This document shows positions 1 through 64,000 of a DNA stretch of 64,000 bases, one piece after another. Source of the DNA: Mojavia pulchra JT2-VF2. Its GTDB lineage: Bacteria > Cyanobacteriota > Cyanobacteriia > Cyanobacteriales > Nostocaceae. The position numbers and the translations under genes are program-made. The first letter of the stretch is position 1; each line of letters opens with the position of its first letter. The stretch is taken from the NCBI GenBank assembly GCA_019359325.1, contig JAHHHN010000001.1, positions 434,001-498,000 of the forward strand, in the 5' to 3' direction. Under the pieces are notes generated by a model. The model was not told the origin of the DNA. It saw only the letters and a list, made by a program, of their open reading frames with translations, and ran no database searches.

Positions 1-95
1 AACGGATCAATCAAACAATTTTGCTGAAACCAAAGTTTAATATCTTCGGGAAGCTTGCCAGGATAAAACCAGCGCAATTCGTTACTGATCAACAT
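1..95 (-). CDS. Hypothetical protein, N-terminal fragment cut by window edge
   Basis: An open frame starts with ATG at 95 and runs leftward off the window, giving about 31 residues that begin MLISNELRWFYPGKLPED. The residues look like ordinary coding sequence and the frame stays open to the edge. It resembles the N-terminus of a small conserved cyanobacterial protein, but I do not recognise the family and assign no function. It is divergent from the PsbP-like gene at 243, so the roughly 150 bases between them would hold both promoters. Confidence 0.5.
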   Translation of the reverse strand, partial: MLISNELRWFYPGKLPEDIKLWFQQNCLIDP

Positions 96-242
96 AGATT
101 AGGTTTTAGATTTTTGTGCATCTGTCTTGATGCATCTTCTCATTTCCCCAGGTAGGGTATCATCCGAAGCGTACCTGTTGATGGGACAATGAGAAATTGT
201 GCTTGCCTTGTTTTGCTTCCAGGCCAAAGGAATCTATAAAAA

Positions 243-788
243 ATGTGGAAACGAATTGCATTAATGTTGCTATTAGTATTGAGCTTCAGTCTGAGTAATT
301 CTGGTGTAGCGGCTGCGGCTGGACTCAAAAGCTTTGTAAACACTAGTAATGGCTATGAGTTCTCATATCCTAATGGCTGGGTGCAAGTTAAAGTTGCTAA
401 CGGCCCTGATGTGGTGTTCCACGATTTAATAGAGATCAGTGAAAATGTCTCAGTAGTGATTAGTCCTGTTCCTGAAGGCGAAACTTTAGCACAACTGGGA
501 ACACCAACAGAAGTAGGGTATAAGCTGGGTAAAGCTGCTCTCGCTCCTGCTGACTCTGGACGTACAGCTGAGTTAGTCAATGCCTTTGAGCGGGAATCTA
601 ACGGTAAGACATACTATATTTTAGAGTACGCAGTTAAACTGCCCAATCAACAGCAACGGCACAACATTGCTAGCGTCGCTGTTAGCCGTGGTAAACTTTT
701 TACTTTTAATGCCTCAATTCCTGAAAAACGTTGGCAGAAACTTAAACCAGCTATAGAAGAAGTTGTCAGTTCTTTTTTGGTTTATTAA
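243..788 (+). CDS. PsbP-family thylakoid lumen protein
   Basis: This 181-residue protein has an N-terminal signal peptide (Lys-Arg, then a hydrophobic run, with likely cleavage after the Ala-rich stretch near residue 26). The mature part contains the GYEFSYPNGWV segment characteristic of PsbP/CyanoP proteins. PsbP-family members associate with the lumenal face of photosystem II and help its assembly or stability. Length and the single domain fit the family. No lipobox cysteine is visible, unlike the lipoprotein CyanoP of some cyanobacteria, so this may be a PsbP-like paralogue rather than the main CyanoP. It is followed 75 bases later by maf on the same strand. Confidence 0.75.
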   Translation: MWKRIALMLLLVLSFSLSNSGVAAAAGLKSFVNTSNGYEFSYPNGWVQVKVANGPDVVFHDLIEISENVSVVISPVPEGETLAQLGTPTEVGYKLGKAALAPADSGRTAELVNAFERESNGKTYYILEYAVKLPNQQQRHNIASVAVSRGKLFTFNASIPEKRWQKLKPAIEEVVSSFLVY

Positions 789-863
789 TTGATAATGGGG
801 AATGGGTCAAGGTTAATAGGTAATTTTTAATTCGTCTTTTCCCCTTTTCTTTCTAGTTTAGAT

Positions 864-1457
864 ATGGGCATTCCATCTTTTGTACTTGCCTCTGCTTCGC
901 CGGCGCGACGCCGTTTACTGCAAACTGTTGGTATTGAACCGATAGTTTGTCCTAGTGACTTTGATGAGTCACAAATCCAATTAGATGATCCTGGCCAATT
1001 GGTGCAAACTTTATCCCAGCGCAAGGCGGAAACTGTGGTTCCGCAGTTTGAAGCAGCTTTGATCATGGGTTGTGATTCGGTTTTGGCTGTCAATGGCGAG
1101 ATTCATGGTAAACCCGCAAACTCTACCGAAGCGATCGCCCGTTGGCAGATAATGCAAGGTAACTTTGGCGACCTCTACACTGGTCATACCTTGATTGACC
1201 TTGCTAAAAACCGCACGGTGGTCAAATGTCAGGTTACCAGAGTTTATTTTGCTCAAATGAGCGATCGCGACATTCAAGCTTATGTTGCTACAGGCGAACC
1301 CCTCAAATGTGCTGGGGCCTTTGCCTTAGAAGGTTTCGGTAGTCTATTCGTGGAAAAAATAGAAGGTTGTCACAGCAACGTCATTGGCTTAAGTCTACCG
1401 TTGCTGCGGCACATGCTAGCCGAACTAGGATACAACGTGATTGATTTTTGGCAATAA
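864..1457 (+). CDS. maf: Maf-family nucleoside triphosphate pyrophosphatase
   Basis: This 197-residue protein is a Maf/YhdE-type nucleotide pyrophosphatase. The family hydrolyses non-canonical or excess (d)NTPs to the monophosphate and pyrophosphate in the cytoplasm. The N-terminal signature [12 protein letters not shown] (residues 8-19) is the substrate-binding loop. [10 protein letters not shown] (around 69-78) and the GKP motif just after it carry the acidic catalytic residues. [18 protein letters not shown] near residue 140 is the conserved C-terminal block, and [14 protein letters not shown] is the family's closing motif. Length is normal and the ATG start agrees with the conserved first strand. 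Confidence 0.92.
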
Positions 1458-1472
1458 GTTATTTGTCTACAA

Positions 1473-1727
1473 CTAATAACAAAACTGCCTAGTATGCAGT
1501 ATTGCTTCTCCATGATCTGGAATCCAAGCTAGCCACTCATCTTGTGAAACCGGACACAATAATAGTGCTTCCTCAAAACTAAAGGGATTGGGAAGTTGCA
1601 ACAGTTTCACCCAGGTAGAAGCTGCAAACTTCTGTGGTGACTCGTTGGAGTAAAACTTGTTGGTAACATCCAGATTCTGCCTTCTGAGTTGCACTGCAAA
1701 ATCTGGTTTCTCAGAATCTAGTTTCAT
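1473..1727 (-). CDS. Small conserved hypothetical protein
   Basis: An 84-residue ORF begins with ATG at 1727 and ends 16 bases from the end of maf, to which it is convergent. It is soluble-looking, with no signal or membrane segment, and the C-terminal half (EWLAWIPDHGEAILH) is compact and acidic. I think it belongs to a small cyanobacterial family of unknown function because residue composition and codon use look like a real gene. I cannot name a domain. Confidence 0.6.
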   Translation of the reverse strand: MKLDSEKPDFAVQLRRQNLDVTNKFYSNESPQKFAASTWVKLLQLPNPFSFEEALLLCPVSQDEWLAWIPDHGEAILHTRQFCY

Positions 1728-1810
1728 AGCTGATGGACTAATTTCAAATTATTTCTGTAACTCAGGATACAAAATAAATAATCCTGTTGAAAAGCAACCG
1801 TTTTATAACT

Positions 1811-2026
1811 TTACAGAAAGTCGGCGATTCATCCCATCCTTAGAAGAAGTGGGATTTCGCGGGCATGGCGAATGGGGCATAGGAAAGAATGCCAATGCCC
1901 AATCACGCCAGTTGCCTCAAGTCGGGAAACCCGCCTAGGGCAGTGGCTCCCCAATGCCCCAAGTCAAGGGGAAGATTCATCTCACCCCTAGAAGAAGTGG
2001 GTCTTTCCCGCGCCGACTTTCTGTAA
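1811..2026. repeat. Inverted-repeat-bounded palindromic element
   Basis: A perfect 16-base inverted repeat, TTACAGAAAGTCGGCG at 1811-1826 and its complement at 2011-2026, encloses about 184 bases with no gene. Inside, a 28-base direct repeat (1826-1853 and 1974-2001; 25 of 28 identical) contains AGAAGAAGTGGG preceded by a short complementary CCCA or CTCACCC, so each copy can fold. The centre (about 1900-1960) resembles the palindromic GGGAAACCC-type repeats scattered through Nostoc genomes. It may be a MITE-like element or a nested repeat. It lies between a small hypothetical gene and pcyA. Confidence 0.6.
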
Positions 2027-2109
2027 GTGTTTGCTTATGTTGCAAGCCAGAATAGGTATGACGCGGCTAGTTGTAGACTGGCAAATAGACCACATTCCCC
2101 AGCTAGAAT

Positions 2110-2847
2110 ATGTCATTTACTTCTACTCCCTCGCTGCGCGAGCAACAACATCCCTTAATTCGCCAGCTGGCTGATTGCATTGAGGCGGCTTGGCATAAAC
2201 ATTTAGATTTGTCGCCTTACAACTTGCCGGCTGAATTGGGATATGTGGAAGGTAGACTGGAGGGTGAGAAATTGACGATTGAAAATCGCTGCTATCAAAC
2301 ACCCCAGTTTCGGAAAATGCACTTGGAACTGGCAAAGGTGGGAAATATGCTGGATATTTTGCACTGCGTCATGTTTCCCCGCCCAGAATACAACCTACCG
2401 ATGTTTGGTTGCGATTTAGTAGGTGGGAGGGGTCAAATTAGCGCGGCGATCGCAGACCTTTCTCCTGTGAGTTTAGATCGCACCTTACCAGAATCTTATA
2501 CATCTGCACTGACACCCTTAAAAGTGCTAAACTTCTCCCAACCGCGTGAATTGCCGGAATGGGGACACATCTTTTCTGATTTTTGCATCTTTGTTCGCCC
2601 CAGCTCCCCAGAAGAAGAAACGCTATTTCTCTCACGTGTACAGGAATTTTTAGACATTCATTGCACCCAGGCGATCGCCTCTATTCCAGTTTCACCCGAA
2701 AAGACGGCACAAATCCTTGCAGGACAACGCAACTACTGCACCCAGCAGCAACAAAACGACAAAACCCGTCGTGTACTCGAAAAAGCCTTTGGCCCAGTTT
2801 GGGCAGAAAATTACATGACTACGGTTTTATTTGATCTTCCAGATTAA
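2110..2847 (+). CDS. pcyA: Phycocyanobilin:ferredoxin oxidoreductase
   Basis: PcyA performs the four-electron reduction of biliverdin IXalpha to phycocyanobilin using reduced ferredoxin. It supplies the chromophore for phycobilisomes and phytochromes. The 245-residue length is normal. The three known active-site residues are visible with a constant offset of three from the Synechocystis numbering: Glu73 (in [11 protein letters not shown]), His85 (in [13 protein letters not shown]) and Asp102 (in [12 protein letters not shown]). The C-terminal [12 protein letters not shown] block is also family-typical. The gene stands alone, downstream of a repeat element. Confidence 0.96.
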
Positions 2848-3225
2848 GCATTTCTTTATCTTTCCTGAAGTTCCGATGGCTATCTGTCGGACTTCTCTCT
2901 ATATCTTCATCTGTAGGCTCTGTTACGTTTTCCAGCAACTGATAAATGTAGAATTCATTTAACTAAAGTTTGATGGAGTTAGAAAACAACAGCAGAGAGA
3001 GCAGTTAAGTTTTTGGTATAGATATCCAGAGATAGTTGGTTGTCTTGGTAGAGATTAGCAACAAACTCTGCTCTCGGTTTAACCAGAAAGTTAAGGAAAA
3101 TGTGATGTTAGGAATACTTTATTGATCGATATTTTTTAGTTAGTCGTTAACTGACTCAATAAAAACTTACTTTAGACAGTTTAAAAGATTTCGGTGATCG
3201 AGATTTGCTGCTGTCTACTTATAAG

Positions 3226-3239
3226 GTAATCAACTTTAC
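3226..3239 (+). promoter_or_regulatory. Candidate NtcA-binding site far upstream of devB
   Basis: The sequence GTAATCAACTTTAC matches the GTA-N8-TAC NtcA consensus. It lies about 620 bases before the devB start, comparable with the distant NtcA-dependent start of the Anabaena devBCA operon. No good TAN3T box is found 22 bases downstream, and about 15 such matches are expected by chance in 64 kb, so support is weak. Confidence 0.3.
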
Positions 3240-3439
3240 CAGTTTATCCATAATTGGGTGCAGTTTCAAACATTAAGTCAAATTAACGCAGTTCTTTCGC
3301 CACCCATCATCAACATCAAAGACTTTATGAGAGTTAGGGCGACAGTTGTAAGGGGCTTTAATCAAAGTCACATTTATTAAACTGATAACAGTAATTGTGC
3401 CTTTGCTTTAATGAATACATAGTATAGATCCATCAAACT

Positions 3440-3556
3440 CTACAGCATCGTCTCAATCAGCCAGACGTATTTCAATCGATTAGCCAAAGCATCTATCCCG
3501 TAGGCTAAAACTTTTAAATTGTAGAAGTCTTTGAAGCTACGAGCATCTTTGACCAT
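3440..3556 (-). pseudogene. Decayed coding fragment, possibly transposase
   Basis: A 38-codon frame from ATG at 3556 reads MVKDARSFKDFYNLKVLAYG and continues with a coding-like pattern (IDALANRLKYVWLIE) before stopping. Further coding-like pieces occur on the same strand on both sides (about 3290-3340 and 3560-3600) but in broken frames. This looks like the remnant of a mobile-element gene. I cannot name the family, and it could be a chance frame. Confidence 0.25.
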
Positions 3557-3861
3557 CACAGGCTATGTCAAAGACATCTGCCATAAAAGCCTCTACGCAA
3601 TTGTCATCATTTCATCCTAAGCAGCGGTCTCAAGCCAAATACCTTAATTCTAAGGAATTGGTAATTTTTCCTAACTAATAGTCAATTGTAAGTTACCTAT
3701 TATCAGCCTAATTAATGTGTATTGATTAGCAAATTTACACTTGCGGCTGCAACTTGGTATAGGGATCTGGCTGTCTACTAAAAATCCTTCTTAAATAGTC
3801 CAACTGCGCGTAACTCGCTTTTTACTTGCATCAGCACATTCAGATAAACGGGCAATATACT

Positions 3862-5280
3862 ATGTCAAGGGTGACTGAGAAGCCAAAATTAAGGGAGCAG
3901 CCACTTGAACAACCTAAAGTTTGGTGGAGCATTGCTGTAGCCCTGCCAATAGTAATTGCAGCTGGGGTACTAGGCACAGCCAAAGTCGAACAATTAAAAA
4001 AACTAGCTTCATCCGTACCCATTAGACCAATTGCCAACAGTATTACTGCTGTAGGGCGTTTGGAGCCACGAAGTGAAGTAATAAAGTTATCTGCTCCCAC
4101 TACAGGAATGCAAGGGGGGTCACGAATTCAGCAACTCCTTATTAGAGAAGGAGAGCAGGTAAAGCAAGGTCAAATAGTTGCAATTTTGGATAGCCACGAT
4201 ACTCAAGTAGCAGCAGTGGAAGAGGCAAAAGCAAAATTGCAAGAAGCCCGCGCCAATCTAGCGCAAATCAGAGCTGGGTCACCTAGAGATATTCAAGCCC
4301 AAACGTCTGTGATTGCTCGTTTACAGGCCCAGTTACGCGGAGAAAGGGATGCTCAACAAGCAATGATTACTCGAATTGCAGCTCAGTTAAGCGGGGAAAA
4401 ACTTGCCCAACAAGCAACGGTTAATCGCCTAGAAGCTGAACTGCTAGGACAAAAAGATACTTTAAGAGCAACACTCACACGTATACAAGCTGAACAACGT
4501 AATGCCCAAGTCGATGCTCAACGCTATGAGATGTTATATAGAGAAGGTGCAATTTCTCAACAAGAACGAGATAGAAGACGCCTAAGTGCCGTAAGTAGTA
4601 ATCAACAGGTCGTTGAAGGTCAAGCTACTCTCCGCCAGACTATTGCAACTATACGCCAACAAATTGCTGAGGCCAGAGCTAACCAAATCAAAACTTTATC
4701 GACTTTGCAACAGCAGTTGATCGAAGCTAAAGTTAACCGCGACAAAACTATAGCAACTTTACAAAGGCAAATCGACGAAGAAAAAGCCAGACTCAACAGG
4801 CTTCTAGAAGTTCGTCCTACTGATATGCAAATGGCACAAGCTCAAATCAGCAATGCGATCGCACTAGTCAGAAAGGCGGAAGCAGAACTGAAGTTGAGCT
4901 ACGTCAAAGCACCAATTAATGGTGAGATTCTCAAAATTCATACTAAGTCCGGTGAAGCCATAAATCAAATGGGCATTGCTGAGATTGGACAAACTAATCA
5001 AATGATTGCGATCGCTGAAGTAGCCGAAGATAGTATTGGTAAAGTGCGTCTCGGTCAAAACACTACAATCACTAGTGATAACGGAGCATTTTCTGGCGAA
5101 TTAAAGGGAACAGTCACTGAGATTGGTAGAAAAATTGGCAAAAAAGATGTGCTGAATACAGATCCAGCAGCAGATGTAGATGCCAGAGTTGTAGAAGTAA
5201 AAATTGCCCTCGCTCCAGAAGATAGCCAAAAAGTTGCAGGTTTAACCTACGCTAAAGTTGTTGCTGAAATTAATAACTAA
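3862..5280 (+). CDS. devB: DevB-type membrane fusion protein of ABC exporter
   Basis: This is an HlyD/DevB-family periplasmic adaptor, the first gene of a devB-devC-devA set. DevBCA exporters work with an outer-membrane TolC-type channel. The founding example exports heterocyst envelope glycolipids. One membrane segment lies near the N-terminus (VWWSIAVALPIVIAAGVLG). It is followed by a barrel/lipoyl half (GRLEPRSEVIKLSAP), a long alpha-hairpin coiled coil rich in Gln, Ala and Glu (roughly residues 110-330), the second lipoyl half (YVKAPINGEILKIHTKSGE) and a beta-barrel end. The ATG at 3862 is preferred over the TTG at 3826, giving 472 residues. Nostocales carry several dev-like sets, so which lipid or other cargo this copy handles is not known. 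Confidence 0.85.
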   Translation: MSRVTEKPKLREQPLEQPKVWWSIAVALPIVIAAGVLGTAKVEQLKKLASSVPIRPIANSITAVGRLEPRSEVIKLSAPTTGMQGGSRIQQLLIREGEQVKQGQIVAILDSHDTQVAAVEEAKAKLQEARANLAQIRAGSPRDIQAQTSVIARLQAQLRGERDAQQAMITRIAAQLSGEKLAQQATVNRLEAELLGQKDTLRATLTRIQAEQRNAQVDAQRYEMLYREGAISQQERDRRRLSAVSSNQQVVEGQATLRQTIATIRQQIAEARANQIKTLSTLQQQLIEAKVNRDKTIATLQRQIDEEKARLNRLLEVRPTDMQMAQAQISNAIALVRKAEAELKLSYVKAPINGEILKIHTKSGEAINQMGIAEIGQTNQMIAIAEVAEDSIGKVRLGQNTTITSDNGAFSGELKGTVTEIGRKIGKKDVLNTDPAADVDARVVEVKIALAPEDSQKVAGLTYAKVVAEINN

Positions 5281-5407
5281 TACCGCTTCAAGAAATTCAA
5301 AAAACTAGAGCAAAATGCTTTTGATTTTAAAACTTAATGTATTTACTGAAATTACCAAAGTATGCTTTGGTCACCAATTTAGCCTAAATACAAAATTGAT
5401 ATGAATA

Positions 5408-6601
5408 ATGATTAATGAACTAATTACTAACATTTTTCATTCTAAAAACAATAGAAAAATACCTCTATCATGGCTACAATTGACAAGAGAAAAAACACGT
5501 TTAGCTGTGGCTATAGCAGGAATTGGCTTTGCAGATATATTGATGTTTATGCAGATCGGTTTCCGGGATGCTTTATATTATAGTAACGTTCGATTCCACA
5601 CTAGCTTGCAAGGCGAGATTATTTTAATTAATAGTCAATCTAACGCTGTACTGTCGATGAAAAGTTTTTCTCAAAGGCGTTTGTATAAAGCTTTAGATTT
5701 ACCAGCAGTACAATCAGTACATCCTATATATTTAGACTATACAAGTTGGAAAAATCCTGTAACAGGTCGCCCTCGAAGTATTCTTGTATTTGGCTTTAAT
5801 CCAGAAGTTAACTTATTTAACTTACCTGGAGTTCCGGAAAATTTAGAGCAACTTAAACTGCCTGATGTAGTTTTATACGACCGTTCTTCTAGGGTAGAGT
5901 ATGGGCCAATTGCTACCAATTTCGAGGAAGGAAAAACTGTGACGGCGGAAGTACGTAGAAGGCGCATCAAAGTAGGGGGGCTATTTACCCTAGGCGCATC
6001 ATTTGGGGCTGACGGTAATTTAATTACTAGTGATGTTAACTTTTTGCGGATATTTAACAACCGTCAACGAGGCTTAATTGATATTGGAGTAATTAGATTA
6101 AAACCAGGAGCCGATATAATTGCTGTAACCCAGAGTTTAAGAAGTTATTTGCCAGAAGAAATCAATGTTTTAACTAAAGAAGAATTTATAGAATTTGAGC
6201 GCAATTACTGGGCTAGTAGCACAGCTATTGGGTTTATTTTTACTTTAGGTACAATTATGGGTTTCATTGTAGGGACAGTGATTGTTTATCAAATTCTTTA
6301 TACTGAAGTTGCTGATCATCTGGCTGAATATGCTACCCTCAAAGCAATAGGATATACACAAAACTATTTATTAACTGTTATTTTACAAGAAGCTTTCATT
6401 CTAGCAGTCATTGGATATTTACCCGGATTTACTTTTGCTTTATTTATGTATAAAGCTGCTAGAGATGCCACACTTTTGCCAGTTTTTATGAGTGTTGGAC
6501 GTGCAGTTACAGTATTAATTCTAACTATGGTAATGTGCTTTATTTCTGGAGCTATTGCTGTACGTAAATTACGCTCTGCCGATCCAGCAGATATATTTTA
6601 A
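5408..6601 (+). CDS. devC: DevC-type ABC exporter permease
   Basis: This 397-residue MacB/FtsX-like permease follows devB by 127 bases. One membrane segment is near the N-terminus (LAVAIAGIGFADILMFMQIGF). A large extracytoplasmic domain (about residues 60-280) contains YLDYTSWKNP and GFNPEVNLFNLPGV, both typical of DevC. Three C-terminal membrane segments follow (IGFIFTLGTIMGFIVGTVIV onward), with the cytoplasmic loop EYATLKAIGYT between the first two. It would pair with DevA for ATP-driven export and with DevB for passage across the periplasm. Family assignment is firm, cargo unknown. Confidence 0.88.
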   Translation: MINELITNIFHSKNNRKIPLSWLQLTREKTRLAVAIAGIGFADILMFMQIGFRDALYYSNVRFHTSLQGEIILINSQSNAVLSMKSFSQRRLYKALDLPAVQSVHPIYLDYTSWKNPVTGRPRSILVFGFNPEVNLFNLPGVPENLEQLKLPDVVLYDRSSRVEYGPIATNFEEGKTVTAEVRRRRIKVGGLFTLGASFGADGNLITSDVNFLRIFNNRQRGLIDIGVIRLKPGADIIAVTQSLRSYLPEEINVLTKEEFIEFERNYWASSTAIGFIFTLGTIMGFIVGTVIVYQILYTEVADHLAEYATLKAIGYTQNYLLTVILQEAFILAVIGYLPGFTFALFMYKAARDATLLPVFMSVGRAVTVLILTMVMCFISGAIAVRKLRSADPADIF

Positions 6602-6766
6602 GTGTGATTTATTAACTAATACGTAATTACTGCTAATTCATAAATAGTAAAATCAATATAAATGAACAGTAATTATCAAATTATATATTTTATAATTAAT
6701 AAATCATAACTCTTTATGGGCACTACAGTTCCGTCTCGGAACTGCTAACTTATAGCTATTCACTTT

Positions 6767-7504
6767 ATGATGAGACAAGAACCTGTAATTGCCATTAAAA
6801 ATCTCAATCACTACTATGGCAGAGGCGCGCTGAAAAGACAGATTTTATTTGATATAAACCTGGAAATATATCCTGGTGAAATTGTCATTATGACTGGCCC
6901 ATCGGGTTCAGGAAAAACAACATTACTGAGCTTGATTGGCGGTTTACGGTCTGTACAAGAGGGTAGTTTAAAATTTTTAGGTACAGAACTAATTGGTGCT
7001 AGCCAAAACCAATTAGTGCAGGCCAGGCGCAAAATCGGTTATATTTTTCAAGCTCACAATTTGCTGGGATTTTTAACTGCTAGACAAAATGTGCAAATGG
7101 CAGTGGAGTTAAATGACGAGATTGCTCAAAGTGAAGCAATTGCTAAATCAGAAACTATGCTTGGGGCAGTTGGTTTAGAGGAGAAAATCAATTATTATCC
7201 AGATAATCTTTCTGGTGGACAAAAACAAAGGATTGCGATCGCTCGTGCATTGGTCAATCGTCCCCCACTAGTACTCGCAGACGAACCAACCGCCGCTTTA
7301 GACAAACAATCTGGACGTGATGTTGTGGAAATCATGCAGAGTCTTGCCAAAGACCAAGGAACTTCTATCTTGTTGGTGACCCATGATAACCGTATTCTAG
7401 ATATAGCCGATCGCATCGTCGAAATGGAAGATGGTCTTTTGGCGCGTGATTCTCAAAGTATGGTTAGCCGTTATGATTCTGGAGTTAAGAATCATAACTC
7501 ATAA
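6767..7504 (+). CDS. devA: DevA-type ABC exporter ATPase
   Basis: This is a 245-residue ATP-binding subunit of the LolD/MacB class and closes the devBCA operon 165 bases after devC. It has Walker A GPSGSGKTT (about residues 45-53), the Q-loop in GYIFQAHNLLGFLTA, the ABC signature LSGGQKQRIAIARAL, Walker B LVLADEPTAALD and the switch histidine in LLVTHDNRIL. Two adjacent ATG codons begin the frame and either may be used. The gene is complete, followed by the convergent gene at 7579-8352. Confidence 0.9.
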   Translation: MMRQEPVIAIKNLNHYYGRGALKRQILFDINLEIYPGEIVIMTGPSGSGKTTLLSLIGGLRSVQEGSLKFLGTELIGASQNQLVQARRKIGYIFQAHNLLGFLTARQNVQMAVELNDEIAQSEAIAKSETMLGAVGLEEKINYYPDNLSGGQKQRIAIARALVNRPPLVLADEPTAALDKQSGRDVVEIMQSLAKDQGTSILLVTHDNRILDIADRIVEMEDGLLARDSQSMVSRYDSGVKNHNS

Positions 7505-7578
7505 CTATGATAGAACTGCACCCTAAAACCGGATGATTAATTAGCAGAGCCTGATTGTTTGGTTCTAGGCAAATGCTA

Positions 7579-8352
7579 CTATTTTAAGCTATTAGGTTGA
7601 CGACTAGTGCGGAAAGTAACATTGACACCTTCATTTGATTGTTCCAGCACTAGTAGAGGTGTAGGTTTAGCCTTTTGATCCCAATGCATATGGGCAACAC
7701 GACCTTGAATTGTTGGTTGCCAATTATCTTCATCTTGTATAGGACTAAGGTAAGTTTCAATACAATCAATGATTTGGCTAATAGTAGCAGAAGTTGTTTG
7801 TGTTGGTAACTTCATTAACCGAATTTGAATACGAAACAGCACTCGTTTAGCAGTGTTTGGTGGAGTGCCAGTCTCATACTCTACATCAAAAATTTCATCT
7901 ACCTGCCGTCCAGTACTAGCAATCCCTAGTGTCCCTTGTTGGGCTTGATTTGGACGCAGAGCTTGAGAAATTTTATCTTTAGCCATGATTTTAATTTGAT
8001 TAACGATCGCATAATGGAATACCTCCTCTGACATCCTCATTCGGAGATAATCTAGGTTAAAGTCCCGTGAGTTAACCAAGTCGGGGTTGGTTTCCATGTT
8101 GCGAATTGTTTCCAGGGCTAGCTTAAACTTTTTCTCTAGTTCTCGGGCCCGGAATTGTTCAAATTTAAGTTTTTTCTCCAGCCGATTCATCAAAATTTTG
8201 ATATAGACAATCAAAGCAATTACCATCAAAGCCAGTCCTCCAGAGGTTACCACCAAGAATGGCGGTGTTTGAGGATCGTTTAGTGGCACTTCCTGGGATG
8301 CTTTTTTAATCTTTGTCCCGGAGGATTGGGCAAGAAACAACGAAGAGGGCAT
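7579..8352 (-). CDS. Conserved cyanobacterial membrane-anchored protein
   Basis: A 257-residue protein begins with ATG at 8352 (a TTG three codons earlier is less likely). After a short N-terminal region one membrane segment (FLVVTSGGLALMVIALIVYI) is followed by a charged coiled coil (KKLKFEQFRARELEKKFK) and a soluble domain of about 170 residues with an alternating strand/helix look. No catalytic motif is recognised. I take it for a conserved hypothetical of cyanobacteria. It is divergent from the HAD gene at 8458, with 105 bases between the starts. Confidence 0.75.
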   Translation of the reverse strand: MPSSLFLAQSSGTKIKKASQEVPLNDPQTPPFLVVTSGGLALMVIALIVYIKILMNRLEKKLKFEQFRARELEKKFKLALETIRNMETNPDLVNSRDFNLDYLRMRMSEEVFHYAIVNQIKIMAKDKISQALRPNQAQQGTLGIASTGRQVDEIFDVEYETGTPPNTAKRVLFRIQIRLMKLPTQTTSATISQIIDCIETYLSPIQDEDNWQPTIQGRVAHMHWDQKAKPTPLLVLEQSNEGVNVTFRTSRQPNSLK

Positions 8353-8457
8353 AGTTGGCAAACTAAAAAACTTGACTCCTGATTTTTAGGATGCCCAAAT
8401 TCATGATGTCATCTTGCTGTATCATTATTATTTTTTACAGCTTTTCCTCAACAGCCT

Positions 8458-9285
8458 ATGTATAGACACCTAAACGTCCCTGCTGGGCGTTCCCTAAACC
8501 TGGGGCAACTGTCAGAGGTTTCATCCACCTGCTTGAGCAATATTCGTCTGGTTGCCACAGATATGGACGGTACTCTGACTAGGCAAGGCAAATTTACAAC
8601 TCCACTGCTGCAAGCTTTAGAAGATTTGGCAGCAGCCAACATCAAAGTATTGATTGTCACAGGACGTTCAGCTGGGTGGGTGAGTGGACTGAGTAGCTTG
8701 ATGCCAGTCGTGGGTGCTATTGCAGAAAACGGCGGTTTATTCTATTTATCTGGGAGTGATAAACCAGCAACTTTAACGCCAATACCCGACTTAACTAGCC
8801 ATCGCCAGCAATTGGCAGCTGCTTTTTTGCAATTACAGACTCAATTTCCCCAAATCCAAGAATCTGCCGATAACCGCTTTCGGATTACTGACTGGACTTT
8901 TGATGTAGCTTCTTTAAGTCCAAGTGAACTACAAACTTTAGGCCATTTCTGTCAGGAAATGAGTTGGGGATTTACCTACAGCAATGTGCAGTGCCATATT
9001 AAACCCCAAAGACAAGATAAGGCTGTTGGTTTGCTGCGGGTATTGCAGGAACACTTCCAACCATACTCTCCAGAACAGATTGTCACAGTTGGTGATAGCC
9101 CTAATGATGAAAGTTTATTTGATCGGCGTTATTTTCCGATTTCTGTAGGTGTGGCGAATGTATTGGAGTATGCCAATCAGTTACAGCATCAGCCCGCTTA
9201 TATTACCAATGCTGCGGAAGTGGAAGGATTTTGTGAGTTGACGCGAATGATTTTACAAAGCACTACAGTTAATCTAGTGGATTAG
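8458..9285 (+). CDS. HAD-superfamily (Cof-like) phosphatase
   Basis: This 275-residue HAD phosphatase has motif I DMDGTLT (Asp35 and Asp37), motif II VTGRSAGW and motif III/IV VGDSPNDESLF near residue 221. The cap between motifs II and III is of the C2B type, as in Cof/sucrose-phosphate-phosphatase relatives. KPQRQDKAVGLL supplies the lysine of motif III. A role in dephosphorylating a sugar phosphate is likely from the family, but the substrate cannot be read from sequence. The first 28 residues precede the conserved core and may be a start-site overestimate, though no other start codon is better placed. Confidence 0.85.
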   Translation: MYRHLNVPAGRSLNLGQLSEVSSTCLSNIRLVATDMDGTLTRQGKFTTPLLQALEDLAAANIKVLIVTGRSAGWVSGLSSLMPVVGAIAENGGLFYLSGSDKPATLTPIPDLTSHRQQLAAAFLQLQTQFPQIQESADNRFRITDWTFDVASLSPSELQTLGHFCQEMSWGFTYSNVQCHIKPQRQDKAVGLLRVLQEHFQPYSPEQIVTVGDSPNDESLFDRRYFPISVGVANVLEYANQLQHQPAYITNAAEVEGFCELTRMILQSTTVNLVD

Positions 9286-9385
9286 AGTTGAGATAAATAT
9301 TGGACTATGAGGGAAAGCGATCGCGCTTTGCAAAGTTAAGAGAATTATTGTTCTAAAATGAGTTAGTAGCACTGAATTTATAATC

Positions 9386-10159
9386 ATGACAGCTATTGTA
9401 CCTGTCAGCATCGAATCTGAAATCTTCTACCCCAGTGCTGATGGTCAACCAGTGGCGGAAACCTATGACCACCTTTATGTCTTGCTAACCACCTTAGCAG
9501 TACTCAAACAATATCTGGCGGGTCGTCAGGCGACAGTGTTGGGTAATCAATTTCTTTACTATGCACAAGGCTTTCCCAAGTTACGGGTTGCTCCAGATGT
9601 GATGGTAATTTTTGATGTGACACCTGGCGGTCGAGACAATTATAAAATCTGGGAAGAAGGTCAAGTACCCACAGTAATTTTTGAAATGACATCTGTAGGT
9701 ACTAAGGATCAAGACCAAATCTTTAAAAAAACCCTCTACGAACAGCTAGGAGTCAAGGAATACTGGCTATTTGACCCCAAAGGCGAATGGGTAGAACAGC
9801 AATTACACGGTTATCGCCTGCGGGGAGAAACTTACGAACCGATCTCAGATAGTCGCAGTGAACAGTTACAACTGCGTTTACAGGTTGAAGGACGGCTGAT
9901 AGGGTTTTATCGAGAGGATACAGGAGAAAAGCTGCTGATCCCCGATGAACTGGCAGAAGCTTTACGGCAAGAAGTTTTAGCCAGACAACAGGCAGAAGAA
10001 CGGGCAGAACAAGAACACCAACGAGCAGAACAGGAACGCCAACGAGCAGAACAGGAACGCCAACGAGCAGAACAAGCACAATTACAAGTAGAACAATTAA
10101 AGGCAAGGTTGCGATCGCTCGGTGTTGATCCTGATACTCTGCAATCAGGAGCAACTTAA
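9386..10159 (+). CDS. Uma2-family (DUF820) nuclease-like protein with coiled-coil tail
   Basis: This 257-residue protein is of the Uma2/DUF820 family, a PD-(D/E)XK-fold group that is very numerous in filamentous cyanobacteria. The core shows PDVMVIFDV and the VPTVIFEMTSVGTKDQD block, with GVKEYWLFDP after it. These carry the Asp and Glu/Lys positions of the fold. The last 75 residues form a Glu/Gln/Arg-rich coiled coil built on a seven-residue AEQERQR repeat, encoded by a 21-base tandem repeat at 9998-10081. The biological role of the family is unproven. A second member lies at 12927. Confidence 0.85.
   Translation: MTAIVPVSIESEIFYPSADGQPVAETYDHLYVLLTTLAVLKQYLAGRQATVLGNQFLYYAQGFPKLRVAPDVMVIFDVTPGGRDNYKIWEEGQVPTVIFEMTSVGTKDQDQIFKKTLYEQLGVKEYWLFDPKGEWVEQQLHGYRLRGETYEPISDSRSEQLQLRLQVEGRLIGFYREDTGEKLLIPDELAEALRQEVLARQQAEERAEQEHQRAEQERQRAEQERQRAEQAQLQVEQLKARLRSLGVDPDTLQSGAT
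9998..10081 (+). repeat. 21-base tandem repeat inside a Uma2 gene
   Basis: Four consecutive 21-base units (9998-10018, 10019-10039, 10040-10060, 10061-10081) encode the heptad-like peptide repeat AEQERQR. Units two and three are identical and the outer ones diverge. Copy number is likely to vary between strains by slippage. Confidence 0.85.
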
Positions 10160-10913
10160 CTACTTTGCAGAGTCAGAAATCGCGGCAGTTTTCAGAATCG
10201 GTTATACAGTGGTTTATGCATTAAGATTTTTTGGTTGAGCAGATCGGCTTAACCTACTGGCGTATGTTGCTAATTCCACGTCAGTTCGATGAACCTCTGC
10301 CTTGAAAAGTTCTAATTAATCTTTATTTTTTGATACAAAAAAGTTGCCTTACATTCAGGTTGTTTAGCGCCTACTAAACTTTGATGAAATATTTGAAACG
10401 TTGTATTAGCTTGCACTTATCAAAATATGTGTTGTTAACCGTATGAATTTTAATTAGATAAACTTATGTAATCTATGTAACTATATTACTAGATAATTAT
10501 TACCTGAAAATTCTTAGGTATTATACAATAAAATTGGCGAAATCTGGCTGTAGTAAGAGCAAAACTGGATTTTCCTTCCTAAAAGTACATCTTAGGATAC
10601 TATGCAGTTTTATAGCTATGCATTTAAATTCAATATATAAGATTGCTATGTGCAATATCAGTAATCAGTAACTTTGAAAGATACCATTTTTATATTTTCT
10701 TTGGTATTTTGTATTTAAGTCGACAGTTCTTCAGCATGTGGTGCGTTTAAATATCAATTAGTTGCACCATTTGCTTGCAACTTTCATGCAAATTAACTTA
10801 TTGTGCTTATCTTAATTGTATTGCACTTAGCAAGACAATTGCAGATATAAGAGCATAGTAATACTACATATTGGTAAATAGTTCATATACACCAAAATAC
10901 CTTAATCCCAATT
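10160..10913. other. AT-rich intergenic stretch
   Basis: About 750 bases without a supported gene separate the Uma2 gene from the Mo-nitrogenase-family gene. A small inverted repeat built on GTTGCA and TGCAAC occurs near 10760-10780. No GTA-N8-TAC site was found. The last 100 bases presumably hold the promoter of the downstream gene. Confidence 0.5.
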
Positions 10914-11273
10914 ATGAACAACACAACAACTAAGCATATTATTCTCCCTGCTTTTGTTAACGCTGTTGAGGAAAAGAAACAAGCAGGTAATGACAAACAA
11001 TTTGCTCAACTTAAATTTGATTTACTGCAACCGCTACGTGAATGGCTTGATCAACTAGAAATACAAAATCGTAAATTAGCTAAATTTATTGCTAAACTAG
11101 TACCGGCACAGTGCCCCTTTGAGCGCGATATTATGCTTTTTGGACGCAAAATCGCCCATATTCCTCCTATGTGTAAGCTTAATCCGCTTTACGAGCAATT
11201 AGTAGGCTTGCGTTTTCGCGCTCTATGCTATTTAGTAGATCAATGTGGAGAGGATATCCAATCTTATTGCTAA
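10914..11273 (+). CDS. Mo-dependent nitrogenase C-terminal-family protein
   Basis: This 119-residue protein matches the small cyanobacterial family annotated as Mo-dependent nitrogenase-like (Mo-nitro_C). The block LVPAQCPFERDIMLFGR, then HIPPMCKLNPLYEQLVGLRFRA and the Cys-ending CYLVDQCGED, are its conserved core. The four conserved cysteines (in AQCP, MCKL, LCYL and DQCG) suggest a metal or disulfide role. The name reflects similarity to a nitrogenase-associated domain, not proven enzymatic activity. Upstream is a long AT-rich region and no operon partner is visible. Confidence 0.85.
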   Translation: MNNTTTKHIILPAFVNAVEEKKQAGNDKQFAQLKFDLLQPLREWLDQLEIQNRKLAKFIAKLVPAQCPFERDIMLFGRKIAHIPPMCKLNPLYEQLVGLRFRALCYLVDQCGEDIQSYC

Positions 11274-11409
11274 CTAAATTTGAGAAATCCCAGCATGGAA
11301 ATAAAAATTGAGCATCAACCCAGTCAAGAACGCCTCAATTTTGATTAGTCAAAATGTAAAGTGGTTCCCCGTGCCTCCTCCATTATCTAAAAAACCAACA
11401 ACTTATAAA

Positions 11410-11970
11410 TCAATTTTGATGTCGATTATATAGGGGTTCGCAACGAGTGTTGTAGGATAAAGTGGCAGAATCTGTAAATTGCTTATATCCGTATCTATCA
11501 AAAGTCGTTGCAACTCCATCTCCCAGACAATACTCATAAAAACATACAGTTTCATTACCACCAAATTTGGCAGAAATCTCTTACCAAATTGGTGGTTGAT
11601 ATCCAAATATATAGTTTTAGAATTTTATTGCTTCAGCTTTATCATAATTAAAGCTGCCTGAATATTTATAAAAATCTCCGTTAAAATTTAAAGTAATATA
11701 TTTTGCTTGGTTGTTGATAAAAGTGATCGAAAAATTACTTTTAGGGAACTGGGGAAATAGCCGTCGGAAGCTTTTTGGAGCATAAGTATACGTGATAACC
11801 TTACCATTAGATTTTTTGGTATTATAACGCCCAAAATAGCGTTCAATTGTTTGGGGGGTTTGGTTGAAAACATAGCGTCCCGCCCAAGCAGGAGAAGGGA
11901 TAACACTGTTAAGCAAAAGAAATTCTAACGCTAATCCGGTAAAGTTTTGCCAAATACGAGAGTATTTCAT
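11410..11970 (-). pseudogene. Exported-protein gene broken by two in-frame stops
   Basis: The frame opens at ATG 11970, 8 bases after a strong GGAGG ribosome site, with a signal peptide ending near PSPAWAGR. It stops at TAA 11617-11619. Reading through in the same frame gives 11 coding-like codons, a second TAA at 11581-11583, then 56 more coding-like codons (EISAKFGGNETVCFYEYC onward) to TGA at 11410-11412. Full length would be about 186 residues. Without the stops it would read as a secreted protein of unknown function. Nonsense mutations rather than frameshift broke it. An alternative upstream start at 11994 lacks a ribosome site. Confidence 0.7.
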
Positions 11971-12095
11971 AGCGATTACCTCCACCTGAAACAAAGAGGT
12001 TCATAATCTTGTTATGGGTGGTTATTTATAGAATGATGCTACCTAGCAGAAAAAGGTTGCTACCTACTGCAATTTTAAAAAGGAATTAAGCAAAA

Positions 12096-12842
12096 ATGCT
12101 ACTACATTTAAGTACCTGGCACGAAGTCGAAGCTTATTTACAGCAGTCTGGAGGTATTATTCTACCTATTGGTTCCACAGAGCAACATGGGCCAACCGGA
12201 CTAATTGGCACTGATGCTATTTGTGCAGAAGCGATCGCCCGTGGTGTGGGCGAAGCAACCCAAGCAATGGTTGGCCCGACAATTAATGTTGGCATGGCAC
12301 TGCACCATACCGCCTTTCCTGGAACAATAAGTCTGCGTCCCACTACTTTGATTCAGCTGGTGCGAGACTATGTAACTTGTTTAGCCAAAGCTGGTTTTAC
12401 CAAGTTCTACTTTATCAACGGACATGGTGGCAATATCGCTACCCTCAAAGCAGCTTTCTCCGAGACTTATGCTCATTTAGAAGATTTGCAGATTGCCAAT
12501 GCACATCGGGTACAATGCCAAGTAGCGAACTGGTTTATGTGCAGTTCTGTATACAAACTTGCTAAAGAATTATACGGTGATCAAGAAGGCTCCCATGCAA
12601 CGCCAAGTGAAGTAGCCGTCACCCAGTATGTTTATCCAGAGGTGATAAAGCAAGCACCTCTCTCACCAGAAGTCGCAACTGGACACAATATTTATAGTGC
12701 GGCTGACTTTAGAGTACGTTACCCAGATGGACGCATGGGTTCAAATCCCGCTTTGGCTACTCCAGAACACGGTAAGCAGTTTTATGACTCGGCTGTGAAA
12801 GAACTCAGCAATGGCTATTTAGAATTTTTGAATGCAGAATAA
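12096..12842 (+). CDS. Creatininase-family amidohydrolase
   Basis: This 248-residue protein is of the creatininase/MftE fold family of metal-dependent amidohydrolases. Metal-site motifs are intact: STEQHGP near residue 29, IGTDAI near 38, LHHTAFPGT near 70, FINGHGGN near 108 and EGSHATPSE near 164. Members hydrolyse cyclic amides (creatinine, riboflavin- or mycofactocin-related intermediates) and the substrate here is undetermined. The gene stands alone and ends in a strong hairpin at 12850-12888. Confidence 0.88.
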   Translation: MLLHLSTWHEVEAYLQQSGGIILPIGSTEQHGPTGLIGTDAICAEAIARGVGEATQAMVGPTINVGMALHHTAFPGTISLRPTTLIQLVRDYVTCLAKAGFTKFYFINGHGGNIATLKAAFSETYAHLEDLQIANAHRVQCQVANWFMCSSVYKLAKELYGDQEGSHATPSEVAVTQYVYPEVIKQAPLSPEVATGHNIYSAADFRVRYPDGRMGSNPALATPEHGKQFYDSAVKELSNGYLEFLNAE

Positions 12843-12849
12843 AACCTAT

Positions 12850-12888
12850 GCAAAGACGCTAATTTTGTTTGTAAATTAACGTCTTTGC
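12850..12888 (+). terminator. Long hairpin after the creatininase-like gene
   Basis: Arms 12850-12865 and 12873-12888 pair over 15 bases with one mismatch around a 7-base loop. It begins eight bases after the stop codon and is followed by an A-rich rather than T-rich run, so it is a terminator or a 3' mRNA stabiliser. Confidence 0.6.
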
Positions 12889-12926
12889 GTGAGATAAAAA
12901 AGCTTAATTTCGCCAAGGAATTATAA

Positions 12927-13610
12927 ATGGTTGTCCAAAAGCAAGAATCTGTTAAATTACCTCCTTTAGAAAATGGCGATCGCTTAACACGCGATGAATT
13001 TGAGCGACGTTATCAAGCAATGCCAAGCGTCAAAAAAGCTGAACTAATTGAAGGAAAAGTGTATATGCCATCGCCAGTGCGTGCAGCCAAGCATGGTAGA
13101 CCCCACGCTCAAATTATCACTTGGTTAGGTTTCTACTGTGTGGCAACACCTGGTACTGATTTAATCGACAATGGTACTACTCGTATAGATTTGGATAACG
13201 AACCCCAGCCAGATGCGCTACTACGAATCGATAACGTGGGTACATCATATATTAGCGATGATGATTATGTTGAAGGCGCACCAGAATTAATTGTGGAAAT
13301 TGCAGCCAGCAGTGCTTCCTACGATTTGCATGAAAAGCTGAATGTTTATCGCCGCAATGGAGTACAAGAGTATATTGTTTGGCAAACTTTTGATAAAAAA
13401 CTTAATTGGTTCAAGTTGAGGGGACAAGAGTATGTCACCCTAGAACCTGATGCAGATGGTGCAATTAAAAGCGAAGTTTTTCCTGGTTTATGGTTAGCAG
13501 CAGATGCCTTAATTGAAGGAAATTTGGCAGAGGTTCTGGCTGTATTGCAGAAAGGACTAAACACCACAGAACACACTGCTTTTATTAATCAATTATCACA
13601 ACAAAAATAA
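12927..13610 (+). CDS. Uma2-family (DUF820) nuclease-like protein
   Basis: This 227-residue Uma2/DUF820 protein has PQPDALLRID, APELIVEIAASSASYDLHEK and GVQEYIVW, which cover the acidic and lysine positions of the PD-(D/E)XK fold. Unlike the copy at 9386 it has no coiled-coil tail, and its N-terminal part (NGDRLTRDEFERRYQAMP) is a different subfamily type. Function is unproven. It is convergent with the malic enzyme gene. Confidence 0.87.
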   Translation: MVVQKQESVKLPPLENGDRLTRDEFERRYQAMPSVKKAELIEGKVYMPSPVRAAKHGRPHAQIITWLGFYCVATPGTDLIDNGTTRIDLDNEPQPDALLRIDNVGTSYISDDDYVEGAPELIVEIAASSASYDLHEKLNVYRRNGVQEYIVWQTFDKKLNWFKLRGQEYVTLEPDADGAIKSEVFPGLWLAADALIEGNLAEVLAVLQKGLNTTEHTAFINQLSQQK

Positions 13611-13682
13611 CCTTTGTTTGTGGAGTCGGCATCTGGTTTGTGCCAATATTTTGGATTCATCACTATCTAAAATTACCCTTGA

Positions 13683-13701
13683 CTTACCTGGGACAGGTAA
13701 G
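13683..13701. terminator. Short hairpin between convergent genes
   Basis: CTTACCTG and CAGGTAAG pair perfectly (8 bases) around GGA. It sits about 20 bases beyond the malic enzyme stop codon and 70 beyond the Uma2 stop. No T-run follows on either strand, so it is only a candidate terminator. Confidence 0.4.
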
Positions 13702-13721
13702 ATACCCATCCCAGAATTTAA

Positions 13722-15113
13722 TCAACTCCGAGCAATACCTTCTTGCCGTGCTGCTTGTTGTACAGCAGCAGCAACAGCAGTGACAACACGCGGATCGAAG
13801 ACCGAAGGAATAATATGTTCCCGATCCAAATCTGAAGGTTTGACTAAGGACGCGATCGCACTTGCTGCTTCCAGATACATTGTGGCGGTAATTGTCTGGG
13901 CCCGACAATCTAAAGCACCGCGAAATACTCCCGGAAAAGCTAAGACGTTATTAATTTGATTTGGGTAATCACTGCGACCAGTGGCGATGACAGCGACATT
14001 GTTGTGAATTAATTCTGGCTGAATTTCTGGAATGGGATTTGCCATTGCAAACACAATTGGGTCTTTCGCCATTGATTGCACCATTTCTGGTGTCAAAACT
14101 CCTGGTGCGCTGACACCAATAAATACATCTGCGCCTTGCATCGCACCTGCTAGAGTACCTTGGGCTTTTACAGCAAACTCCCGCTTTTCCTCCGTCAGAT
14201 CGGTGCGACTAGTAGAAATAATTCCTTTAGAGTCACACATCCAGATTTTTTCTGCTCCCGCTTTGCCCAGCAACCGAGCGATCGCTACCCCAGCAGCCCC
14301 AGCACCGTTAATTACGATGTGGATTTCCTCCATTGACTTATGCACGAGTTTCAGAGAGTTAAATAAGGCTGCCAAGGTGACAATTGCTGTACCATGCTGG
14401 TCATCATGAAAAACTGGTATATCTAATTCTTGTCGCAATCTCCGTTCAATTTCAAAGCAGCGAGGAGCAGAGATATCTTCTAAATTTACACCCCCAAAAA
14501 CTGGAGCAATATTTTTAACTGCCTGGACAATTTCATCTGTATTTTGGGTGGCTAGGCAGATTGGAAAAGCATCCAGCCCGGCAAATTCTTTGAACAGCAT
14601 CGCCTTGCCTTCCATCACTGGTAGGGCAGCAGCTGGGCCAAGATTTCCTAACCCTAGAACAGCGCTGCCATCTGTAACAATGGCAACAGTATTTTGTTTG
14701 ATTGTTAAATTGTAAACTTCCTCTGGGTCTTGGGCGATCGCAGTACAAATCCGACCAACTCCTGGCGTATATGCCATTGCTAGGTCAGAAACACTTTTTA
14801 GCGGAATTCTGCTGGTAATGCTGATTTTGCCCCCGCGATGCAAATTAAAGGTGCGGTCATACACACTCAGCACCTTAATGTTTGGTAATGCTTTCACTGC
14901 TTGCACAATGGTTTCAGCGTGTTCAGTGCTAGCAGCATCAACTGTAATATCGCGGGTGGACTCTTTGCGGGTTTGCTCGATTAAATCAATTTGTCCTAGT
15001 AGTCCACCACTGGAGGCGATCGCCTGGGTTACTGACGCCAACATCCCTACACGATTGGGAATCTGCAAGCGAAGCGTCAAACTAAAACTAGAATTAGGAG
15101 TGAGGTCTGCCAT
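13722..15113 (-). CDS. NAD(P)-dependent malic enzyme with N-terminal ACT domain
   Basis: This 463-residue malic enzyme oxidatively decarboxylates malate to pyruvate, making NAD(P)H. Residues 8-85 form an ACT-type regulatory domain (LRLQIPNRVGMLASVTQAI). The malic N-domain follows, with AYTPGVGRICTAI and VTDGSAVLGLGNLG. It holds the catalytic Lys in GKAMLFKEFAGLD and the metal-binding acidic residues in FHDDQHGTA. The Rossmann NAD-binding loop is INGAGAAGVAIARLLG. The ACT fusion is usual for the cyanobacterial enzyme and suggests small-molecule control. With PEP carboxylase at 26185 it could form part of C4-acid metabolism, but the genes are not linked. Confidence 0.93.
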   Translation of the reverse strand: MADLTPNSSFSLTLRLQIPNRVGMLASVTQAIASSGGLLGQIDLIEQTRKESTRDITVDAASTEHAETIVQAVKALPNIKVLSVYDRTFNLHRGGKISITSRIPLKSVSDLAMAYTPGVGRICTAIAQDPEEVYNLTIKQNTVAIVTDGSAVLGLGNLGPAAALPVMEGKAMLFKEFAGLDAFPICLATQNTDEIVQAVKNIAPVFGGVNLEDISAPRCFEIERRLRQELDIPVFHDDQHGTAIVTLAALFNSLKLVHKSMEEIHIVINGAGAAGVAIARLLGKAGAEKIWMCDSKGIISTSRTDLTEEKREFAVKAQGTLAGAMQGADVFIGVSAPGVLTPEMVQSMAKDPIVFAMANPIPEIQPELIHNNVAVIATGRSDYPNQINNVLAFPGVFRGALDCRAQTITATMYLEAASAIASLVKPSDLDREHIIPSVFDPRVVTAVAAAVQQAARQEGIARS

Positions 15114-15291
15114 TGTGATTTTTGAATTTAAGTTTTAGATTTTATATTGAATTCATTATTGAAAATCTGATCTAAATCTCAAATCTCATATTTTCTTGAT
15201 ATAAAAGAGTAACAATTTTGTAAATTTACTTGGATACACCAATATTTTTCCTATCTCTTCTTTATTGCTCTGTGTGCATCTATAGTTCCAT

Positions 15292-15323
15292 AAAAAAGCG
15301 CTCTCTAACTAGAGAGCGCTTTT
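15292..15323 (-). terminator. Rho-independent terminator of psbA variant
   Basis: A perfect 9-base stem (15298-15306 with 15311-15319, loop AACT) is followed on the minus strand by six T residues (15297-15292). It lies 20 bases after the divergent psbA stop codon. Confidence 0.85.
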
Positions 15324-15342
15324 AATTTATCCTATCCTAAGA

Positions 15343-16425
15343 TTAGCTATGAATTGCAAGACCTGATAACGCTACAGGTATTGCTTCATCAAATGCCAAA
15401 TCTAACGGGAAATTGTGAGCATTGCGTTCGTGCATTACTTCAATCCCTAGATTGGCACGGTTGACCACATCTGCCCACGTACTAACTACACGACCTTGAG
15501 AATCAAGCACTGATTGGTTAAAGTTGAACCCATTTAAGTTAAACGCCATTGTGCTGATACCCAAAGCCGCCAACCAGATACAAACTACAGGCCAAGCAGC
15601 CAAGAAAAAGTGCAAAGAACGAGAATTATTAAAGCTGGCATATTGCCAAATCAACCGTCCAAAGTAACCGTGAGCCGCTACAATGCTGTAGGTTTCTTGT
15701 TCTTGACCAAATCTGTATCCATAGTTGATGGATTCAACCTCAGTCGTCTCTCTAACTAACGAGGAAGACACCAAAGAACCATGCATTGCACAGAATAATG
15801 CACCGCCGAATACACCTGCCACACCAAACATGTGGAACGGGTGAAACAGAATGTTATGCTCTGCTTGGAACACTAACATAAAGTTAAATGTTCCACTAAT
15901 ACCCAAAGGCATCCCATCCGAAAAACTACCTTGACCAATTGGGTAAATTAAAAAAACAGAAGTCGCAGCAGCTACAGGTGCAGAGTAAGCAACACAAATC
16001 CAGGGACGCATTCCCAGACGATAGCTTAACTCCCATTGCCGACCTAGCCAGCAGAAGATACCAATGAGAAAATGCAAGACGATTAGCTGATAAGGGCCGC
16101 CATTGTAAAGCCATTCATCCATCGAAGCAGCTTCCCAAATTGGATAGAAGTGCAAACCAATGGCATTAGATGTAGGCACAACAGCACCAGTAATGATGTT
16201 ATTGCCGTATAGTAAAGAACCTGCAACAGGTTCACGAATCCCGTCAATATCAACGGGTGGCGCAGCAATAAATGCAATAATGAAACAAATGGTAGCGGTC
16301 AACAGGGTAGGAATCATTAAAACCCCGAACCAGCCGATATAAAGCCGATTTTCGGTACTAGTAATCCATTCGCAGAACCGATCCCACAGTTTACCGCTTT
16401 CGCCTCTTCTTAGAGTTGTGGTCAT
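15343..16425 (-). CDS. psbA: Photosystem II D1 protein, divergent variant
   Basis: This 360-residue D1 has all cofactor residues: Tyr161, Asp170, Glu189, His190, His198, His215, Ser264, His272, Glu333, His337, Asp342 and Ala344. It should therefore bind the Mn cluster, P680, the quinones and iron. It differs from the standard copy at 19691 at notable positions: Trp126 for Tyr, Ile123/Phe124, Cys212 for Ser, Trp260 for Phe, Cys282, Leu285 and Ala286 for Thr. Ala286 is one of the substitutions reported for the microaerobic D1' form, but Gly80 and Phe158 are unchanged. The C-terminal extension after Ala344 ([16 protein letters not shown]) is also atypical. It is not a rogue or chlorophyll-f-synthase type, since those lose Mn ligands. 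Codon choice is less GC-biased than in the standard copy. Confidence 0.95.
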
Positions 16426-16898
16426 GGCTGTATTCTTGATTAAACGCTAACAACAAACTTTCTCAAGCCTTAAGATTTGAGAATTTTGGTTTTTTAAATA
16501 CTCTGCCAATACCTTCTCCCTGATCACCGGGATTCTGCTCAATTACCTCACACCAAAAATACTGCTAACCTATTTTCCAAGGGAGACGGTGAAATCACAG
16601 GGAAAACTATCCCGGCTCTCTAATATCAGGTTTTACATTAACTATTTCTATTTTTCAATAAACTTAATTTAAGTTTTACTAATAGTTTGTAATAATTAAT
16701 TGTTTAATATCTGTATCCATTACAGATAGTATTATTCAGTAATACAAGTTTGACTACACTTTATTTTAAGTATTATAAATTACTATTCATTTAATAAATA
16801 TGATTTTGATTGTTGACCAATTTGCAACATCAGTTTTTAACTTACTACAATACCGAACACTCTAAGCATCTGTGGTAAGTGATCATCAAGGTTCTTAA
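16426..16898. other. Upstream region of the variant psbA
   Basis: About 470 bases between the variant psbA start and the IS200/IS605 end. The portion nearest psbA (16500-16620) is GC-mixed and contains GGGA- and TCCC-type complementary words that could fold in a 5' leader. The rest is AT-rich. No ORF is supported. Confidence 0.5.
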
Positions 16899-16907
16899 TT
16901 TGACACT

Positions 16908-16953
16908 CCCCCGACTGTTTAAATTTCGCTTCGCTGATTTAAACAGTCGGGGG
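16908..16953 (-). ncRNA. Right-end hairpin, probable 3' part of TnpB guide (omega) RNA
   Basis: CCCCCGACTGTTTAAA (16908-16923) pairs perfectly with 16938-16953 around a 14-base loop. The stem overlaps the tnpB stop region at 16939-16941. In IS200/IS605 elements the transcript through this end becomes the guide RNA of TnpB, and the hairpin is also the transposase recognition structure. Whether an RNA is still made here is unknown. Confidence 0.55.
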
Positions 16954-18207
16954 ATTCTTAAGAGTCCACAAACGAACTCTTAACGGCGTAGTCAATTCGC
17001 CTCTACTGACTCCACTGAGGTCAAGACCCAATGTTGTCGCTACTTTAGAAATTATGTTTGCTGCTCCATTGGCATCTGCGTTAATGTACCAATTGTTTGC
17101 AGTACGGAATAATCCACGCTTTACTCGCTTACCTGATGACTTCCAACTATCGGGTTTTTCACCATGTTTGGGTAGGCTATCACTATCTATAAACGAGGCA
17201 GCAGAGGTATTGGCTTCTTCGGTTTCTACAAAATCAATTCCGTATTGTTGACAAAGTTGAGAAATACGTTCTTTGAGTTTGGCTGTAGGGATTTGAACAA
17301 ATTTCTGATTAGCTTTACGCCCCATATTAGACTTATCTTTTTGTCTTTGGTTCCACCCAAAAACAATTCGACCAATACCATTTTTTAGGCAGTGATTAAT
17401 AACTAGTCTTGCTGCTTTGTTCACAGCATCCTTTATCTGACGGTTACGTTTTTCGGTGATTGCAGCTAGTTGCTTAGACCAGAAACCTTGAGGTTAATTC
17501 TCTTTTAAAGTGGCAACTCGCTTGTTGTACCATTGATTGAGAGACTTGAGATGCTTCCCATCAATAATAAAACTTGTGCCGACATTGCTAACGCAAGTCA
17601 ACCAATTATCAATTCCATGATCAATCCCTAGTACTTTGCTTACATCCAATTGAGATTTGGCATCTTCAACAGGATAAACAAATTCGCTATAAAAACATCT
17701 GTTTCTAGGTAAAATCCTAATTTCTTTGATATTTTCCCACTTCAAATTAGATGGCATTGGTAGAAAAAATGCGTCAATACCGAACCAAGCTTTTACCTGA
17801 TTCCCTAGCGGAATTCTGATGCCTTCTTCTGTCAACTTTAACCATCGTTTAGGGTAAGTGACTGTGAATAGTCCGTTTTTGCGATATTTAGGCAGCGAGG
17901 GTTTGTCTTGAAGTTCCCCACACTTCCAAAGTTTCATTAACTTTTGGAATGATTTGAAAGCTTCTGCGACATTATTGCAAGTTTGCTGCGCTGAGGACAC
18001 ATACATTGCTCCAAAATGCCTGTTCTTGGAGCGAGTCATTTCAGCACATATTTCAGCACGTTTAATTATCTTGCCAGTCTTAAAATAGATTTGCCTAGCG
18101 TAGTAAACAGAACAGTTCCAAACCTTGTTAGACTCTGTGCATAGGTACTCAATAACAGCCTGAACATCAGGTGGTGCGTGAATTAACGTCTGTTGGCATC
18201 CATACAT
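16939..18207 (-). pseudogene. tnpB: TnpB (IS605 OrfB) interrupted by one stop codon
   Basis: Two pieces, 18207-17494 (237 residues) and the frame down to 16939, lie in the same reading frame and are separated only by TAA at 17494-17496. Reading through restores a continuous protein of about 422 codons (KEN, stop, PQGFWSKQLAAITEK). A single CAA-to-TAA change would explain it. The RuvC-I aspartate is present (VLGIDHGID, Asp196) and the RuvC-III aspartate is in NNWYINADANGAANI. The usual RuvC-II glutamate position reads IVFGWNQRQ, and the zinc-ribbon cysteines are absent, as in a subset of cyanobacterial TnpB proteins. A downstream internal start at 17424 could make only the C-terminal part. Confidence 0.85.
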
Positions 18208-18291
18208 ATTTTGTTGATATCTTTAGACTAAACGACAGTAGATCACAAGATAATGAAGCTAAATATGATGGTTGAAAAATGGCGAGACTTC

Positions 18292-18696
18292 ATGCGTAAA
18301 TAGACTTTTGAGTATCAGCACTATAATCACTTTGTAGGCTTGGCTATTTTTCATTTCGTTTTCATCCCAAAGCGGCGTAAACCAGTTTTAAAAGGTGAAG
18401 TCAGAAATCGTCTCTATCAAATATGGCAAGAATTAGCTACAGAGAAAAAGTGGAACATCCGAGCTTTAGAAATTGCCCCAGACCATATCCACTTATTTGT
18501 TGAGATTAACCCAACAGATCCAATTCATTTAGTTGTTAAGGCTTTTAAAGCGAGGTCTTCAAATTATCTACGCAAAGAGTTTCCTGAACTACTGAAACTG
18601 CCTAGTTTATGGAGTAAAAGCTACTTTTTTAGCACAGCAGGTAATGTTAGTGCTGAAATTATCCAGAAGTACATTGAAGACCCGCATCACTACTAG
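18292..18696 (+). pseudogene. tnpA: IS200-type Y1 transposase TnpA, 5' end damaged
   Basis: The transposase domain reads VGLAIFHFVFIPKRRKPVL and keeps both catalytic parts: the HUH motif in PDHIHLF and the tyrosine in QKYIEDPHHY. The natural N-terminus appears to start at ATG 18292 but meets TAG at 18301-18303 after three codons. The conserved residues FEYQHYNHFVGL follow that stop. Translation could restart only at a TTG (18340), losing about 17 residues. It is therefore probably inactive or poorly made. Confidence 0.8.
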
Positions 18697-18792
18697 ACGG
18701 CTGAAGCCGCACGAGTCACTTTTCCGCCTCGCTCTGAAGAGACGAGGCTACCAAGTTTCCCGCTTTTTCGGGTGTAAATCAGACAGTTCAAT

Positions 18793-19494
18793 TTAATTGA
18801 ACTCATATTTTTGATAGATACGTTGTTTCTCCCGCTTACGTGATAAATACTCCTCTTTTTCATAACCCCAATATTCTATATAAACTTTACCTGATGGAAT
18901 ATAGAAGTCACAGAAAACTTCTTCTTCTACAGGAAGCTTTCGTTCATAAGCATGAACAATATCCGCCATATATAACCAGTTATCGATTGCCAACTCTGCT
19001 TTTGAACGAACCCAGTGTCCGTCTGTTGTGCGGTACTCCCCCGCCTGAAATTTCTCACGAAAGCCTAAGCTAGCATTACTTTCAAGTGAGGTAGGCTTGA
19101 CATCTTCATGTTGACTTGTTTTGCGGAGTTCAGCAACAAAAATTTGATTATTAAGAATTTCCTCTGGCCAAAGAACATAAGGCTTATTATTTTTCTCCTC
19201 ATGCTTCTGAACTGCTCCAAAGCTAAGACCTAAACGTGTAGCTAGCCAACCATTCGGAACTTTATCTAGCAACCCTAATTCAGCAAGGATAGGATTAATC
19301 TTATTCCTAGATAAGCCTAGCTGCTCACTAATTTTCGTAGTTGACAGTAATAGGTTAGAAGAGGAAAGAGTAGCAGACTTAGAAGTGTTTGCATTACTCA
19401 CTTTTAGATTATTTGCTTTCCAATGTTCATAGCAAAGCTTGTGACCTGGTTTTGAAACTGACTGGTTACAGCCTGGTACAGTACAAGTCTCCAT
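18793..19494 (-). CDS. Zinc-finger, helix-turn-helix and PD-(D/E)XK nuclease-like protein
   Basis: The ATG at 19494 gives 233 residues (a TTG at 19515 is less likely). Residues 4-24 form a Cys-Cys-Cys-His zinc finger (CTVPGC then LCYEHW). Residues 45-100 look like a winged or tandem helix-turn-helix (TKISEQLGLSRNKINPILAE). Residues 150-230 resemble a small nuclease: RSKAELAIDNWL (Glu167), FCDFYIPSGK (Asp196) and VYIEYWG (Glu207), the acidic pattern seen in DUF559/Vsr-like endonucleases. Function is inferred from this pattern only. Its stop codon lies in a 19-base palindrome beside the IS end, so the 3' end may have been altered by the insertion. It lies between the two psbA genes. Confidence 0.65.
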   Translation of the reverse strand: METCTVPGCNQSVSKPGHKLCYEHWKANNLKVSNANTSKSATLSSSNLLLSTTKISEQLGLSRNKINPILAELGLLDKVPNGWLATRLGLSFGAVQKHEEKNNKPYVLWPEEILNNQIFVAELRKTSQHEDVKPTSLESNASLGFREKFQAGEYRTTDGHWVRSKAELAIDNWLYMADIVHAYERKLPVEEEVFCDFYIPSGKVYIEYWGYEKEEYLSRKREKQRIYQKYEFN

Positions 19495-19634
19495 CGTTTG
19501 ATTTGTAGTTTTCAAGAGAATATCCAGACCATAACATCAACAAAATTTGCAAACCCCCGAATTAATACCTATCTGTATCTAATTTGGGAACGCGAAATGT
19601 TTAGTCACCAATTGGTGTGTATCTATAGATTCCT

Positions 19635-19670
19635 AAAAAAAACACCCTCCAGAAATGGAGGGCGCTTTTT
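19635..19670 (-). terminator. Rho-independent terminator of standard psbA
   Basis: CCCTCCA (19645-19651) pairs with TGGAGGG (19656-19662) around GAAA, and eight T residues follow on the minus strand (19642-19635). It lies about 20 bases after the psbA stop. Confidence 0.88.
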
Positions 19671-19690
19671 TATTTAGCTAAGTTTCAGTA

Positions 19691-20773
19691 TTAGCCGTTG
19701 ATAGCAGGAGCGGTCAGAGCAACGGGGGTAACTTCACCAGAAGCCAAGTCTAAGGGGAAGTTGTGAGCGTTACGCTCGTGCATAACTTCCATACCCAGGT
19801 TAGCGCGGTTGATGACATCAGCCCAGGTAGCAATGACGCGACCTTGAGAATCAATCACAGATTGGTTGAAGTTGAAACCGTTCAAGTTGAACGCCATGGT
19901 GCTGATACCCAGCGCGGTAAACCAGATACCGACAACTGGCCAAGCAGCCAAGAAGAAGTGCAAAGAACGGCTGTTGTTGAAAGAAGCGTATTGGAAAATC
20001 AAACGACCGAAGTAGCCGTGAGCCGCAACGATGTTGTAGGTTTCTTCTTCTTGACCGAACTTGTAACCGTAGTTTTGAGATTCGGTTTCGGTGGTTTCAC
20101 GCACCAAGGAAGAAGTTACTAGTGAACCGTGCATAGCGGAGAACAAGCTACCGCCGAATACACCAGCTACACCCAACATATGGAAGGGGTGCAACAGGAT
20201 GTTGTGTTCTGCTTGGAACACAATCATGAAGTTAAAGGTTCCAGAGATACCCAAGGGCATACCATCAGAGAAGGAGCCTTGCCCGATGGGGTAGATCAAG
20301 AATACTGCGGTAGCAGAAGCCAAAGGTGCGGAGTAAGCTACGCAGATCCAAGGACGCATACCCAAGCGGTAGGACAATTCCCACTGACGACCGAGGTAGC
20401 AAGCGCAACCGATCAAGAAGTGGAAAATTACCAACTGGTAAGGGCCACCGTTGTACAACCACTCATCTAAGGAAGCTGCTTCCCAGATAGGGTAGAAGTG
20501 CAAACCGATAGCGTTGGAGGAAGGAACTACTGCACCAGAAATGATGTTGTTTCCGTAGATTAAGGAACCTGCAACTGGTTCACGGATACCATCGATGTCC
20601 ACTGGAGGAGCAGCGATGAAAGCGATTACGAAGCAGGTGGTAGCGGCTAGCAGGGTTGGAATCATCAGTACGCCGAACCAACCGATATAAATCCGGTTTT
20701 CGGTGCTGGTGATCCACTCGCAAAACCGTTCCCATACACTGGTGCCAGAGCGCCGTTGTAAGGTTGTTGTCAT
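19691..20773 (-). CDS. psbA: Photosystem II D1 protein, standard form
   Basis: This 360-residue D1 reaction-centre protein has every Mn, chlorophyll, quinone and iron ligand (Asp170, Glu189, His190, His198, His215, His272, Glu333, His337, Asp342, and Ala344 as mature C-terminus). The processing extension [16 protein letters not shown] is the usual one. Position 130 is Gln, found in D1:1-type forms used in low light, whereas high-light forms carry Glu. It is 360 residues, like its divergent paralogue. The codon use is the restrained, GC-richer set of a highly expressed gene. A good terminator follows, and the 220-base upstream gap should contain the promoter. Confidence 0.98.
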
Positions 20774-20995
20774 TGTTTTATGAGTGCGATGTTAGTTTTG
20801 AGAAAATTAATCAGGTGAATTAATTGCACCTGTAATCACTCAGTGTACATGAATTTAAATTAAAAATATTATTGATTCTTTTCTACTTAACAATAGTTAA
20901 TAAACAATAATTAGTAATTAACAGTAATTAACTTTTATTAAAAAATGTAACATTAAGGGTAGGCATTACCCACCCTTTCCAGCAATAAAGATTAA

Positions 20996-22495
20996 TTAAA
21001 AATCAAAGTAGATATATGGTAAGCCGCCTTCGGGGGCTAATAACCAAACCGCGTAGAGGCAAAGAGGTACAAAGACAAGCTTAACGGGCCAGTTGAACTC
21101 TAACTTTAGCCGACTCTTGAAAGTATAAACTAAGGTCATAAGAACAGCTAAAACCCCCAATATCCAAGCAAGTTGGTATTGGCTGATATTTAGAGCTTCT
21201 ACATAGACTTTTTGAGCAAACTGGACATCAGCAGGATGACCCCAGAGATGTTGAATTACCAAAGAAGATTCTTGGAGGTTGGGTAGGCGAAACCAAATCC
21301 AAGAGGTAAAAACCATAAGTTGAGTTAACAGCCAAGCTAAAAATATCCCCAGAGGATTTTGCCAAAAATGCTCTAAATTCTCAAAGCGCTCGCTTAAAGC
21401 ATCTGTGAGTCGATGAACTATCAAAGCTAATCCGTGATATGCACCCCAAACGACAAAACCCCAGGCAGAGCCATGCCAAATACCAGCAATCAACATCACA
21501 ATTAATAAATTCCAGCAGGTGCGCTTTAAACCCCGACGGGAACCACCCAAAGGAAAGTAGACATAGTTACGTAGCCAATCTCCCAGAGTCATGTGCCAGC
21601 GCCGCCAAAATTCCGCAATACTGGTGCTGAAGTAGGGAAAGTCAAAATTCTCAGGTAAAACTAAGCCAAATAGCAAAGCACTACCACGGGCAATGTCTAC
21701 ATAACCGTTGAAATCTAAATACAACTGTAAGCCATAGGCAAATGTGGCTAACCAGAGATCGGTACTACCTGCTCGTTGCAAGTTGCCAAAACATAAATCG
21801 ACAAAAATACCCAAATGGTCTGCCAAAATTCCTTTTTTTACTGCACCTCTAGCAATCAACCACAATGCCTGTGCGACTATATCAGGAGTAGGAATTTGCA
21901 GATGATGGAATTGATTCGCTAGGTTGTGGTAGCGAGTAATCGGCCCGGAAATTAGTTTGGCGAAGAATAATTTATAAGCAGCGAACTTAATAAATTGTTC
22001 AGTAGCAGGCGCCCCACGATAGACATCTATTAAATAAGAAATGCACTCAAAGGTAAAAAATGAAATTCCCAAAGGTGCAATAAATTTAAAAGAAGCATCT
22101 TGTGAGTTTGTTGACCAAGGAAATACAGAACTCAACCAGGGTGCTAGGTATTTAAATCCTAACAGGAGTAAAACATTTAAAATTACCCCTAACCACAAAA
22201 GCTTGAGACGACGCAGATTCCAGTCGGCTTGGGCAAACTGCCACTCTTCGTTAGAAATTTCCCAGTCAAGAGAATGCTGTCCAGGTGAGGTATTTTTCCC
22301 AATTTCTCGCCCTAGACGAAAATTAATAAAAGTAAGCGTTAATAGTAGTGGTAGATACTGAATATGTAAAGATGAATAGAAAATTATGCTGGCAATCAAC
22401 AGTATCCATAACTGCGATTTCTGTTCTGTCACAGTCCAGTAAATTACTAGCACACTCAGCAAAAAAAGCCCGTAAAAAATTGATATAAAGTTCAT
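20996..22495 (-). CDS. MBOAT-family O-acyltransferase (AlgI/DltB-like)
   Basis: This 499-residue multi-membrane acyltransferase is of the AlgI/DltB group. It transfers acyl groups from a cytoplasmic donor across the membrane to an exported polysaccharide or other acceptor. The characteristic blocks are FFTFECISYLIDVYRG, YLDFNGYVDIARGSALLFG, FWRRWHMTLGDWLRNYVYFPLGG and GIWHGSAWGFVVWGAYHG, the last holding the catalytic histidine. About ten hydrophobic segments cover the rest. The next upstream gene, 94 bases away on the same strand, encodes an SGNH/DUF1574 protein. The pair resembles AlgI with AlgJ/AlgX, so surface-polysaccharide O-acetylation is the best inference. Confidence 0.9.
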   Translation of the reverse strand: MNFISIFYGLFLLSVLVIYWTVTEQKSQLWILLIASIIFYSSLHIQYLPLLLTLTFINFRLGREIGKNTSPGQHSLDWEISNEEWQFAQADWNLRRLKLLWLGVILNVLLLLGFKYLAPWLSSVFPWSTNSQDASFKFIAPLGISFFTFECISYLIDVYRGAPATEQFIKFAAYKLFFAKLISGPITRYHNLANQFHHLQIPTPDIVAQALWLIARGAVKKGILADHLGIFVDLCFGNLQRAGSTDLWLATFAYGLQLYLDFNGYVDIARGSALLFGLVLPENFDFPYFSTSIAEFWRRWHMTLGDWLRNYVYFPLGGSRRGLKRTCWNLLIVMLIAGIWHGSAWGFVVWGAYHGLALIVHRLTDALSERFENLEHFWQNPLGIFLAWLLTQLMVFTSWIWFRLPNLQESSLVIQHLWGHPADVQFAQKVYVEALNISQYQLAWILGVLAVLMTLVYTFKSRLKLEFNWPVKLVFVPLCLYAVWLLAPEGGLPYIYFDF

Positions 22496-22588
22496 TTAAA
22501 TAATCAAGTGTCCATAGCAATATTTCAGAGTTAATAGCCTATAATAAACCGTCAATATTCAATAGCCATTGCTTATTTTCTCCTTTAA

Positions 22589-25500
22589 CTATTTTGTAGG
22601 CCAAGGAATCATTGGATCATGAGCTAACTTCTTCGAGACTTCGTAAGCTCCAAAGCGGTTGAGGTGGCTGGGGTCAGAAAAGTAGTTATTGATTTTTGTC
22701 CACAGATGACTGATATCTCGATAGATAAAGTTTGAATTATTAGACACATCCAACATATATTGTTGAAACTCTTGCTCGTACTTTTTACGTACTGGATCGA
22801 GATAATCTGCGGTAACGGGTAGGTTGATAAACACTAAAGGAATTTTTTTATCCTGTGTAAACCGCAGCAATGATTGGAAGGCGGTATCTTGTTCACCGAC
22901 TACTTGGAAAGATTGATAATCGCTGTCGTAATTTCCTGAAACTCTGGGGTGTTTTTGATAATATCTAGCGGGATTGTAGCGGATAGACAAAGGTAGAAAA
23001 CCATCAAAGTCAACCGCTTGTAAGGAAGTATCCTCTTCTGAGGAATCGGTTTTTAGCTGTGTGGGTGATGTACTTGCCTGAGTGCGATCGCTAGCTAAAG
23101 GCAACGAGTTGAGTTGTTTGCGTAGTAAATCTTTAATTTGGTCTCGGTTTTGGTAGCTAGCAGAAGCAGCAGCTACAGCCTGATTTAACCATTTATTGGC
23201 AAGCTGATAGCTACTCATTTCGGGCTTTTCTGTTTTAGTTTTTTCCTCGTCAGATGAAGTCTCAGAGTTTTCGGGTAAGCGATCGCTACTGTTTGTTGCC
23301 ACTGCTTTCTGCAAAGCTTGTTTATAGCCTGCTGATGCAGCGATCGCATTAAAAGTGATATCTTTACGACCACTGTTAAAGGCACGGGAACCATCTGCCC
23401 AAATAATCAGCTTTGGTAGTTCCGATGGTTCCAGCACTCGGCGAACAATAAAGTCTACAACTTGGGCTGTAGCACCGTTAATACCAAAGTTAAATACATC
23501 AATGTTGCGATAACCCTGAGTTGCCAAAGCTTGAGAAAGGGCAGCTGGATCGACTCCTCTTAGCGCACGGGAGGAACCCATAATCAAAACCTGGGGGGGT
23601 TTACCAGTTTTAGCCAAACGCTGTTTATATAGTGCTATTTGCTCATCTAACTGCCTAGCATTAAAACTGGGCATTTGCGATCGCGCGGCTAGCAGAATTG
23701 CGGTTGCGGTTGCTTTTTCCTTCAGTGGTGCAGCTACTAGGCTTTCTGTTTGAGTTTCATCACTTTGGGTAAAGCCAGAAGCATTGAATGCAGAACTCTT
23801 ACCTTCAGTCGGTTTAGTTTTAGAAGTGTTAGCAAAAAATACTGTTCTGTGATTTTGATTTTCCTGAAATTTTACAGATGGCTTTTCAGGAGAAGATGAT
23901 GAAGTCAAAATACTAGCGACCTTTGGAGTACTAGGTACAGCAGTGCGAGTGATGCGAGACATGATTTGACCCAACACCCAATCGGTTTGAAGGGTGAGTA
24001 ACAGCCCCAAGCTACCCCAGACCAAAGCGACTTTTAGGTTTTGAGAATCAAAATATGGCTCTGTTGATTGGTCAGGTTCTGCAAATAGCTGTGTTCTCAG
24101 CAGCCATTTCTTCACTGTGGTACTCACCGTTGTTACCCAATCTCGTGCTACCTCTGTAATCAAAGTTTGGATTTCTTCGGTAGTTAAGTCGGGACGCAGA
24201 ATTGATTCATTGGTATCAGTAGTTACAAGCTCGTTAACGTAGATAGCAGTAGCAGCAAATTCTGGGGTAGCTTCTGGGACTAAACGTTGACGATGTACAA
24301 AATCTTCACCGTGATGCCAAACAGGTTCCTTATTACCTGCACGGCGACCGTAAACACGTACCCCCTTAATGTTAGGAATTTTTAACTGGCGGATAAACTG
24401 CACGACTGCGTATGCCACTTTTTTACGCTCTGGACAAACGGGTGCATCACACATAATGTGCAATAAATCACCTTTTTGGCGTAGCATGACACGAAGACCG
24501 CCTGTTTTCAGCCGTCTATCTAAATCAGGATTGAGTAAACGCTCTAGTAAAAAATGTACAGCAGGTTCATCGCCAGATATTGCTAAATCGAGGGCTGATG
24601 TAGCGAGGGCTGGATGCTCCGCAGCAGGTAAAGACAGCCAATCAATCCAAGCTGGCTGCTTGTCGGTGGTTGTTTTTCCATAGACAGTTGCGGCGAGAAT
24701 ACCTTGGGGCGCGATCGCTTCGAGTCGAGATGCGATCGTCTCCAAGCATAAAGTTTTATCGGGTGCTGAAGCGTTTTCTAAAGGGTCAAAAGCTGGGGTG
24801 CAAAAAATATGTAGAGTCGATTCTTGCAGAGTAGCTTGTACGGCTACTTGAGACTCTAACAACACCTCAGTTAACAGCCGGGCGATCGCTTGCACATCCC
24901 CCCAACGCGCCCATCCCTTAAGCATCACCTCTGGTGGTGTCAAATCCACCCGCAAAAGCCAATCAGGTGTAGTTTCGCCATTTACTTGCGAAACAATCAC
25001 TGCATCCTGATAGCCTACCAGCTTGAGATGTCGCAACTTCTGGGATACTGGCTCTGCTAACAATAAAGGATCAGGACTATAACCCGAATAACAACATATC
25101 CACAGACGATTTGACTCTAGCTGACCCTTCATTGTGGGCTTTGGCGGCTTGACTTTTACTTGTACTGCCACACCTAAAGTACTCAAAGTTTCGCTAAGAT
25201 AGCGAGCAATGGCATCTGGATTTCCTTGCTTTGCCAAACTTTCGTTAGAGAGAATTAACGCTCCACCCGATTGTTTGCTTTTTCTCGTGTCCGCTAATAG
25301 AGCTTGATTGACCTGCTCTAAGTGCCGTTCTAGTTGATTTAAATAAACCCGATGACACCATTGGGGCCGCGACTCCCCTTTTTTCCGACCGTAGACAAAT
25401 ACTTGGTATATTGAGGGTTGTTCGTTATTTGTCAGGACATCCAAATCTGTTTGCTGTATTGCTTGCAGTAAGTCCGACAGAGTACGCCAACGCTGTGGAC

Positions 25501-25633
25501 ACTCTATACCTTCGCAAAGGATATGTAAATCATTTCCCCGCAACCGGACTTTCACCCCGAAAGTGTTAATGCCTGTTGCTTGGCTTACCCATTGCACTAA
25601 GGATTTTTGGCGATCTAGTAATGCTGTTTTCAT
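22589..25633 (-). CDS. Large protein: four N-terminal repeats, membrane segment, SGNH/DUF1574 domain
   Basis: This is a 1014-residue protein. Roughly residues 1-460 hold four diverged repeats of about 90-110 residues, each with an LHIxC-like strand near the start (LHILCEG, LWICCYS, LHIFCTP, LHIMCDA) and usually a VYGR-like strand and a Trp near the end. A membrane segment is near residue 532 (LVWGSLGLLLTL). After a low-complexity linker, an SGNH-hydrolase-like domain begins with VLIMGSSRALRG (Ser near 685) and ends with DPSHLNRFG (Asp/His near 992), the Ser-Asp-His layout of DUF1574/AlgX-like proteins. It directly precedes the MBOAT gene and probably helps acylate an exported glycan. The repeat half is unassigned. 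Confidence 0.8.
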   Translation of the reverse strand: MKTALLDRQKSLVQWVSQATGINTFGVKVRLRGNDLHILCEGIECPQRWRTLSDLLQAIQQTDLDVLTNNEQPSIYQVFVYGRKKGESRPQWCHRVYLNQLERHLEQVNQALLADTRKSKQSGGALILSNESLAKQGNPDAIARYLSETLSTLGVAVQVKVKPPKPTMKGQLESNRLWICCYSGYSPDPLLLAEPVSQKLRHLKLVGYQDAVIVSQVNGETTPDWLLRVDLTPPEVMLKGWARWGDVQAIARLLTEVLLESQVAVQATLQESTLHIFCTPAFDPLENASAPDKTLCLETIASRLEAIAPQGILAATVYGKTTTDKQPAWIDWLSLPAAEHPALATSALDLAISGDEPAVHFLLERLLNPDLDRRLKTGGLRVMLRQKGDLLHIMCDAPVCPERKKVAYAVVQFIRQLKIPNIKGVRVYGRRAGNKEPVWHHGEDFVHRQRLVPEATPEFAATAIYVNELVTTDTNESILRPDLTTEEIQTLITEVARDWVTTVSTTVKKWLLRTQLFAEPDQSTEPYFDSQNLKVALVWGSLGLLLTLQTDWVLGQIMSRITRTAVPSTPKVASILTSSSSPEKPSVKFQENQNHRTVFFANTSKTKPTEGKSSAFNASGFTQSDETQTESLVAAPLKEKATATAILLAARSQMPSFNARQLDEQIALYKQRLAKTGKPPQVLIMGSSRALRGVDPAALSQALATQGYRNIDVFNFGINGATAQVVDFIVRRVLEPSELPKLIIWADGSRAFNSGRKDITFNAIAASAGYKQALQKAVATNSSDRLPENSETSSDEEKTKTEKPEMSSYQLANKWLNQAVAAASASYQNRDQIKDLLRKQLNSLPLASDRTQASTSPTQLKTDSSEEDTSLQAVDFDGFLPLSIRYNPARYYQKHPRVSGNYDSDYQSFQVVGEQDTAFQSLLRFTQDKKIPLVFINLPVTADYLDPVRKKYEQEFQQYMLDVSNNSNFIYRDISHLWTKINNYFSDPSHLNRFGAYEVSKKLAHDPMIPWPTK

Positions 25634-25845
25634 GGGCAGTTAACTTTAAAGGAAGCAAGTATTGGGGGATAGTGCCTGTACTTGTAAACTAGAACCATAG
25701 ATTTATCACACTCGGAAGTTTGGTTTTAACACTTTTGTTACCTTATTAGCTTGCAAAATGGGCAAAGATAGTTATATACACTTGCAAGCCTTACTAATGT
25801 GGGATTTTCTGTTTATTTTACTAATCTGTAAACCAAGAATTAGCA

Positions 25846-26082
25846 ATGTCTCCTGTTACCCAAAAGACCTCACCTAACCCCGAATTAAATTTGTTGCTGT
25901 TTAGTATTCCCCAATCTTTACTTCTACAAATAGGTACAGCGTCCATATTAATGCTGCTTACCGCAGGGCAAGCCACAGTAAAAACCCTAGAAGCTATGGG
26001 ACAAGCCAGTGAGGAGTTGTTTCGGGGCGATCGCCTACCCATACTCGACTTTCCAGAAGATAACGAAATAAATAATAGTTAA
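25846..26082 (+). CDS. Small conserved hypothetical protein
   Basis: This 78-residue protein begins with ATG at 25846. Its central part (LLLQIGTASILMLLTAGQATVKTLE) is weakly hydrophobic and helical, followed by an acidic tail with GDRLPILDFPED. I believe it belongs to a small cyanobacterial family of unknown function. It stands 102 bases ahead of ppc on the same strand and may share its transcript. Confidence 0.65.
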   Translation: MSPVTQKTSPNPELNLLLFSIPQSLLLQIGTASILMLLTAGQATVKTLEAMGQASEELFRGDRLPILDFPEDNEINNS

Positions 26083-26184
26083 AAATTTTACTCTAAAAAA
26101 TGGTTTACGCAGGGCAAATTCCATAATTTTTGCTTGCTGACCCCAGAATCCTCAACAATAAACGTCTTTGCAAGAATAAAGAAT

Positions 26185-29100
26185 ATGAGTTCCCTTTTAT
26201 ACTCTTTGTCTCACGCGGCGAACATCTATCCCGCATCAGAATTATTTTTGCGTCGTCGCCTCCAAATAGTGGAGGAATTATGGGAAACGGTTCTGCGGCA
26301 AGAATGTGGTCAAAAAATGGTGGATTTATTGCGGCAACTGCGCGATCTGTGTTCGCCAGAAGGACAAACCACTAATGACCAAGCATCGTCTGCTGTCAAG
26401 TTGATTGAACAACTAAACATCAATGAGGCAATCAGGGCAGCTCGGGCCTTTGCTCTGTATTTTCAGTTGATCAACATCATAGAGCAGGAATATGAGCAAC
26501 GGCAGCAACTAACTCGTTATTCTGACGCAGAAATAGAAGCAGAAGAGTCAGAGAATCTACCAAATGTTACTTATTCATCCAACCAGAGCGAAAATGATGT
26601 ACCTGTAGCGAAGGCGCTAGGAGCAGATCTACTAGCAAAGACTTGGGCCGCTAAACAGAAAGAAAAACAAAAAGGTACGTTTGCTGCTTTGTTTCCCTAT
26701 TTATTCAAACTGAATGTACCACCGCAGCAAATTCAACGCCTCATAGCACAATTAGATGTGCGCTTAGTGTTTACAGCTCATCCCACGGAAATTGTTCGTC
26801 ATACCATCCGAGATAAGCAGCGACAGGTAGTAAATTTATTGCAACAGCTAGATACGGTAGAAAACCGTACTGCAAGCACAATTGGAGGCTATCCTTGGGA
26901 AGCGACAGAATTACGCGAACAATTACTTGAAGAAATTCGCTTGTGGTGGCGCACGGACGAACTCCACCAGTTCAAGCCTACAGTACTCGATGAAGTAGAT
27001 TATGCCTTGCACTACTTCCAAGAAGTTCTATTTGACGGCATTCCCCAACTGTATAAGCGGTTTAAATATGCTCTTGAGAGAACCTTTCCTTGGTTGGAAC
27101 CACCCCAGAAAAATTTCTGCTCTTTTGGCTCTTGGGTAGGTTCAGATAGAGATGGTAATCCCTCGGTAACACCAGAAATCACCTGGCAGACAGCTTGCTA
27201 TCAGCGCAAAATGGTTTTGGAAAGATATATTCAGTCAGTGAAGCAACTGGTTGAATTACTAAGCGTGTCGATGCACTGGAGTGATGTCTTACCAGATTTG
27301 CTGGAATCACTAGAGTTAGATCAGTCACATTTGAGCGAAGTATATGATGCGCTGGCACTACGTTATCGCCAAGAACCTTATCGGCTGAAGCTTTCTTATG
27401 TGCTAAAACGGCTGGAAAATACCCGCGATCGCAATTTAGCTTTGTATAAGCGGGAAATGCCAAAAAATGAAGACAAACCGATGTATCGTTCGGGGTCGGA
27501 TTTTTTAGCAGAACTGCGGATGATTCAGCGCAACTTGACCGAAACCGGTTTAAGCTGTCGGGAACTAGATAATCTGATTTGTCAGGTAGAAATTTTTGGC
27601 TTTAACTTGACACAGTTGGATATTCGCCAAGAGTCTTCACGTCACTCAGACGCGCTGAATGAAATTCTGGAATATCTGCAAGTTTTACCCCAATCTTATA
27701 ATGAATTATCAGAAGCACAGCGAGTTGCTTGGCTAACTGGGGAATTACAAACTCGCCGCCCCTTAATTCCGGCAGAGTTGCCATTTTCGGAAAAAACTAA
27801 TGATGTAATTGAAACCTTTCGCATAGTGCGATCGCTACAGCAAGAGTTTGGTATTCATATCTGCCAAACTTACATTATTAGTATGTGCCGCGAAGTCAGC
27901 GACGTTCTGGAAGTTTTACTTTTAGCTAAAGAAGCTAGACTTTTTGACCCCGCAATTGCTGTAGGTACAATTCAAGTAGTTCCTCTTTTTGAGACGGTAG
28001 AAGACTTGCTACGCTCTAGAAGCGTGATGCAGCAGTTGTTTGAACTACCCTTATATCGTGCTTTGCTAGCTGGAGGCTACGCCGCAGACACGGGGAAACA
28101 ATCCACCGCATCATCCCATCTCCCCGTATCCCCCGCTACTTGCCCTCTCACCCTTAACCTACAAGAAGTGATGCTAGGTTATTCTGACAGCAACAAAGAC
28201 TCAGGCTTTTTAAGCAGCAACTGGGAAATTCATAAAGCCCAAAAATCACTTCAAAAAATTGCAGAACAGTATGGCGTGAATATGCGGATCTTTCACGGCA
28301 GAGGCGGTTCTGTTGGACGAGGTGGTGGCCCGGCTTATGAGGCGATTTTGGCTCAACCTGGTCATAGTATTAACGGACGAATTAAGATTACTGAACAAGG
28401 GGAAGTTTTAGCTTCTAAATACTCTCTGCTAGACTTGGCTTTGTACAATTTAGAAACGATCACCACTGCGGTAATTCAAGCCAGTCTGCTGCGGACAGGT
28501 TTTGATGATATCGAACCTTGGAATGAAATTATGGAGGAGCTAGCAGCGCGATCGCGTACTCATTATCGCTCCTTAATCTATGAACAACCAGATTTCATTG
28601 ACTTTTTCCACCAAGTCACCCCAATAGAAGAAATTAGCCAATTGCAAATTAGCTCCCGTCCAGCGCGTCGTCCATCTGGTAAGAAAGATTTAAGTAGTCT
28701 TAGAGCAATTCCTTGGGTATTTAGTTGGACACAAACTAGGTTTTTATTGCCTTCCTGGTACGGTGTGGGTACAGCTTTGCAAGAATTCTTGAACGAAGAA
28801 CCAGAAGAACACTTAAAGCTGCTGCAATACTTTTATATTAAGTGGCCTTTCTTCAAGATGGTAATTTCTAAGGCAGAAATGACCTTGGCAAAAGTAGATA
28901 TGCAAATGGCACGTCATTACGTCCAGGAGTTGTCGAATCCCGAAGATAAACCCAGATTTGAGAAAGTTTTTGAGCAAATTGCTAGCGAATTTTATCTCAC
29001 TAGAGATTTGGTGTTAAAAATTACTGGCCACAATCGGCTTTTAGATGGCGATCCTGTACTACAGCGTTCAGTGCAGTTACGTAATGGCACGATTGTACCG

Positions 29101-29259
29101 CTAGGTTTTATCCAAGTTTCCTTACTCAAGCGCCTACGACAGTCACGGAATACTGCCACATCTGGGGTAATCCACTCTCGTTACAGTAAAGGCGAATTAT
29201 TGCGAGGGGCATTGTTAACCATTAATGGCATTGCCGCAGGTATGAGAAATACAGGTTGA
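26185..29259 (+). CDS. ppc: Phosphoenolpyruvate carboxylase
   Basis: PEP carboxylase makes oxaloacetate from PEP and bicarbonate, the main anaplerotic step feeding the 2-oxoglutarate used for nitrogen assimilation. The ATG at 26185 ([16 protein letters not shown]) gives about 1024 residues and is preferred over the TTG at 26134. Signatures are intact: [13 protein letters not shown] with the catalytic His, [14 protein letters not shown] with the catalytic Lys/Arg region, and [14 protein letters not shown]. Between LLAGGY and [12 protein letters not shown] there is an insertion of about 25 residues rich in Ser, Thr and Pro, which looks like translated intergenic repeat. The C-terminus AAGMRNTG is the family's normal end. 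Confidence 0.95.
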
Positions 29260-29337
29260 AAACACACTAATCAGTGTCTAGTTATCAGTAAGCAGTGTTT
29301 GAATGTTAACTGACAACTGATAACTGACTAATAACTA

Positions 29338-29592
29338 ATGGCTAACAAGCGAATTTTAATTTGTACTTTGGTGGCATTATCATCAGGATTTTTTGGACTT
29401 TACTTCGGTGGACAAATCACATTCATATTTCATAGCCAAAAGTGTCAAAACCAGCCTTGGGGCTTAAAGGAGATGTGTAACACTTGGGTAGCACCAGGAG
29501 CAATGTGGCAAGGTAGCACAACAGGATTATGGATAGGCACAGTCTTGGGAGCATTTGCCGCTGGTTTGGCAACTCGCCAAGCTTGTAATTAA
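29338..29592 (+). CDS. Small two-helix membrane protein, hypothetical
   Basis: This 84-residue protein has two hydrophobic segments (ILICTLVALSSGFFGLYFGG and WIGTVLGAFAAGLATR) that flank a loop with two cysteines (SQKCQNQPW and EMCNTW). The cysteine loop could be disulfide-bonded in the periplasm or lumen. I do not recognise the family. It follows ppc on the same strand, 78 bases later, after a stretch of short direct repeats. Confidence 0.6.
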   Translation: MANKRILICTLVALSSGFFGLYFGGQITFIFHSQKCQNQPWGLKEMCNTWVAPGAMWQGSTTGLWIGTVLGAFAAGLATRQACN

Positions 29593-29644
29593 GCTGGGGA
29601 CTGGAGGCTGGGAAGCAGAGGGACAGGGAGCAGGGGAGGTAGCA

Positions 29645-29669
29645 ACTCAGCACTCAGCACTCAGCACTC
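29645..29669. repeat. Heptanucleotide tandem repeat (ACTCAGC)
   Basis: About 3.6 perfect copies of ACTCAGC, a typical short tandem repeat of heterocystous cyanobacteria. The array overlaps the 3' end of the gene at 29661-30047 and supplies its stop codon. Confidence 0.85.
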
Positions 29670-30047
29670 TTTCAAATCAGTGGGTGTTTGCAAATGGCTC
29701 AAGGTTTTCCAGGAGTGAGTGCTGCTATCGAAACAGCGCCAAGTTCCTCCTTTGGCTTCTTTGTAGCAAAAAAGAGTGCGATCATGACCGTCTAAATAGT
29801 CAGTTAAATAATATACAATCCCTCGAAACGGATAAGTTTTGCGGCTGAGACGCTTGGCCACTGCTTGATTTGGGCATTCAACGACGAAAACTGTTTTTCC
29901 ATCTAGGTGAGCCAAAGAGAAGATACACATCCGCAAAATGGCTCTGAGCCAACTTTCAGAGTTGTCAAAATAGTCGTCTATGATTTTGTTAGTCAGAGCT
30001 TGTTCGAGGGTACGATCCTGATCGTAAGGAGTTTGAGCATCAGACAT
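29661..30047 (-). CDS. Conserved cyanobacterial hypothetical protein
   Basis: This 128-residue soluble protein begins with ATG at 30047. It has an acidic N-terminal helix (TLEQALTNKIIDDYFDN), then LRMCIFSLAHLDGKTVFVVECPN and GIVYYLTDYLDGHDRTLFCYK, with a conserved look. No catalytic motif is recognised. Its last codons and its stop lie in the ACTCAGC repeat array, so the true C-terminus may once have been different. It is divergent from the small gene at 30249. Confidence 0.72.
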   Translation of the reverse strand: MSDAQTPYDQDRTLEQALTNKIIDDYFDNSESWLRAILRMCIFSLAHLDGKTVFVVECPNQAVAKRLSRKTYPFRGIVYYLTDYLDGHDRTLFCYKEAKGGTWRCFDSSTHSWKTLSHLQTPTDLKEC

Positions 30048-30248
30048 AGCATCACCTATTGCTACACCGTTGGTTTGAGATTAAACCAAAATCTTCAAAA
30101 CTGACAACAGTATAGTCACTTTCAATGCCAAACCATTGAAATCATTTTATGGGAGCAAAAAAAGCTAGCGCAGCACCGAGTTCCGTAATTGGTTTTTAGT
30201 GTGAGCAAGGCTGGTAAAATCTACCTATAGCCTTCTGAGCGAATTGTC

Positions 30249-30554
30249 ATGCCTGCTGAAACTAATCCAGTAAATCAAACAACTACAGGTGCTGATGCTA
30301 TTGATGAAGCGATCGCACAAGGAATTGATTTTGACGGTTCTCCTATTCCAGTTGCCAAACTCGAACTGTATAACAAAGTGATGGCGCTGGAGGCAAATAG
30401 ACAACGTAGTGGTGTATCTAACACCATGCGATCGCGCATCGTGCGTATTGGGGCCAAACATATTCCCCAAGCAGAACTTGATACATTGCTTGTAGAAGCT
30501 GGCTTTGCACCCTTAAAAGAAAAAGAAATTGCTTTTTTTTACAGCGGCAAGTAA
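30249..30554 (+). CDS. Small conserved cyanobacterial protein (DUF4090-like)
   Basis: This 101-residue protein has the core AIDEAIAQGIDFDGSPIP and RQRSGVSNTMRSRIVRIGAKH, then APLKEKEIAFFYSGK at the end. I associate this pattern with DUF4090, a cyanobacteria-specific family of unknown function. The first 15 residues are variable-looking. It is compact, charged and soluble, and stands alone with a clear ATG start. Confidence 0.75.
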   Translation: MPAETNPVNQTTTGADAIDEAIAQGIDFDGSPIPVAKLELYNKVMALEANRQRSGVSNTMRSRIVRIGAKHIPQAELDTLLVEAGFAPLKEKEIAFFYSGK

Positions 30555-30650
30555 TTAATAATTAGAGATTTTTAAACTCCACCTGCAACTCTACCTCAGC
30601 CACGGGAAGAGATGCAGGTGATATTTTTTGAAACTACATACGCTCAAAAA

Positions 30651-32090
30651 TTACAGCGTTCTGACACTCAACACTTGCGGTGGTGTTGAATCTGGTGGAT
30701 AGATTAAATCTACCTGCACCATTCGCTGAGTTGAAGGTGGCAGCACAACCTTTAGTAACGGTTCTAAAACCTGGCCTGTTCTGTGCCATAAATGCACGTA
30801 GCGCGTCTTTTGTTGTCCTTGGTCATCGATATAACGTAGCCGCACACTACCACGGAAAAAGGGAAAATCTAGGGATGGTTTGCGTAAGCGTAGACCACCT
30901 TGAGATAATTTATCTTCCTTTAAAGGTGTTTCTAAAGTAACGGTAACTGTTTGGGTTTGATTAGTTGTATTGCTTAATGGCAAGCTGAGATTATATTCCA
31001 CTCCATAATTGCCGTGGGCTTCGTATGCGGTATCTGGATAACGTACCAGCATCTTTGCTGTTTGGATTTGTTCAGTACCCAATCGACCACCTCGTAGAGT
31101 GTCTAAAGCATAAGAAATTACTTTGCCACGCTGAGGAATTGTAAGAGTTTGGGCTTTGGAATCTACCAGTTTGGCTTGCCACTGGGAACCTTGGGACACA
31201 CCAGCTACACGCCCATAAATCAGTTGTCCACTAGTAGCATCTGGAGGAGTAGGGGTTTTATCCCGTGGCCCTGCAAAGGTTCCGGTATTTAATAGAGTTT
31301 GCCATTCTCTGAGAGTGGGTGCGCGTTCACTACCATCAGAATTTTTCCTAGCGAACATTGCCAAGCTAGCTGTATAAACTTTGCCACTACTACGCAGCCT
31401 CATAAAGCTAGAGCGTCCATTCACAGGCTTTTCCAGATTTTTTACGGGAATTGGATGATTTAGTAACAATCGGCTTTGTCCAGGTGGAATTACCAGCTTT
31501 GCCGGGAAATCTGCTTGCCTAATACCTCGCAATACATCACTAACGGCGCGATCGCCTGGCCCTGAGAAAGCTTTACCATCATTATTTTCTACGTAGGAAG
31601 GTAAAGTGGTAAAGGGCGCATCCTGCATCAAACAACTCGCCGCTTGTAAAATATTCACCGACACGGTTTTTTTACCTGGGTTATGCAAAATTACGCCTAA
31701 GTACAGCGTCTGTAAATCCTTGGGTGTGTGGATATAGTGATGAGCAAATAAGTCAAAGCGTCCCTGAAAAGGAAAATTAAGGTGTGCTGCTGGAGTTTTT
31801 TTACCAGTAGGGGAAAAGGTTGACAGTAAAATGCCCTCAGTTTTTACCCATTCTGGGCTATTGCTGTTAAAGACAGGTATTGTATCCAACTTCCCAGGTA
31901 AAGCACGTACTTCTCCTGGTTGCACAATTTCTTGAGGTGCTGGTTTGAGCGAAGTTTGGGCAACTGCTGAACCGTCACTAGGACGATTTAATTTAAAACC
32001 TGTGCATCCAAAACTTTGGGCGATCGCAAGTCCTGATAACAGTATGAATATAGTTGCAGATAGTTTGTTTTGTAGCTGATTAGCAGGCAT
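30651..32090 (-). CDS. DUF3370-family exported protein
   Basis: This 479-residue protein has an N-terminal signal (AAs 8-30, ending near SFGCTGFKL, a possible lipoprotein cysteine). The long beta-rich body matches DUF3370, a cyanobacterial family of unknown function: EIVQPGEVRALPG, FQGRFDLFAHHYIHTPKD, LYLGVILHNPG and SYVENNDGKAFSGPGDRA. The C-terminal part (RYVHLWHRTGQVLEPLL) is also conserved-looking. It probably acts in the periplasm or cell envelope. No operon partner is visible. Confidence 0.82.
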   Translation of the reverse strand: MPANQLQNKLSATIFILLSGLAIAQSFGCTGFKLNRPSDGSAVAQTSLKPAPQEIVQPGEVRALPGKLDTIPVFNSNSPEWVKTEGILLSTFSPTGKKTPAAHLNFPFQGRFDLFAHHYIHTPKDLQTLYLGVILHNPGKKTVSVNILQAASCLMQDAPFTTLPSYVENNDGKAFSGPGDRAVSDVLRGIRQADFPAKLVIPPGQSRLLLNHPIPVKNLEKPVNGRSSFMRLRSSGKVYTASLAMFARKNSDGSERAPTLREWQTLLNTGTFAGPRDKTPTPPDATSGQLIYGRVAGVSQGSQWQAKLVDSKAQTLTIPQRGKVISYALDTLRGGRLGTEQIQTAKMLVRYPDTAYEAHGNYGVEYNLSLPLSNTTNQTQTVTVTLETPLKEDKLSQGGLRLRKPSLDFPFFRGSVRLRYIDDQGQQKTRYVHLWHRTGQVLEPLLKVVLPPSTQRMVQVDLIYPPDSTPPQVLSVRTL

Positions 32091-32261
32091 AAATATTACT
32101 TTTCAAGGAAGCTTTAGTGTCAAAAATGACCCATTTTAACTACAAGTTCCTTGAGACTGATTTCTGAGAAGCACTCAACACTTACGTAACAAAATTGTTA
32201 TGAATTATTAGAAAAATTTAACATACAGCAGTCCTAAATCATTCGTAAAATTTTCTTCTGC

Positions 32262-32296
32262 CACTCTCTGCGCTCTTTGCGTCCTCTGCGGTTCGC
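32262..32296. repeat. Dispersed CTCTGCG-type repeat
   Basis: CTCTCTGCGCTCTTTGCG followed by TCCTCTGCG is one copy of a repeat word that recurs at 46057-46087, 50546-50560 and in short form near 12881. Such CTCTGCG/CTTTGCG clusters are common between Nostoc-type genes. A 10-base inverted repeat (32300-32309 with 32331-32340) follows it, just below the NUDIX gene. Confidence 0.6.
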
Positions 32297-32350
32297 TAAC
32301 AAGAGAAAAATAACCTGTTTTGTTAAATAATTTTCTCTTGCACACACAGC

Positions 32351-32782
32351 TTATAAATAATCAAAAAATATTTCTGGCACTAACCTTAATTCGCTAGATT
32401 TAAACCGATAAATATCTATCCAAAGCGCTCTATGCTTATGATTTGCTGACTCTGAAAAAATTAAGCTTTCTAATTGATAAAATTTAGGGTCTGCAAAATC
32501 GCATTGATACAGTTGAATTACTTCATGCCCTTGTCTCCCATTGAACATAAACAGGTTTTCTATACAACCCAAATAGCGAATATTTGTTAATTCTGCCTGA
32601 ATTTCTTCTTGAAATTCTCGTTCTAAAGCTGCGCGACTAGTTTCACCAAATTCAACACCACCACCTAAAGCACGATAAAATGTTGACTGTTTTGTGGGGT
32701 CGTAACCTTCAGAAACAAAAATGCGATCGCCATCACGAATTAGTCCCAAGACTAACATCCGAATTTCGCCTGGTTTGTTCAT
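32351..32782 (-). CDS. NUDIX hydrolase
   Basis: This 143-residue protein has a complete Nudix box (GGGVEFGETSRAALEREFQEEI), the Mg-binding motif for hydrolysis of nucleoside-diphosphate-linked compounds. The rest, including FVSEGYDPTKQSTFYRALG before it, fits a housekeeping Nudix protein of the ADP-ribose/NTP type. The substrate is unknown. The next gene upstream on the same strand ends 17 bases before its start, so the two are probably cotranscribed. Confidence 0.9.
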   Translation of the reverse strand: MNKPGEIRMLVLGLIRDGDRIFVSEGYDPTKQSTFYRALGGGVEFGETSRAALEREFQEEIQAELTNIRYLGCIENLFMFNGRQGHEVIQLYQCDFADPKFYQLESLIFSESANHKHRALWIDIYRFKSSELRLVPEIFFDYL

Positions 32783-32799
32783 TGGTTTAACTTAAATAA

Positions 32800-33252
32800 T
32801 TAATTATCGTACATGGAGTAAGAACGGCTGTCGCTATCCTCAACGGGCCAGTCTGCATTTTCACCGCCAATGTACAATTCTTCAACAGTGACATATTCCT
32901 CGCTCAGTTGTTTGAGAGCATTAATTAAAATATCCAAAGCGATCGCATCACTGGTTCCTAAATCAAACCAACAACGTGCCCACTGCCCCTCATACTCAAT
33001 CTCACCCATGTTATGCATCAGCGCTAGTAAGCTTTTGTCATATCCTTGGGAGTCGTAATTCATATAGCTGATATCCAACCCTGTTTCCTGCACCTGGAGA
33101 TTTTCTGCATTAAATGCACCCAATTTGCCCAGATAAAACCAGGAATTAAAAACCTCTTCTACATACTGCTTTTCACGACCAGAAGGAATGGTGCTAAATT
33201 TTAGCCAAATCCATACATCAAAAGGATTAAACTCACGAAACTGGATGTGCAT
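32800..33252 (-). CDS. DUF3531-family protein
   Basis: The ATG at 33252 gives 150 residues (a TTG three codons earlier is less likely). The opening MHIQFREFNPFDVWIWLKF and the middle EYEGQWARCWFDLGTSDAIALD match DUF3531, a family shared by cyanobacteria and plastids with no known function. The C-terminal tail is acidic. It sits directly upstream of the NUDIX gene in a likely two-gene unit. Confidence 0.78.
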   Translation of the reverse strand: MHIQFREFNPFDVWIWLKFSTIPSGREKQYVEEVFNSWFYLGKLGAFNAENLQVQETGLDISYMNYDSQGYDKSLLALMHNMGEIEYEGQWARCWFDLGTSDAIALDILINALKQLSEEYVTVEELYIGGENADWPVEDSDSRSYSMYDN

Positions 33253-33313
33253 TGCTGTCAAATATGTGAATTACTATTTTCTCAAAACAAGCATATCAGG
33301 GTGAGGCATGAGA

Positions 33314-33343
33314 TAGAAATAAGCGCTTGAGCGCTTATTTCTA
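33314..33343. terminator. Strong palindromic hairpin after the TPR gene
   Basis: TAGAAATAAGCGCT and its complement pair over 14 bases around TG, immediately downstream of the TPR gene (stop at 33349) and upstream of the DUF3531 gene start. It has U-rich flanks on both strands and is a likely terminator for the minus-strand TPR gene. Confidence 0.7.
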
Positions 33344-33348
33344 TTTAA

Positions 33349-34284
33349 TTATCGGACTGCGTTACTCAAACGACTGTTAGCGTTGCTGCGTTCAGACTCA
33401 ATCTGTCTTACCAAATCCGCTGGTAGTTGGGATCTTTTAGCCAAAGCTGTGTCAAAGTTAGCGATCGCTTCCTGAATCAGTTGTCGGCTGTTTTCTCTTC
33501 TACCTTGTGCGTGAAGAATTTGAGCTTTGAGATAATACAACTCTGGGTTATCCGATGCTGATTTTAAAGCACGGTTGGCATAATCAAGTGCCTGGGAGTA
33601 ATTTTTTAAGTCTCGATAGGCAAGGGCAATACCCCGATCCACTAGATATTGAGGCGCAGCATTTTTTTCCAACCGTTGAATTGCCTCATCTGGATTAGCA
33701 AAAGGTAAATTCACGGCCAGTAACAAATCCATATAGCCCTTAATTAAGTTAAGTTCAGGATCGTTGGCAGAAATCGCTTCTGCTTTGTCTAAATGTTGAT
33801 AAACTTGCCGTAGTCGACTTAAGGCTTTTGGCGCACCGCCTGCACCCTCACGGCTAATAATTGCACCACCCTCTAAGAAATTTCCTACTGCTACATATAA
33901 ATTGCCGCGCAATGGATCGCTAGAAATCAGCTTTTGTCCGGTTTCTAAGGTTCTCTTGCTGTATGTGTCTAGTGTAGAGAAATCCTTATTAACATATGCT
34001 AAGGATGCCCTCATTGCATAAGCTAGAGGTTCATTTGGCTCACTGGATAGCGCTTCTTGTAAGTAGCTTTCTGCCACTCGATAGTTACCTTGTTGGAAAA
34101 CTGCTTTAAAAGCTGCTTCTGTTTTGTCACCAATTTCACGAGGTTTGGTAGTACGAAACGGATCTCCAGCTAGAGAAGGAAGAATTGATAGATGAAATGC
34201 GATCGCGGTTGCAAAAGTCGCCTGAGCAAAACGACTCACTCTAGCAAACACAATTGGTTGAGGAGCAGAAAACCATTTAGTCAT
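33349..34284 (-). CDS. Exported TPR-repeat protein (Sll0314/Alr1548-like)
   Basis: This 311-residue protein has an N-terminal signal sequence (ATFATAIAFHLSILPSLAG, cleavage near residue 40). Tetratricopeptide repeats follow: one set at about 55-115 (AESYLQEALSSEPNEPLAYAM) and another at about 215-280 (ALDYANRALKSASDNPELYYL). The central block NFLEGGAIISREGAGGAPKAL separates them. It resembles the conserved cyanobacterial exported TPR family typified by Sll0314 and Alr1548. Its partners are unknown. Confidence 0.75.
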   Translation of the reverse strand: MTKWFSAPQPIVFARVSRFAQATFATAIAFHLSILPSLAGDPFRTTKPREIGDKTEAAFKAVFQQGNYRVAESYLQEALSSEPNEPLAYAMRASLAYVNKDFSTLDTYSKRTLETGQKLISSDPLRGNLYVAVGNFLEGGAIISREGAGGAPKALSRLRQVYQHLDKAEAISANDPELNLIKGYMDLLLAVNLPFANPDEAIQRLEKNAAPQYLVDRGIALAYRDLKNYSQALDYANRALKSASDNPELYYLKAQILHAQGRRENSRQLIQEAIANFDTALAKRSQLPADLVRQIESERSNANSRLSNAVR

Positions 34285-34728
34285 TGTAACCCTCAGAATA
34301 ATTGCGGTTGTAATAGTTGTTTGTGTTACTTAGAATGCAAAAAATGTTTAATCTTAACGTGCGCCTGTTTCAGCAAGCATGATTTATAAGATCGACTTCC
34401 GTAATTATTCTAGGTTCCCATGCTGGTTGTAGCCATGGCTCATACGATAGGCTTTTGGATTAAAAGCTTTCACCACAAAGCTGCTCTGGTATAACAGCGA
34501 AGTCTGCCACAATAGAAAGAAGTACCTGAAGTGGGGCTTTTGTAGTTAGTGTCGGATATTTGCCAAGAAAAATTCGTCACTTTCAGAAAGGATAGATGAT
34601 TATTGCTGTTAGATTAAGGTTTTAAGGCAGGTTATGCGCTATGTAAAATTTTTAGAGTTTTCCAGTTGCTCTTAGTGTAGTTCAGCGTAGTGATCAGTTA
34701 TTCGCCAACTTTTTGGTAATCTTTACAA
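34285..34728. other. Intergenic region between divergent genes
   Basis: About 440 bases separate the TPR gene and the ECF-like ATPase gene. Promoters for both must lie here. I see no GTA-N8-TAC site, strong hairpin or ORF. Confidence 0.5.
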
Positions 34729-35403
34729 ATGCTCTATCTCAGAAATCTGATTTATCACCCCACAGCCTGCCCAACAGCGATTCTTAAAACAATCAACCTG
34801 GAATTAGCACCTCAACAGCTGGGTTTGATTATTGGCCCAAGTGGTTCTGGTAAAAGTACCTTATTAGAAATTTTGTCTGGACTAGCCGAACCTACATCAG
34901 GCGCAGTTTTTTGGCGTGAACAAGAACTTATATCTGAACAGCTGCAACAATTAGCTGGGCTGGTGTTTCAGTTTCCTGAACGGCATTTTTGCGGCGGTAC
35001 AATTTTAGAAGAATTGCGTTTAGGGCATCCAGAACTAGGGATAGAGCGAGTAAGACAGGCACTAGGTGAAGTAGGATTAGATCATTTATCGCTGTCAGCT
35101 GCACCCTATGCTTTAAGTGGTGGTCAACAACGGCGTTTAGCTTTGGCAGTACAGTTAATTCGCCAACCAAATTTATTATTGCTGGACGAACCAACAGCAG
35201 GTTTAGACTGGTCGATGCGTCGTCAGTTGATCAGTTTATTGGCGAAGTTGAAACAAGATTGGACACTGTTAGTAGTTACACACGATGCTGGGGATATGTT
35301 GGCGATCGCAGATAGTTGCTGGACGCTCAACCATGGTGAACTAGAATCAGTTGACCCAACAACACTGGAAGCCACAATTAAAGAACCCCTACCTGCGGCG
35401 TGA
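34729..35403 (+). CDS. ECF/EcfA-like ABC transporter ATPase
   Basis: This 224-residue ATPase has Walker A GPSGSGKST (about residues 37-45), the Q-loop segment AGLVFQFPERHFCGGTI, signature ALSGGQQRRLALAVQL, Walker B LLLLDEPTAGLD and switch His in VVTHDAGD. The FQFPE/FCGGTI Q-loop is typical of energy-coupling-factor ATPases (cobalt, biotin or similar vitamin uptake). No T- or S-component is adjacent, so it would have to use partners encoded elsewhere. The start codon agrees with the conserved first strand. Confidence 0.85.
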   Translation: MLYLRNLIYHPTACPTAILKTINLELAPQQLGLIIGPSGSGKSTLLEILSGLAEPTSGAVFWREQELISEQLQQLAGLVFQFPERHFCGGTILEELRLGHPELGIERVRQALGEVGLDHLSLSAAPYALSGGQQRRLALAVQLIRQPNLLLLDEPTAGLDWSMRRQLISLLAKLKQDWTLLVVTHDAGDMLAIADSCWTLNHGELESVDPTTLEATIKEPLPAA

Positions 35404-35515
35404 GATCACGGAGTTGGGGATGCGGGGAAACTCCTTGTGTCCTCAGCATAGTTACCTTATTTTCAAGCTAGAACTCCATGGGCGATCGCCCACAATAAAG
35501 GCATGAATTTTCATG

Positions 35516-35550
35516 CCCAATGTCCAATGCCCAATGTTTAATGCCCAATG
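35516..35550. repeat. Five-unit heptanucleotide array (CCCAATG type)
   Basis: Five consecutive heptamers (CCCAATG, TCCAATG, CCCAATG, TTTAATG, CCCAATG) occupy exactly 35 bases. The last three bases are the ATG used as the rsmG start. No Shine-Dalgarno sequence is visible in the array. Confidence 0.85.
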
Positions 35551-36285
35551 ACTAACTTATTGCCTGAAATGGCAGAAATATGGCAGCAAACTCTCAATTG
35601 GCAACCAGCTGCTCAACAACAGTTGCAATTCCAGCAACTTTACGAGTTAATTTTAGAAGGTAACCGCCACCTCAATTTAACTCGCATCACCGACCCCCAA
35701 GAATTTTGGGAAAAACATCTGTGGGATTCTCTGCGGGGAATTGCGCCTCAGGGAAGATTTATCTCTTCTCTACAAGAAGGTGCATCTGTAATTGATATTG
35801 GTACTGGTGCGGGTTTTCCTGGCATTCCAGTAGCGATCGCTGTACCAAATTGCACAATTACTCTTTTAGATTCAACCCGAAAAAAAATTACTTTTTTGGA
35901 TAAAATATTAACCGAACTTTCCCTGAGCAATGCCAAAACTCTGATTGGTAGAGCTGAAGAAACAGGCCAGCAATGCCAGCATCGACAAAGTTACGATATT
36001 GCCTTAATCCGCGCTGTTGGGCCAGCCTCCGTCTGTGCGGAATATGCTTTACCATTGCTCAACCTGGGTGGTTTAGCCATAATTTACCGTGGTAATTGGA
36101 CAGAAGAAGAAACTACAACTTTACATAATGCAGTTGAACACTTAGGTGGCGTTGTAGAATCAATTGAACAATTTACTACTCCTTTAAGTACAAGTATCCG
36201 TCACTGCTTGTACTTACGTAAGATAGCAACCACGCCAGCTAATTTCCCCCGTGCTGTTGGAATACCTACTCAAAAGCCACTTTGA
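35548..36285 (+). CDS. rsmG: 16S rRNA (guanine527-N7)-methyltransferase
   Basis: RsmG (GidB) methylates N7 of G527 in 16S rRNA using S-adenosylmethionine. Length (245) is normal. The family blocks NLTRITDPQEFWEKHLWDSL, the SAM-binding loop VIDIGTGAGFPGIPVAIA, LLDSTRKKITFLD and IALIRAVGPASV are all present. The start codon is the final ATG of a heptamer array, which is unusual, although the peptide after it (TNLLPEMAEIWQQ) looks like the normal N-terminus. A second ATG at codon 8 is an alternative start. Confidence 0.94.
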   Translation: MTNLLPEMAEIWQQTLNWQPAAQQQLQFQQLYELILEGNRHLNLTRITDPQEFWEKHLWDSLRGIAPQGRFISSLQEGASVIDIGTGAGFPGIPVAIAVPNCTITLLDSTRKKITFLDKILTELSLSNAKTLIGRAEETGQQCQHRQSYDIALIRAVGPASVCAEYALPLLNLGGLAIIYRGNWTEEETTTLHNAVEHLGGVVESIEQFTTPLSTSIRHCLYLRKIATTPANFPRAVGIPTQKPL

Positions 36286-36728
36286 CCTCTGAGCTAGCTG
36301 TTCTTGCGTAGAATTAGGTTGCGAACGCAATTGGGCAAGATTAAATATACAGATGTAGACAAGTGTTCTAGATCAGGAAAAAGGAATTAGTTAATCTCAA
36401 GACAAAGGCTTGTGTGTTATTTAGTCTAGACGCGATTACCAAGCAATCGAGCGTACTCATTTTTGATAATCGAATAACATTCACAAGATGTACCTTCCAA
36501 ATCTCCCCTATTCAGGATGGTAATTTCTCCACGCCTGTAGCTAATCATTCCGCCTCGGCTGAGAGTGCCGAACCCGTTCGGCCTTCGTGTAGCGTGTCCG
36601 CGCTGGCAAGTATGTTATGCCGTTGTGAAATTAATACCTTGGGAAGAAGTCCATCTTGGCCCTAAAATTCTACACGGGGAAGCAATTAAGTGCGCCCGTA
36701 ATTTACTGTGTCATAAGAGGAGTTTTTT
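36286..36728. other. Intergenic region with GC-rich palindrome
   Basis: About 440 bases before ppa. GCCGAAC and GTTCGGC form a perfect hairpin at 36567-36582, and the sequence around it (about 36545-36600) looks like an interspersed Nostoc repeat. The ppa promoter and its leader should occupy the last 100 bases. No gene is supported. Confidence 0.55.
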
Positions 36729-37241
36729 GTGGACTTATCCCGTATACCTGCCCAACCAAAACCGGGTTTAATCAACGTTCTGATTGAAATTCCAGGCGGG
36801 AGTAAAAATAAATACGAATACGACAAAGACTTGCAAGCTTTTGCCCTAGATCGGGTACTTTATTCTTCGGTACAATATCCATATGACTACGGTTTTGTGC
36901 CCAATACTTTAGCCGATGATGGCGATCCTTTAGATGGTATGGTTATCGTCGATGAGCCAACCTTTCCAGGCTGTGTAATTGCTGCGCGACCGATTGGCTT
37001 GCTAGAGATGATTGATGGGGGCGATCGCGATGAAAAGATTCTTTGCGTTCCTGACAAAGATCCGCGCTACGCTCAAATAAAATCTCTGAAAGACCTACCA
37101 TCACACCGCTTGGATGAAATTGCTGAATTTTTCCGCACTTATAAAAATCTGGAAAAAAAAGTAACTGAAATTCTCGGTTGGCAGGATGTTGACCAAGTTA
37201 ATGCTTTGGTAGAAAAATCCATCAAAGCTGTTAAAGGATAA
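36729..37241 (+). CDS. ppa: Inorganic pyrophosphatase
   Basis: This 170-residue family I soluble pyrophosphatase hydrolyses pyrophosphate to two phosphates, driving biosynthetic reactions forward. The substrate and metal motifs are intact: [26 protein letters not shown], the [10 protein letters not shown] signature with its aspartates, and the [12 protein letters not shown] loop. The start is GTG at 36729 with AGGAG about eight bases upstream. The gene precedes panD by about 205 bases on the same strand. Confidence 0.95.
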
Positions 37242-37446
37242 TTGATCATGAGAGTAGGGAATTGAGCATCGGGTTAATTACTAATACTTGGTGTTCAATT
37301 CCCAATTCTCAGTTAGTAATTTAAAGTTGAATTATCTACTTTGGCACAAACTAGCTAAAATCCTAGTCACCAAAGTTGAAGAACCAGGAAATAATAATTT
37401 TTACTGGTTACGAAACACAAAAATTGCCACAGAATCCCTAAATGCA

Positions 37447-37830
37447 ATGCAGCGTACTCTCCTTTTGGCAAAAATTCACAACTGTACTCTCACAGGGGCA
37501 AACATCAACTATGTAGGTAGTATCAGCATAGATAAAGTTCTGTTGCAAAAGTCTGGCATCTTACCCTATGAACAGGTACAAGTAGTGAATAATGCTAATG
37601 GCGAGCGCTTCATTACTTATGCAATACCTGCTCCAGCCAATTCAGGAGTAATCGAGCTAAATGGAGCTGCGGCACGTCTAGGCATTATAGGTGATCGCTT
37701 GATTATAATGGCTTACGGGCAGTTCACTCCGGAAGAGTTGCAAAATTACTCGCCTACGGTCGTCATTGTAGACGAAAAAAACCGACTGTTGGAAGTGCGG
37801 CACTACGATGACCTGCTCAGTAAGGTCTAG
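37447..37830 (+). CDS. panD: Aspartate 1-decarboxylase proenzyme
   Basis: PanD makes beta-alanine from aspartate for pantothenate and CoA synthesis. The start ATG at 37447 gives 127 residues, the normal length. The longer upstream frame (to 37288) encodes no conserved sequence and begins in repeat-like DNA. The self-cleavage site is Gly24-Ser25 in NYVGSISID, the serine becoming the pyruvoyl group, and Lys9 (LLLAKIHNC) is the expected active-site lysine. The 3' end is 13 bases from the next gene. Confidence 0.93.
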
Positions 37831-37843
37831 ACTTCAAAGAATA

Positions 37844-38746
37844 ATGTCAAATTTTGAACTGTCGGCTTCCCAAAGCTATTTAACCGAGAAGCAAACTACT
37901 GTACTAAGTGGTTCAGCAGAACAATTGCTCGTGCAATTTTGGGGTGTTAGGGGTTTAATTCCTACTCCAGATAGCAGCACCCATAGTTATGGTGGGAATA
38001 CTGCTTGTGTAGAAATGCTTGTAGGAGGGAAACACTTAATTTTTGATGGGGGTACTGGCTTACGTATATTGGGTAAAGCTTGGCAAAAATTGCAACAGCC
38101 AGTAGAAGCCCACTTATTTTTTACTAACTCCCAATCAAATCGCATTCAAGGGTTTCCTTTTTTTGCTCCTGCGTTTATTGCAAAAAATTGCTTTCATATC
38201 TACGGCACAGCTGCCTCTAATAGTGCCTCAATCAAACAATGCCTACATGACCAGATGCTTCAACCGCACTTTCCTTACCCTTTACAGGTAATGCAGTCGG
38301 AATTGCATTTTCACAATCTAACTCCAGGTAGCGAGGTCAAACTAGATGATGTCATAATTAACACAGCAGTAATTAATCAAACTCAGCGCTCAGTAGGCTA
38401 TCGAGTTACTTGGCAGGATTATAGCGTTGCCTACGTTACAGATTTGCACAAGAATGCCGAACCATTAGAGCAAGAACGAATTTTACAGTTTATTAATGGC
38501 GTGAATTTACTAATTGCCAATGCTACATACACTCCTCCCACTGCTCACAACCATGACTCATCTGATTTGCAGTGGCAAACTGCTGTCAATTTAGCTAATA
38601 GCGGTGGTGTACAAAGCTTGGTCATATCTCACCATCACCCAGATGATGATGATGATTTTCTTGATCAAATGCAAAACAAAGTTAAATCTGCATATCCTAA
38701 AGCGCTGTTAGCCCGTGAAGGTCTAACATTAGCTATTGGTAAGTAA
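37844..38746 (+). CDS. Metallo-beta-lactamase-fold protein lacking the HxHxDH motif
   Basis: A start at ATG 37844 gives 300 residues, 13 bases after panD. The fold is recognisable: FWGVRGLIPTPDSSTHSYGGNTACVE (the RNase-Z/PhnP-like opening), then HLIFDGGTGLRILG. The metal motif position, normally T-H-x-H-x-D-H, reads T94-N-S-Q-S-N-R100. Later ligand positions are partly kept (VTDLH, ISHHHPDDDDD). It is therefore probably catalytically dead or has a changed metal site. The sequence after it, IQGFPFFAPAF, is family-typical, so the motif change is the only anomaly. Confidence 0.85.
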   Translation: MSNFELSASQSYLTEKQTTVLSGSAEQLLVQFWGVRGLIPTPDSSTHSYGGNTACVEMLVGGKHLIFDGGTGLRILGKAWQKLQQPVEAHLFFTNSQSNRIQGFPFFAPAFIAKNCFHIYGTAASNSASIKQCLHDQMLQPHFPYPLQVMQSELHFHNLTPGSEVKLDDVIINTAVINQTQRSVGYRVTWQDYSVAYVTDLHKNAEPLEQERILQFINGVNLLIANATYTPPTAHNHDSSDLQWQTAVNLANSGGVQSLVISHHHPDDDDDFLDQMQNKVKSAYPKALLAREGLTLAIGK

Positions 38747-38762
38747 TTTTCAAATTTTTAGC

Positions 38763-39548
38763 TTATACCGCCACCTTCTGTATCAACCATAAATGTTCTT
38801 TTTGTGAAGGGTGAAAGTCCTTTTTCAAAGCATCTATTGCGTTGAATAATACTTTGTACAAGAACTTATCTTTGGTAATCCAAAACTCGATTAACTCCTG
38901 CCACACTTTTCTATCTAACAATTTTTTGTCTTGATACAGCAATATAGCTAAACCTAAATTCAGGAAAAATAAAATTAAAATATGAGCTATAAACATACCT
39001 ACTAGACGCAGCAGGTAGTTACTAGTTTTATCTTGCAATACATCAAATAAAACTGTTTTGTGTTCGAGTTCTTCTACTGCGTGCCATTCAAAAAGCTGCT
39101 TTAATTGTGGTTCAGCTTCGGCAAATAAATCAACTTCTAAAACAAATTCAGCCATTAAAGTAGTCAAATGTTCAATTCCTACACTAATAGCTAAATTTAA
39201 ATTCGTACTCATTCGGCGTTCCAGAATATTAAAAAAAATCATCTGTAGCCAATTGAGATAAGTATCAAATTTATAACCTAAAGATTTTAAGTTATGCCAA
39301 AATTTTATATGCTGAACCGAATGTTGACCTTCTTGCAATATAAAAGCTTGGGCTTGTTGTTTTAGTTGAGGATTTCCAATAAATTTGATTCTTTTTTTGG
39401 CATTGCGAATTAGATATTTTTCAATATCAGGAACGCCAAGGGTGAAGCTATTAAATAAGTGCGTTTTGAAAATACTTTGTTTAAACCAGTATCTTTCAAA
39501 AGATTGAGAAAAATCAAGATTTAATTGCCGGACTTTGATGTTATCCAT
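38763..39548 (-). CDS. Predicted metal-dependent hydrolase (PF10118-like)
   Basis: Starting at the ATG at 39548 (a TTG at 39566 is less likely) gives 261 residues. The ferritin-like diiron pattern of PF10118 is visible: FILQEGQHSVQHIKFW, then WHAVEELEHKTVLFDVL, with Glu and His spaced as metal ligands. A hydrophobic segment (LVGMFIAHILILFFLNLGLAI) follows. The enzymatic activity of the family is unproven. The gene is convergent with the MBL-fold gene, with 16 bases between stop codons. Confidence 0.78.
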   Translation of the reverse strand: MDNIKVRQLNLDFSQSFERYWFKQSIFKTHLFNSFTLGVPDIEKYLIRNAKKRIKFIGNPQLKQQAQAFILQEGQHSVQHIKFWHNLKSLGYKFDTYLNWLQMIFFNILERRMSTNLNLAISVGIEHLTTLMAEFVLEVDLFAEAEPQLKQLFEWHAVEELEHKTVLFDVLQDKTSNYLLRLVGMFIAHILILFFLNLGLAILLYQDKKLLDRKVWQELIEFWITKDKFLYKVLFNAIDALKKDFHPSQKEHLWLIQKVAV

Positions 39549-39616
39549 CTGGGTTAATCTTCTCAACTAAAAACTTAGAGAGAATTCCACACTAACCACA
39601 ATAATAATTTTACAAC

Positions 39617-40693
39617 TTAAACTGGTTGAAAAACTGCTTCAGAAACAGAATTTACTACTTGAGCGAGTTCTTGAAGTTTTGCTGCTACTGCACCACTGGT
39701 TAATAATTCTTCTACTTTGGCTATACCCGATCGCATATCTGGGCAAATGCCACTACGCCAAAGGTAAAAACCTCCATTCCATAAGGCTGTTTGCTTCAGT
39801 TCTTCAGAGTGACCAGCTAAAACTGCTTGCATTTCGGTAAACAGTTCTTCAGTAGCGCCAAGGGGGACGTTCTTAGTAGTAAATCCATATTCACGAGGTA
39901 CGAGGTGCAACCGTTCTAGATCCCCAGAGGCTTCAGGTGCTGATAAGGCAATGATAGCAGTGCGATCGCGTGGTAACTCGCAACTACCTTCCAAGCCCTT
40001 GATTAATGTAAATTTTGTTACATTTTGCCGCGCCAATGTTTCCTGAAATAGCGTTTCCGTTGGAGGATGGACAAACCCAGCAATAATGTGAGCATCCCCA
40101 GCATAAGGACACCAAATTAGCTCCATTGTCGCCAAGGGTGGACGCTTACCTAATTGGTCGCGGTAATCCCAAATACTTTGGGTTAAGGGAAAATGTTTAG
40201 GCGTATAAACAAAGCCAATTCCTGTTTGCTCAAAAACCTGCTGAGTTTTTGCTAGTGGCAAGTTAGTCCAATCGACCCCTAACCCTTGCCAAATCTCTAC
40301 CAAGGGCAGTCCGTACTTTGTCGGTAGGCGATCGCCACCGTGCATGATTACTGGTTGACCTACACAAGCCAGTAGTAAAGCTATGATCGGACTAATTGGT
40401 GCGGTGCGCGTTCTGCCATCGTAAGGTATTCCCAAAACTATCACTGACCGTGCAGAAGCAATAGGTTGAAGCTTTGGCCCTAATTCATTGTAAGCATCTA
40501 ACATCCCTGCTAACTCTTCTCCTGTGGGACGCTTGATGCGGTGGGCAATTAAAAATGCTCCTATTTGGGCTGGTGTTGCTTCACCTAGCAACATCATTTT
40601 GGTAGCCGTGGACGCTTCAGGACGAGTTAAGTTTTCTGCTGTGTGGTTACCACTGCCTACCTTTTGCACGAATTGCCTAAATACGTTGCTCAT
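39617..40693 (-). CDS. cnaT: CnaT-like TrpD-family protein for nitrate-gene expression
   Basis: This 358-residue protein is a paralogue of anthranilate phosphoribosyltransferase: N-terminal helices with TPAQIGAFLIAHRIKRPTGEELAGML, then the phosphoribosyl loop region with GIPYDGRTRTAP in place of the usual GTGGD, and MHGGDRLPTKYG in place of KHGNRSVSS. These changes argue against tryptophan synthesis. Its place immediately downstream of ntcB matches the Anabaena order all0601 (cnaT, required for nir operon expression) and all0602 (ntcB). I identify it as CnaT from this synteny. How it acts is unknown. Confidence 0.8.
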   Translation of the reverse strand: MSNVFRQFVQKVGSGNHTAENLTRPEASTATKMMLLGEATPAQIGAFLIAHRIKRPTGEELAGMLDAYNELGPKLQPIASARSVIVLGIPYDGRTRTAPISPIIALLLACVGQPVIMHGGDRLPTKYGLPLVEIWQGLGVDWTNLPLAKTQQVFEQTGIGFVYTPKHFPLTQSIWDYRDQLGKRPPLATMELIWCPYAGDAHIIAGFVHPPTETLFQETLARQNVTKFTLIKGLEGSCELPRDRTAIIALSAPEASGDLERLHLVPREYGFTTKNVPLGATEELFTEMQAVLAGHSEELKQTALWNGGFYLWRSGICPDMRSGIAKVEELLTSGAVAAKLQELAQVVNSVSEAVFQPV

Positions 40694-40789
40694 AACAGTA
40701 ATTAATTATTGGTCATTACTCATTAGTCATAGTAATTACTTATTAGCCAATCTGGGAAATATACATTTTTGACTAGAAACTCATCAGGC

Positions 40790-41737
40790 TTACGAAGCCG
40801 ATCGCTGCTGGCGTATTTGCGGTGGAATACTTTCTCGCACCAGTTGCCAAAAGTGCTTGATGGGGGGTATTTGGAGGCGATCGCCAGTTGTCACCATAAC
40901 TACTCGACGAGTCAAGCTAGAACTATCAGGCAAAGTACCAGAAATATTACTGGCTAAAGGGCGCACTGCCAGAGTGGGGTCGTGTCGTGCTTCAATTAAT
41001 GCTGAGTGAGGTAGCAAAGCGATGAGTTCGCCTTGGCGCACCACTCCCCGGAAAGCATCTAAGGTGTTAACCTCTAAAGCAGCTTGGAGTGTGACTTCTA
41101 TGCGCTCAAATCTATCTTGGATTAAGCGTTGCATCCCATAACCATCTTTAAACACCACTTGCGGATAACGAATTAGCTCAGGCCAAGGAATACATTCGTA
41201 TTGAGCTAGTGGATGTTTGGCTGCGGTGAGAACTTCTATCGGTTCGTCATAGAGTACTTCTACCACCATTTCTCTGCCAGTAGTCAAAAAGCGATTATTC
41301 ATCACAATCGCTAGATCTACTAATCCATCTTTGAGAACTTTTAAAGCGCGATCGCTACCCAATGAGGTTACCCGCAGTTGTACATCTGGATAATCGCGGC
41401 AAAATTGTTGTAGCACTGGTGGTAAATATGAGCCGCACATTGAATGAATGGCTGCAATGCACAATTCTGGCTGCTTTCCTGCAATTAAATCTGTTAATTC
41501 ATCTGTAGCAGTTTGCCACTCTTGGCAAATTTTGCGAACACGAGGCAGCAAACGTTCGCCTCCCAGCGTCAGTTTGGCGTGAGTTGTTCGATGAAACAGT
41601 TCTATCCCCAAATCTGCTTCTAATGCTTGGATTTGGCGACTAATTGTCGATTGAGTAACACCGCATTTCCGCGCTGCTTGTTGAAAGCTGCCTGTTTCCG
41701 CGATCGCAAGAAAGGCTTGCAACTGCTCTAGTCGCAT
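40790..41737 (-). CDS. ntcB: LysR-family transcriptional activator NtcB
   Basis: This 315-residue LysR-type regulator has a winged-helix N-terminus (LEQLQAFLAIAETGSFQQAA then GVTQSTISRQIQALE) and a two-lobed effector domain. NtcB enhances nitrate-assimilation genes when nitrite is present. Assignment rests on the LysR fold plus position between cnaT-like and nirB/nirA genes, as in Anabaena. An NtcA-type promoter with correctly spaced -10 box lies upstream at 41774-41815, which agrees with known NtcA-dependence of ntcB. Confidence 0.85.
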   Translation of the reverse strand: MRLEQLQAFLAIAETGSFQQAARKCGVTQSTISRQIQALEADLGIELFHRTTHAKLTLGGERLLPRVRKICQEWQTATDELTDLIAGKQPELCIAAIHSMCGSYLPPVLQQFCRDYPDVQLRVTSLGSDRALKVLKDGLVDLAIVMNNRFLTTGREMVVEVLYDEPIEVLTAAKHPLAQYECIPWPELIRYPQVVFKDGYGMQRLIQDRFERIEVTLQAALEVNTLDAFRGVVRQGELIALLPHSALIEARHDPTLAVRPLASNISGTLPDSSSLTRRVVMVTTGDRLQIPPIKHFWQLVRESIPPQIRQQRSAS

Positions 41738-41773
41738 TTTTTCGTAGCCTGAATTACATTTAGAGATTTCATT

Positions 41774-41815
41774 AACTTAACGGTTTTTTCTCCTAAATTT
41801 GGTACAGTTTGTTAC
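41774..41815 (-). promoter_or_regulatory. NtcA-activated promoter of ntcB
   Basis: On the minus strand GTAACAAACTGTAC (41815-41802) matches GTA-N8-TAC. Exactly 22 bases later TAAGTT (41779-41774) matches the TAN3T -10 box. This is the canonical NtcA class-II activated layout, about 37 bases before the ntcB start. Confidence 0.8.
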
Positions 41816-42023
41816 CAGGAATTTTCTTTACAATATTTTAATTTAAATTTTTCGGATTAGTATTTTACGGTTTTACTCGTCCATAGTCGCCTTTGCGTCA
41901 GATTACTAGCAAATTCTCCTCTCAAAAAATTTGATTATTTTCTTTTGCTGTATCTAAATACCAAAATGAAAATTTCTGGTTCATCACATTTTGGGGCAAC
42001 GCAATTCGTAATTCGTAATTTGG

Positions 42024-43322
42024 TTACCATTCCGCCAGGGCGATCGCTACTCCTTGTTGCAAATCTGGTGTGAGTGCGGCATCATTCGCTAGCTGCTGTA
42101 ATTGTTGATGTGCGACTTCAGGCGCTAGATTCTTAAGTGCAGCGATCGCATGTAGTCTTACCTGTGCATCTGGATCTGCCAATAGCAAAATCAATGGTTC
42201 AATCGCCTGCAATCTGCCTAACTGCCCTAAAGACAAAGCGATCGCGCTTTTGATGTTGGTTATTTCTGTAGCTGGATGCTTTGATTCCAGCATTTCCAGC
42301 AAAATTTCTGTGGCTATGATGCTTAACTGCGGCTGTTGTACTCGCCCTAGAACTGTGACTATTTCCTGCCACAGTGTTTCTAGCGAGCTTTGATTCAGCG
42401 CTTGTTGCAGATATTCCAAACTGGAAGAATTCCCTAACCAGCTAAGGGCACGAGTTATCTCTAATTGCAGCTTCAGCGATGTCTGAGGTGAGATCAGCAC
42501 TTGGAATAAGTGTTGGGCAGCTTCGTCACAAGCCATCCGGGAAAGGGCAATTGCTGCTGCACAAGCAACGTCTTCATTTAAGTCATGCAGTCTAGGTTGC
42601 AATCTTGCGACTAAATCGAGTGTTTCGCATAAGTCAGGACGAAAACCTAAACCCTGCACTGCGGCGCGTCGGACTGTAGCAGCCACATCATTCAAAGCGT
42701 TGATCAATATGGGTGGTACACGTTCATCATGAAAACTGCTGAGGGATTCAATTGCTGCAACCCTAACTGTGGCTTGGGAATCTTGTACCACACTCAACAG
42801 CGGTACAATCGTTTCTGTTCGCCGGATGTAAGAGAGCGATCGCACTGCTAAAAGTCGTGTATCTTCCTCTATTAAGAGTTCGGAGAGTGCCGCGATAGCC
42901 AGAGTATCCATTTGCCCTAATGCGGCAGCGGCCATTTCCTTCAATTCTTGATTTTCGGCGCTTTTCAATAATTGCACCAAAGGAGCGATCGCATTTGGAT
43001 GCTGAAACTCGCCCAATATTCGCACCGCATACCAGCGTACTTCTTCCTCTGCGTCTTCATCTTCTAATATCTCAATTAGCCGAGGAATAGCAACATTACC
43101 CAATTGAATCAAAACCTTGGCAATGTCCCAGCGTTGCTGAAAATCTCCCATATCTAAAATCGAGAGTGCTAATTCCAGGAGATATTCTCGATTTTTCACT
43201 ATTTCTGGATTTGTAGAGTCTTCTTTTAGAATCATCTGCTGTAAATATTGCATCAGCGATGACCAATCAGCTGCATCATGTGCTGCCTGTGCCTGCACCA
43301 AAAGCTGGTTGATATTATTCAC
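42024..43322 (-). CDS. nirB: HEAT-repeat protein NirB-like, nitrite reductase accessory
   Basis: This 432-residue protein is composed of PBS-lyase/HEAT-like repeats from about residue 65 to the end (VRWYAVRILGEFQHPNAIAPL, VRVAAIESLSSF, VRRAAVQGLGF, VRLHAIAALKNLAP). The start is GTG at 43322. In Anabaena the equivalent gene (all0605, nirB), next to nirA, encodes a HEAT-repeat protein needed for full nitrite reductase activity. The symbol follows that usage and does not mean the NADH-nitrite reductase NirB of enteric bacteria. Probably a scaffold or assembly factor acting on NirA. Confidence 0.8.
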   Translation of the reverse strand: MNNINQLLVQAQAAHDAADWSSLMQYLQQMILKEDSTNPEIVKNREYLLELALSILDMGDFQQRWDIAKVLIQLGNVAIPRLIEILEDEDAEEEVRWYAVRILGEFQHPNAIAPLVQLLKSAENQELKEMAAAALGQMDTLAIAALSELLIEEDTRLLAVRSLSYIRRTETIVPLLSVVQDSQATVRVAAIESLSSFHDERVPPILINALNDVAATVRRAAVQGLGFRPDLCETLDLVARLQPRLHDLNEDVACAAAIALSRMACDEAAQHLFQVLISPQTSLKLQLEITRALSWLGNSSSLEYLQQALNQSSLETLWQEIVTVLGRVQQPQLSIIATEILLEMLESKHPATEITNIKSAIALSLGQLGRLQAIEPLILLLADPDAQVRLHAIAALKNLAPEVAHQQLQQLANDAALTPDLQQGVAIALAEW

Positions 43323-43414
43323 GATTCGTAGAATCCCCTATTCTGCTAGTTTATATTTTTTCAATGGCGGCTCAATAAAAACTCTGCGTACCTTTGCGTT
43401 TAAAAACGTTCTAC

Positions 43415-43840
43415 TCATATTTGCTTCACTACAACAGAATTGCCCTCAATTTTAGCGGCATAAGTTTTTAATGGTTCTGTAGCTGGGCCTTTTTGCACTT
43501 TACCATCAACTCCAAATTCTGAACCATGACAGGGACAAGAGAATTTTTTTGCTTGTTCTTGCCATGTCACTATGCAACCTGCATGAGCGCAGGTGGGGTT
43601 AACAGCAATTATATTTTCAGTTTTAGATGTACCAATTACCAGCACAGCTCCAACAGGTGAGTTTTTCTCCAACAATTGGCCAGTCTTATCTAAATCCGTG
43701 GAAGTGCCTACTTTTTGCCAATCCCCAGATACTGAAGACGTCGGTGCATTTGTTTGGGAAGAACAAGCGGCAATTGCTACAGGCAAAGAACTCGCTATCC
43801 AACCTAAACCTACCCAATTAATGAAATCACGACGTTTCAT
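43415..43840 (-). CDS. Rieske [2Fe-2S] protein (PetC4-like)
   Basis: This 141-residue Rieske protein has ligands Cys84/His86 and Cys102/His105 in CAHAGC and CPCHGS, with Cys89 and Cys104 for the stabilising disulfide. The N-terminus KRRDFINWVGLGWIA is a twin-arginine signal followed by a lipobox-like IAAC (Cys26), so it is probably a Tat-exported lipoprotein facing the periplasm. It matches the Anabaena PetC4 (all0606) position between nirB and nirA. Unlike the cytochrome b6f Rieske it has no extended N-terminal membrane helix. Its electron partner is unknown. Confidence 0.82.
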   Translation of the reverse strand: MKRRDFINWVGLGWIASSLPVAIAACSSQTNAPTSSVSGDWQKVGTSTDLDKTGQLLEKNSPVGAVLVIGTSKTENIIAVNPTCAHAGCIVTWQEQAKKFSCPCHGSEFGVDGKVQKGPATEPLKTYAAKIEGNSVVVKQI

Positions 43841-44020
43841 GGCTGTTGCAATTATGTCTAGGTTTTAACTAACATACGCCATCTTCAAGAATTTTTGAAT
43901 TCAAATTAGCTGCGATCCGCGCAATCGCTCTTACTCATGAGGCTTGCGCCCCTAAATAGCCATACTAAGTGCAGAAAACGCATCAGAATAATACGTTTTT
44001 GGCAATTTTATCAAAATTTC

Positions 44021-44034
44021 GTAGCTATTTATAC
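44021..44034. promoter_or_regulatory. Second NtcA-type site in the nirA/nirB intergenic region
   Basis: GTAGCTATTTATAC fits GTA-N8-TAC. In the rightward direction a TAACCT lies 22 bases on. In the leftward direction TATTAT lies 27 bases on, a slightly long spacing. It could serve either the Rieske-nirB transcript or an additional nirA start. Confidence 0.55.
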
Positions 44035-44160
44035 GATTTTAGCTAAATTACCACTTTAACCTTAAGAGTATGTAAATCGTTACACTTTCAGTACCAGAAC
44101 AACCTTTACACCTTTACCAAATGGAAGCACGCAAAGATTGTTCCTGAAGCCATAATTCAA

Positions 44161-44201
44161 GTAACAAAATATACACTTAATGAGAATTAACCCCGTATAT
44201 C
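44161..44201 (+). promoter_or_regulatory. NtcA-activated promoter of the nirA operon
   Basis: GTAACAAAATATAC (44161-44174) matches GTA-N8-TAC, and TATATC (44196-44201) lies 21 bases later as a near-consensus -10 box. This is the expected class-II NtcA layout. Transcription would begin near 44210, leaving a leader of about 170 bases before nirA. Confidence 0.8.
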
Positions 44202-44381
44202 CGGGAATTGCTGAAACTACGAGTCAATTGATAGTGGGCAATGAGTAGAGTATGGCGAAAACAATTCTACCATTCAAAAACCCTCAAAAGCTCAAAATAG
44301 CAAGTTTTGAAATTTTAATGCGATAGACGATTAGCTTATAGAGATTTTTCGAGATTAACAATTTGCAATGAGAGTCAACTC

Positions 44382-45965
44382 ATGACAGATACAGCAACTA
44401 CCACCACAGCTAGCCTCAACAAGTTTGAGAAATTTAAGGCAGAAAAAGATGGACTTACCGTCAAAAGCGAGATAGAGAAATTTGCTGCCCTTGGTTGGGA
44501 AGCAATGGATGAAACAGACCGTGACCATCGGCTCAAGTGGGTGGGTGTATTTTTTCGCCCAGTTACGCCTGGTAAGTTTATGATGCGGTTGCGGTTACCT
44601 AACGGTATCCTCACGAGTGATCAGATGCGTGTGTTAGCGGAAGTCGTACAGCGTTACGGTGACGATGGCAGCGCCGATATTACCACGAGGCAGAATATCC
44701 AATTACGGGGGATCAGGATTGAAGACTTACCGGATATTTTTAATAAATTTAGCGCTGTAGGTTTAACCAGTGTTCAGTCAGGGATGGATAACATCCGCAA
44801 TATCACAGGTGATCCAGTGGCGGGGTTAGATGCGGATGAATTGTTCGACACGCGAGAGTTAGTGCAGCAAATTCAGGATATGCTCACTAACAAAGGAGAA
44901 GGGAACGCAGAGTTTACCAACCTCCCCCGCAAATTTAACATTGCAATTACTGGTGGAAGAGACAATTCAGTTCACGCCGAAATTAACGACTTGGCTTTTG
45001 TACCAGCGTTTAAGCAAGGGAATGGGCAAGAATTTTCTCAATCCCCGACATTCGGATTTAACGTCCTGGTAGGTGGCTTTTTCTCAGCCAAACGCTGTGA
45101 GGCGGCGATTCCTTTAAATGCTTGGGTAGCACCTGAAGATGTGGTTGCTTTATGTAAAGCCATTTTAGAAGTTTTTCGTGACCACGGCTTACGCGCTAAC
45201 CGACAAAAATCTCGCCTGATGTGGTTGATTGACGACTGGGGTTTAGATAAATTCCGTTTAGAGGTAGAAAACCGTTTGGGTAAGTCATTGTTACCCGCAG
45301 CGCCAAAAGACGAAATCGACTGGGAAAAACGCGACCACATTGGTGTATATAAACAGAAGCAACCAGAATTAAACTACGTAGGCTTCAATATCCCTGTTGG
45401 TCGTTTGTATGCCGAGGATATGTTTGAAATTTCCCGCCTGGCAACAGTTTACGGTAACAGTGAAATCCGGCTCACGGTTGAGCAGAACGTAATTATCCCC
45501 AATATTCCTGACTCACGTTTAGCCACATTTTTAACTGAGCCATTGCTAGAAAGGTTTGCTGTTAACCCTGGTTTACTGACGCGATCGCTAGTTTCTTGCA
45601 CAGGCGCACAATTTTGCAACTTTGCCCTCATCGAAACCAAAAACCGCGCTTTGGCAATGATTCAAGCCTTGGAAGCAGAGTTAATCCTAACTCGCACGGT
45701 ACGTATTCACTGGACTGGGTGTCCTAACTCCTGTGGACAGCCACAAGTAGCCGACATCGGCTTGATGGGAACTAAAACTCGCAAAAATGGCAAAACCTTG
45801 GAAGGAGTTGATATCTACATGGGCGGTAAAGTCGGTAAAGATGCTCATTTGGGAACTTGCGTCACCAAAGGCATACCTTGCGAAGACTTACAGCCAGTCT
45901 TACAAGATTTACTCATCCAACACTTCGGGGCGAAACTCAAGCAAGAAGCCTTAGTTACTCATTAG
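44382..45965 (+). CDS. nirA: Ferredoxin-nitrite reductase
   Basis: NirA reduces nitrite to ammonium with six electrons from ferredoxin, using siroheme and a [4Fe-4S] cluster. At 527 residues it is normal length. The four cluster cysteines are visible in SCTGAQFC and WTGCPNSCGQPQ, the second doublet also bridging the siroheme. The substrate-binding arginine/lysine region (TTRQNIQLRGIRIEDLP) is also standard. It is the first gene of the nitrate operon, so its expression sets that of the downstream nrt and narB genes. The start ATG follows a weak ribosome site. Confidence 0.96.
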   Translation: MTDTATTTTASLNKFEKFKAEKDGLTVKSEIEKFAALGWEAMDETDRDHRLKWVGVFFRPVTPGKFMMRLRLPNGILTSDQMRVLAEVVQRYGDDGSADITTRQNIQLRGIRIEDLPDIFNKFSAVGLTSVQSGMDNIRNITGDPVAGLDADELFDTRELVQQIQDMLTNKGEGNAEFTNLPRKFNIAITGGRDNSVHAEINDLAFVPAFKQGNGQEFSQSPTFGFNVLVGGFFSAKRCEAAIPLNAWVAPEDVVALCKAILEVFRDHGLRANRQKSRLMWLIDDWGLDKFRLEVENRLGKSLLPAAPKDEIDWEKRDHIGVYKQKQPELNYVGFNIPVGRLYAEDMFEISRLATVYGNSEIRLTVEQNVIIPNIPDSRLATFLTEPLLERFAVNPGLLTRSLVSCTGAQFCNFALIETKNRALAMIQALEAELILTRTVRIHWTGCPNSCGQPQVADIGLMGTKTRKNGKTLEGVDIYMGGKVGKDAHLGTCVTKGIPCEDLQPVLQDLLIQHFGAKLKQEALVTH

Positions 45966-46056
45966 ACCTGTCTTGAAAAGAAGGCAGAATGACAGGAGGC
46001 AGAGGGCAGAAGGAAGGAAAAAGTTTTCATCCTTAGTTTCAATCTCAGATTATAAA

Positions 46057-46087
46057 CTCTCTGCGCCTCTGCGACTCTGCGTGAAAC
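46057..46087. repeat. Dispersed CTCTGCG-type repeat between nirA and nrtA
   Basis: CTCTCTGCGCCTCTGCG and ACTCTGCG run together here and belong to the same repeat group as 32262-32296. Further on, CAACAACCAACAAC-type direct repeats fill 46155-46200 just before nrtA. Confidence 0.6.
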
Positions 46088-46209
46088 TTAAAATTCTTGC
46101 TTTCCAAATATTCCTGCAAGAAGTCTATTAAATGAGTGCCGAGTGGATAAAAAGCAACAACCAACAACAGCAACAACCAACAACTAAGTAACTAACAACT
46201 AAAGGAAAA

Positions 46210-47535
46210 ATGGCAAATCTTTCGCGTAGAAAATTTATTTTCACCACCAGTGCTGCGGCTGCTGCTTCTATCTTGGCTCATGGTTGCTCCTCTAATAATT
46301 CCAATTCAGCCACAACAGGTGGACAAGCACCTTCGGCTGCCTCAGCTGCCAACGTCTCTACAGCAGCTAACGCACCGAAAGTAGAAACAACCAAAGCAAA
46401 GCTAGGATTTATCCCTCTAACTGACGCTGCACCACTAATTATTGCTAAAGAAAAGGGCTTTTTTGCCAAATACGGCATGGCTGATGTTGAGGTCATCAAG
46501 CAAAAATCTTGGCCTGTCACCCGCGATAACCTGAAAATTGGTTCAGCTGGCGATGGGATTGATGGCGCACACATCCTCAGCCCCATGCCTTATTTAATGA
46601 CTATCAACGATAAAGTGCCCATGTATCTTTTGGCACGGTTAAATACCAACGGTCAGGCGATCTCTGTAGCTAATAAATTGAAAGATTTGAAAGTTGGCTT
46701 AGAGAGTAAGGGGTTGAAAGAGGCAGCTGAAAAAGCCAAAGCTGATAAACAATCCATGAAAGTTGCCATGACTTTCCCTGGTGGTACTCATGATTTGTGG
46801 ATGCGCTATTGGCTAGCGGCTGGCGGGATTAATCCCGATCAAGATGTGGTTTTAGAACCTGTACCACCACCACAAATGGTGGCGAATATGAAAGTTGGTA
46901 CAGTCGATGCCTTTTGTGTGGGAGAACCCTGGAATGCTCAATTGGTTAGCCAAAAGTTAGGTTATACAGCTTTAGTTACAGGCGAGTTGTGGAAAGACCA
47001 TCCAGAAAAAGCCTTTGCTATGCGTAAAGATTGGGTTGATAAAAATCCCAACGCTACCCAAGCACTTTTGATGGCAGTTCTAGAAGCTCAACAGTGGTGC
47101 GATAAGCCAGAAAACAAAGAGGAGATGTGCAAAATCTGCTCTGACCGCAAATACTTTAACGTTGCTGCCGCAGATATTTTAGAAAGGTCTAAGGGCAATA
47201 TTGACTACGGCGATGGACGCACGCAACAAAACTTCGCCAATAGTATGAAGTACTGGGCTAATAACGCTTCCTATCCTTACAAGAGCCACGATACTTGGTT
47301 TTTAACAGAAGAGATTCGCTGGGGTTATTTGCCAAAAGATACCAAAGTTAAAGAAATCGTCAATCAAGTAAACAAAGAAGACCTTTGGAAACAAGCAGCG
47401 AAAGCAATTAATGTACCTGCTTCTGAGATTCCTAGTAGTACTTCTCGTGGGGTTGAGACTTTCTTTGATGGTGTCAAATTTGACCCAGAAAAACCAGAAG
47501 AATATCTCAATAGTTTGAAAATTAAAAAAGTTTAA
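46210..47535 (+). CDS. nrtA: Nitrate/nitrite-binding lipoprotein NrtA
   Basis: NrtA is the periplasmic solute receptor of the nitrate/nitrite ABC transporter. The 441-residue protein has a twin-arginine-like signal (NLSRRKFIFTT) with a lipobox cysteine near residue 26 (AHGCSS), then a Ser/Ala-rich linker. The mature domain begins KAKLGFIPLTDAAPLIIAKEKGFFAKYG, with GTHDLWMRYWLAAGGINP and VDAFCVGEPWNAQ, characteristic of the NrtA/CmpA family. The related C-terminal domain of NrtC at 48512 shares these blocks. CmpA (bicarbonate) is the main alternative, but context settles on nitrate. Confidence 0.93.
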   Translation: MANLSRRKFIFTTSAAAAASILAHGCSSNNSNSATTGGQAPSAASAANVSTAANAPKVETTKAKLGFIPLTDAAPLIIAKEKGFFAKYGMADVEVIKQKSWPVTRDNLKIGSAGDGIDGAHILSPMPYLMTINDKVPMYLLARLNTNGQAISVANKLKDLKVGLESKGLKEAAEKAKADKQSMKVAMTFPGGTHDLWMRYWLAAGGINPDQDVVLEPVPPPQMVANMKVGTVDAFCVGEPWNAQLVSQKLGYTALVTGELWKDHPEKAFAMRKDWVDKNPNATQALLMAVLEAQQWCDKPENKEEMCKICSDRKYFNVAAADILERSKGNIDYGDGRTQQNFANSMKYWANNASYPYKSHDTWFLTEEIRWGYLPKDTKVKEIVNQVNKEDLWKQAAKAINVPASEIPSSTSRGVETFFDGVKFDPEKPEEYLNSLKIKKV

Positions 47536-47594
47536 TGATAGCTGCGATCGCTGCTTTTTGGCCCAACTAGAGTACAACAGGAGAAAGTAAAAAA

Positions 47595-48434
47595 ATGACA
47601 GCTATTGTAGGCAGCCGTATTAACAGAAAAAAGTCTCAAAATGCTATCAGTAAATTATTTTGGCAAAAGATTGCGCCGCCACTAGCAGCATTAGCTATTT
47701 TTCTAGTGATTTGGCAATTACTTTGTTTAAACCCTAACTTTAAATTACCTGGGCCAATAGAAACAATTACTGAAACTTGGAATCCTTTTATCATTCAGCC
47801 ATTTTTTGATAATGGTGAAAGTGATAAAGGCTTGGGTTGGCAAATACTTAGTAGTTTAGGAAGAGTAGGTTTGGGATTTTCCCTATCGGCAATTGTGGGA
47901 ATTGCCTTGGGAATTGTCATCGGCGCAAATTCATTACTCTTTAATGCTGTAGATCCCCTATTTCAAGTATTACGAACTGTACCGCCTCTAGCATGGCTAC
48001 CCATCTCACTGGCAGCATTCCAACAGGCTAATCCTTCAGCGATTTTTGTCATTTTCATTACATCTATTTGGCCAATTATTATCAACACCACAGTAGGTGT
48101 ACAACAAATTCCTCAAGACTACGTTAATGTTGCTAGGGTGTTACGTCTCAAAGGCGTAAAGTATTTCTTTAAAATAGTGTTTCCCGCCACTGTTCCTTAT
48201 ATCTTCACAGGCTTACGCATTGGTATTGGTTTATCTTGGTTAGCAATTGTTGCCGCGGAAATGTTAGTTGGTGGTGTAGGTATTGGTTCGTTTATTTGGG
48301 ATGCCTACAACACTACTACAGAAACAAACATGAGCGAGATTATTTTAGCCCTCGTCTACGTTGGTTTAGTTGGCTTGCTGTTAGATAGAATGGTAGCTTT
48401 TATCGCTAGCAAAGTTGTAGCAGAACAGAAGTAA
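47595..48434 (+). CDS. nrtB: Nitrate ABC transporter permease NrtB
   Basis: This 279-residue inner-membrane permease follows nrtA by 59 bases. It has five to six membrane segments (for example LAALAIFLVIWQLLC, LGFSLSAIVGIALGIVIGA, IFVIFITSIWPIIINTTVG). The EAA-loop region VARVLRLKGVKYFFKIVFPATVPYI contacts the ATPases NrtC and NrtD. It is homologous to CmpB, but its operon position identifies it as nitrate-specific. Confidence 0.93.
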   Translation: MTAIVGSRINRKKSQNAISKLFWQKIAPPLAALAIFLVIWQLLCLNPNFKLPGPIETITETWNPFIIQPFFDNGESDKGLGWQILSSLGRVGLGFSLSAIVGIALGIVIGANSLLFNAVDPLFQVLRTVPPLAWLPISLAAFQQANPSAIFVIFITSIWPIIINTTVGVQQIPQDYVNVARVLRLKGVKYFFKIVFPATVPYIFTGLRIGIGLSWLAIVAAEMLVGGVGIGSFIWDAYNTTTETNMSEIILALVYVGLVGLLLDRMVAFIASKVVAEQK

Positions 48435-48511
48435 TGAGAGGGCAGAGGGCAGAAGTATGAAGCTTTAGTCCTGCAAATAAGAAATGACGAATGACCAAGG
48501 ACTAATAACAA

Positions 48512-50500
48512 ATGACTACTTTTGTAGAAGTTGACCATGTTGACCGTGTATTTGAACTACCAAATGGTGGCAAATATATTGCTCTTAAAAATATTGAATT
48601 GAAAATCCAACAAGGGGAATTTGTTTCTCTAATTGGACATTCTGGTTGCGGTAAATCTACCTTGCTCAATATCATTGCAGGTTTAGATAGAGCCAGTATT
48701 GGCGGTGTAACTTTGGAAGGGCGAGAAGTTAAAGAACCAAGTCCAGATAGGATGGTAGTGTTTCAAAACTACTCGTTGCTTCCCTGGTTAACAGTACGGG
48801 AAAACATCGCTCTGGCCGTGGATGAAGTCTATAAGGATCAGCCCAAGGGTAAACGTCGCTTAATTGTCGAAGAACATATCGACATGGTAGGACTGCGCCT
48901 TGCAGCTAATAAACGTCCGAGCGAGTTATCTGGGGGGATGAAGCAACGGGTAGCGATCGCCCGCGCCTTGGCTACCCGTCCCAAGTTGTTACTGCTAGAC
49001 GAACCCTTTGGGGCGTTAGACGCCTTAACACGCGGTAGTTTGCAAGAACAACTGATGAAAATCTGCAACGAACATAACGTTACCTGCGTGATGGTGACAC
49101 ACGATGTCGATGAAGCGCTATTGTTGAGCGATCGCATCGTTATGCTCACCAATGGCCCAGAAGCACACATCGGGCAAATTCTAGAAGTCCCGATCCCCCG
49201 CCCTAGACAGCGCCTAGAAGTAGTAAATCATCCCAGCTATTACAATCTGCGGAACGAAATGATTTACTTCCTCAACCAGCAAAAACAGGCTAAGAAACGC
49301 AAAGCTGCACAGACTCAAGCACCAATCGTTGTATCCCGCAATGGCTTAGAAAAAGTCAATCTAGACATTGGCTTTTTACCCCTGACTGATGCCGCACCGT
49401 TAATCGTTGCTCAAGAAAAAGGCTTCTTTGCTCAGTACGGCTTAGAACAAGTCACCCTCAGCCGCGAAACTAGTTGGAAGGAAATCGCTAAAGGTGTGGG
49501 TACTGGCAGATTAGATGCAGCCCAGATGGTCGCTGGAATGCCTCTTGCCCTCACTTTAGGTGCTGGTGGTAAACCGTCGATTCCTGTAGTCAACGCCTTA
49601 AATCTTTCCCGCAACGCTAACGCCATCACCTTAAGCAAAAGATTGTATAGTCAAGGCGTGAGAAACCTGGCTGACTTAAAAACAGCAATTAATGCCTCTC
49701 CCGACCAAATTCTGACTTTGGGAATCGTACATCCCACATCAATGCAGAACTTAATCCTGCGTTACTGGCTGGCCGCTGGTGGGATCGATCCTGATAGAGA
49801 TGTCAGTCTGACGGTAATCCCACCAACAGAAATGGTTTCCCAACTTAAAGCCGGAAATATTGACGGTTACTGTGCTGGAGAACCCTGGAACTACCTTGCT
49901 GTTCATGAAGATATCGGTTTTGTTGCTGCTACCGCCCTAGAAATTTGGTCAGGACAGCCGAAAAAAGTTTTGGGAGTGCGGGAAGAGTGGGCGCAGCAGT
50001 ACCCAGAAACTTATCTTGCTTTGGTAAAAGCACTGTTAGAAGCCTGCAAATACTGCGACGACTTCCGCAATCGAGAAGAAATTCTGGAATTAATCTGCCG
50101 CCCTGAGTACTTGAATACCAATCCTGCATACGTCCGTCCTGGTTTTATCGATCCTTACGATCGCGGCAACGGTACAGAACCCCAGGAACTAGCAAGATAC
50201 AACCAGTTTTATCTCAATCAAACCAACTATCCCAACCGCACCGAACTTTTGTGGATGGTGACTCAGCTAGCACGTTGGGGTTTAGTAACCTTCCCCAAAA
50301 ATTGGGTGGAGGTAATTGACAGAGTTTGCCGCACGGACGTTTTTGGTGCTGCTGCACGCGACCTCGGCATCCTCGATATCGGACAGGACAACCCCATTCA
50401 TTTATTTGATGGTAAAGTTTTTAACCCTTCAAATCCCATAGAGTACCTCAACAGCTTGGAAATCAAACGACAAATCCGTATTGAAGAAGTATTTATTTAG
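48512..50500 (+). CDS. nrtC: Nitrate ABC transporter ATPase with NrtA-like regulatory domain
   Basis: NrtC is 662 residues, a fusion of an ABC ATPase (about 1-255: Walker A GHSGCGKST, signature LSGGMKQRVAIARAL, Walker B LLLLDEPFGALD) with a C-terminal NrtA-like solute-binding domain (about 285-655: GFLPLTDAAPLIVAQEKGFF, WLAAGGIDPDRDV, CAGEPWNYL). The C-terminal domain is known in this family to mediate ammonium-triggered inhibition of uptake rather than periplasmic binding. It pairs with NrtD as the heteromeric ATPase. Confidence 0.95.
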   Translation: MTTFVEVDHVDRVFELPNGGKYIALKNIELKIQQGEFVSLIGHSGCGKSTLLNIIAGLDRASIGGVTLEGREVKEPSPDRMVVFQNYSLLPWLTVRENIALAVDEVYKDQPKGKRRLIVEEHIDMVGLRLAANKRPSELSGGMKQRVAIARALATRPKLLLLDEPFGALDALTRGSLQEQLMKICNEHNVTCVMVTHDVDEALLLSDRIVMLTNGPEAHIGQILEVPIPRPRQRLEVVNHPSYYNLRNEMIYFLNQQKQAKKRKAAQTQAPIVVSRNGLEKVNLDIGFLPLTDAAPLIVAQEKGFFAQYGLEQVTLSRETSWKEIAKGVGTGRLDAAQMVAGMPLALTLGAGGKPSIPVVNALNLSRNANAITLSKRLYSQGVRNLADLKTAINASPDQILTLGIVHPTSMQNLILRYWLAAGGIDPDRDVSLTVIPPTEMVSQLKAGNIDGYCAGEPWNYLAVHEDIGFVAATALEIWSGQPKKVLGVREEWAQQYPETYLALVKALLEACKYCDDFRNREEILELICRPEYLNTNPAYVRPGFIDPYDRGNGTEPQELARYNQFYLNQTNYPNRTELLWMVTQLARWGLVTFPKNWVEVIDRVCRTDVFGAAARDLGILDIGQDNPIHLFDGKVFNPSNPIEYLNSLEIKRQIRIEEVFI

Positions 50501-50597
50501 TCAAGAGTCAAGGGTCAAGAGTAATTAATTATCCTCCTCATCTTCCTCTCTCTGCGTGAGGAAATTATAAATTCATCGAACAAAGCAAAAAAACATC

Positions 50598-51440
50598 ATG
50601 CAAACAGCAAAAAGAACAAACACCCAACTCAACCAACTACAAACACAAAAAGCAGAAAATTTTCTGGTGATTGAAGGCGTCAGCAAAATTTACCCCACTC
50701 CCGAAGGCCCTTACACGGTATTGGATGGCGTTGACCTAAAAGTTCGTGAAGGTGAATTTGTTTGCATAATTGGTCATTCTGGTTGTGGTAAATCAACCCT
50801 ACTCAACATGATTTCCGGGTTCAACACCCCTACTGATGGTGTAGTTCTCCTGCAAGACCAGCCGATCACCGAACCAGGCCCAGACCGGATGATGGTATTC
50901 CAAAACTACTGTCTTTTGCCTTGGTTGAGTGTCTTTGACAACGTTTACTTGGCTGTTGATTCGGTGTTTCCGAAAAAAACTCAGGCAGAAAAAAGAGCGA
51001 TCGTTAGAGAACATTTGGCAATGGTGGGGCTAACAGAAGCCGCAGATAAAAAACCGAGTCAGATTTCTGGGGGGATGAAGCAGCGAGTTGCGATCGCCCG
51101 CGCCCTCTCTATCCGTCCGCAAGTTCTGATTCTTGATGAACCCTTCGGTGCATTAGATGCGATCACTAAAGAAGAATTACAAGAAGAACTACTGCAAATC
51201 TGGCGCGATCATCAAGTCACCGTACTCATGATTACGCATGACATTGATGAGGCACTTTTCTTAGCCGATAGAGTTGTGATGATGACTAACGGGCCTGCTG
51301 CTCAAATTGGTGAAATCTTAGATATTCCTTTCTCCCGCCCCCGCAATCGTCGCCGCATCATGGAAGACCCGGAATACTATAACTTGCGGAACTATGCCCT
51401 AGACTTCTTGTATCGCCGTTACGCTCACGATGATGAGTAA
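50598..51440 (+). CDS. nrtD: Nitrate ABC transporter ATPase NrtD
   Basis: This 280-residue ATPase is the second nucleotide-binding subunit, without the extra domain of NrtC. Walker A GHSGCGKST, signature ISGGMKQRVAIARAL, Walker B LILDEPFGALDA and switch MITHDIDEAL are all standard. The N-terminal 28 residues are polar and Gln/Thr-rich and precede the conserved fold. It lies 97 bases after nrtC and 300 before nrtP. Confidence 0.94.
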   Translation: MQTAKRTNTQLNQLQTQKAENFLVIEGVSKIYPTPEGPYTVLDGVDLKVREGEFVCIIGHSGCGKSTLLNMISGFNTPTDGVVLLQDQPITEPGPDRMMVFQNYCLLPWLSVFDNVYLAVDSVFPKKTQAEKRAIVREHLAMVGLTEAADKKPSQISGGMKQRVAIARALSIRPQVLILDEPFGALDAITKEELQEELLQIWRDHQVTVLMITHDIDEALFLADRVVMMTNGPAAQIGEILDIPFSRPRNRRRIMEDPEYYNLRNYALDFLYRRYAHDDE

Positions 51441-51740
51441 AAACAATTAGCAAAATTCTTTGGCATCTATCTTTGAAAGTATGAATTTTAACGCATAGCT
51501 ATGATGCCGTTTTTACATTCATATCATCAAAATGTGATTGCAGATACAAATAAACTTGCTAGGTAATTTTAGTTTAGTATTAACAACAACTTACGCACTC
51601 CCTAAAATTTTTCTAATTAGGGAGTATGAATTTCAGCTTTAGAGTTAGCACAAATATCAAGAAATATCTGATCTGCTGAGGGTAATTACTTAATTACCCC
51701 TGTATTTTTCCATGCAGTTTTTTGACTGAGGAAGGTTTGA
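51441..51740. promoter_or_regulatory. Intergenic region between nrtD and nrtP with two inverted repeats
   Basis: Two palindromes occur in this 300-base gap. ACTCCCTAA (51597-51605) pairs with 51617-51625 around 11 bases. GGGTAATTA (51680-51688) pairs with TAATTACCC (51691-51699), 41 bases before the nrtP start. The first may end or attenuate the nrtABCD transcript. The second resembles an operator and contains GTA and TAC separated by 10 instead of 8 bases. No perfect NtcA site is present, so an independent nrtP promoter is possible but unproven. Confidence 0.5.
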
Positions 51741-53243
51741 ATGCTCAAAGGATTATTTTCATTCAGGGATCGCTATCGTATATTGCATCAGACTTGGTTT
51801 GCCTTTTTTCTCACCTTTGTCTGTTGGTTTAATTTTGCTCCCTTTGCGACCACTATTGGCAAGCAACTAGATTTAGCACCTGAGCAAATTAAAACTTTGG
51901 GCATTTGTAACCTTGCCCTCACAATTCCAGCACGGCTAATTATCGGTATGCTTCTGGATCGCTTTGGCCCCAGAATTACATACTCAATACTGTTAATGTT
52001 CGCTGCCGTTCCTTGTTTAGCTACGGCGTTTTCGCAAGACTTTAACCAACTAGTGATCAGCCGCCTACTGATGGGGATTGTTGGTTCTGGGTTCGTTGTG
52101 GGTATCCGCATGGTAGCTGAATGGTTCCCTCCAAAAGAGATGGGAAGTGCCCAAGGTATTTATGGCGGTTGGGGTAATTTTGGGGCTTTTGGTGCAGAGT
52201 TTGCCCTACCAATGATTGCCGTTGCTACTAGCTTTTTGGCTGGTGGTGCTTCCAATTGGCGGTTGGCGATCGCCCTTACAGGTATCATTGCTGCTATATA
52301 CGGTGTAATTTATTACAATACAGCCCAAGATACACCTGCTGGCAAAGTCTACAATAAACCCAAGAAAAATGGCGCTTTGGAAGTAACTAGCGTTAAAAGC
52401 TTTTGGGCAATGATTCTCTCAAATTTTGGTTTGATTTTTGCCTTAGGTTTGTTGGCTTGGCGCTTAGAACAGAAGAATATTCACTTTCTTAATCAAACCC
52501 AAATGTATTTGGCTTGGGTGTTGTTAGCAGGATTGTTTGCTTACCAAACTTACAAAGCTTATCAAGTTAACAAAGAATTACTAATTGGCAAGAAAACTTA
52601 CGCGCCTGCACAGCGTTATCAGTTTGGTCAAGTTGCTTTACTCGAATTCACTTACGTAACTAATTTTGGTAGTGAGTTAGCAGCCGTTTCTATGCTACCT
52701 GCCTTCTTTGAAAAAACCTTTGGTTTAGAGCATGTAGTAGCAGGAATGATCGCCGCTACTTATCCCTTTTTAAACTTAGTTTCTCGCCCCAGCGGTGGCT
52801 TAATTTCGGATAAATTTGGCTCACGTAAGTGGACAATGACAATTATCAGCGCTGGCATTGGTATTGGCTATTTAATAATACATTTTATTAACAGTAGCTG
52901 GCCAATTCCTTTAGCGATCGCAGCGACTATGTTTGCTGCTTACTTTGCCCAAGCTGGCTGCGGTGCAACCTACGGTATTGTACCTCTAATTAAAAAAGAA
53001 GCTACCGGGCAAATCGCCGGCAATGTTGGAGCTTACGGTAATTTCGGTGGCGTAATTTATCTGACAATTTTCAGCTTAACTGATGCATCAACACTCTTTA
53101 GCACAATGGGTATAGCAGCTATAATTTGCGCTTTCATGTGTGGTTTCTTCCTCAAAGAACCAAAAGGTTCATTTGCATCTGGTGATGAAGTTGAATCCCA
53201 AGAAACAGAAGTCAATCGATCTTCTTTATTAGTAGAAGAATAA
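51741..53243 (+). CDS. nrtP: MFS nitrate/nitrite permease NrtP (NarK-type)
   Basis: This 500-residue major-facilitator permease has about 12 membrane segments. The NNP-family nitrate signatures are present in both halves: YGGWGNFGAFGAEF near residue 142 and AGNVGAYGNFGGV near 423. The substrate-binding arginines are expected in IPARLIIGMLLDRFGP and NLVSRPSGGLISDKFG. It follows nrtD by 300 bases in the same orientation. NrtP usually replaces NrtABCD in cyanobacteria. Here both occur in one cluster. The start ATG has a GAGGAAGG ribosome site. Confidence 0.94.
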   Translation: MLKGLFSFRDRYRILHQTWFAFFLTFVCWFNFAPFATTIGKQLDLAPEQIKTLGICNLALTIPARLIIGMLLDRFGPRITYSILLMFAAVPCLATAFSQDFNQLVISRLLMGIVGSGFVVGIRMVAEWFPPKEMGSAQGIYGGWGNFGAFGAEFALPMIAVATSFLAGGASNWRLAIALTGIIAAIYGVIYYNTAQDTPAGKVYNKPKKNGALEVTSVKSFWAMILSNFGLIFALGLLAWRLEQKNIHFLNQTQMYLAWVLLAGLFAYQTYKAYQVNKELLIGKKTYAPAQRYQFGQVALLEFTYVTNFGSELAAVSMLPAFFEKTFGLEHVVAGMIAATYPFLNLVSRPSGGLISDKFGSRKWTMTIISAGIGIGYLIIHFINSSWPIPLAIAATMFAAYFAQAGCGATYGIVPLIKKEATGQIAGNVGAYGNFGGVIYLTIFSLTDASTLFSTMGIAAIICAFMCGFFLKEPKGSFASGDEVESQETEVNRSSLLVEE

Positions 53244-53252
53244 GCGAAAACT

Positions 53253-53281
53253 AAGATGAAGAGTATTTTATTCTTCATCTT
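53253..53281 (+). terminator. Hairpin after nrtP
   Basis: AAGATGAAGA (53253-53262) pairs with TCTTCATCTT (53272-53281), ten bases after the nrtP stop. No strong T-run follows, so it may be an mRNA end or partial terminator before narB. Confidence 0.5.
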
Positions 53282-53473
53282 ATACTTATGTATTTAGTAA
53301 ATCAGCAGTAGCTTATAAAAATGTGTTTGTTTATTATTTATATATAAAGAACAAAATAATCACATAAAGAATACTCATAATTTTGCAAAATTGAAATCAT
53401 TAATTACAGCAACTTTTGATCTACAACCTGCTACTTAAACATTTAAACAATTGGCGAATACGGTGTACCTGCC

Positions 53474-55681
53474 ATGAGCGAATTTACCAAAACTTTATGT
53501 CCTTACTGTGGTGTTGGATGTGGACTCGAAGTTTCACCCCCAGCCCAACACGGCAAAGCGACTCATCGTGATAGTCAAGGAACTCCAATTTGGCGGGTGC
53601 GGGGAGACAAAGCCCATCCATCAAGCCAGGGTATGGTTTGTGTCAAAGGTGCGACGATCGCTGAGTCTTTGGATAAGAACAGACTACATTACCCAATGGT
53701 GCGGGACTCTTTAGATCAGGAGTTCCGGCGCGCCAGTTGGGATGAAGCTTTTGATATCATCACCAAACGTATTCAAACAGTGCGCTTCACCCAAGGGCCA
53801 GAAGCTATATGTATGTATGGTTCTGGTCAATTTCAAACTGAGGATTATTACATCGCCCAGAAACTGATGAAAGGATGTCTGGGTAGCAATAATTTTGATG
53901 CCAATTCTCGTTTATGTATGTCTAGCGCTGTAGCTGGGTACATTCAAAGCTTTGGCGCAGATGGCCCTCCCTGTTGCTACGATGATTTAGAGTTAACCGA
54001 CTGTGCATTTTTAATTGGTACGAATACCGCTGAGTGTCACCCGATTGTTTTCAATCGCTTGGCGAAGTACCACAAAAAAAATCGTAAAGTCAAAATGATT
54101 GTGGTTGATCCCCGGCGCACACCAACCGCAGAAGCCGCTGATTTACATTTAGCTATTCGTCCTGGTACAGATATCGACTTATTAAACGGTATTGCTCACT
54201 TGTTGATGCGCTGGAACTACATTGATGTCGGATTCATTGACGACTGTACCAACAACTTTCCTGCTTATGCTGAAGTTATTCGCCACTATGCCCCGAATGT
54301 AGTAGCTTATCGATGTGGGATAAGTATTGCAGATTTAGAAACAGCGGCTCGCTACTGGGGGCAATCTCAGCGGGTACTGTCTTTATGGTCGATGGGTGTG
54401 AATCAATCAAGCGAAGGTACGGCTAAGGTCAGAACTATTATTAACCTGCACTTGATGACCGGACAGATTGGTAAGCCTGGGGCGGGGCCTTTTTCGCTGA
54501 CAGGACAGCCAAATGCTATGGGAGGGAGGGAAGCTGGAGGTTTAGCGCACTTATTACCTGGTTATCGCTTGGTAAAAAATCCCCAGCACCGTGCAGAAGT
54601 TGAAGATTTTTGGGGACTGAAGCGGGGGCAGATTTCACCCAATCCCGGTCTGACGGCTTGGGATATGATTACTGGGTTGGAAAATGGCGCAGTGGGTTTA
54701 CTGTGGATTGCTGCTACCAACCCAGCTGTCAGTATGCCAGATTTAGAGCGGACGAAGAAGGCGTTGTTGCGATCGCCCTTCACTGTCTACCAAGATGCTT
54801 ATTACCCGACAGAAACCGCTGCTTATGCTCACGTCTTGCTACCTGCTGCTCAGTGGGGCGAGAAAACTGGGGTAATGACCAATTCGGAACGCACAGTTAC
54901 CCTGTGTCAAGCATTCCGCCAACCACCAAGAGAAGCGAAACCAGATTGGGAAATTTTCGCCGAAGTAGGGCGCAGATTAGGCTTTGTCAAAGAATTTGCT
55001 TTTGCTAACTCTGCTGAAGTCTATGCTGAATTTGTCCAACTAACTCGCCACCGTCCCTGCGAGATGACGGGTATTAGTCATGAGCAATTACAAGCACAAG
55101 GCCCCACGCAATGGCCTCATCCAGAAAAGGACGCGGGGCCATTTCCCTTCTCCGTATATCCTAAGTATGGTAAGCGCCTCTACACCGATTTACGCTTTCA
55201 TACTCCTGATGGTCGTGCGCGGTTTGGGGCGTATCACTCACGAGGGCTGGCAGAACCACCAGACCCGGATTATCCCTTTGTGCTGACCAATGGGCGACTT
55301 TACGGACACTGGCATACCCAAACTCGTACTGGTCGAATTGATAAAATTCGACAAATGCATCCCGAACCGTTTATTGAGATTCATCCTCGTGATGCTGCTT
55401 TTTTAGGGATTACAGATAACCACTGGCTCGAAGTGCGATCGCGTCGGGGTAAAGCTAAGTTCCCGGCAAAAGTCACAAAAGCGATCGCCCCTGGTACGGT
55501 GTTTGTTCCTATGCATTGGGGGGCGTTGTGGGCAAATGATGCTGAAGCTAATGCTCTCACCCATCCAGAATCTTGCCCCGATTCATTGCAACCAGAATTA
55601 AAAGCTTGTGCAGTGCAGGTAATGCCAATTTCTGTGGAAGTTCCACACAAAAATTATCAACTTCAGTCCTCGCAATGGTAA
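53474..55681 (+). CDS. narB: Ferredoxin-nitrate reductase
   Basis: NarB reduces nitrate to nitrite with two electrons from ferredoxin. At 735 residues it is normal size. The N-terminal [4Fe-4S] cluster motif [12 protein letters not shown] with the later Cys in QGMVCVKGA is present, and the bis-molybdopterin guanine dinucleotide domains follow ([12 protein letters not shown], whose Cys is the molybdenum ligand, then [11 protein letters not shown] and [12 protein letters not shown]). It is the last reductase gene of the cluster, 230 bases downstream of nrtP. Confidence 0.95.
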
Positions 55682-56002
55682 GCTGCTACATATACCATTA
55701 AATAAGTAATTGGTAATTCAGTTCATAGGTAATAGTCAATAGTTGCTATTATTTTTTCTAATCTTGTAAAAACACGGGTAACTGTATCCTTATTTTATAA
55801 GTATGACCGATCAATTCTCACTGAATTATTACTAGCAAAAAAGCAAAAACTCCAATAAAAGTTAATTTCCTGCCGTTAGCCTTAGCTATGAAAAAACACA
55901 AATCGCGGCACTGTGTTTTTTGCTAATCCTCTAGATTTATCTACGAGGGTTTTCTTTTATATTTTTGCTAATTACTTGCTATTTAAAAAGAGGGGGCAGC
56001 AC
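55682..56002. other. Intergenic region between narB and the PsiE-like gene
   Basis: About 320 bases, AT-rich, with no supported gene or NtcA site. An open frame from 55913 precedes the PsiE start but has no conserved content. Confidence 0.5.
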
Positions 56003-56461
56003 ATGAGAAGGCTAGTCAAGGGAATTAAAGAACTTGCTAAAGACGATAACTTTATGCACTCAATTGAAAAAATAGAAGTGCTAGTCTCGAAAGTGTTATC
56101 CCTATTGATGGTGCTGGTAATTTTGGCTGCGATCGGAGATTTAGTGATTTTCCTGATGAAAGAGTTATTTACCACACCATACGGGAGATTCAATACTACA
56201 TTATTTAAAATTTTTGGTTTATTTTTAAATATTTTAATTGCATTAGAAATTTTAGAGAACATCACTGCTTACTTGCGAAAACACGTTGTTCAAGTTGAGT
56301 TAGTTATTGTTACTTCTTTAATTGCTGTGTCGAGAAAAATTATTATTCTTGACTTAGAAAAAGTAACAGGAATTGATATCATTGGATTGGGAGTTGCCGT
56401 TCTGGGTCTGTCAATTAGTTATTTGCTCATCCGTTTTAGTAATTCTAGAAAACATAATTAA
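56003..56461 (+). CDS. PsiE-family membrane protein
   Basis: The ATG at 56003, after a purine-rich GAGGGGGC, gives 152 residues. An upstream GTG-start extension to 55913 has no conserved content. Four hydrophobic helices are visible (VLSLLMVLVILAAIGDLVIFL, FKIFGLFLNILIALEIL, VQVELVIVTSLIAVS, IIGLGVAVLGLSISYLLI), with LENITAYLRKH in between, the pattern of the PsiE (phosphate-starvation-inducible E) family of unknown function. It lies between narB and narM and may be cotranscribed with narM. Confidence 0.78.
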   Translation: MRRLVKGIKELAKDDNFMHSIEKIEVLVSKVLSLLMVLVILAAIGDLVIFLMKELFTTPYGRFNTTLFKIFGLFLNILIALEILENITAYLRKHVVQVELVIVTSLIAVSRKIIILDLEKVTGIDIIGLGVAVLGLSISYLLIRFSNSRKHN

Positions 56462-56611
56462 TACCATATTAATATTGAAGATGCATATTATTAGCCTTCT
56501 GTGGCAGTTTTTGTTCTGTAGTTATCGGCTGGAAGCTTGAAGTGATAATGTGCAGATCACATAAAATTAGTATGTCATTTTCTATATAAATGAGTGTTGC
56601 AATATAAAATT

Positions 56612-57064
56612 ATGGTAACTTTCTTTGAATTTGAAGCAGATTTTGTTGATTCTCTTCGCTGTATACCGATGCAGGTACGCTACAAACTAGATACCTGTGG
56701 TATCAAGCTAAAATTATCTGATTGGAATCAGATGTCTCAAGCTGATCGTCAGGCTTTAGTTGAATTACCTTGCACTACAGAAACAGAAATTCAATCTTAT
56801 CGGCAAGATCTCGAACAGTTAATTTTAAATCGCACTGGTGTACCAGCTACACATTTGCCTATTGAGCCTGAACCTGCATGGATTGACTCTACAAATATCC
56901 CAACTAGTGTTCAAGAGCAAGCTCAAGCAATAGATATCACCCTTACACCTCAACAGTGGGCATCTTTAACTCCTTTACAGCGTTTTGCCCTGATTAAACT
57001 CAGTCGTTCTGGGCATGAAAATAAAAACTTTCCCAAAGCAATAAGAGAGTTTAATCTGCTGTAA
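56612..57064 (+). CDS. narM: Nitrate reductase-associated protein NarM
   Basis: ATG at 56612 gives 150 residues (a TTG at 56594 is less likely). The protein matches the nitrate-reductase-associated family: FEFEADFVDSLRCIPMQVRYKLD, LKLSDWNQMSQADRQALVELPC, and the second repeat of the fold LTPQQWASLTPLQRFALIKLSRSGHEN. NarM is required for nitrate reductase activity in Synechococcus elongatus, probably in cofactor insertion or maturation of NarB. Its position two genes after narB supports this. Confidence 0.9.
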   Translation: MVTFFEFEADFVDSLRCIPMQVRYKLDTCGIKLKLSDWNQMSQADRQALVELPCTTETEIQSYRQDLEQLILNRTGVPATHLPIEPEPAWIDSTNIPTSVQEQAQAIDITLTPQQWASLTPLQRFALIKLSRSGHENKNFPKAIREFNLL

Positions 57065-57628
57065 ATGCAATATTTACACAAGTACTAACTGAAACCGAGG
57101 ATGCTTTCCTTGTCCCCCCTGGGCGAACGGTGTATTAAGCATTTACCAGTACTGAATGTTATTTTTTAGTTACAAAAAATACTATAAAATGGCTACAAAA
57201 AATTATAATTTTTTTGTATTTAGCTAAATATAGTAAATACTACTAAATATCTAATAAATGACCAACCATAGAATTTCTACTAGGATGTCAGTAATACCTA
57301 ATCTATATAATCGATAATTACTACACGTTTCAAACAAGCTTGAGGACAAAATTCCAGTAGTTATAATACTTGTTAACACTTGATAAGACAATTTTAAATT
57401 TTCATTGAGCAAATTTTGAATGCCTGAGCAGTGAGTAAAGCTATAGTGTATTTAGCAAAGCCACAGCTACAGCAGTCGTAATTAGTATATGAACAAGTTA
57501 CAAGTCAAAATCCTGTTAAATCAGATACTCTTTTTTCACAAGCTAAATGAGATTGCTGTAATGTGGCTTTGCTGAGGTTCTAATGCCAAAGTATTTTAAG
57601 AATTAGTTTAAACACGCACTCTAACTCG
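57065..57628. other. AT-rich intergenic stretch
   Basis: About 560 bases with no supported gene. Several near-palindromic AT-rich words occur and two GTA-N7-TAC near-matches, but no perfect NtcA site. The promoter of the FHA-PrsW gene should lie in the last 150 bases. Confidence 0.5.
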
Positions 57629-58996
57629 ATGACAGGCAAAAACGCAAGACATAATGCATTTCTGCGGCTAGTGTCTGGTAATGGAGCACCTTATAGGTCA
57701 GAATCCCGCTACTCGCTGCTCCCTAGTAAAGAGGTGGTAATTGGACGCGACCCCAGCTGTCAAGTTGTCTTGGATGCCATGATGTATCGGATGGTATCCC
57801 GTCGTCATGCTGTGATTCGTCCCCTCTCTTCATCTCCAGATGGCAAATTTAGCTGGCTAATTTGTGATTTGAATAGTGCTAATGGCACTTATTTAAATGG
57901 ACACCGCCTACAAGGTTGTCAAGAATTACATGCAGGCGATCGCATTTCTTTGGGTGCTGATGGACCGCAATTTGTGTTTGAACACGAATTTGTCTCCCCA
58001 GTTACGATCATGACCAGGCCAGCCACACCACTGCCATCAGCAGGTTACCCCCAAGGGCAATTAAAACCTGATTCGGTGAGCTTTACTCAACTGTTTCCCA
58101 TTATTTCTACTGGCAAAGATTTAACTCGTAAAGCTTACCTCGTACCGGGAATTCTGACAGTAGTATTCGTGGTGCTAATGTTTGCTACGGTAGGTCAGCC
58201 GCAAGCTAATCAAGTTATTGTAGCGAGCTACATAGCATTTGCTGCCTATTATTTTGTTTACCAACTGTGCGGTAAACCGAAGCCTTGGTGGGTACTCATG
58301 TCAGTAGCATTGGGTACGTCGTTTATTTTGCTCAGTCCCCTATTAGATTTATTTATCTTTGTGTTTCGTGGCATTCTGCCTGGTAACTTGCCTTCAAATC
58401 AGGATTCGATCACCTTTACAGAATTGCTGGTGCGAATGTTTTTTGGTGCTGGGTTGATGGAAGAATTACTAAAGGCTTTACCTGTATTGGCAGTGTTGTT
58501 AATTGCTATTAAATTGCCCTCACCTTGGCGAGAACGCATAGGCGTTTGGGAACCTCTAGATGGGATTCTCTTAGGAACAGCTTCTGCTGTGGGTTTTACC
58601 CTGTTAGAAACTCTCGGACAATATGTGCCAGTAATTACACAAAATGTTGCCCAACAGTCAGGAGTAGGGACTGGTCAATTGGTGGGATTGCAATTGCTCA
58701 TTCCGCGAATTTTAGGCTCTGTAGCAGGACACATGGCTTACAGCGGTTATTTGGGGTATTTTATCGGGTTGGCTGTCCTCAAGCCCCGCCTGAGTTGGCA
58801 AATTCTCCCCATTGGTTATATTAGCGCTGCTGCACTCCATGCTTTGTGGAACGCTACCGGATCTATCAATGCTTTACTGTTGGTGGTTGTTGGCGTGTTG
58901 TCGTATGCATTTTTGATGGCGGCAATTCTTAAGGCACGTGCTTTATCACCAACGCGATCGCAGAATTTCGCTACCCGCTTTCTCGGCCCTAAATAA
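57629..58996 (+). CDS. FHA domain fused to PrsW-type intramembrane protease
   Basis: A 455-residue fusion. Residues about 30-125 are an FHA domain, which binds phosphothreonine: VVIGRDPSCQVVLD (Arg40), MVSRRHAVI (Ser57, His60) and LNSANGTYLNG (Asn85, Asn90). Then about eight membrane segments carry the PrsW motif set: EELLK (Glu278, Glu279, Lys282), a second Glu at 327 in TLLETLG, His368 in AGHMAYSGYLGY and His404 in AALHALWNATG. PrsW proteases cleave membrane proteins, for example anti-sigma factors, so cleavage here is probably gated by phosphorylation. Substrate unknown. FHA-PrsW fusion is unusual and the neighbouring genes are also FHA and phosphatase genes. Confidence 0.88.
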   Translation: MTGKNARHNAFLRLVSGNGAPYRSESRYSLLPSKEVVIGRDPSCQVVLDAMMYRMVSRRHAVIRPLSSSPDGKFSWLICDLNSANGTYLNGHRLQGCQELHAGDRISLGADGPQFVFEHEFVSPVTIMTRPATPLPSAGYPQGQLKPDSVSFTQLFPIISTGKDLTRKAYLVPGILTVVFVVLMFATVGQPQANQVIVASYIAFAAYYFVYQLCGKPKPWWVLMSVALGTSFILLSPLLDLFIFVFRGILPGNLPSNQDSITFTELLVRMFFGAGLMEELLKALPVLAVLLIAIKLPSPWRERIGVWEPLDGILLGTASAVGFTLLETLGQYVPVITQNVAQQSGVGTGQLVGLQLLIPRILGSVAGHMAYSGYLGYFIGLAVLKPRLSWQILPIGYISAAALHALWNATGSINALLLVVVGVLSYAFLMAAILKARALSPTRSQNFATRFLGPK

Positions 58997-59280
58997 GCAG
59001 CTAATTAGCGATTACCAAATACGTAAAATTTTGAATTGTTAATTAATTGAAGTTAGTTCTCCACCAGGAACTAAGTGTCTAGAACTCCAACCATTTTTTA
59101 TGTCTTTGGGTAGATAGTGCTAGTTTGGCAATCCGCTTATAGTCTGAAGTATATTAGGGAAACTGTACTTAGAAAAAAACCAGCAAAAACGCATCAGACC
59201 CGCAAGACAAGCGCCGAGTGCGGGCAAAGTTAATAGTTACCTGAAATATAGCCCCATTCAGGAATAACAGACAACTGCAT

Positions 59281-59925
59281 TTAGGATTCTGGCTGAAAGC
59301 TATTTAGTCTGGTGAGGGCGTAGTAAGAAATTGCTAAACTAACCTTTGCTTGCTCGACTTCCGATAAAGATGTCCACTCGCGGTTACCCAAGTTACTCAT
59401 TACACATACCACATTTTGTGGTTCGCCACTACGCATAGCATAGGCATAAGGACGCGCTAAAACCAATAAATCTTCTGCGCCCCAAGTAGGCAGTACATCT
59501 TGAACACAGTGAACGAGTTGCTCACCAATTGATTGTTGGGAAGTAAAAATTTCAGCAGCTTTGTGAGCGATCGCATTTAGCCAGCCTTGGGGTACAGCTG
59601 AAGCAAAAGATGTTTGTAAGCTTTCTTGCAAAGCCATGACAATCTGGCTGATATTTGTCTTAGAGTCTGAAGCAGTAGATTTTTTTTCCCAAAGATTATC
59701 TAACTGGCTATAAAAAACTTGCGATCTTGCCGTAAGTTCTTGCTCAAGCACATCATCGATAAGAAACTGCTGTTCTAGTTGGCAAAAATAAGCTTCTGAT
59801 TTCTCATCAGCTGGATTCCAGGGGTAACTAGCATCCTCAGCTTCTAGTAAAGTTGCTAAAAAATCTAATTCTACTTGAGATGGTAAAGATGAGATAGTCT
59901 CTGAATTGTTGATTTGGTGAGTCAT
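59281..59925 (-). CDS. Uncharacterised protein downstream of CHAT-FHA gene
   Basis: A 214-residue acidic soluble protein with no recognised motif. It has helical N- and C-terminal parts (SQVELDFLATLLEAED; VEQAKVSLAISYYALTRL) and a middle containing AEDLLVLARPYAYAMRSG. It starts 150 bases after the CHAT-FHA gene on the same strand and is likely cotranscribed. Its function is presumably connected to that gene and the PP2C gene, but this is only position-based. Confidence 0.6.
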   Translation of the reverse strand: MTHQINNSETISSLPSQVELDFLATLLEAEDASYPWNPADEKSEAYFCQLEQQFLIDDVLEQELTARSQVFYSQLDNLWEKKSTASDSKTNISQIVMALQESLQTSFASAVPQGWLNAIAHKAAEIFTSQQSIGEQLVHCVQDVLPTWGAEDLLVLARPYAYAMRSGEPQNVVCVMSNLGNREWTSLSEVEQAKVSLAISYYALTRLNSFQPES

Positions 59926-60075
59926 TTGTCGCCTCCAGACTAATTATTTAGCAGTATTGACAGCTACAACTGTCAGAATCACATTTCCGCAAAAAAAAGT
60001 GAATTTTGCCTATGGTGAGAATAAATTTGTGAGGCTGTTGCTCATGACTGAAATTGCAATTATGCAATACCTAAG

Positions 60076-61665
60076 TTAAGAGCCTTCGATAATAAACTGC
60101 CATATCTCACCTCTAGAACTACCAAACTTTAATTGCATTCCTGATGTTAAAGGTACTTCCTCTCGGAGGATTTGTTGCCAACCATTAGAACTGAAAATCC
60201 AGGTTGTCCCGTAGGTAGATAAATCTTGTAAGTAATAAGTTCTTGCCGGAGCAGTGTCAGTGAAAGTATTCCGACATAAGATTTCAGCATGGCGTTTAGA
60301 AACAGAGGGTTCTGGGATGACAATATCATTGTCTTTTGTGCGACCAATCCGAGTCACTCCAGAACGTAATACCCAGGTTTTACCACCTGCTGATAGCGAT
60401 CGCAAAGAGGCTGTAGGAAATGAAGCTACCACACTCGGAATAGTAGTTTCTGGTAATTCTGTAATTCCTTCATCAAAACTTTTAATCAATTCGCCATTAA
60501 AATCTGGATGTAGGTAGAGGACAGGTAAAGTCCATGCTGGTTGATTGAACTTATATACTGTTAACAGTTCTTGCCTAGCTTCTGCCACAGCCTCATCAAT
60601 TGGCTTGCGCGATCGCAAAGCTTCCGTAAAGACTTGAATAAAACTGTGGCTTTCTTCGTCAGCAATCTCATCGCGCATTCCCAAAACCGCAGGTACGCCA
60701 TGACGAATCAGCACTTCTGCCAAACTGCTAGAGGGTATAGCTTGATTATTTATAGCAGCTGGTTGTGCGCCCCAGCAGGCATTGAAAACCGCCAGTTTTA
60801 CACCAGTACGAGTCAATACTTGGGCCAGTTCTATGCCATTGAGGGTCATGCTTGGGCGCAAAAACAGTAATCCTCCATCTGGATCTGGCAGACCGTGACC
60901 AGCGTAAAAGAAGACATTGTATGCTTTAGTTTCTAACTCCTGAATCAACTCTTGTGGGCTTGGTTGCAGAAGTGTATGTACCATGCAGGGTGCATATCCC
61001 TGAGAATTGCTACCTAAAGGCCCTGCATTGGCGAGAGTTTTTTCTAAGATTGCCGCTTCTTTTTCCAGTTGCAAATTTTCATCTTGTCCTAAAACCAGCA
61101 GAATATTTAAAGCTTGGTCTGTTCGCAAATAAGGCAATGATTCAACTTCACTGGTAGTGCGACTAAATAGTAAATCTTGAGATAGAGACATCGCCGATTG
61201 GCCAGGCTCACGTTGCATAATTTCCCAAGGTAGGGCGATGAGATCCGGGTCACGAATTTCCAGTCGAAAGCGCAGACGTGTATGCTGCCCCATAGCAATG
61301 CCACGACTTCGTTCTAAACTTCCGAGAATTTGCCCATTAAATAACCAACGCCATAAATGAATTCCCAAGTATTGCATTAAGCGGCTACTGTAGCCTCCTG
61401 GCTGACCCGAAGGCAATGAAACCAAGTTCACTGGTAATGGATTTGTTTGTAGAGGCGTTGAGCGAGAGTAAATACTTAAGGGGCTATGACCAGCAAACAT
61501 CTGCTGCCATTCTTGCCAAACTTGAGAGAGTTCCACAGGCCATATACAATCATGCAAAACATAACCACTGGGATAGGGAGCCTTAACCACCCATATGGCG
61601 AAGTTATCAGAGCTAGTATTAATCAAACGGGCGATCGCCAGGTTCAGGCATGGCAATGGATTCAT
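60076..61665 (-). CDS. CHAT caspase-like protease domain with C-terminal FHA domain
   Basis: This 529-residue protein combines a CHAT-type caspase-fold domain (about 185-400) with a C-terminal FHA domain (about 425-525). The catalytic pair is His257 in FFYAGHGLPD and Cys297 in LAVFNACWGAQ, the usual CHAT dyad. The FHA part reads RIGRTKDNDIVIPEPSVSKRHAEI, with Arg, Ser and His in place. The N-terminal about 180 residues (WLFNGQILGSLERSRGIAMG, PDLIALPWEIMQ) resemble the region that precedes CHAT in cyanobacterial signalling proteins. A protease switched by phosphothreonine binding is a reasonable guess, with the adjacent PP2C as eraser. Activity is not proven. Confidence 0.88.
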   Translation of the reverse strand: MNPLPCLNLAIARLINTSSDNFAIWVVKAPYPSGYVLHDCIWPVELSQVWQEWQQMFAGHSPLSIYSRSTPLQTNPLPVNLVSLPSGQPGGYSSRLMQYLGIHLWRWLFNGQILGSLERSRGIAMGQHTRLRFRLEIRDPDLIALPWEIMQREPGQSAMSLSQDLLFSRTTSEVESLPYLRTDQALNILLVLGQDENLQLEKEAAILEKTLANAGPLGSNSQGYAPCMVHTLLQPSPQELIQELETKAYNVFFYAGHGLPDPDGGLLFLRPSMTLNGIELAQVLTRTGVKLAVFNACWGAQPAAINNQAIPSSSLAEVLIRHGVPAVLGMRDEIADEESHSFIQVFTEALRSRKPIDEAVAEARQELLTVYKFNQPAWTLPVLYLHPDFNGELIKSFDEGITELPETTIPSVVASFPTASLRSLSAGGKTWVLRSGVTRIGRTKDNDIVIPEPSVSKRHAEILCRNTFTDTAPARTYYLQDLSTYGTTWIFSSNGWQQILREEVPLTSGMQLKFGSSRGEIWQFIIEGS

Positions 61666-61789
61666 TAAATCAAAAGGTATTAAATAACAAATAATTTCAA
61701 ATAAAAATTTTCCAATGTAAAAATATCTACATTGTATTGTAAGTTTTTTTCGCTGGTTATTACCTGTATTATTTCAGGTTTTTACCAAT

Positions 61790-64000
61790 TTATGGAGTAT
61801 TCGATTTGGTTGGACTAGTATCACTTTGTGGATTTGGTACAGGTGTCTGGTTATCTAGCGATGGCGAGACATCATCACATGCACTCGGCTGTTTTGCTGA
61901 TAAAACATTGACCTTATATTTTTTTAGTTGAGATTGGGAGAATTGAATTGGTGCTAATTTCTCTACTTGTTGCGAAGAGTTAGAATTATCTGGTTTATTC
62001 ACTGATGACTGAGCTGGTGTATCTTGGGGGCACAAGCGCAGTTGCACGAAAAAATCTCTAGAACCCGCTTTAGGATTTGGTTTTTTATCGATAACTTGTA
62101 AAAGGCTACCAGAGGGTAATAATTCTTGGTTATTTAGGCGGATTGGGGCCTGGGTTTGAATTACCCACCCAGAATCAAGGTTGTCAATAGTTCGCGGTGC
62201 AGTTGCTTCTGTGGTAGTTGGCTGCGGAGTTGCGGTTGGGCTAGTCACAACTGGAGTTTCACCGGATGGCGATCGCATCTGCATTACTAAGTATCCCAAA
62301 TAACCGGCTGCTAAAACTAATATTAACGGAACTATAAAATTTAGTGGTAGTTGGGCAGTTTTGGCAGGCTTAGTTTCTGGGATTACTTGTGTTTTCTGAT
62401 TGGGGTTACCTAGGAGTGTTCCTTGTACTGTTCTGGACGGAGCATTAGTAGCTTTACCCAGGAAACTGTCTGGTATGACCGCTGCCAGGCTTGAGTTTGG
62501 TTCAGAGTATCGAACTTGACAATGTACTAAGGCAATAGTGACATTATCATGTCCATTTTTAGTGTTAGCAATTTCTACTAATTTTTCAGTAGCATGTGCT
62601 ACATCGGTTTCCCCTGTCAAAATCGGTAAGACTTCTGTTTCCCAATAGTCCTCAACGCGGTCAAAGTCGCTCAAACCATCGGATGTAAGTAGGAAAACAG
62701 CATCTTCATCCAGAATAAACCTCTGGGCAGTGGGATGTAATGAAGTACTGGGACTCATTCCTAAAGCCTGGACGAGAGAGCCAGATCCACCTTGTAATAT
62801 TGCTTCACGGTAGACAGCATAGCCTAACCGTACCTCACGCGAAGCTACATCATCATCAAGGGTAACTTGATAACAACCGTGGCGCGTAATCCAGTAGGCA
62901 CGGCTATCACCGACGTGGGTAATGTACATTTCATGGGCAATTGGTAATGCCATTACCAAGGTGGTGCCCATGCGTTGACGTCCCTGCCGATTTTCGCCGT
63001 CATTGCGTTGGCTAATTTTGTCATTTACAACTGCCACTGCTGATTCTAAGTCATTTAGCAGCAGTGAAGGGTCTATGTGGTCATACGGAACTTTTGTGAG
63101 TTCATGTACCTGATGCTGAATCGTTTCAATTGCTAAATTTGATGCTACATTGCCTCCCTCGTGCCCACCGATGCCGTCACAGACAATGGCTAGGGCGGTC
63201 GCCTGTGGAGGTTTACTTACTAAGGTACCACTGGGAGGGTAACAGGCATCTTCATTACGTTGGCGACTGGGGCCAGTGTCAGTTTTAGTGAAAATTTTGA
63301 TAGTAGACTTTTGCGATCGCCCTAATTGAGCTAGTCCTTGATCTAAGACTGTAATTAATTGATCAGGTGAATTGATCTGTTGCTGAATTAAAGCATTACT
63401 AATTTTGTTGATAAGTTCAGCTATAGCTGGTTTTGCCTCTCTGTGCAATTGCTGCCAAAATTCTCCTAATTGAGGTAAGCCTGGTGTTGTTGAGGAGTCA
63501 ACACGCAATTCTAACAAGCGTACTAACGACCCTTCTACCCTTAACAAATATGGGTCTAGTAAGCTAGAGGCCACACCTTCACTTGCAAATGGATGCCAAA
63601 GATGAGCTAACTGCCATAGCCAATTGAGTTGGCGCATTGATGTAGCGTCACGCCAAGCACTGATTAACTCGCTACACAGTTGCACTTGTAGCGCTGTACC
63701 ATCGGTCAGTATTGGGGGTTTTTCTAAAAGTAATATGTCTTTACGAGAACGACCATCGGTTACAGGTATTACTCCATATACCTGCGGTACGTGTAATCTG
63801 TAAGGAATAAGTCTTAGATAAGCTCTAATTGCCGACGAATTATCTAATTCAGGTGTTTGCGGAACTAACCCAGGCTTAGTATCTAAAACAACAGATTTAT
63901 TGATCACTAAATAGCGCTCGTCCAAGATTTCTCCGGGAGTGGCAACACTCAGGCCATCTCCCTCAGCCCAGAGGTAATGCTTGGGTAGAGGTGTGGAGCA
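61790..64000 (-). CDS. PP2C-type serine/threonine phosphatase, 5' end outside window
   Basis: The frame is open to the window edge, so the N-terminus is cut. The first visible residues (CSTPLPKHYLWAEG) look like the end of a zinc-finger-type start. The TTG at 63925 is therefore not the real start. The PP2C domain has all metal and catalytic motifs: RNEDA, CDGIGGHEGGNVA, GTTLVMA, HVGDSRAYWI, LLTSDGLSDF and NGHDNVTIALV. It then has a Pro/Thr-rich linker, a membrane segment (NFIVPLILVLAAGYLGYLVM) and an extracytoplasmic tail. It probably removes phosphates from targets in this signalling neighbourhood. Cognate kinase not in window. Confidence 0.88.
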   Translation of the reverse strand, partial: CSTPLPKHYLWAEGDGLSVATPGEILDERYLVINKSVVLDTKPGLVPQTPELDNSSAIRAYLRLIPYRLHVPQVYGVIPVTDGRSRKDILLLEKPPILTDGTALQVQLCSELISAWRDATSMRQLNWLWQLAHLWHPFASEGVASSLLDPYLLRVEGSLVRLLELRVDSSTTPGLPQLGEFWQQLHREAKPAIAELINKISNALIQQQINSPDQLITVLDQGLAQLGRSQKSTIKIFTKTDTGPSRQRNEDACYPPSGTLVSKPPQATALAIVCDGIGGHEGGNVASNLAIETIQHQVHELTKVPYDHIDPSLLLNDLESAVAVVNDKISQRNDGENRQGRQRMGTTLVMALPIAHEMYITHVGDSRAYWITRHGCYQVTLDDDVASREVRLGYAVYREAILQGGSGSLVQALGMSPSTSLHPTAQRFILDEDAVFLLTSDGLSDFDRVEDYWETEVLPILTGETDVAHATEKLVEIANTKNGHDNVTIALVHCQVRYSEPNSSLAAVIPDSFLGKATNAPSRTVQGTLLGNPNQKTQVIPETKPAKTAQLPLNFIVPLILVLAAGYLGYLVMQMRSPSGETPVVTSPTATPQPTTTEATAPRTIDNLDSGWVIQTQAPIRLNNQELLPSGSLLQVIDKKPNPKAGSRDFFVQLRLCPQDTPAQSSVNKPDNSNSSQQVEKLAPIQFSQSQLKKYKVNVLSAKQPSACDDVSPSLDNQTPVPNPQSDTSPTKSNTP

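Follow-up and report, generated by a model that had tools for sequence, protein, structure and literature searches.

A sister lineage of HetF with an FHA domain, encoded beside a PP2C phosphatase and a small helical protein: a candidate case of phospho-controlled proteolysis in cyanobacteria

A cyanobacterial gene block encodes a PP2C phosphatase, a protein combining a CHAT and an FHA domain (CHAT-FHA), a protein of 214 residues (U214) and, adjoining them, a PrsW-type protease with an FHA domain (FHA-PrsW). CHAT-FHA is, as judged from its sequence, a caspase-like protease of the HetF type and belongs to a clade that is sister to HetF, a cyanobacterial protease that acts in cell division and in the development of heterocysts. 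The best explanation that we can offer for the block, held tentatively and with slightly less than even confidence, is a phospho-docked HetF-type protease that would be opposed by PP2C and would have U214 as partner or substrate. Neither the CHAT-FHA protein nor the gene block was found described in open-licence papers; to our knowledge, no phosphorylation input to HetF-like CHAT proteases is known. A widespread sister of HetF, an invariant set of phosphate-binding FHA residues, a neighbouring phosphatase and a co-inherited U214 now provide named residues and genes with which to ask whether bacteria use Ser/Thr phosphorylation to direct caspase-like proteolysis, and the promoter-like element of U214 is a regulatory handle that can be tested directly.

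The window, that is the whole stretch of 64,000 nucleotides analysed, corresponds to G000:C3:434001-498000 of a cyanobacterial genome of 8.19 Mb. All four genes are intact, and the ORFs and Pfam agree with the earlier note on a minus-strand series of PP2C, CHAT-FHA and U214, separated by gaps of 124 and 150 bp; FHA-PrsW, which adjoins the series, is on the plus strand and lies tail to tail with U214, so that it is convergent and not co-directional (Table 1). Beyond position 64000, where the same note had advised looking, the PP2C gene starts 105 nt outside the window (G000:C3:498105) and encodes a full protein of 771 aa. It is also correct that the window holds no kinase gene: Hanks-type kinases give 54 matches in the genome, of which two are on the same contig, both far outside the window. 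Kinases are thus plentiful in trans, but none is close to the block. CHAT matches in the host genome number 48. A nitrate assimilation cluster (window 44382-57064; nirA, nrt transporter genes, an MFS transporter and narB, by resemblance to the eye) adjoins the block, and a Nitr_red_assoc protein (PF09655) is also found beside it.

Table 1. Position of genes, domains and the promoter-like element in the window.
Feature	Position	Strand	Size	Basis
FHA-PrsW	57629-58996	+	455 aa	Pfam PrsW 2.1e-36 and FHA 1e-18
U214	59281-59925	-	214 aa	ORF list
Bipartite promoter-like element upstream of U214, TTGCGGAA-N16-TGTAGC	59963-59992	-		Conservation
CHAT-FHA	60076-61665	-	529 aa	ORF list; Pfam CHAT 1.6e-18 and FHA 3.6e-14
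FHA domain of CHAT-FHA, residues 438-515	60121-60354	-		Pfam, alignment, conservation
Active-site stretch of CHAT-FHA, His257 (60895-60897) to Cys297 (60775-60777)	60775-60897	-		Alignment, conservation
PP2C, open at window edge	61790-64000	-	C-terminal 736 of 771 aa	Pfam PP2C_2 7.3e-11

The kinship of CHAT-FHA with HetF is carried by the protease domain. CHAT-FHA scores 67.6 bits against Pfam CHAT (PF12770; cut-off 24), and its best NCBIfam match is the HetF equivalog NF045509 (9.7e-45), in the CHAT region only and with 153.2 bits, below the curated full-length cut-off of 1200. In many genomes the second-best protein among the relatives is HetF itself; of eight such proteins tested, two are over the cut-off and the others score 637-938 bits. 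A careful tree of the CHAT domain, which took in many other CHAT proteins of the host genome, places CHAT-FHA outside the HetF clade as a separate sister clade (CHAT-FHA clade 99/99, HetF clade 95/88, joint clade 94/89), and a quick tree of all rows agrees on the HetF/CHAT-FHA clade (SH-aLRT 97). The quick tree also sets a long-branch group beside CHAT-FHA; these are CHAT proteins of the host genome of about 780 aa (L204-L208), with the motifs WDILFFAGHS..FNSCDGL, and their long branch lies beside the HetF/CHAT-FHA clade.

HetF (NF045509; Alr3546 of Anabaena PCC 7120) and CHAT-FHA, both cyanobacterial, have in common a HetF-type CHAT domain with the His and Cys in YxGHx..GG and FNxCxG, whereas THG..LSAC is the typical CHAT motif of the host genome, present in most of its CHAT proteins outside the HetF group. 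They differ in length (about 830 versus 529 aa) and in architecture, since HetF has a C-terminal TM/TPR region and CHAT-FHA has in that place the FHA domain, with no TM-like segment predicted in the protein. His257 and Cys297, proposed earlier as the catalytic pair, are invariant in 98/98 orthologues, from close to distant families, and the proposal stands.

The other half of CHAT-FHA is also strictly conserved. The FHA residues Gly441, Arg442, Ser456 and His459 are invariant in the 98 orthologues, but the usual FHA Asn (before GT) is Tyr or Phe, once His, in all of them; phosphopeptide binding may therefore be altered, and the peptide specificity of CHAT-FHA likely differs from that of classical FHA domains. 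FHA-PrsW conserves the FHA Arg, Ser, His and Asn in 80/81 sequences each, the remaining one being a gap, and its residues Glu278, Glu279, Lys282, His368 and His404 in 80-81/81. It is thus like the PrsW intramembrane proteases (PF13367) in the conserved Glu-Glu, Lys and His, and differs from them by the N-terminal FHA domain; no anti-sigma gene was recognised beside it.

PP2C is composed of an N-terminal Cys pattern like a zinc ribbon, a region of about 230 aa, the PP2C domain and one TM-like segment, and the tail after this segment is likely extracytoplasmic. The protein resembles PRK14559 and Stp1, both below cut-offs, and its metal-binding Asp positions are conserved in 86-87/88 sequences. 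As the catalytic and metal-ligand residues are conserved, and the FHA residues too apart from the Asn of CHAT-FHA, the protease, phosphatase and phosphate-binding functions of the block are likely active. Residues 30-270 (L003:7791-10106) have by eye the look of a degenerate kinase, with SLLDPYLLRVEGSLVRLLEL at a place like that of the catalytic loop, and PP2C paralogues share this region in almost every genome of the order. A pseudokinase was considered for it and discarded: no profile match was obtained against 22 kinases of the host genome, the model is poor (pLDDT 48) and it has no fold match. In two relatives (L088, L128) PP2C is doubled in tandem ahead of CHAT-FHA.

Known phospho-switches of FHA proteins, such as PpkA-PppA-Fha of the T6SS and the mycobacterial PknB-PstP-FHA proteins, share with the block a PP2C and clients with FHA domains; the block differs in having no kinase or secretion apparatus, and here FHA is fused to proteases. 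The phospho-controlled proteolysis proposed in the earlier note gains from the conserved neighbourhood of two FHA proteases and a phosphatase and from the strict conservation of their residues, while the view of the four genes as one unit is weakened.

U214 has nothing over cut-off in Pfam, NCBIfam or PADLOC. In a search confined to the phylum Cyanobacteria, it was found in several orders of the cyanobacterial class, with a variable linker between its N- and C-terminal parts. The AlphaFold model is all-helical (pLDDT 70), confident from about residue 90 and mostly at 80-90 in the C-terminal half; no TM-like segment is predicted, and no PDB fold matches the model at E<=0.001. Mcl-1 and VP30, the top matches, have E>1 and were dismissed as noise. 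U214 evolves faster than its neighbours (mean distance 0.50 versus 0.21 for CHAT), and where it stands alone its contexts contain no recurrent partner. Six genomes of one family (f18) have U214, PP2C and PrsW in place with CHAT-FHA missing between them; U214 is therefore not merely a substrate of CHAT-FHA, at least there, and it remains a candidate partner or substrate of this protease on the strength of its genomic association.

This association was examined in 149 genomes of the order, scored for CHAT-FHA orthologues and U214. CHAT-FHA is present in 102 and U214 in 109 of them; 99 have both, 3 only CHAT-FHA, 10 only U214 and 37 neither, kinship between the genomes being ignored, and small genomes are without both. 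HetR is found in 81/102 genomes with CHAT-FHA and in 6/47 without it (again raw counts that ignore kinship); we take the HetR-bearing genomes here to be mostly filamentous lineages. Adjacency counts are lower bounds because of draft contig ends. CHAT-FHA and U214 are adjacent in 61/99 genomes, in 17 families and always co-directional; CHAT-FHA and PP2C in 45/97, also always co-directional; U214 and PrsW in 44/69, always on opposite strands and also where CHAT-FHA is elsewhere. PP2C is not adjacent to CHAT-FHA in 52/97 genomes that have the latter, a figure inflated by contig breaks. Among the Nostocales loci, 72/80 have all four genes singly and 2 more have a doubled PP2C, the remainder being mostly cut contigs. 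The arrangement PP2C, CHAT-FHA, U214 is also kept in genomes that lie outside this order but within its class (L295, L296, L298), and thus the block is old.

The synteny that the earlier note had asked for across cyanobacteria consequently has two sides: the gene order recurs in many families, but in many families the block is also broken up. Scattering or independent expression, which according to that note would count against a common pathway, is in part what is seen for U214 and PrsW, because PrsW is convergent, U214 has an element of its own and the block is often broken. Moreover NdhM and peptide deformylase, without evident link, are further persistent neighbours, so that synteny alone is not proof of function and can be inertia. 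Partial correlations of the distance matrices are 0.51 for CHAT-U214, 0.57 for CHAT-PP2C and -0.16 for U214-PrsW; these are weak, and their rows are not independent.

The element upstream of U214 is bipartite. CGGAA-N15..18-TGTAG is found upstream of 133/134 U214 genes at <=1 mismatch (118 exact; about 2 in shuffles), even where U214 stands apart from the other three genes, while upstream of CHAT, PP2C or PrsW genes it gives 0-1 match. Its spacer is identical in 75/76 close relatives, and an Rfam search returned no match. Having a conserved element of its own, U214 would be under its own transcriptional control, whatever the read-through from CHAT-FHA, and a simple operon was discarded as the sole view. 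The -35 box of the GGAA type suggests an ECF-type sigma factor. A promoter of the sigG type was discarded, since the upstream region of the sigG-like gene is RpoE-like (GGAACTT..TCTAA) and does not have TGTAG.

In the mechanism that we propose, CHAT-FHA would be a soluble paralogue of HetF and would serve, as a caspase-like cysteine protease, in a regulatory pathway that cyanobacteria inherit vertically. Through the FHA domain it would dock to a protein phosphorylated on Thr by a Hanks kinase whose gene lies in another part of the genome, and the membrane-anchored PP2C would strip the phosphate, thereby releasing or resetting CHAT-FHA. U214, under its own conserved promoter, would be a cytosolic partner, more probably substrate or adaptor than enzyme, and FHA-PrsW would be a second phospho-addressed protease in the neighbourhood, perhaps with the same kinase signals. 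HetF has PatU3 as a cleavage substrate and is active at the divisome (PMC12288457, PMC8406250), and we therefore propose control of septum or envelope growth or of cell state as the process, not abortive defence. What the block shares with the HetF-PatU3 pathway is a protease of the HetF family and, as its proposed target, a small regulatory protein; a difference is that PatU3 is encoded with hetZ. HetF is a proteolytic link between cell division and cell fate in cyanobacteria. A bolder form of the proposal, which we regard as doubtful, is that most filamentous cyanobacteria have a second HetF-family pathway, where the phospho-docked paralogue would cut U214 or be gated by it, PP2C would reset it, and the synthesis of U214 would be set by a dedicated promoter conserved class-wide, possibly of the ECF-sigma type.

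The main rival to the phospho-docked protease is that the four are separately regulated housekeeping genes, still close together because an ancestral cyanobacterial gene order has so far not dissolved; CHAT-FHA would act alone as a HetF-like regulator, and the jobs of PP2C, U214 and PrsW would be unrelated. The convergent FHA-PrsW, the separate element of U214, the persistence of NdhM and peptide deformylase, the scattering of the block in many families and the survival of U214 without CHAT-FHA in f18 all speak for it; we consider it rather unlikely, because the constant co-directional adjacency of CHAT-FHA and U214 in 17 families, the near-identical pattern of their presence and the partial correlation of their distances exceed plain neighbourhood. 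PrsW is the site-1 protease of the anti-sigma factor RsiW in B. subtilis, and by this analogy U214 might instead be the regulated output, a factor for the envelope or for stress that is perhaps transcribed with an ECF-type sigma, and its turnover would be controlled by CHAT-FHA, PP2C and PrsW. A GGAA-type element that only U214 has of the four genes, the placement of some other such sites upstream of predicted secreted-protein or lipoprotein genes, and the adjacency of U214 and PrsW that outlasts the departure of CHAT-FHA would fit such a role. Against it, the element is unlike the region upstream of sigG in the host genome, an intramembrane protease would find no TM-like segment to cleave in U214, and the own genome has few other sites, in numbers close to background. 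We judge this alternative improbable.

Defence, which the earlier note had included among its guesses together with a gasdermin analogy, finds no support in the comparison. In CHAT/gasdermin systems, cleavage by the CHAT protease leads to cell killing; similarly, an activated CHAT-FHA might cut U214, and the product would kill or arrest the infected cell. Craspase, with its CHAT protease, is a precedent of activated cleavage (PMC9729208), the gene of a small protein adjoins that of the protease, and U214 evolves fast. Nevertheless, CHAT-FHA is sister of HetF, which leaves the gasdermin and defence reading unsupported; it shares the CHAT superfamily with TPR-CHAT of Craspase (type III-E CRISPR) and with CHAT-gasdermin systems, but has different branch motifs and no TPR, defence context or gasdermin-like partner, U214 being without Pfam family, TM-like segment or gasdermin-like fold match. 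PADLOC gave no match for any of the four proteins, the plasmid collection none for CHAT-FHA or U214, and the viral contigs searched contained no relative of CHAT-FHA. The block is chromosomal, and CHAT-FHA is an old gene present in most HetR-bearing genomes, with a distribution that is not mobile or patchy as in defence islands. We regard a defence or cell-death module as very improbable; the block looks like housekeeping or developmental signalling, and of the processes named earlier, differentiation fits the kinship with HetF.

Some further observations concern the element of U214. Its strict matches across the 149 genomes lie at U214 in 68/127 cases, the rest being mixed, and a large regulon was discarded because the own genome has 5 strict matches versus 3 for reversed-pattern controls. 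TTRCGGAA-N16-TGTAGY occurs upstream of genes for predicted lipoproteins or secreted proteins (L300:1501-1528, L326, L333, L336, L337), and one genome (G024; L327, L328) has two such sites ahead of TIR-like genes; these other sites possibly form one small regulon. Finally, GTAGCTGTCAATAC (window 59954-59967, minus strand) overlaps the element and conforms to GTAN8TAC, the consensus of NtcA sites, a pattern present exactly in 48/74 related CHAT-U214 intergenic regions, and this NtcA-like site may tie U214 to nitrogen status.
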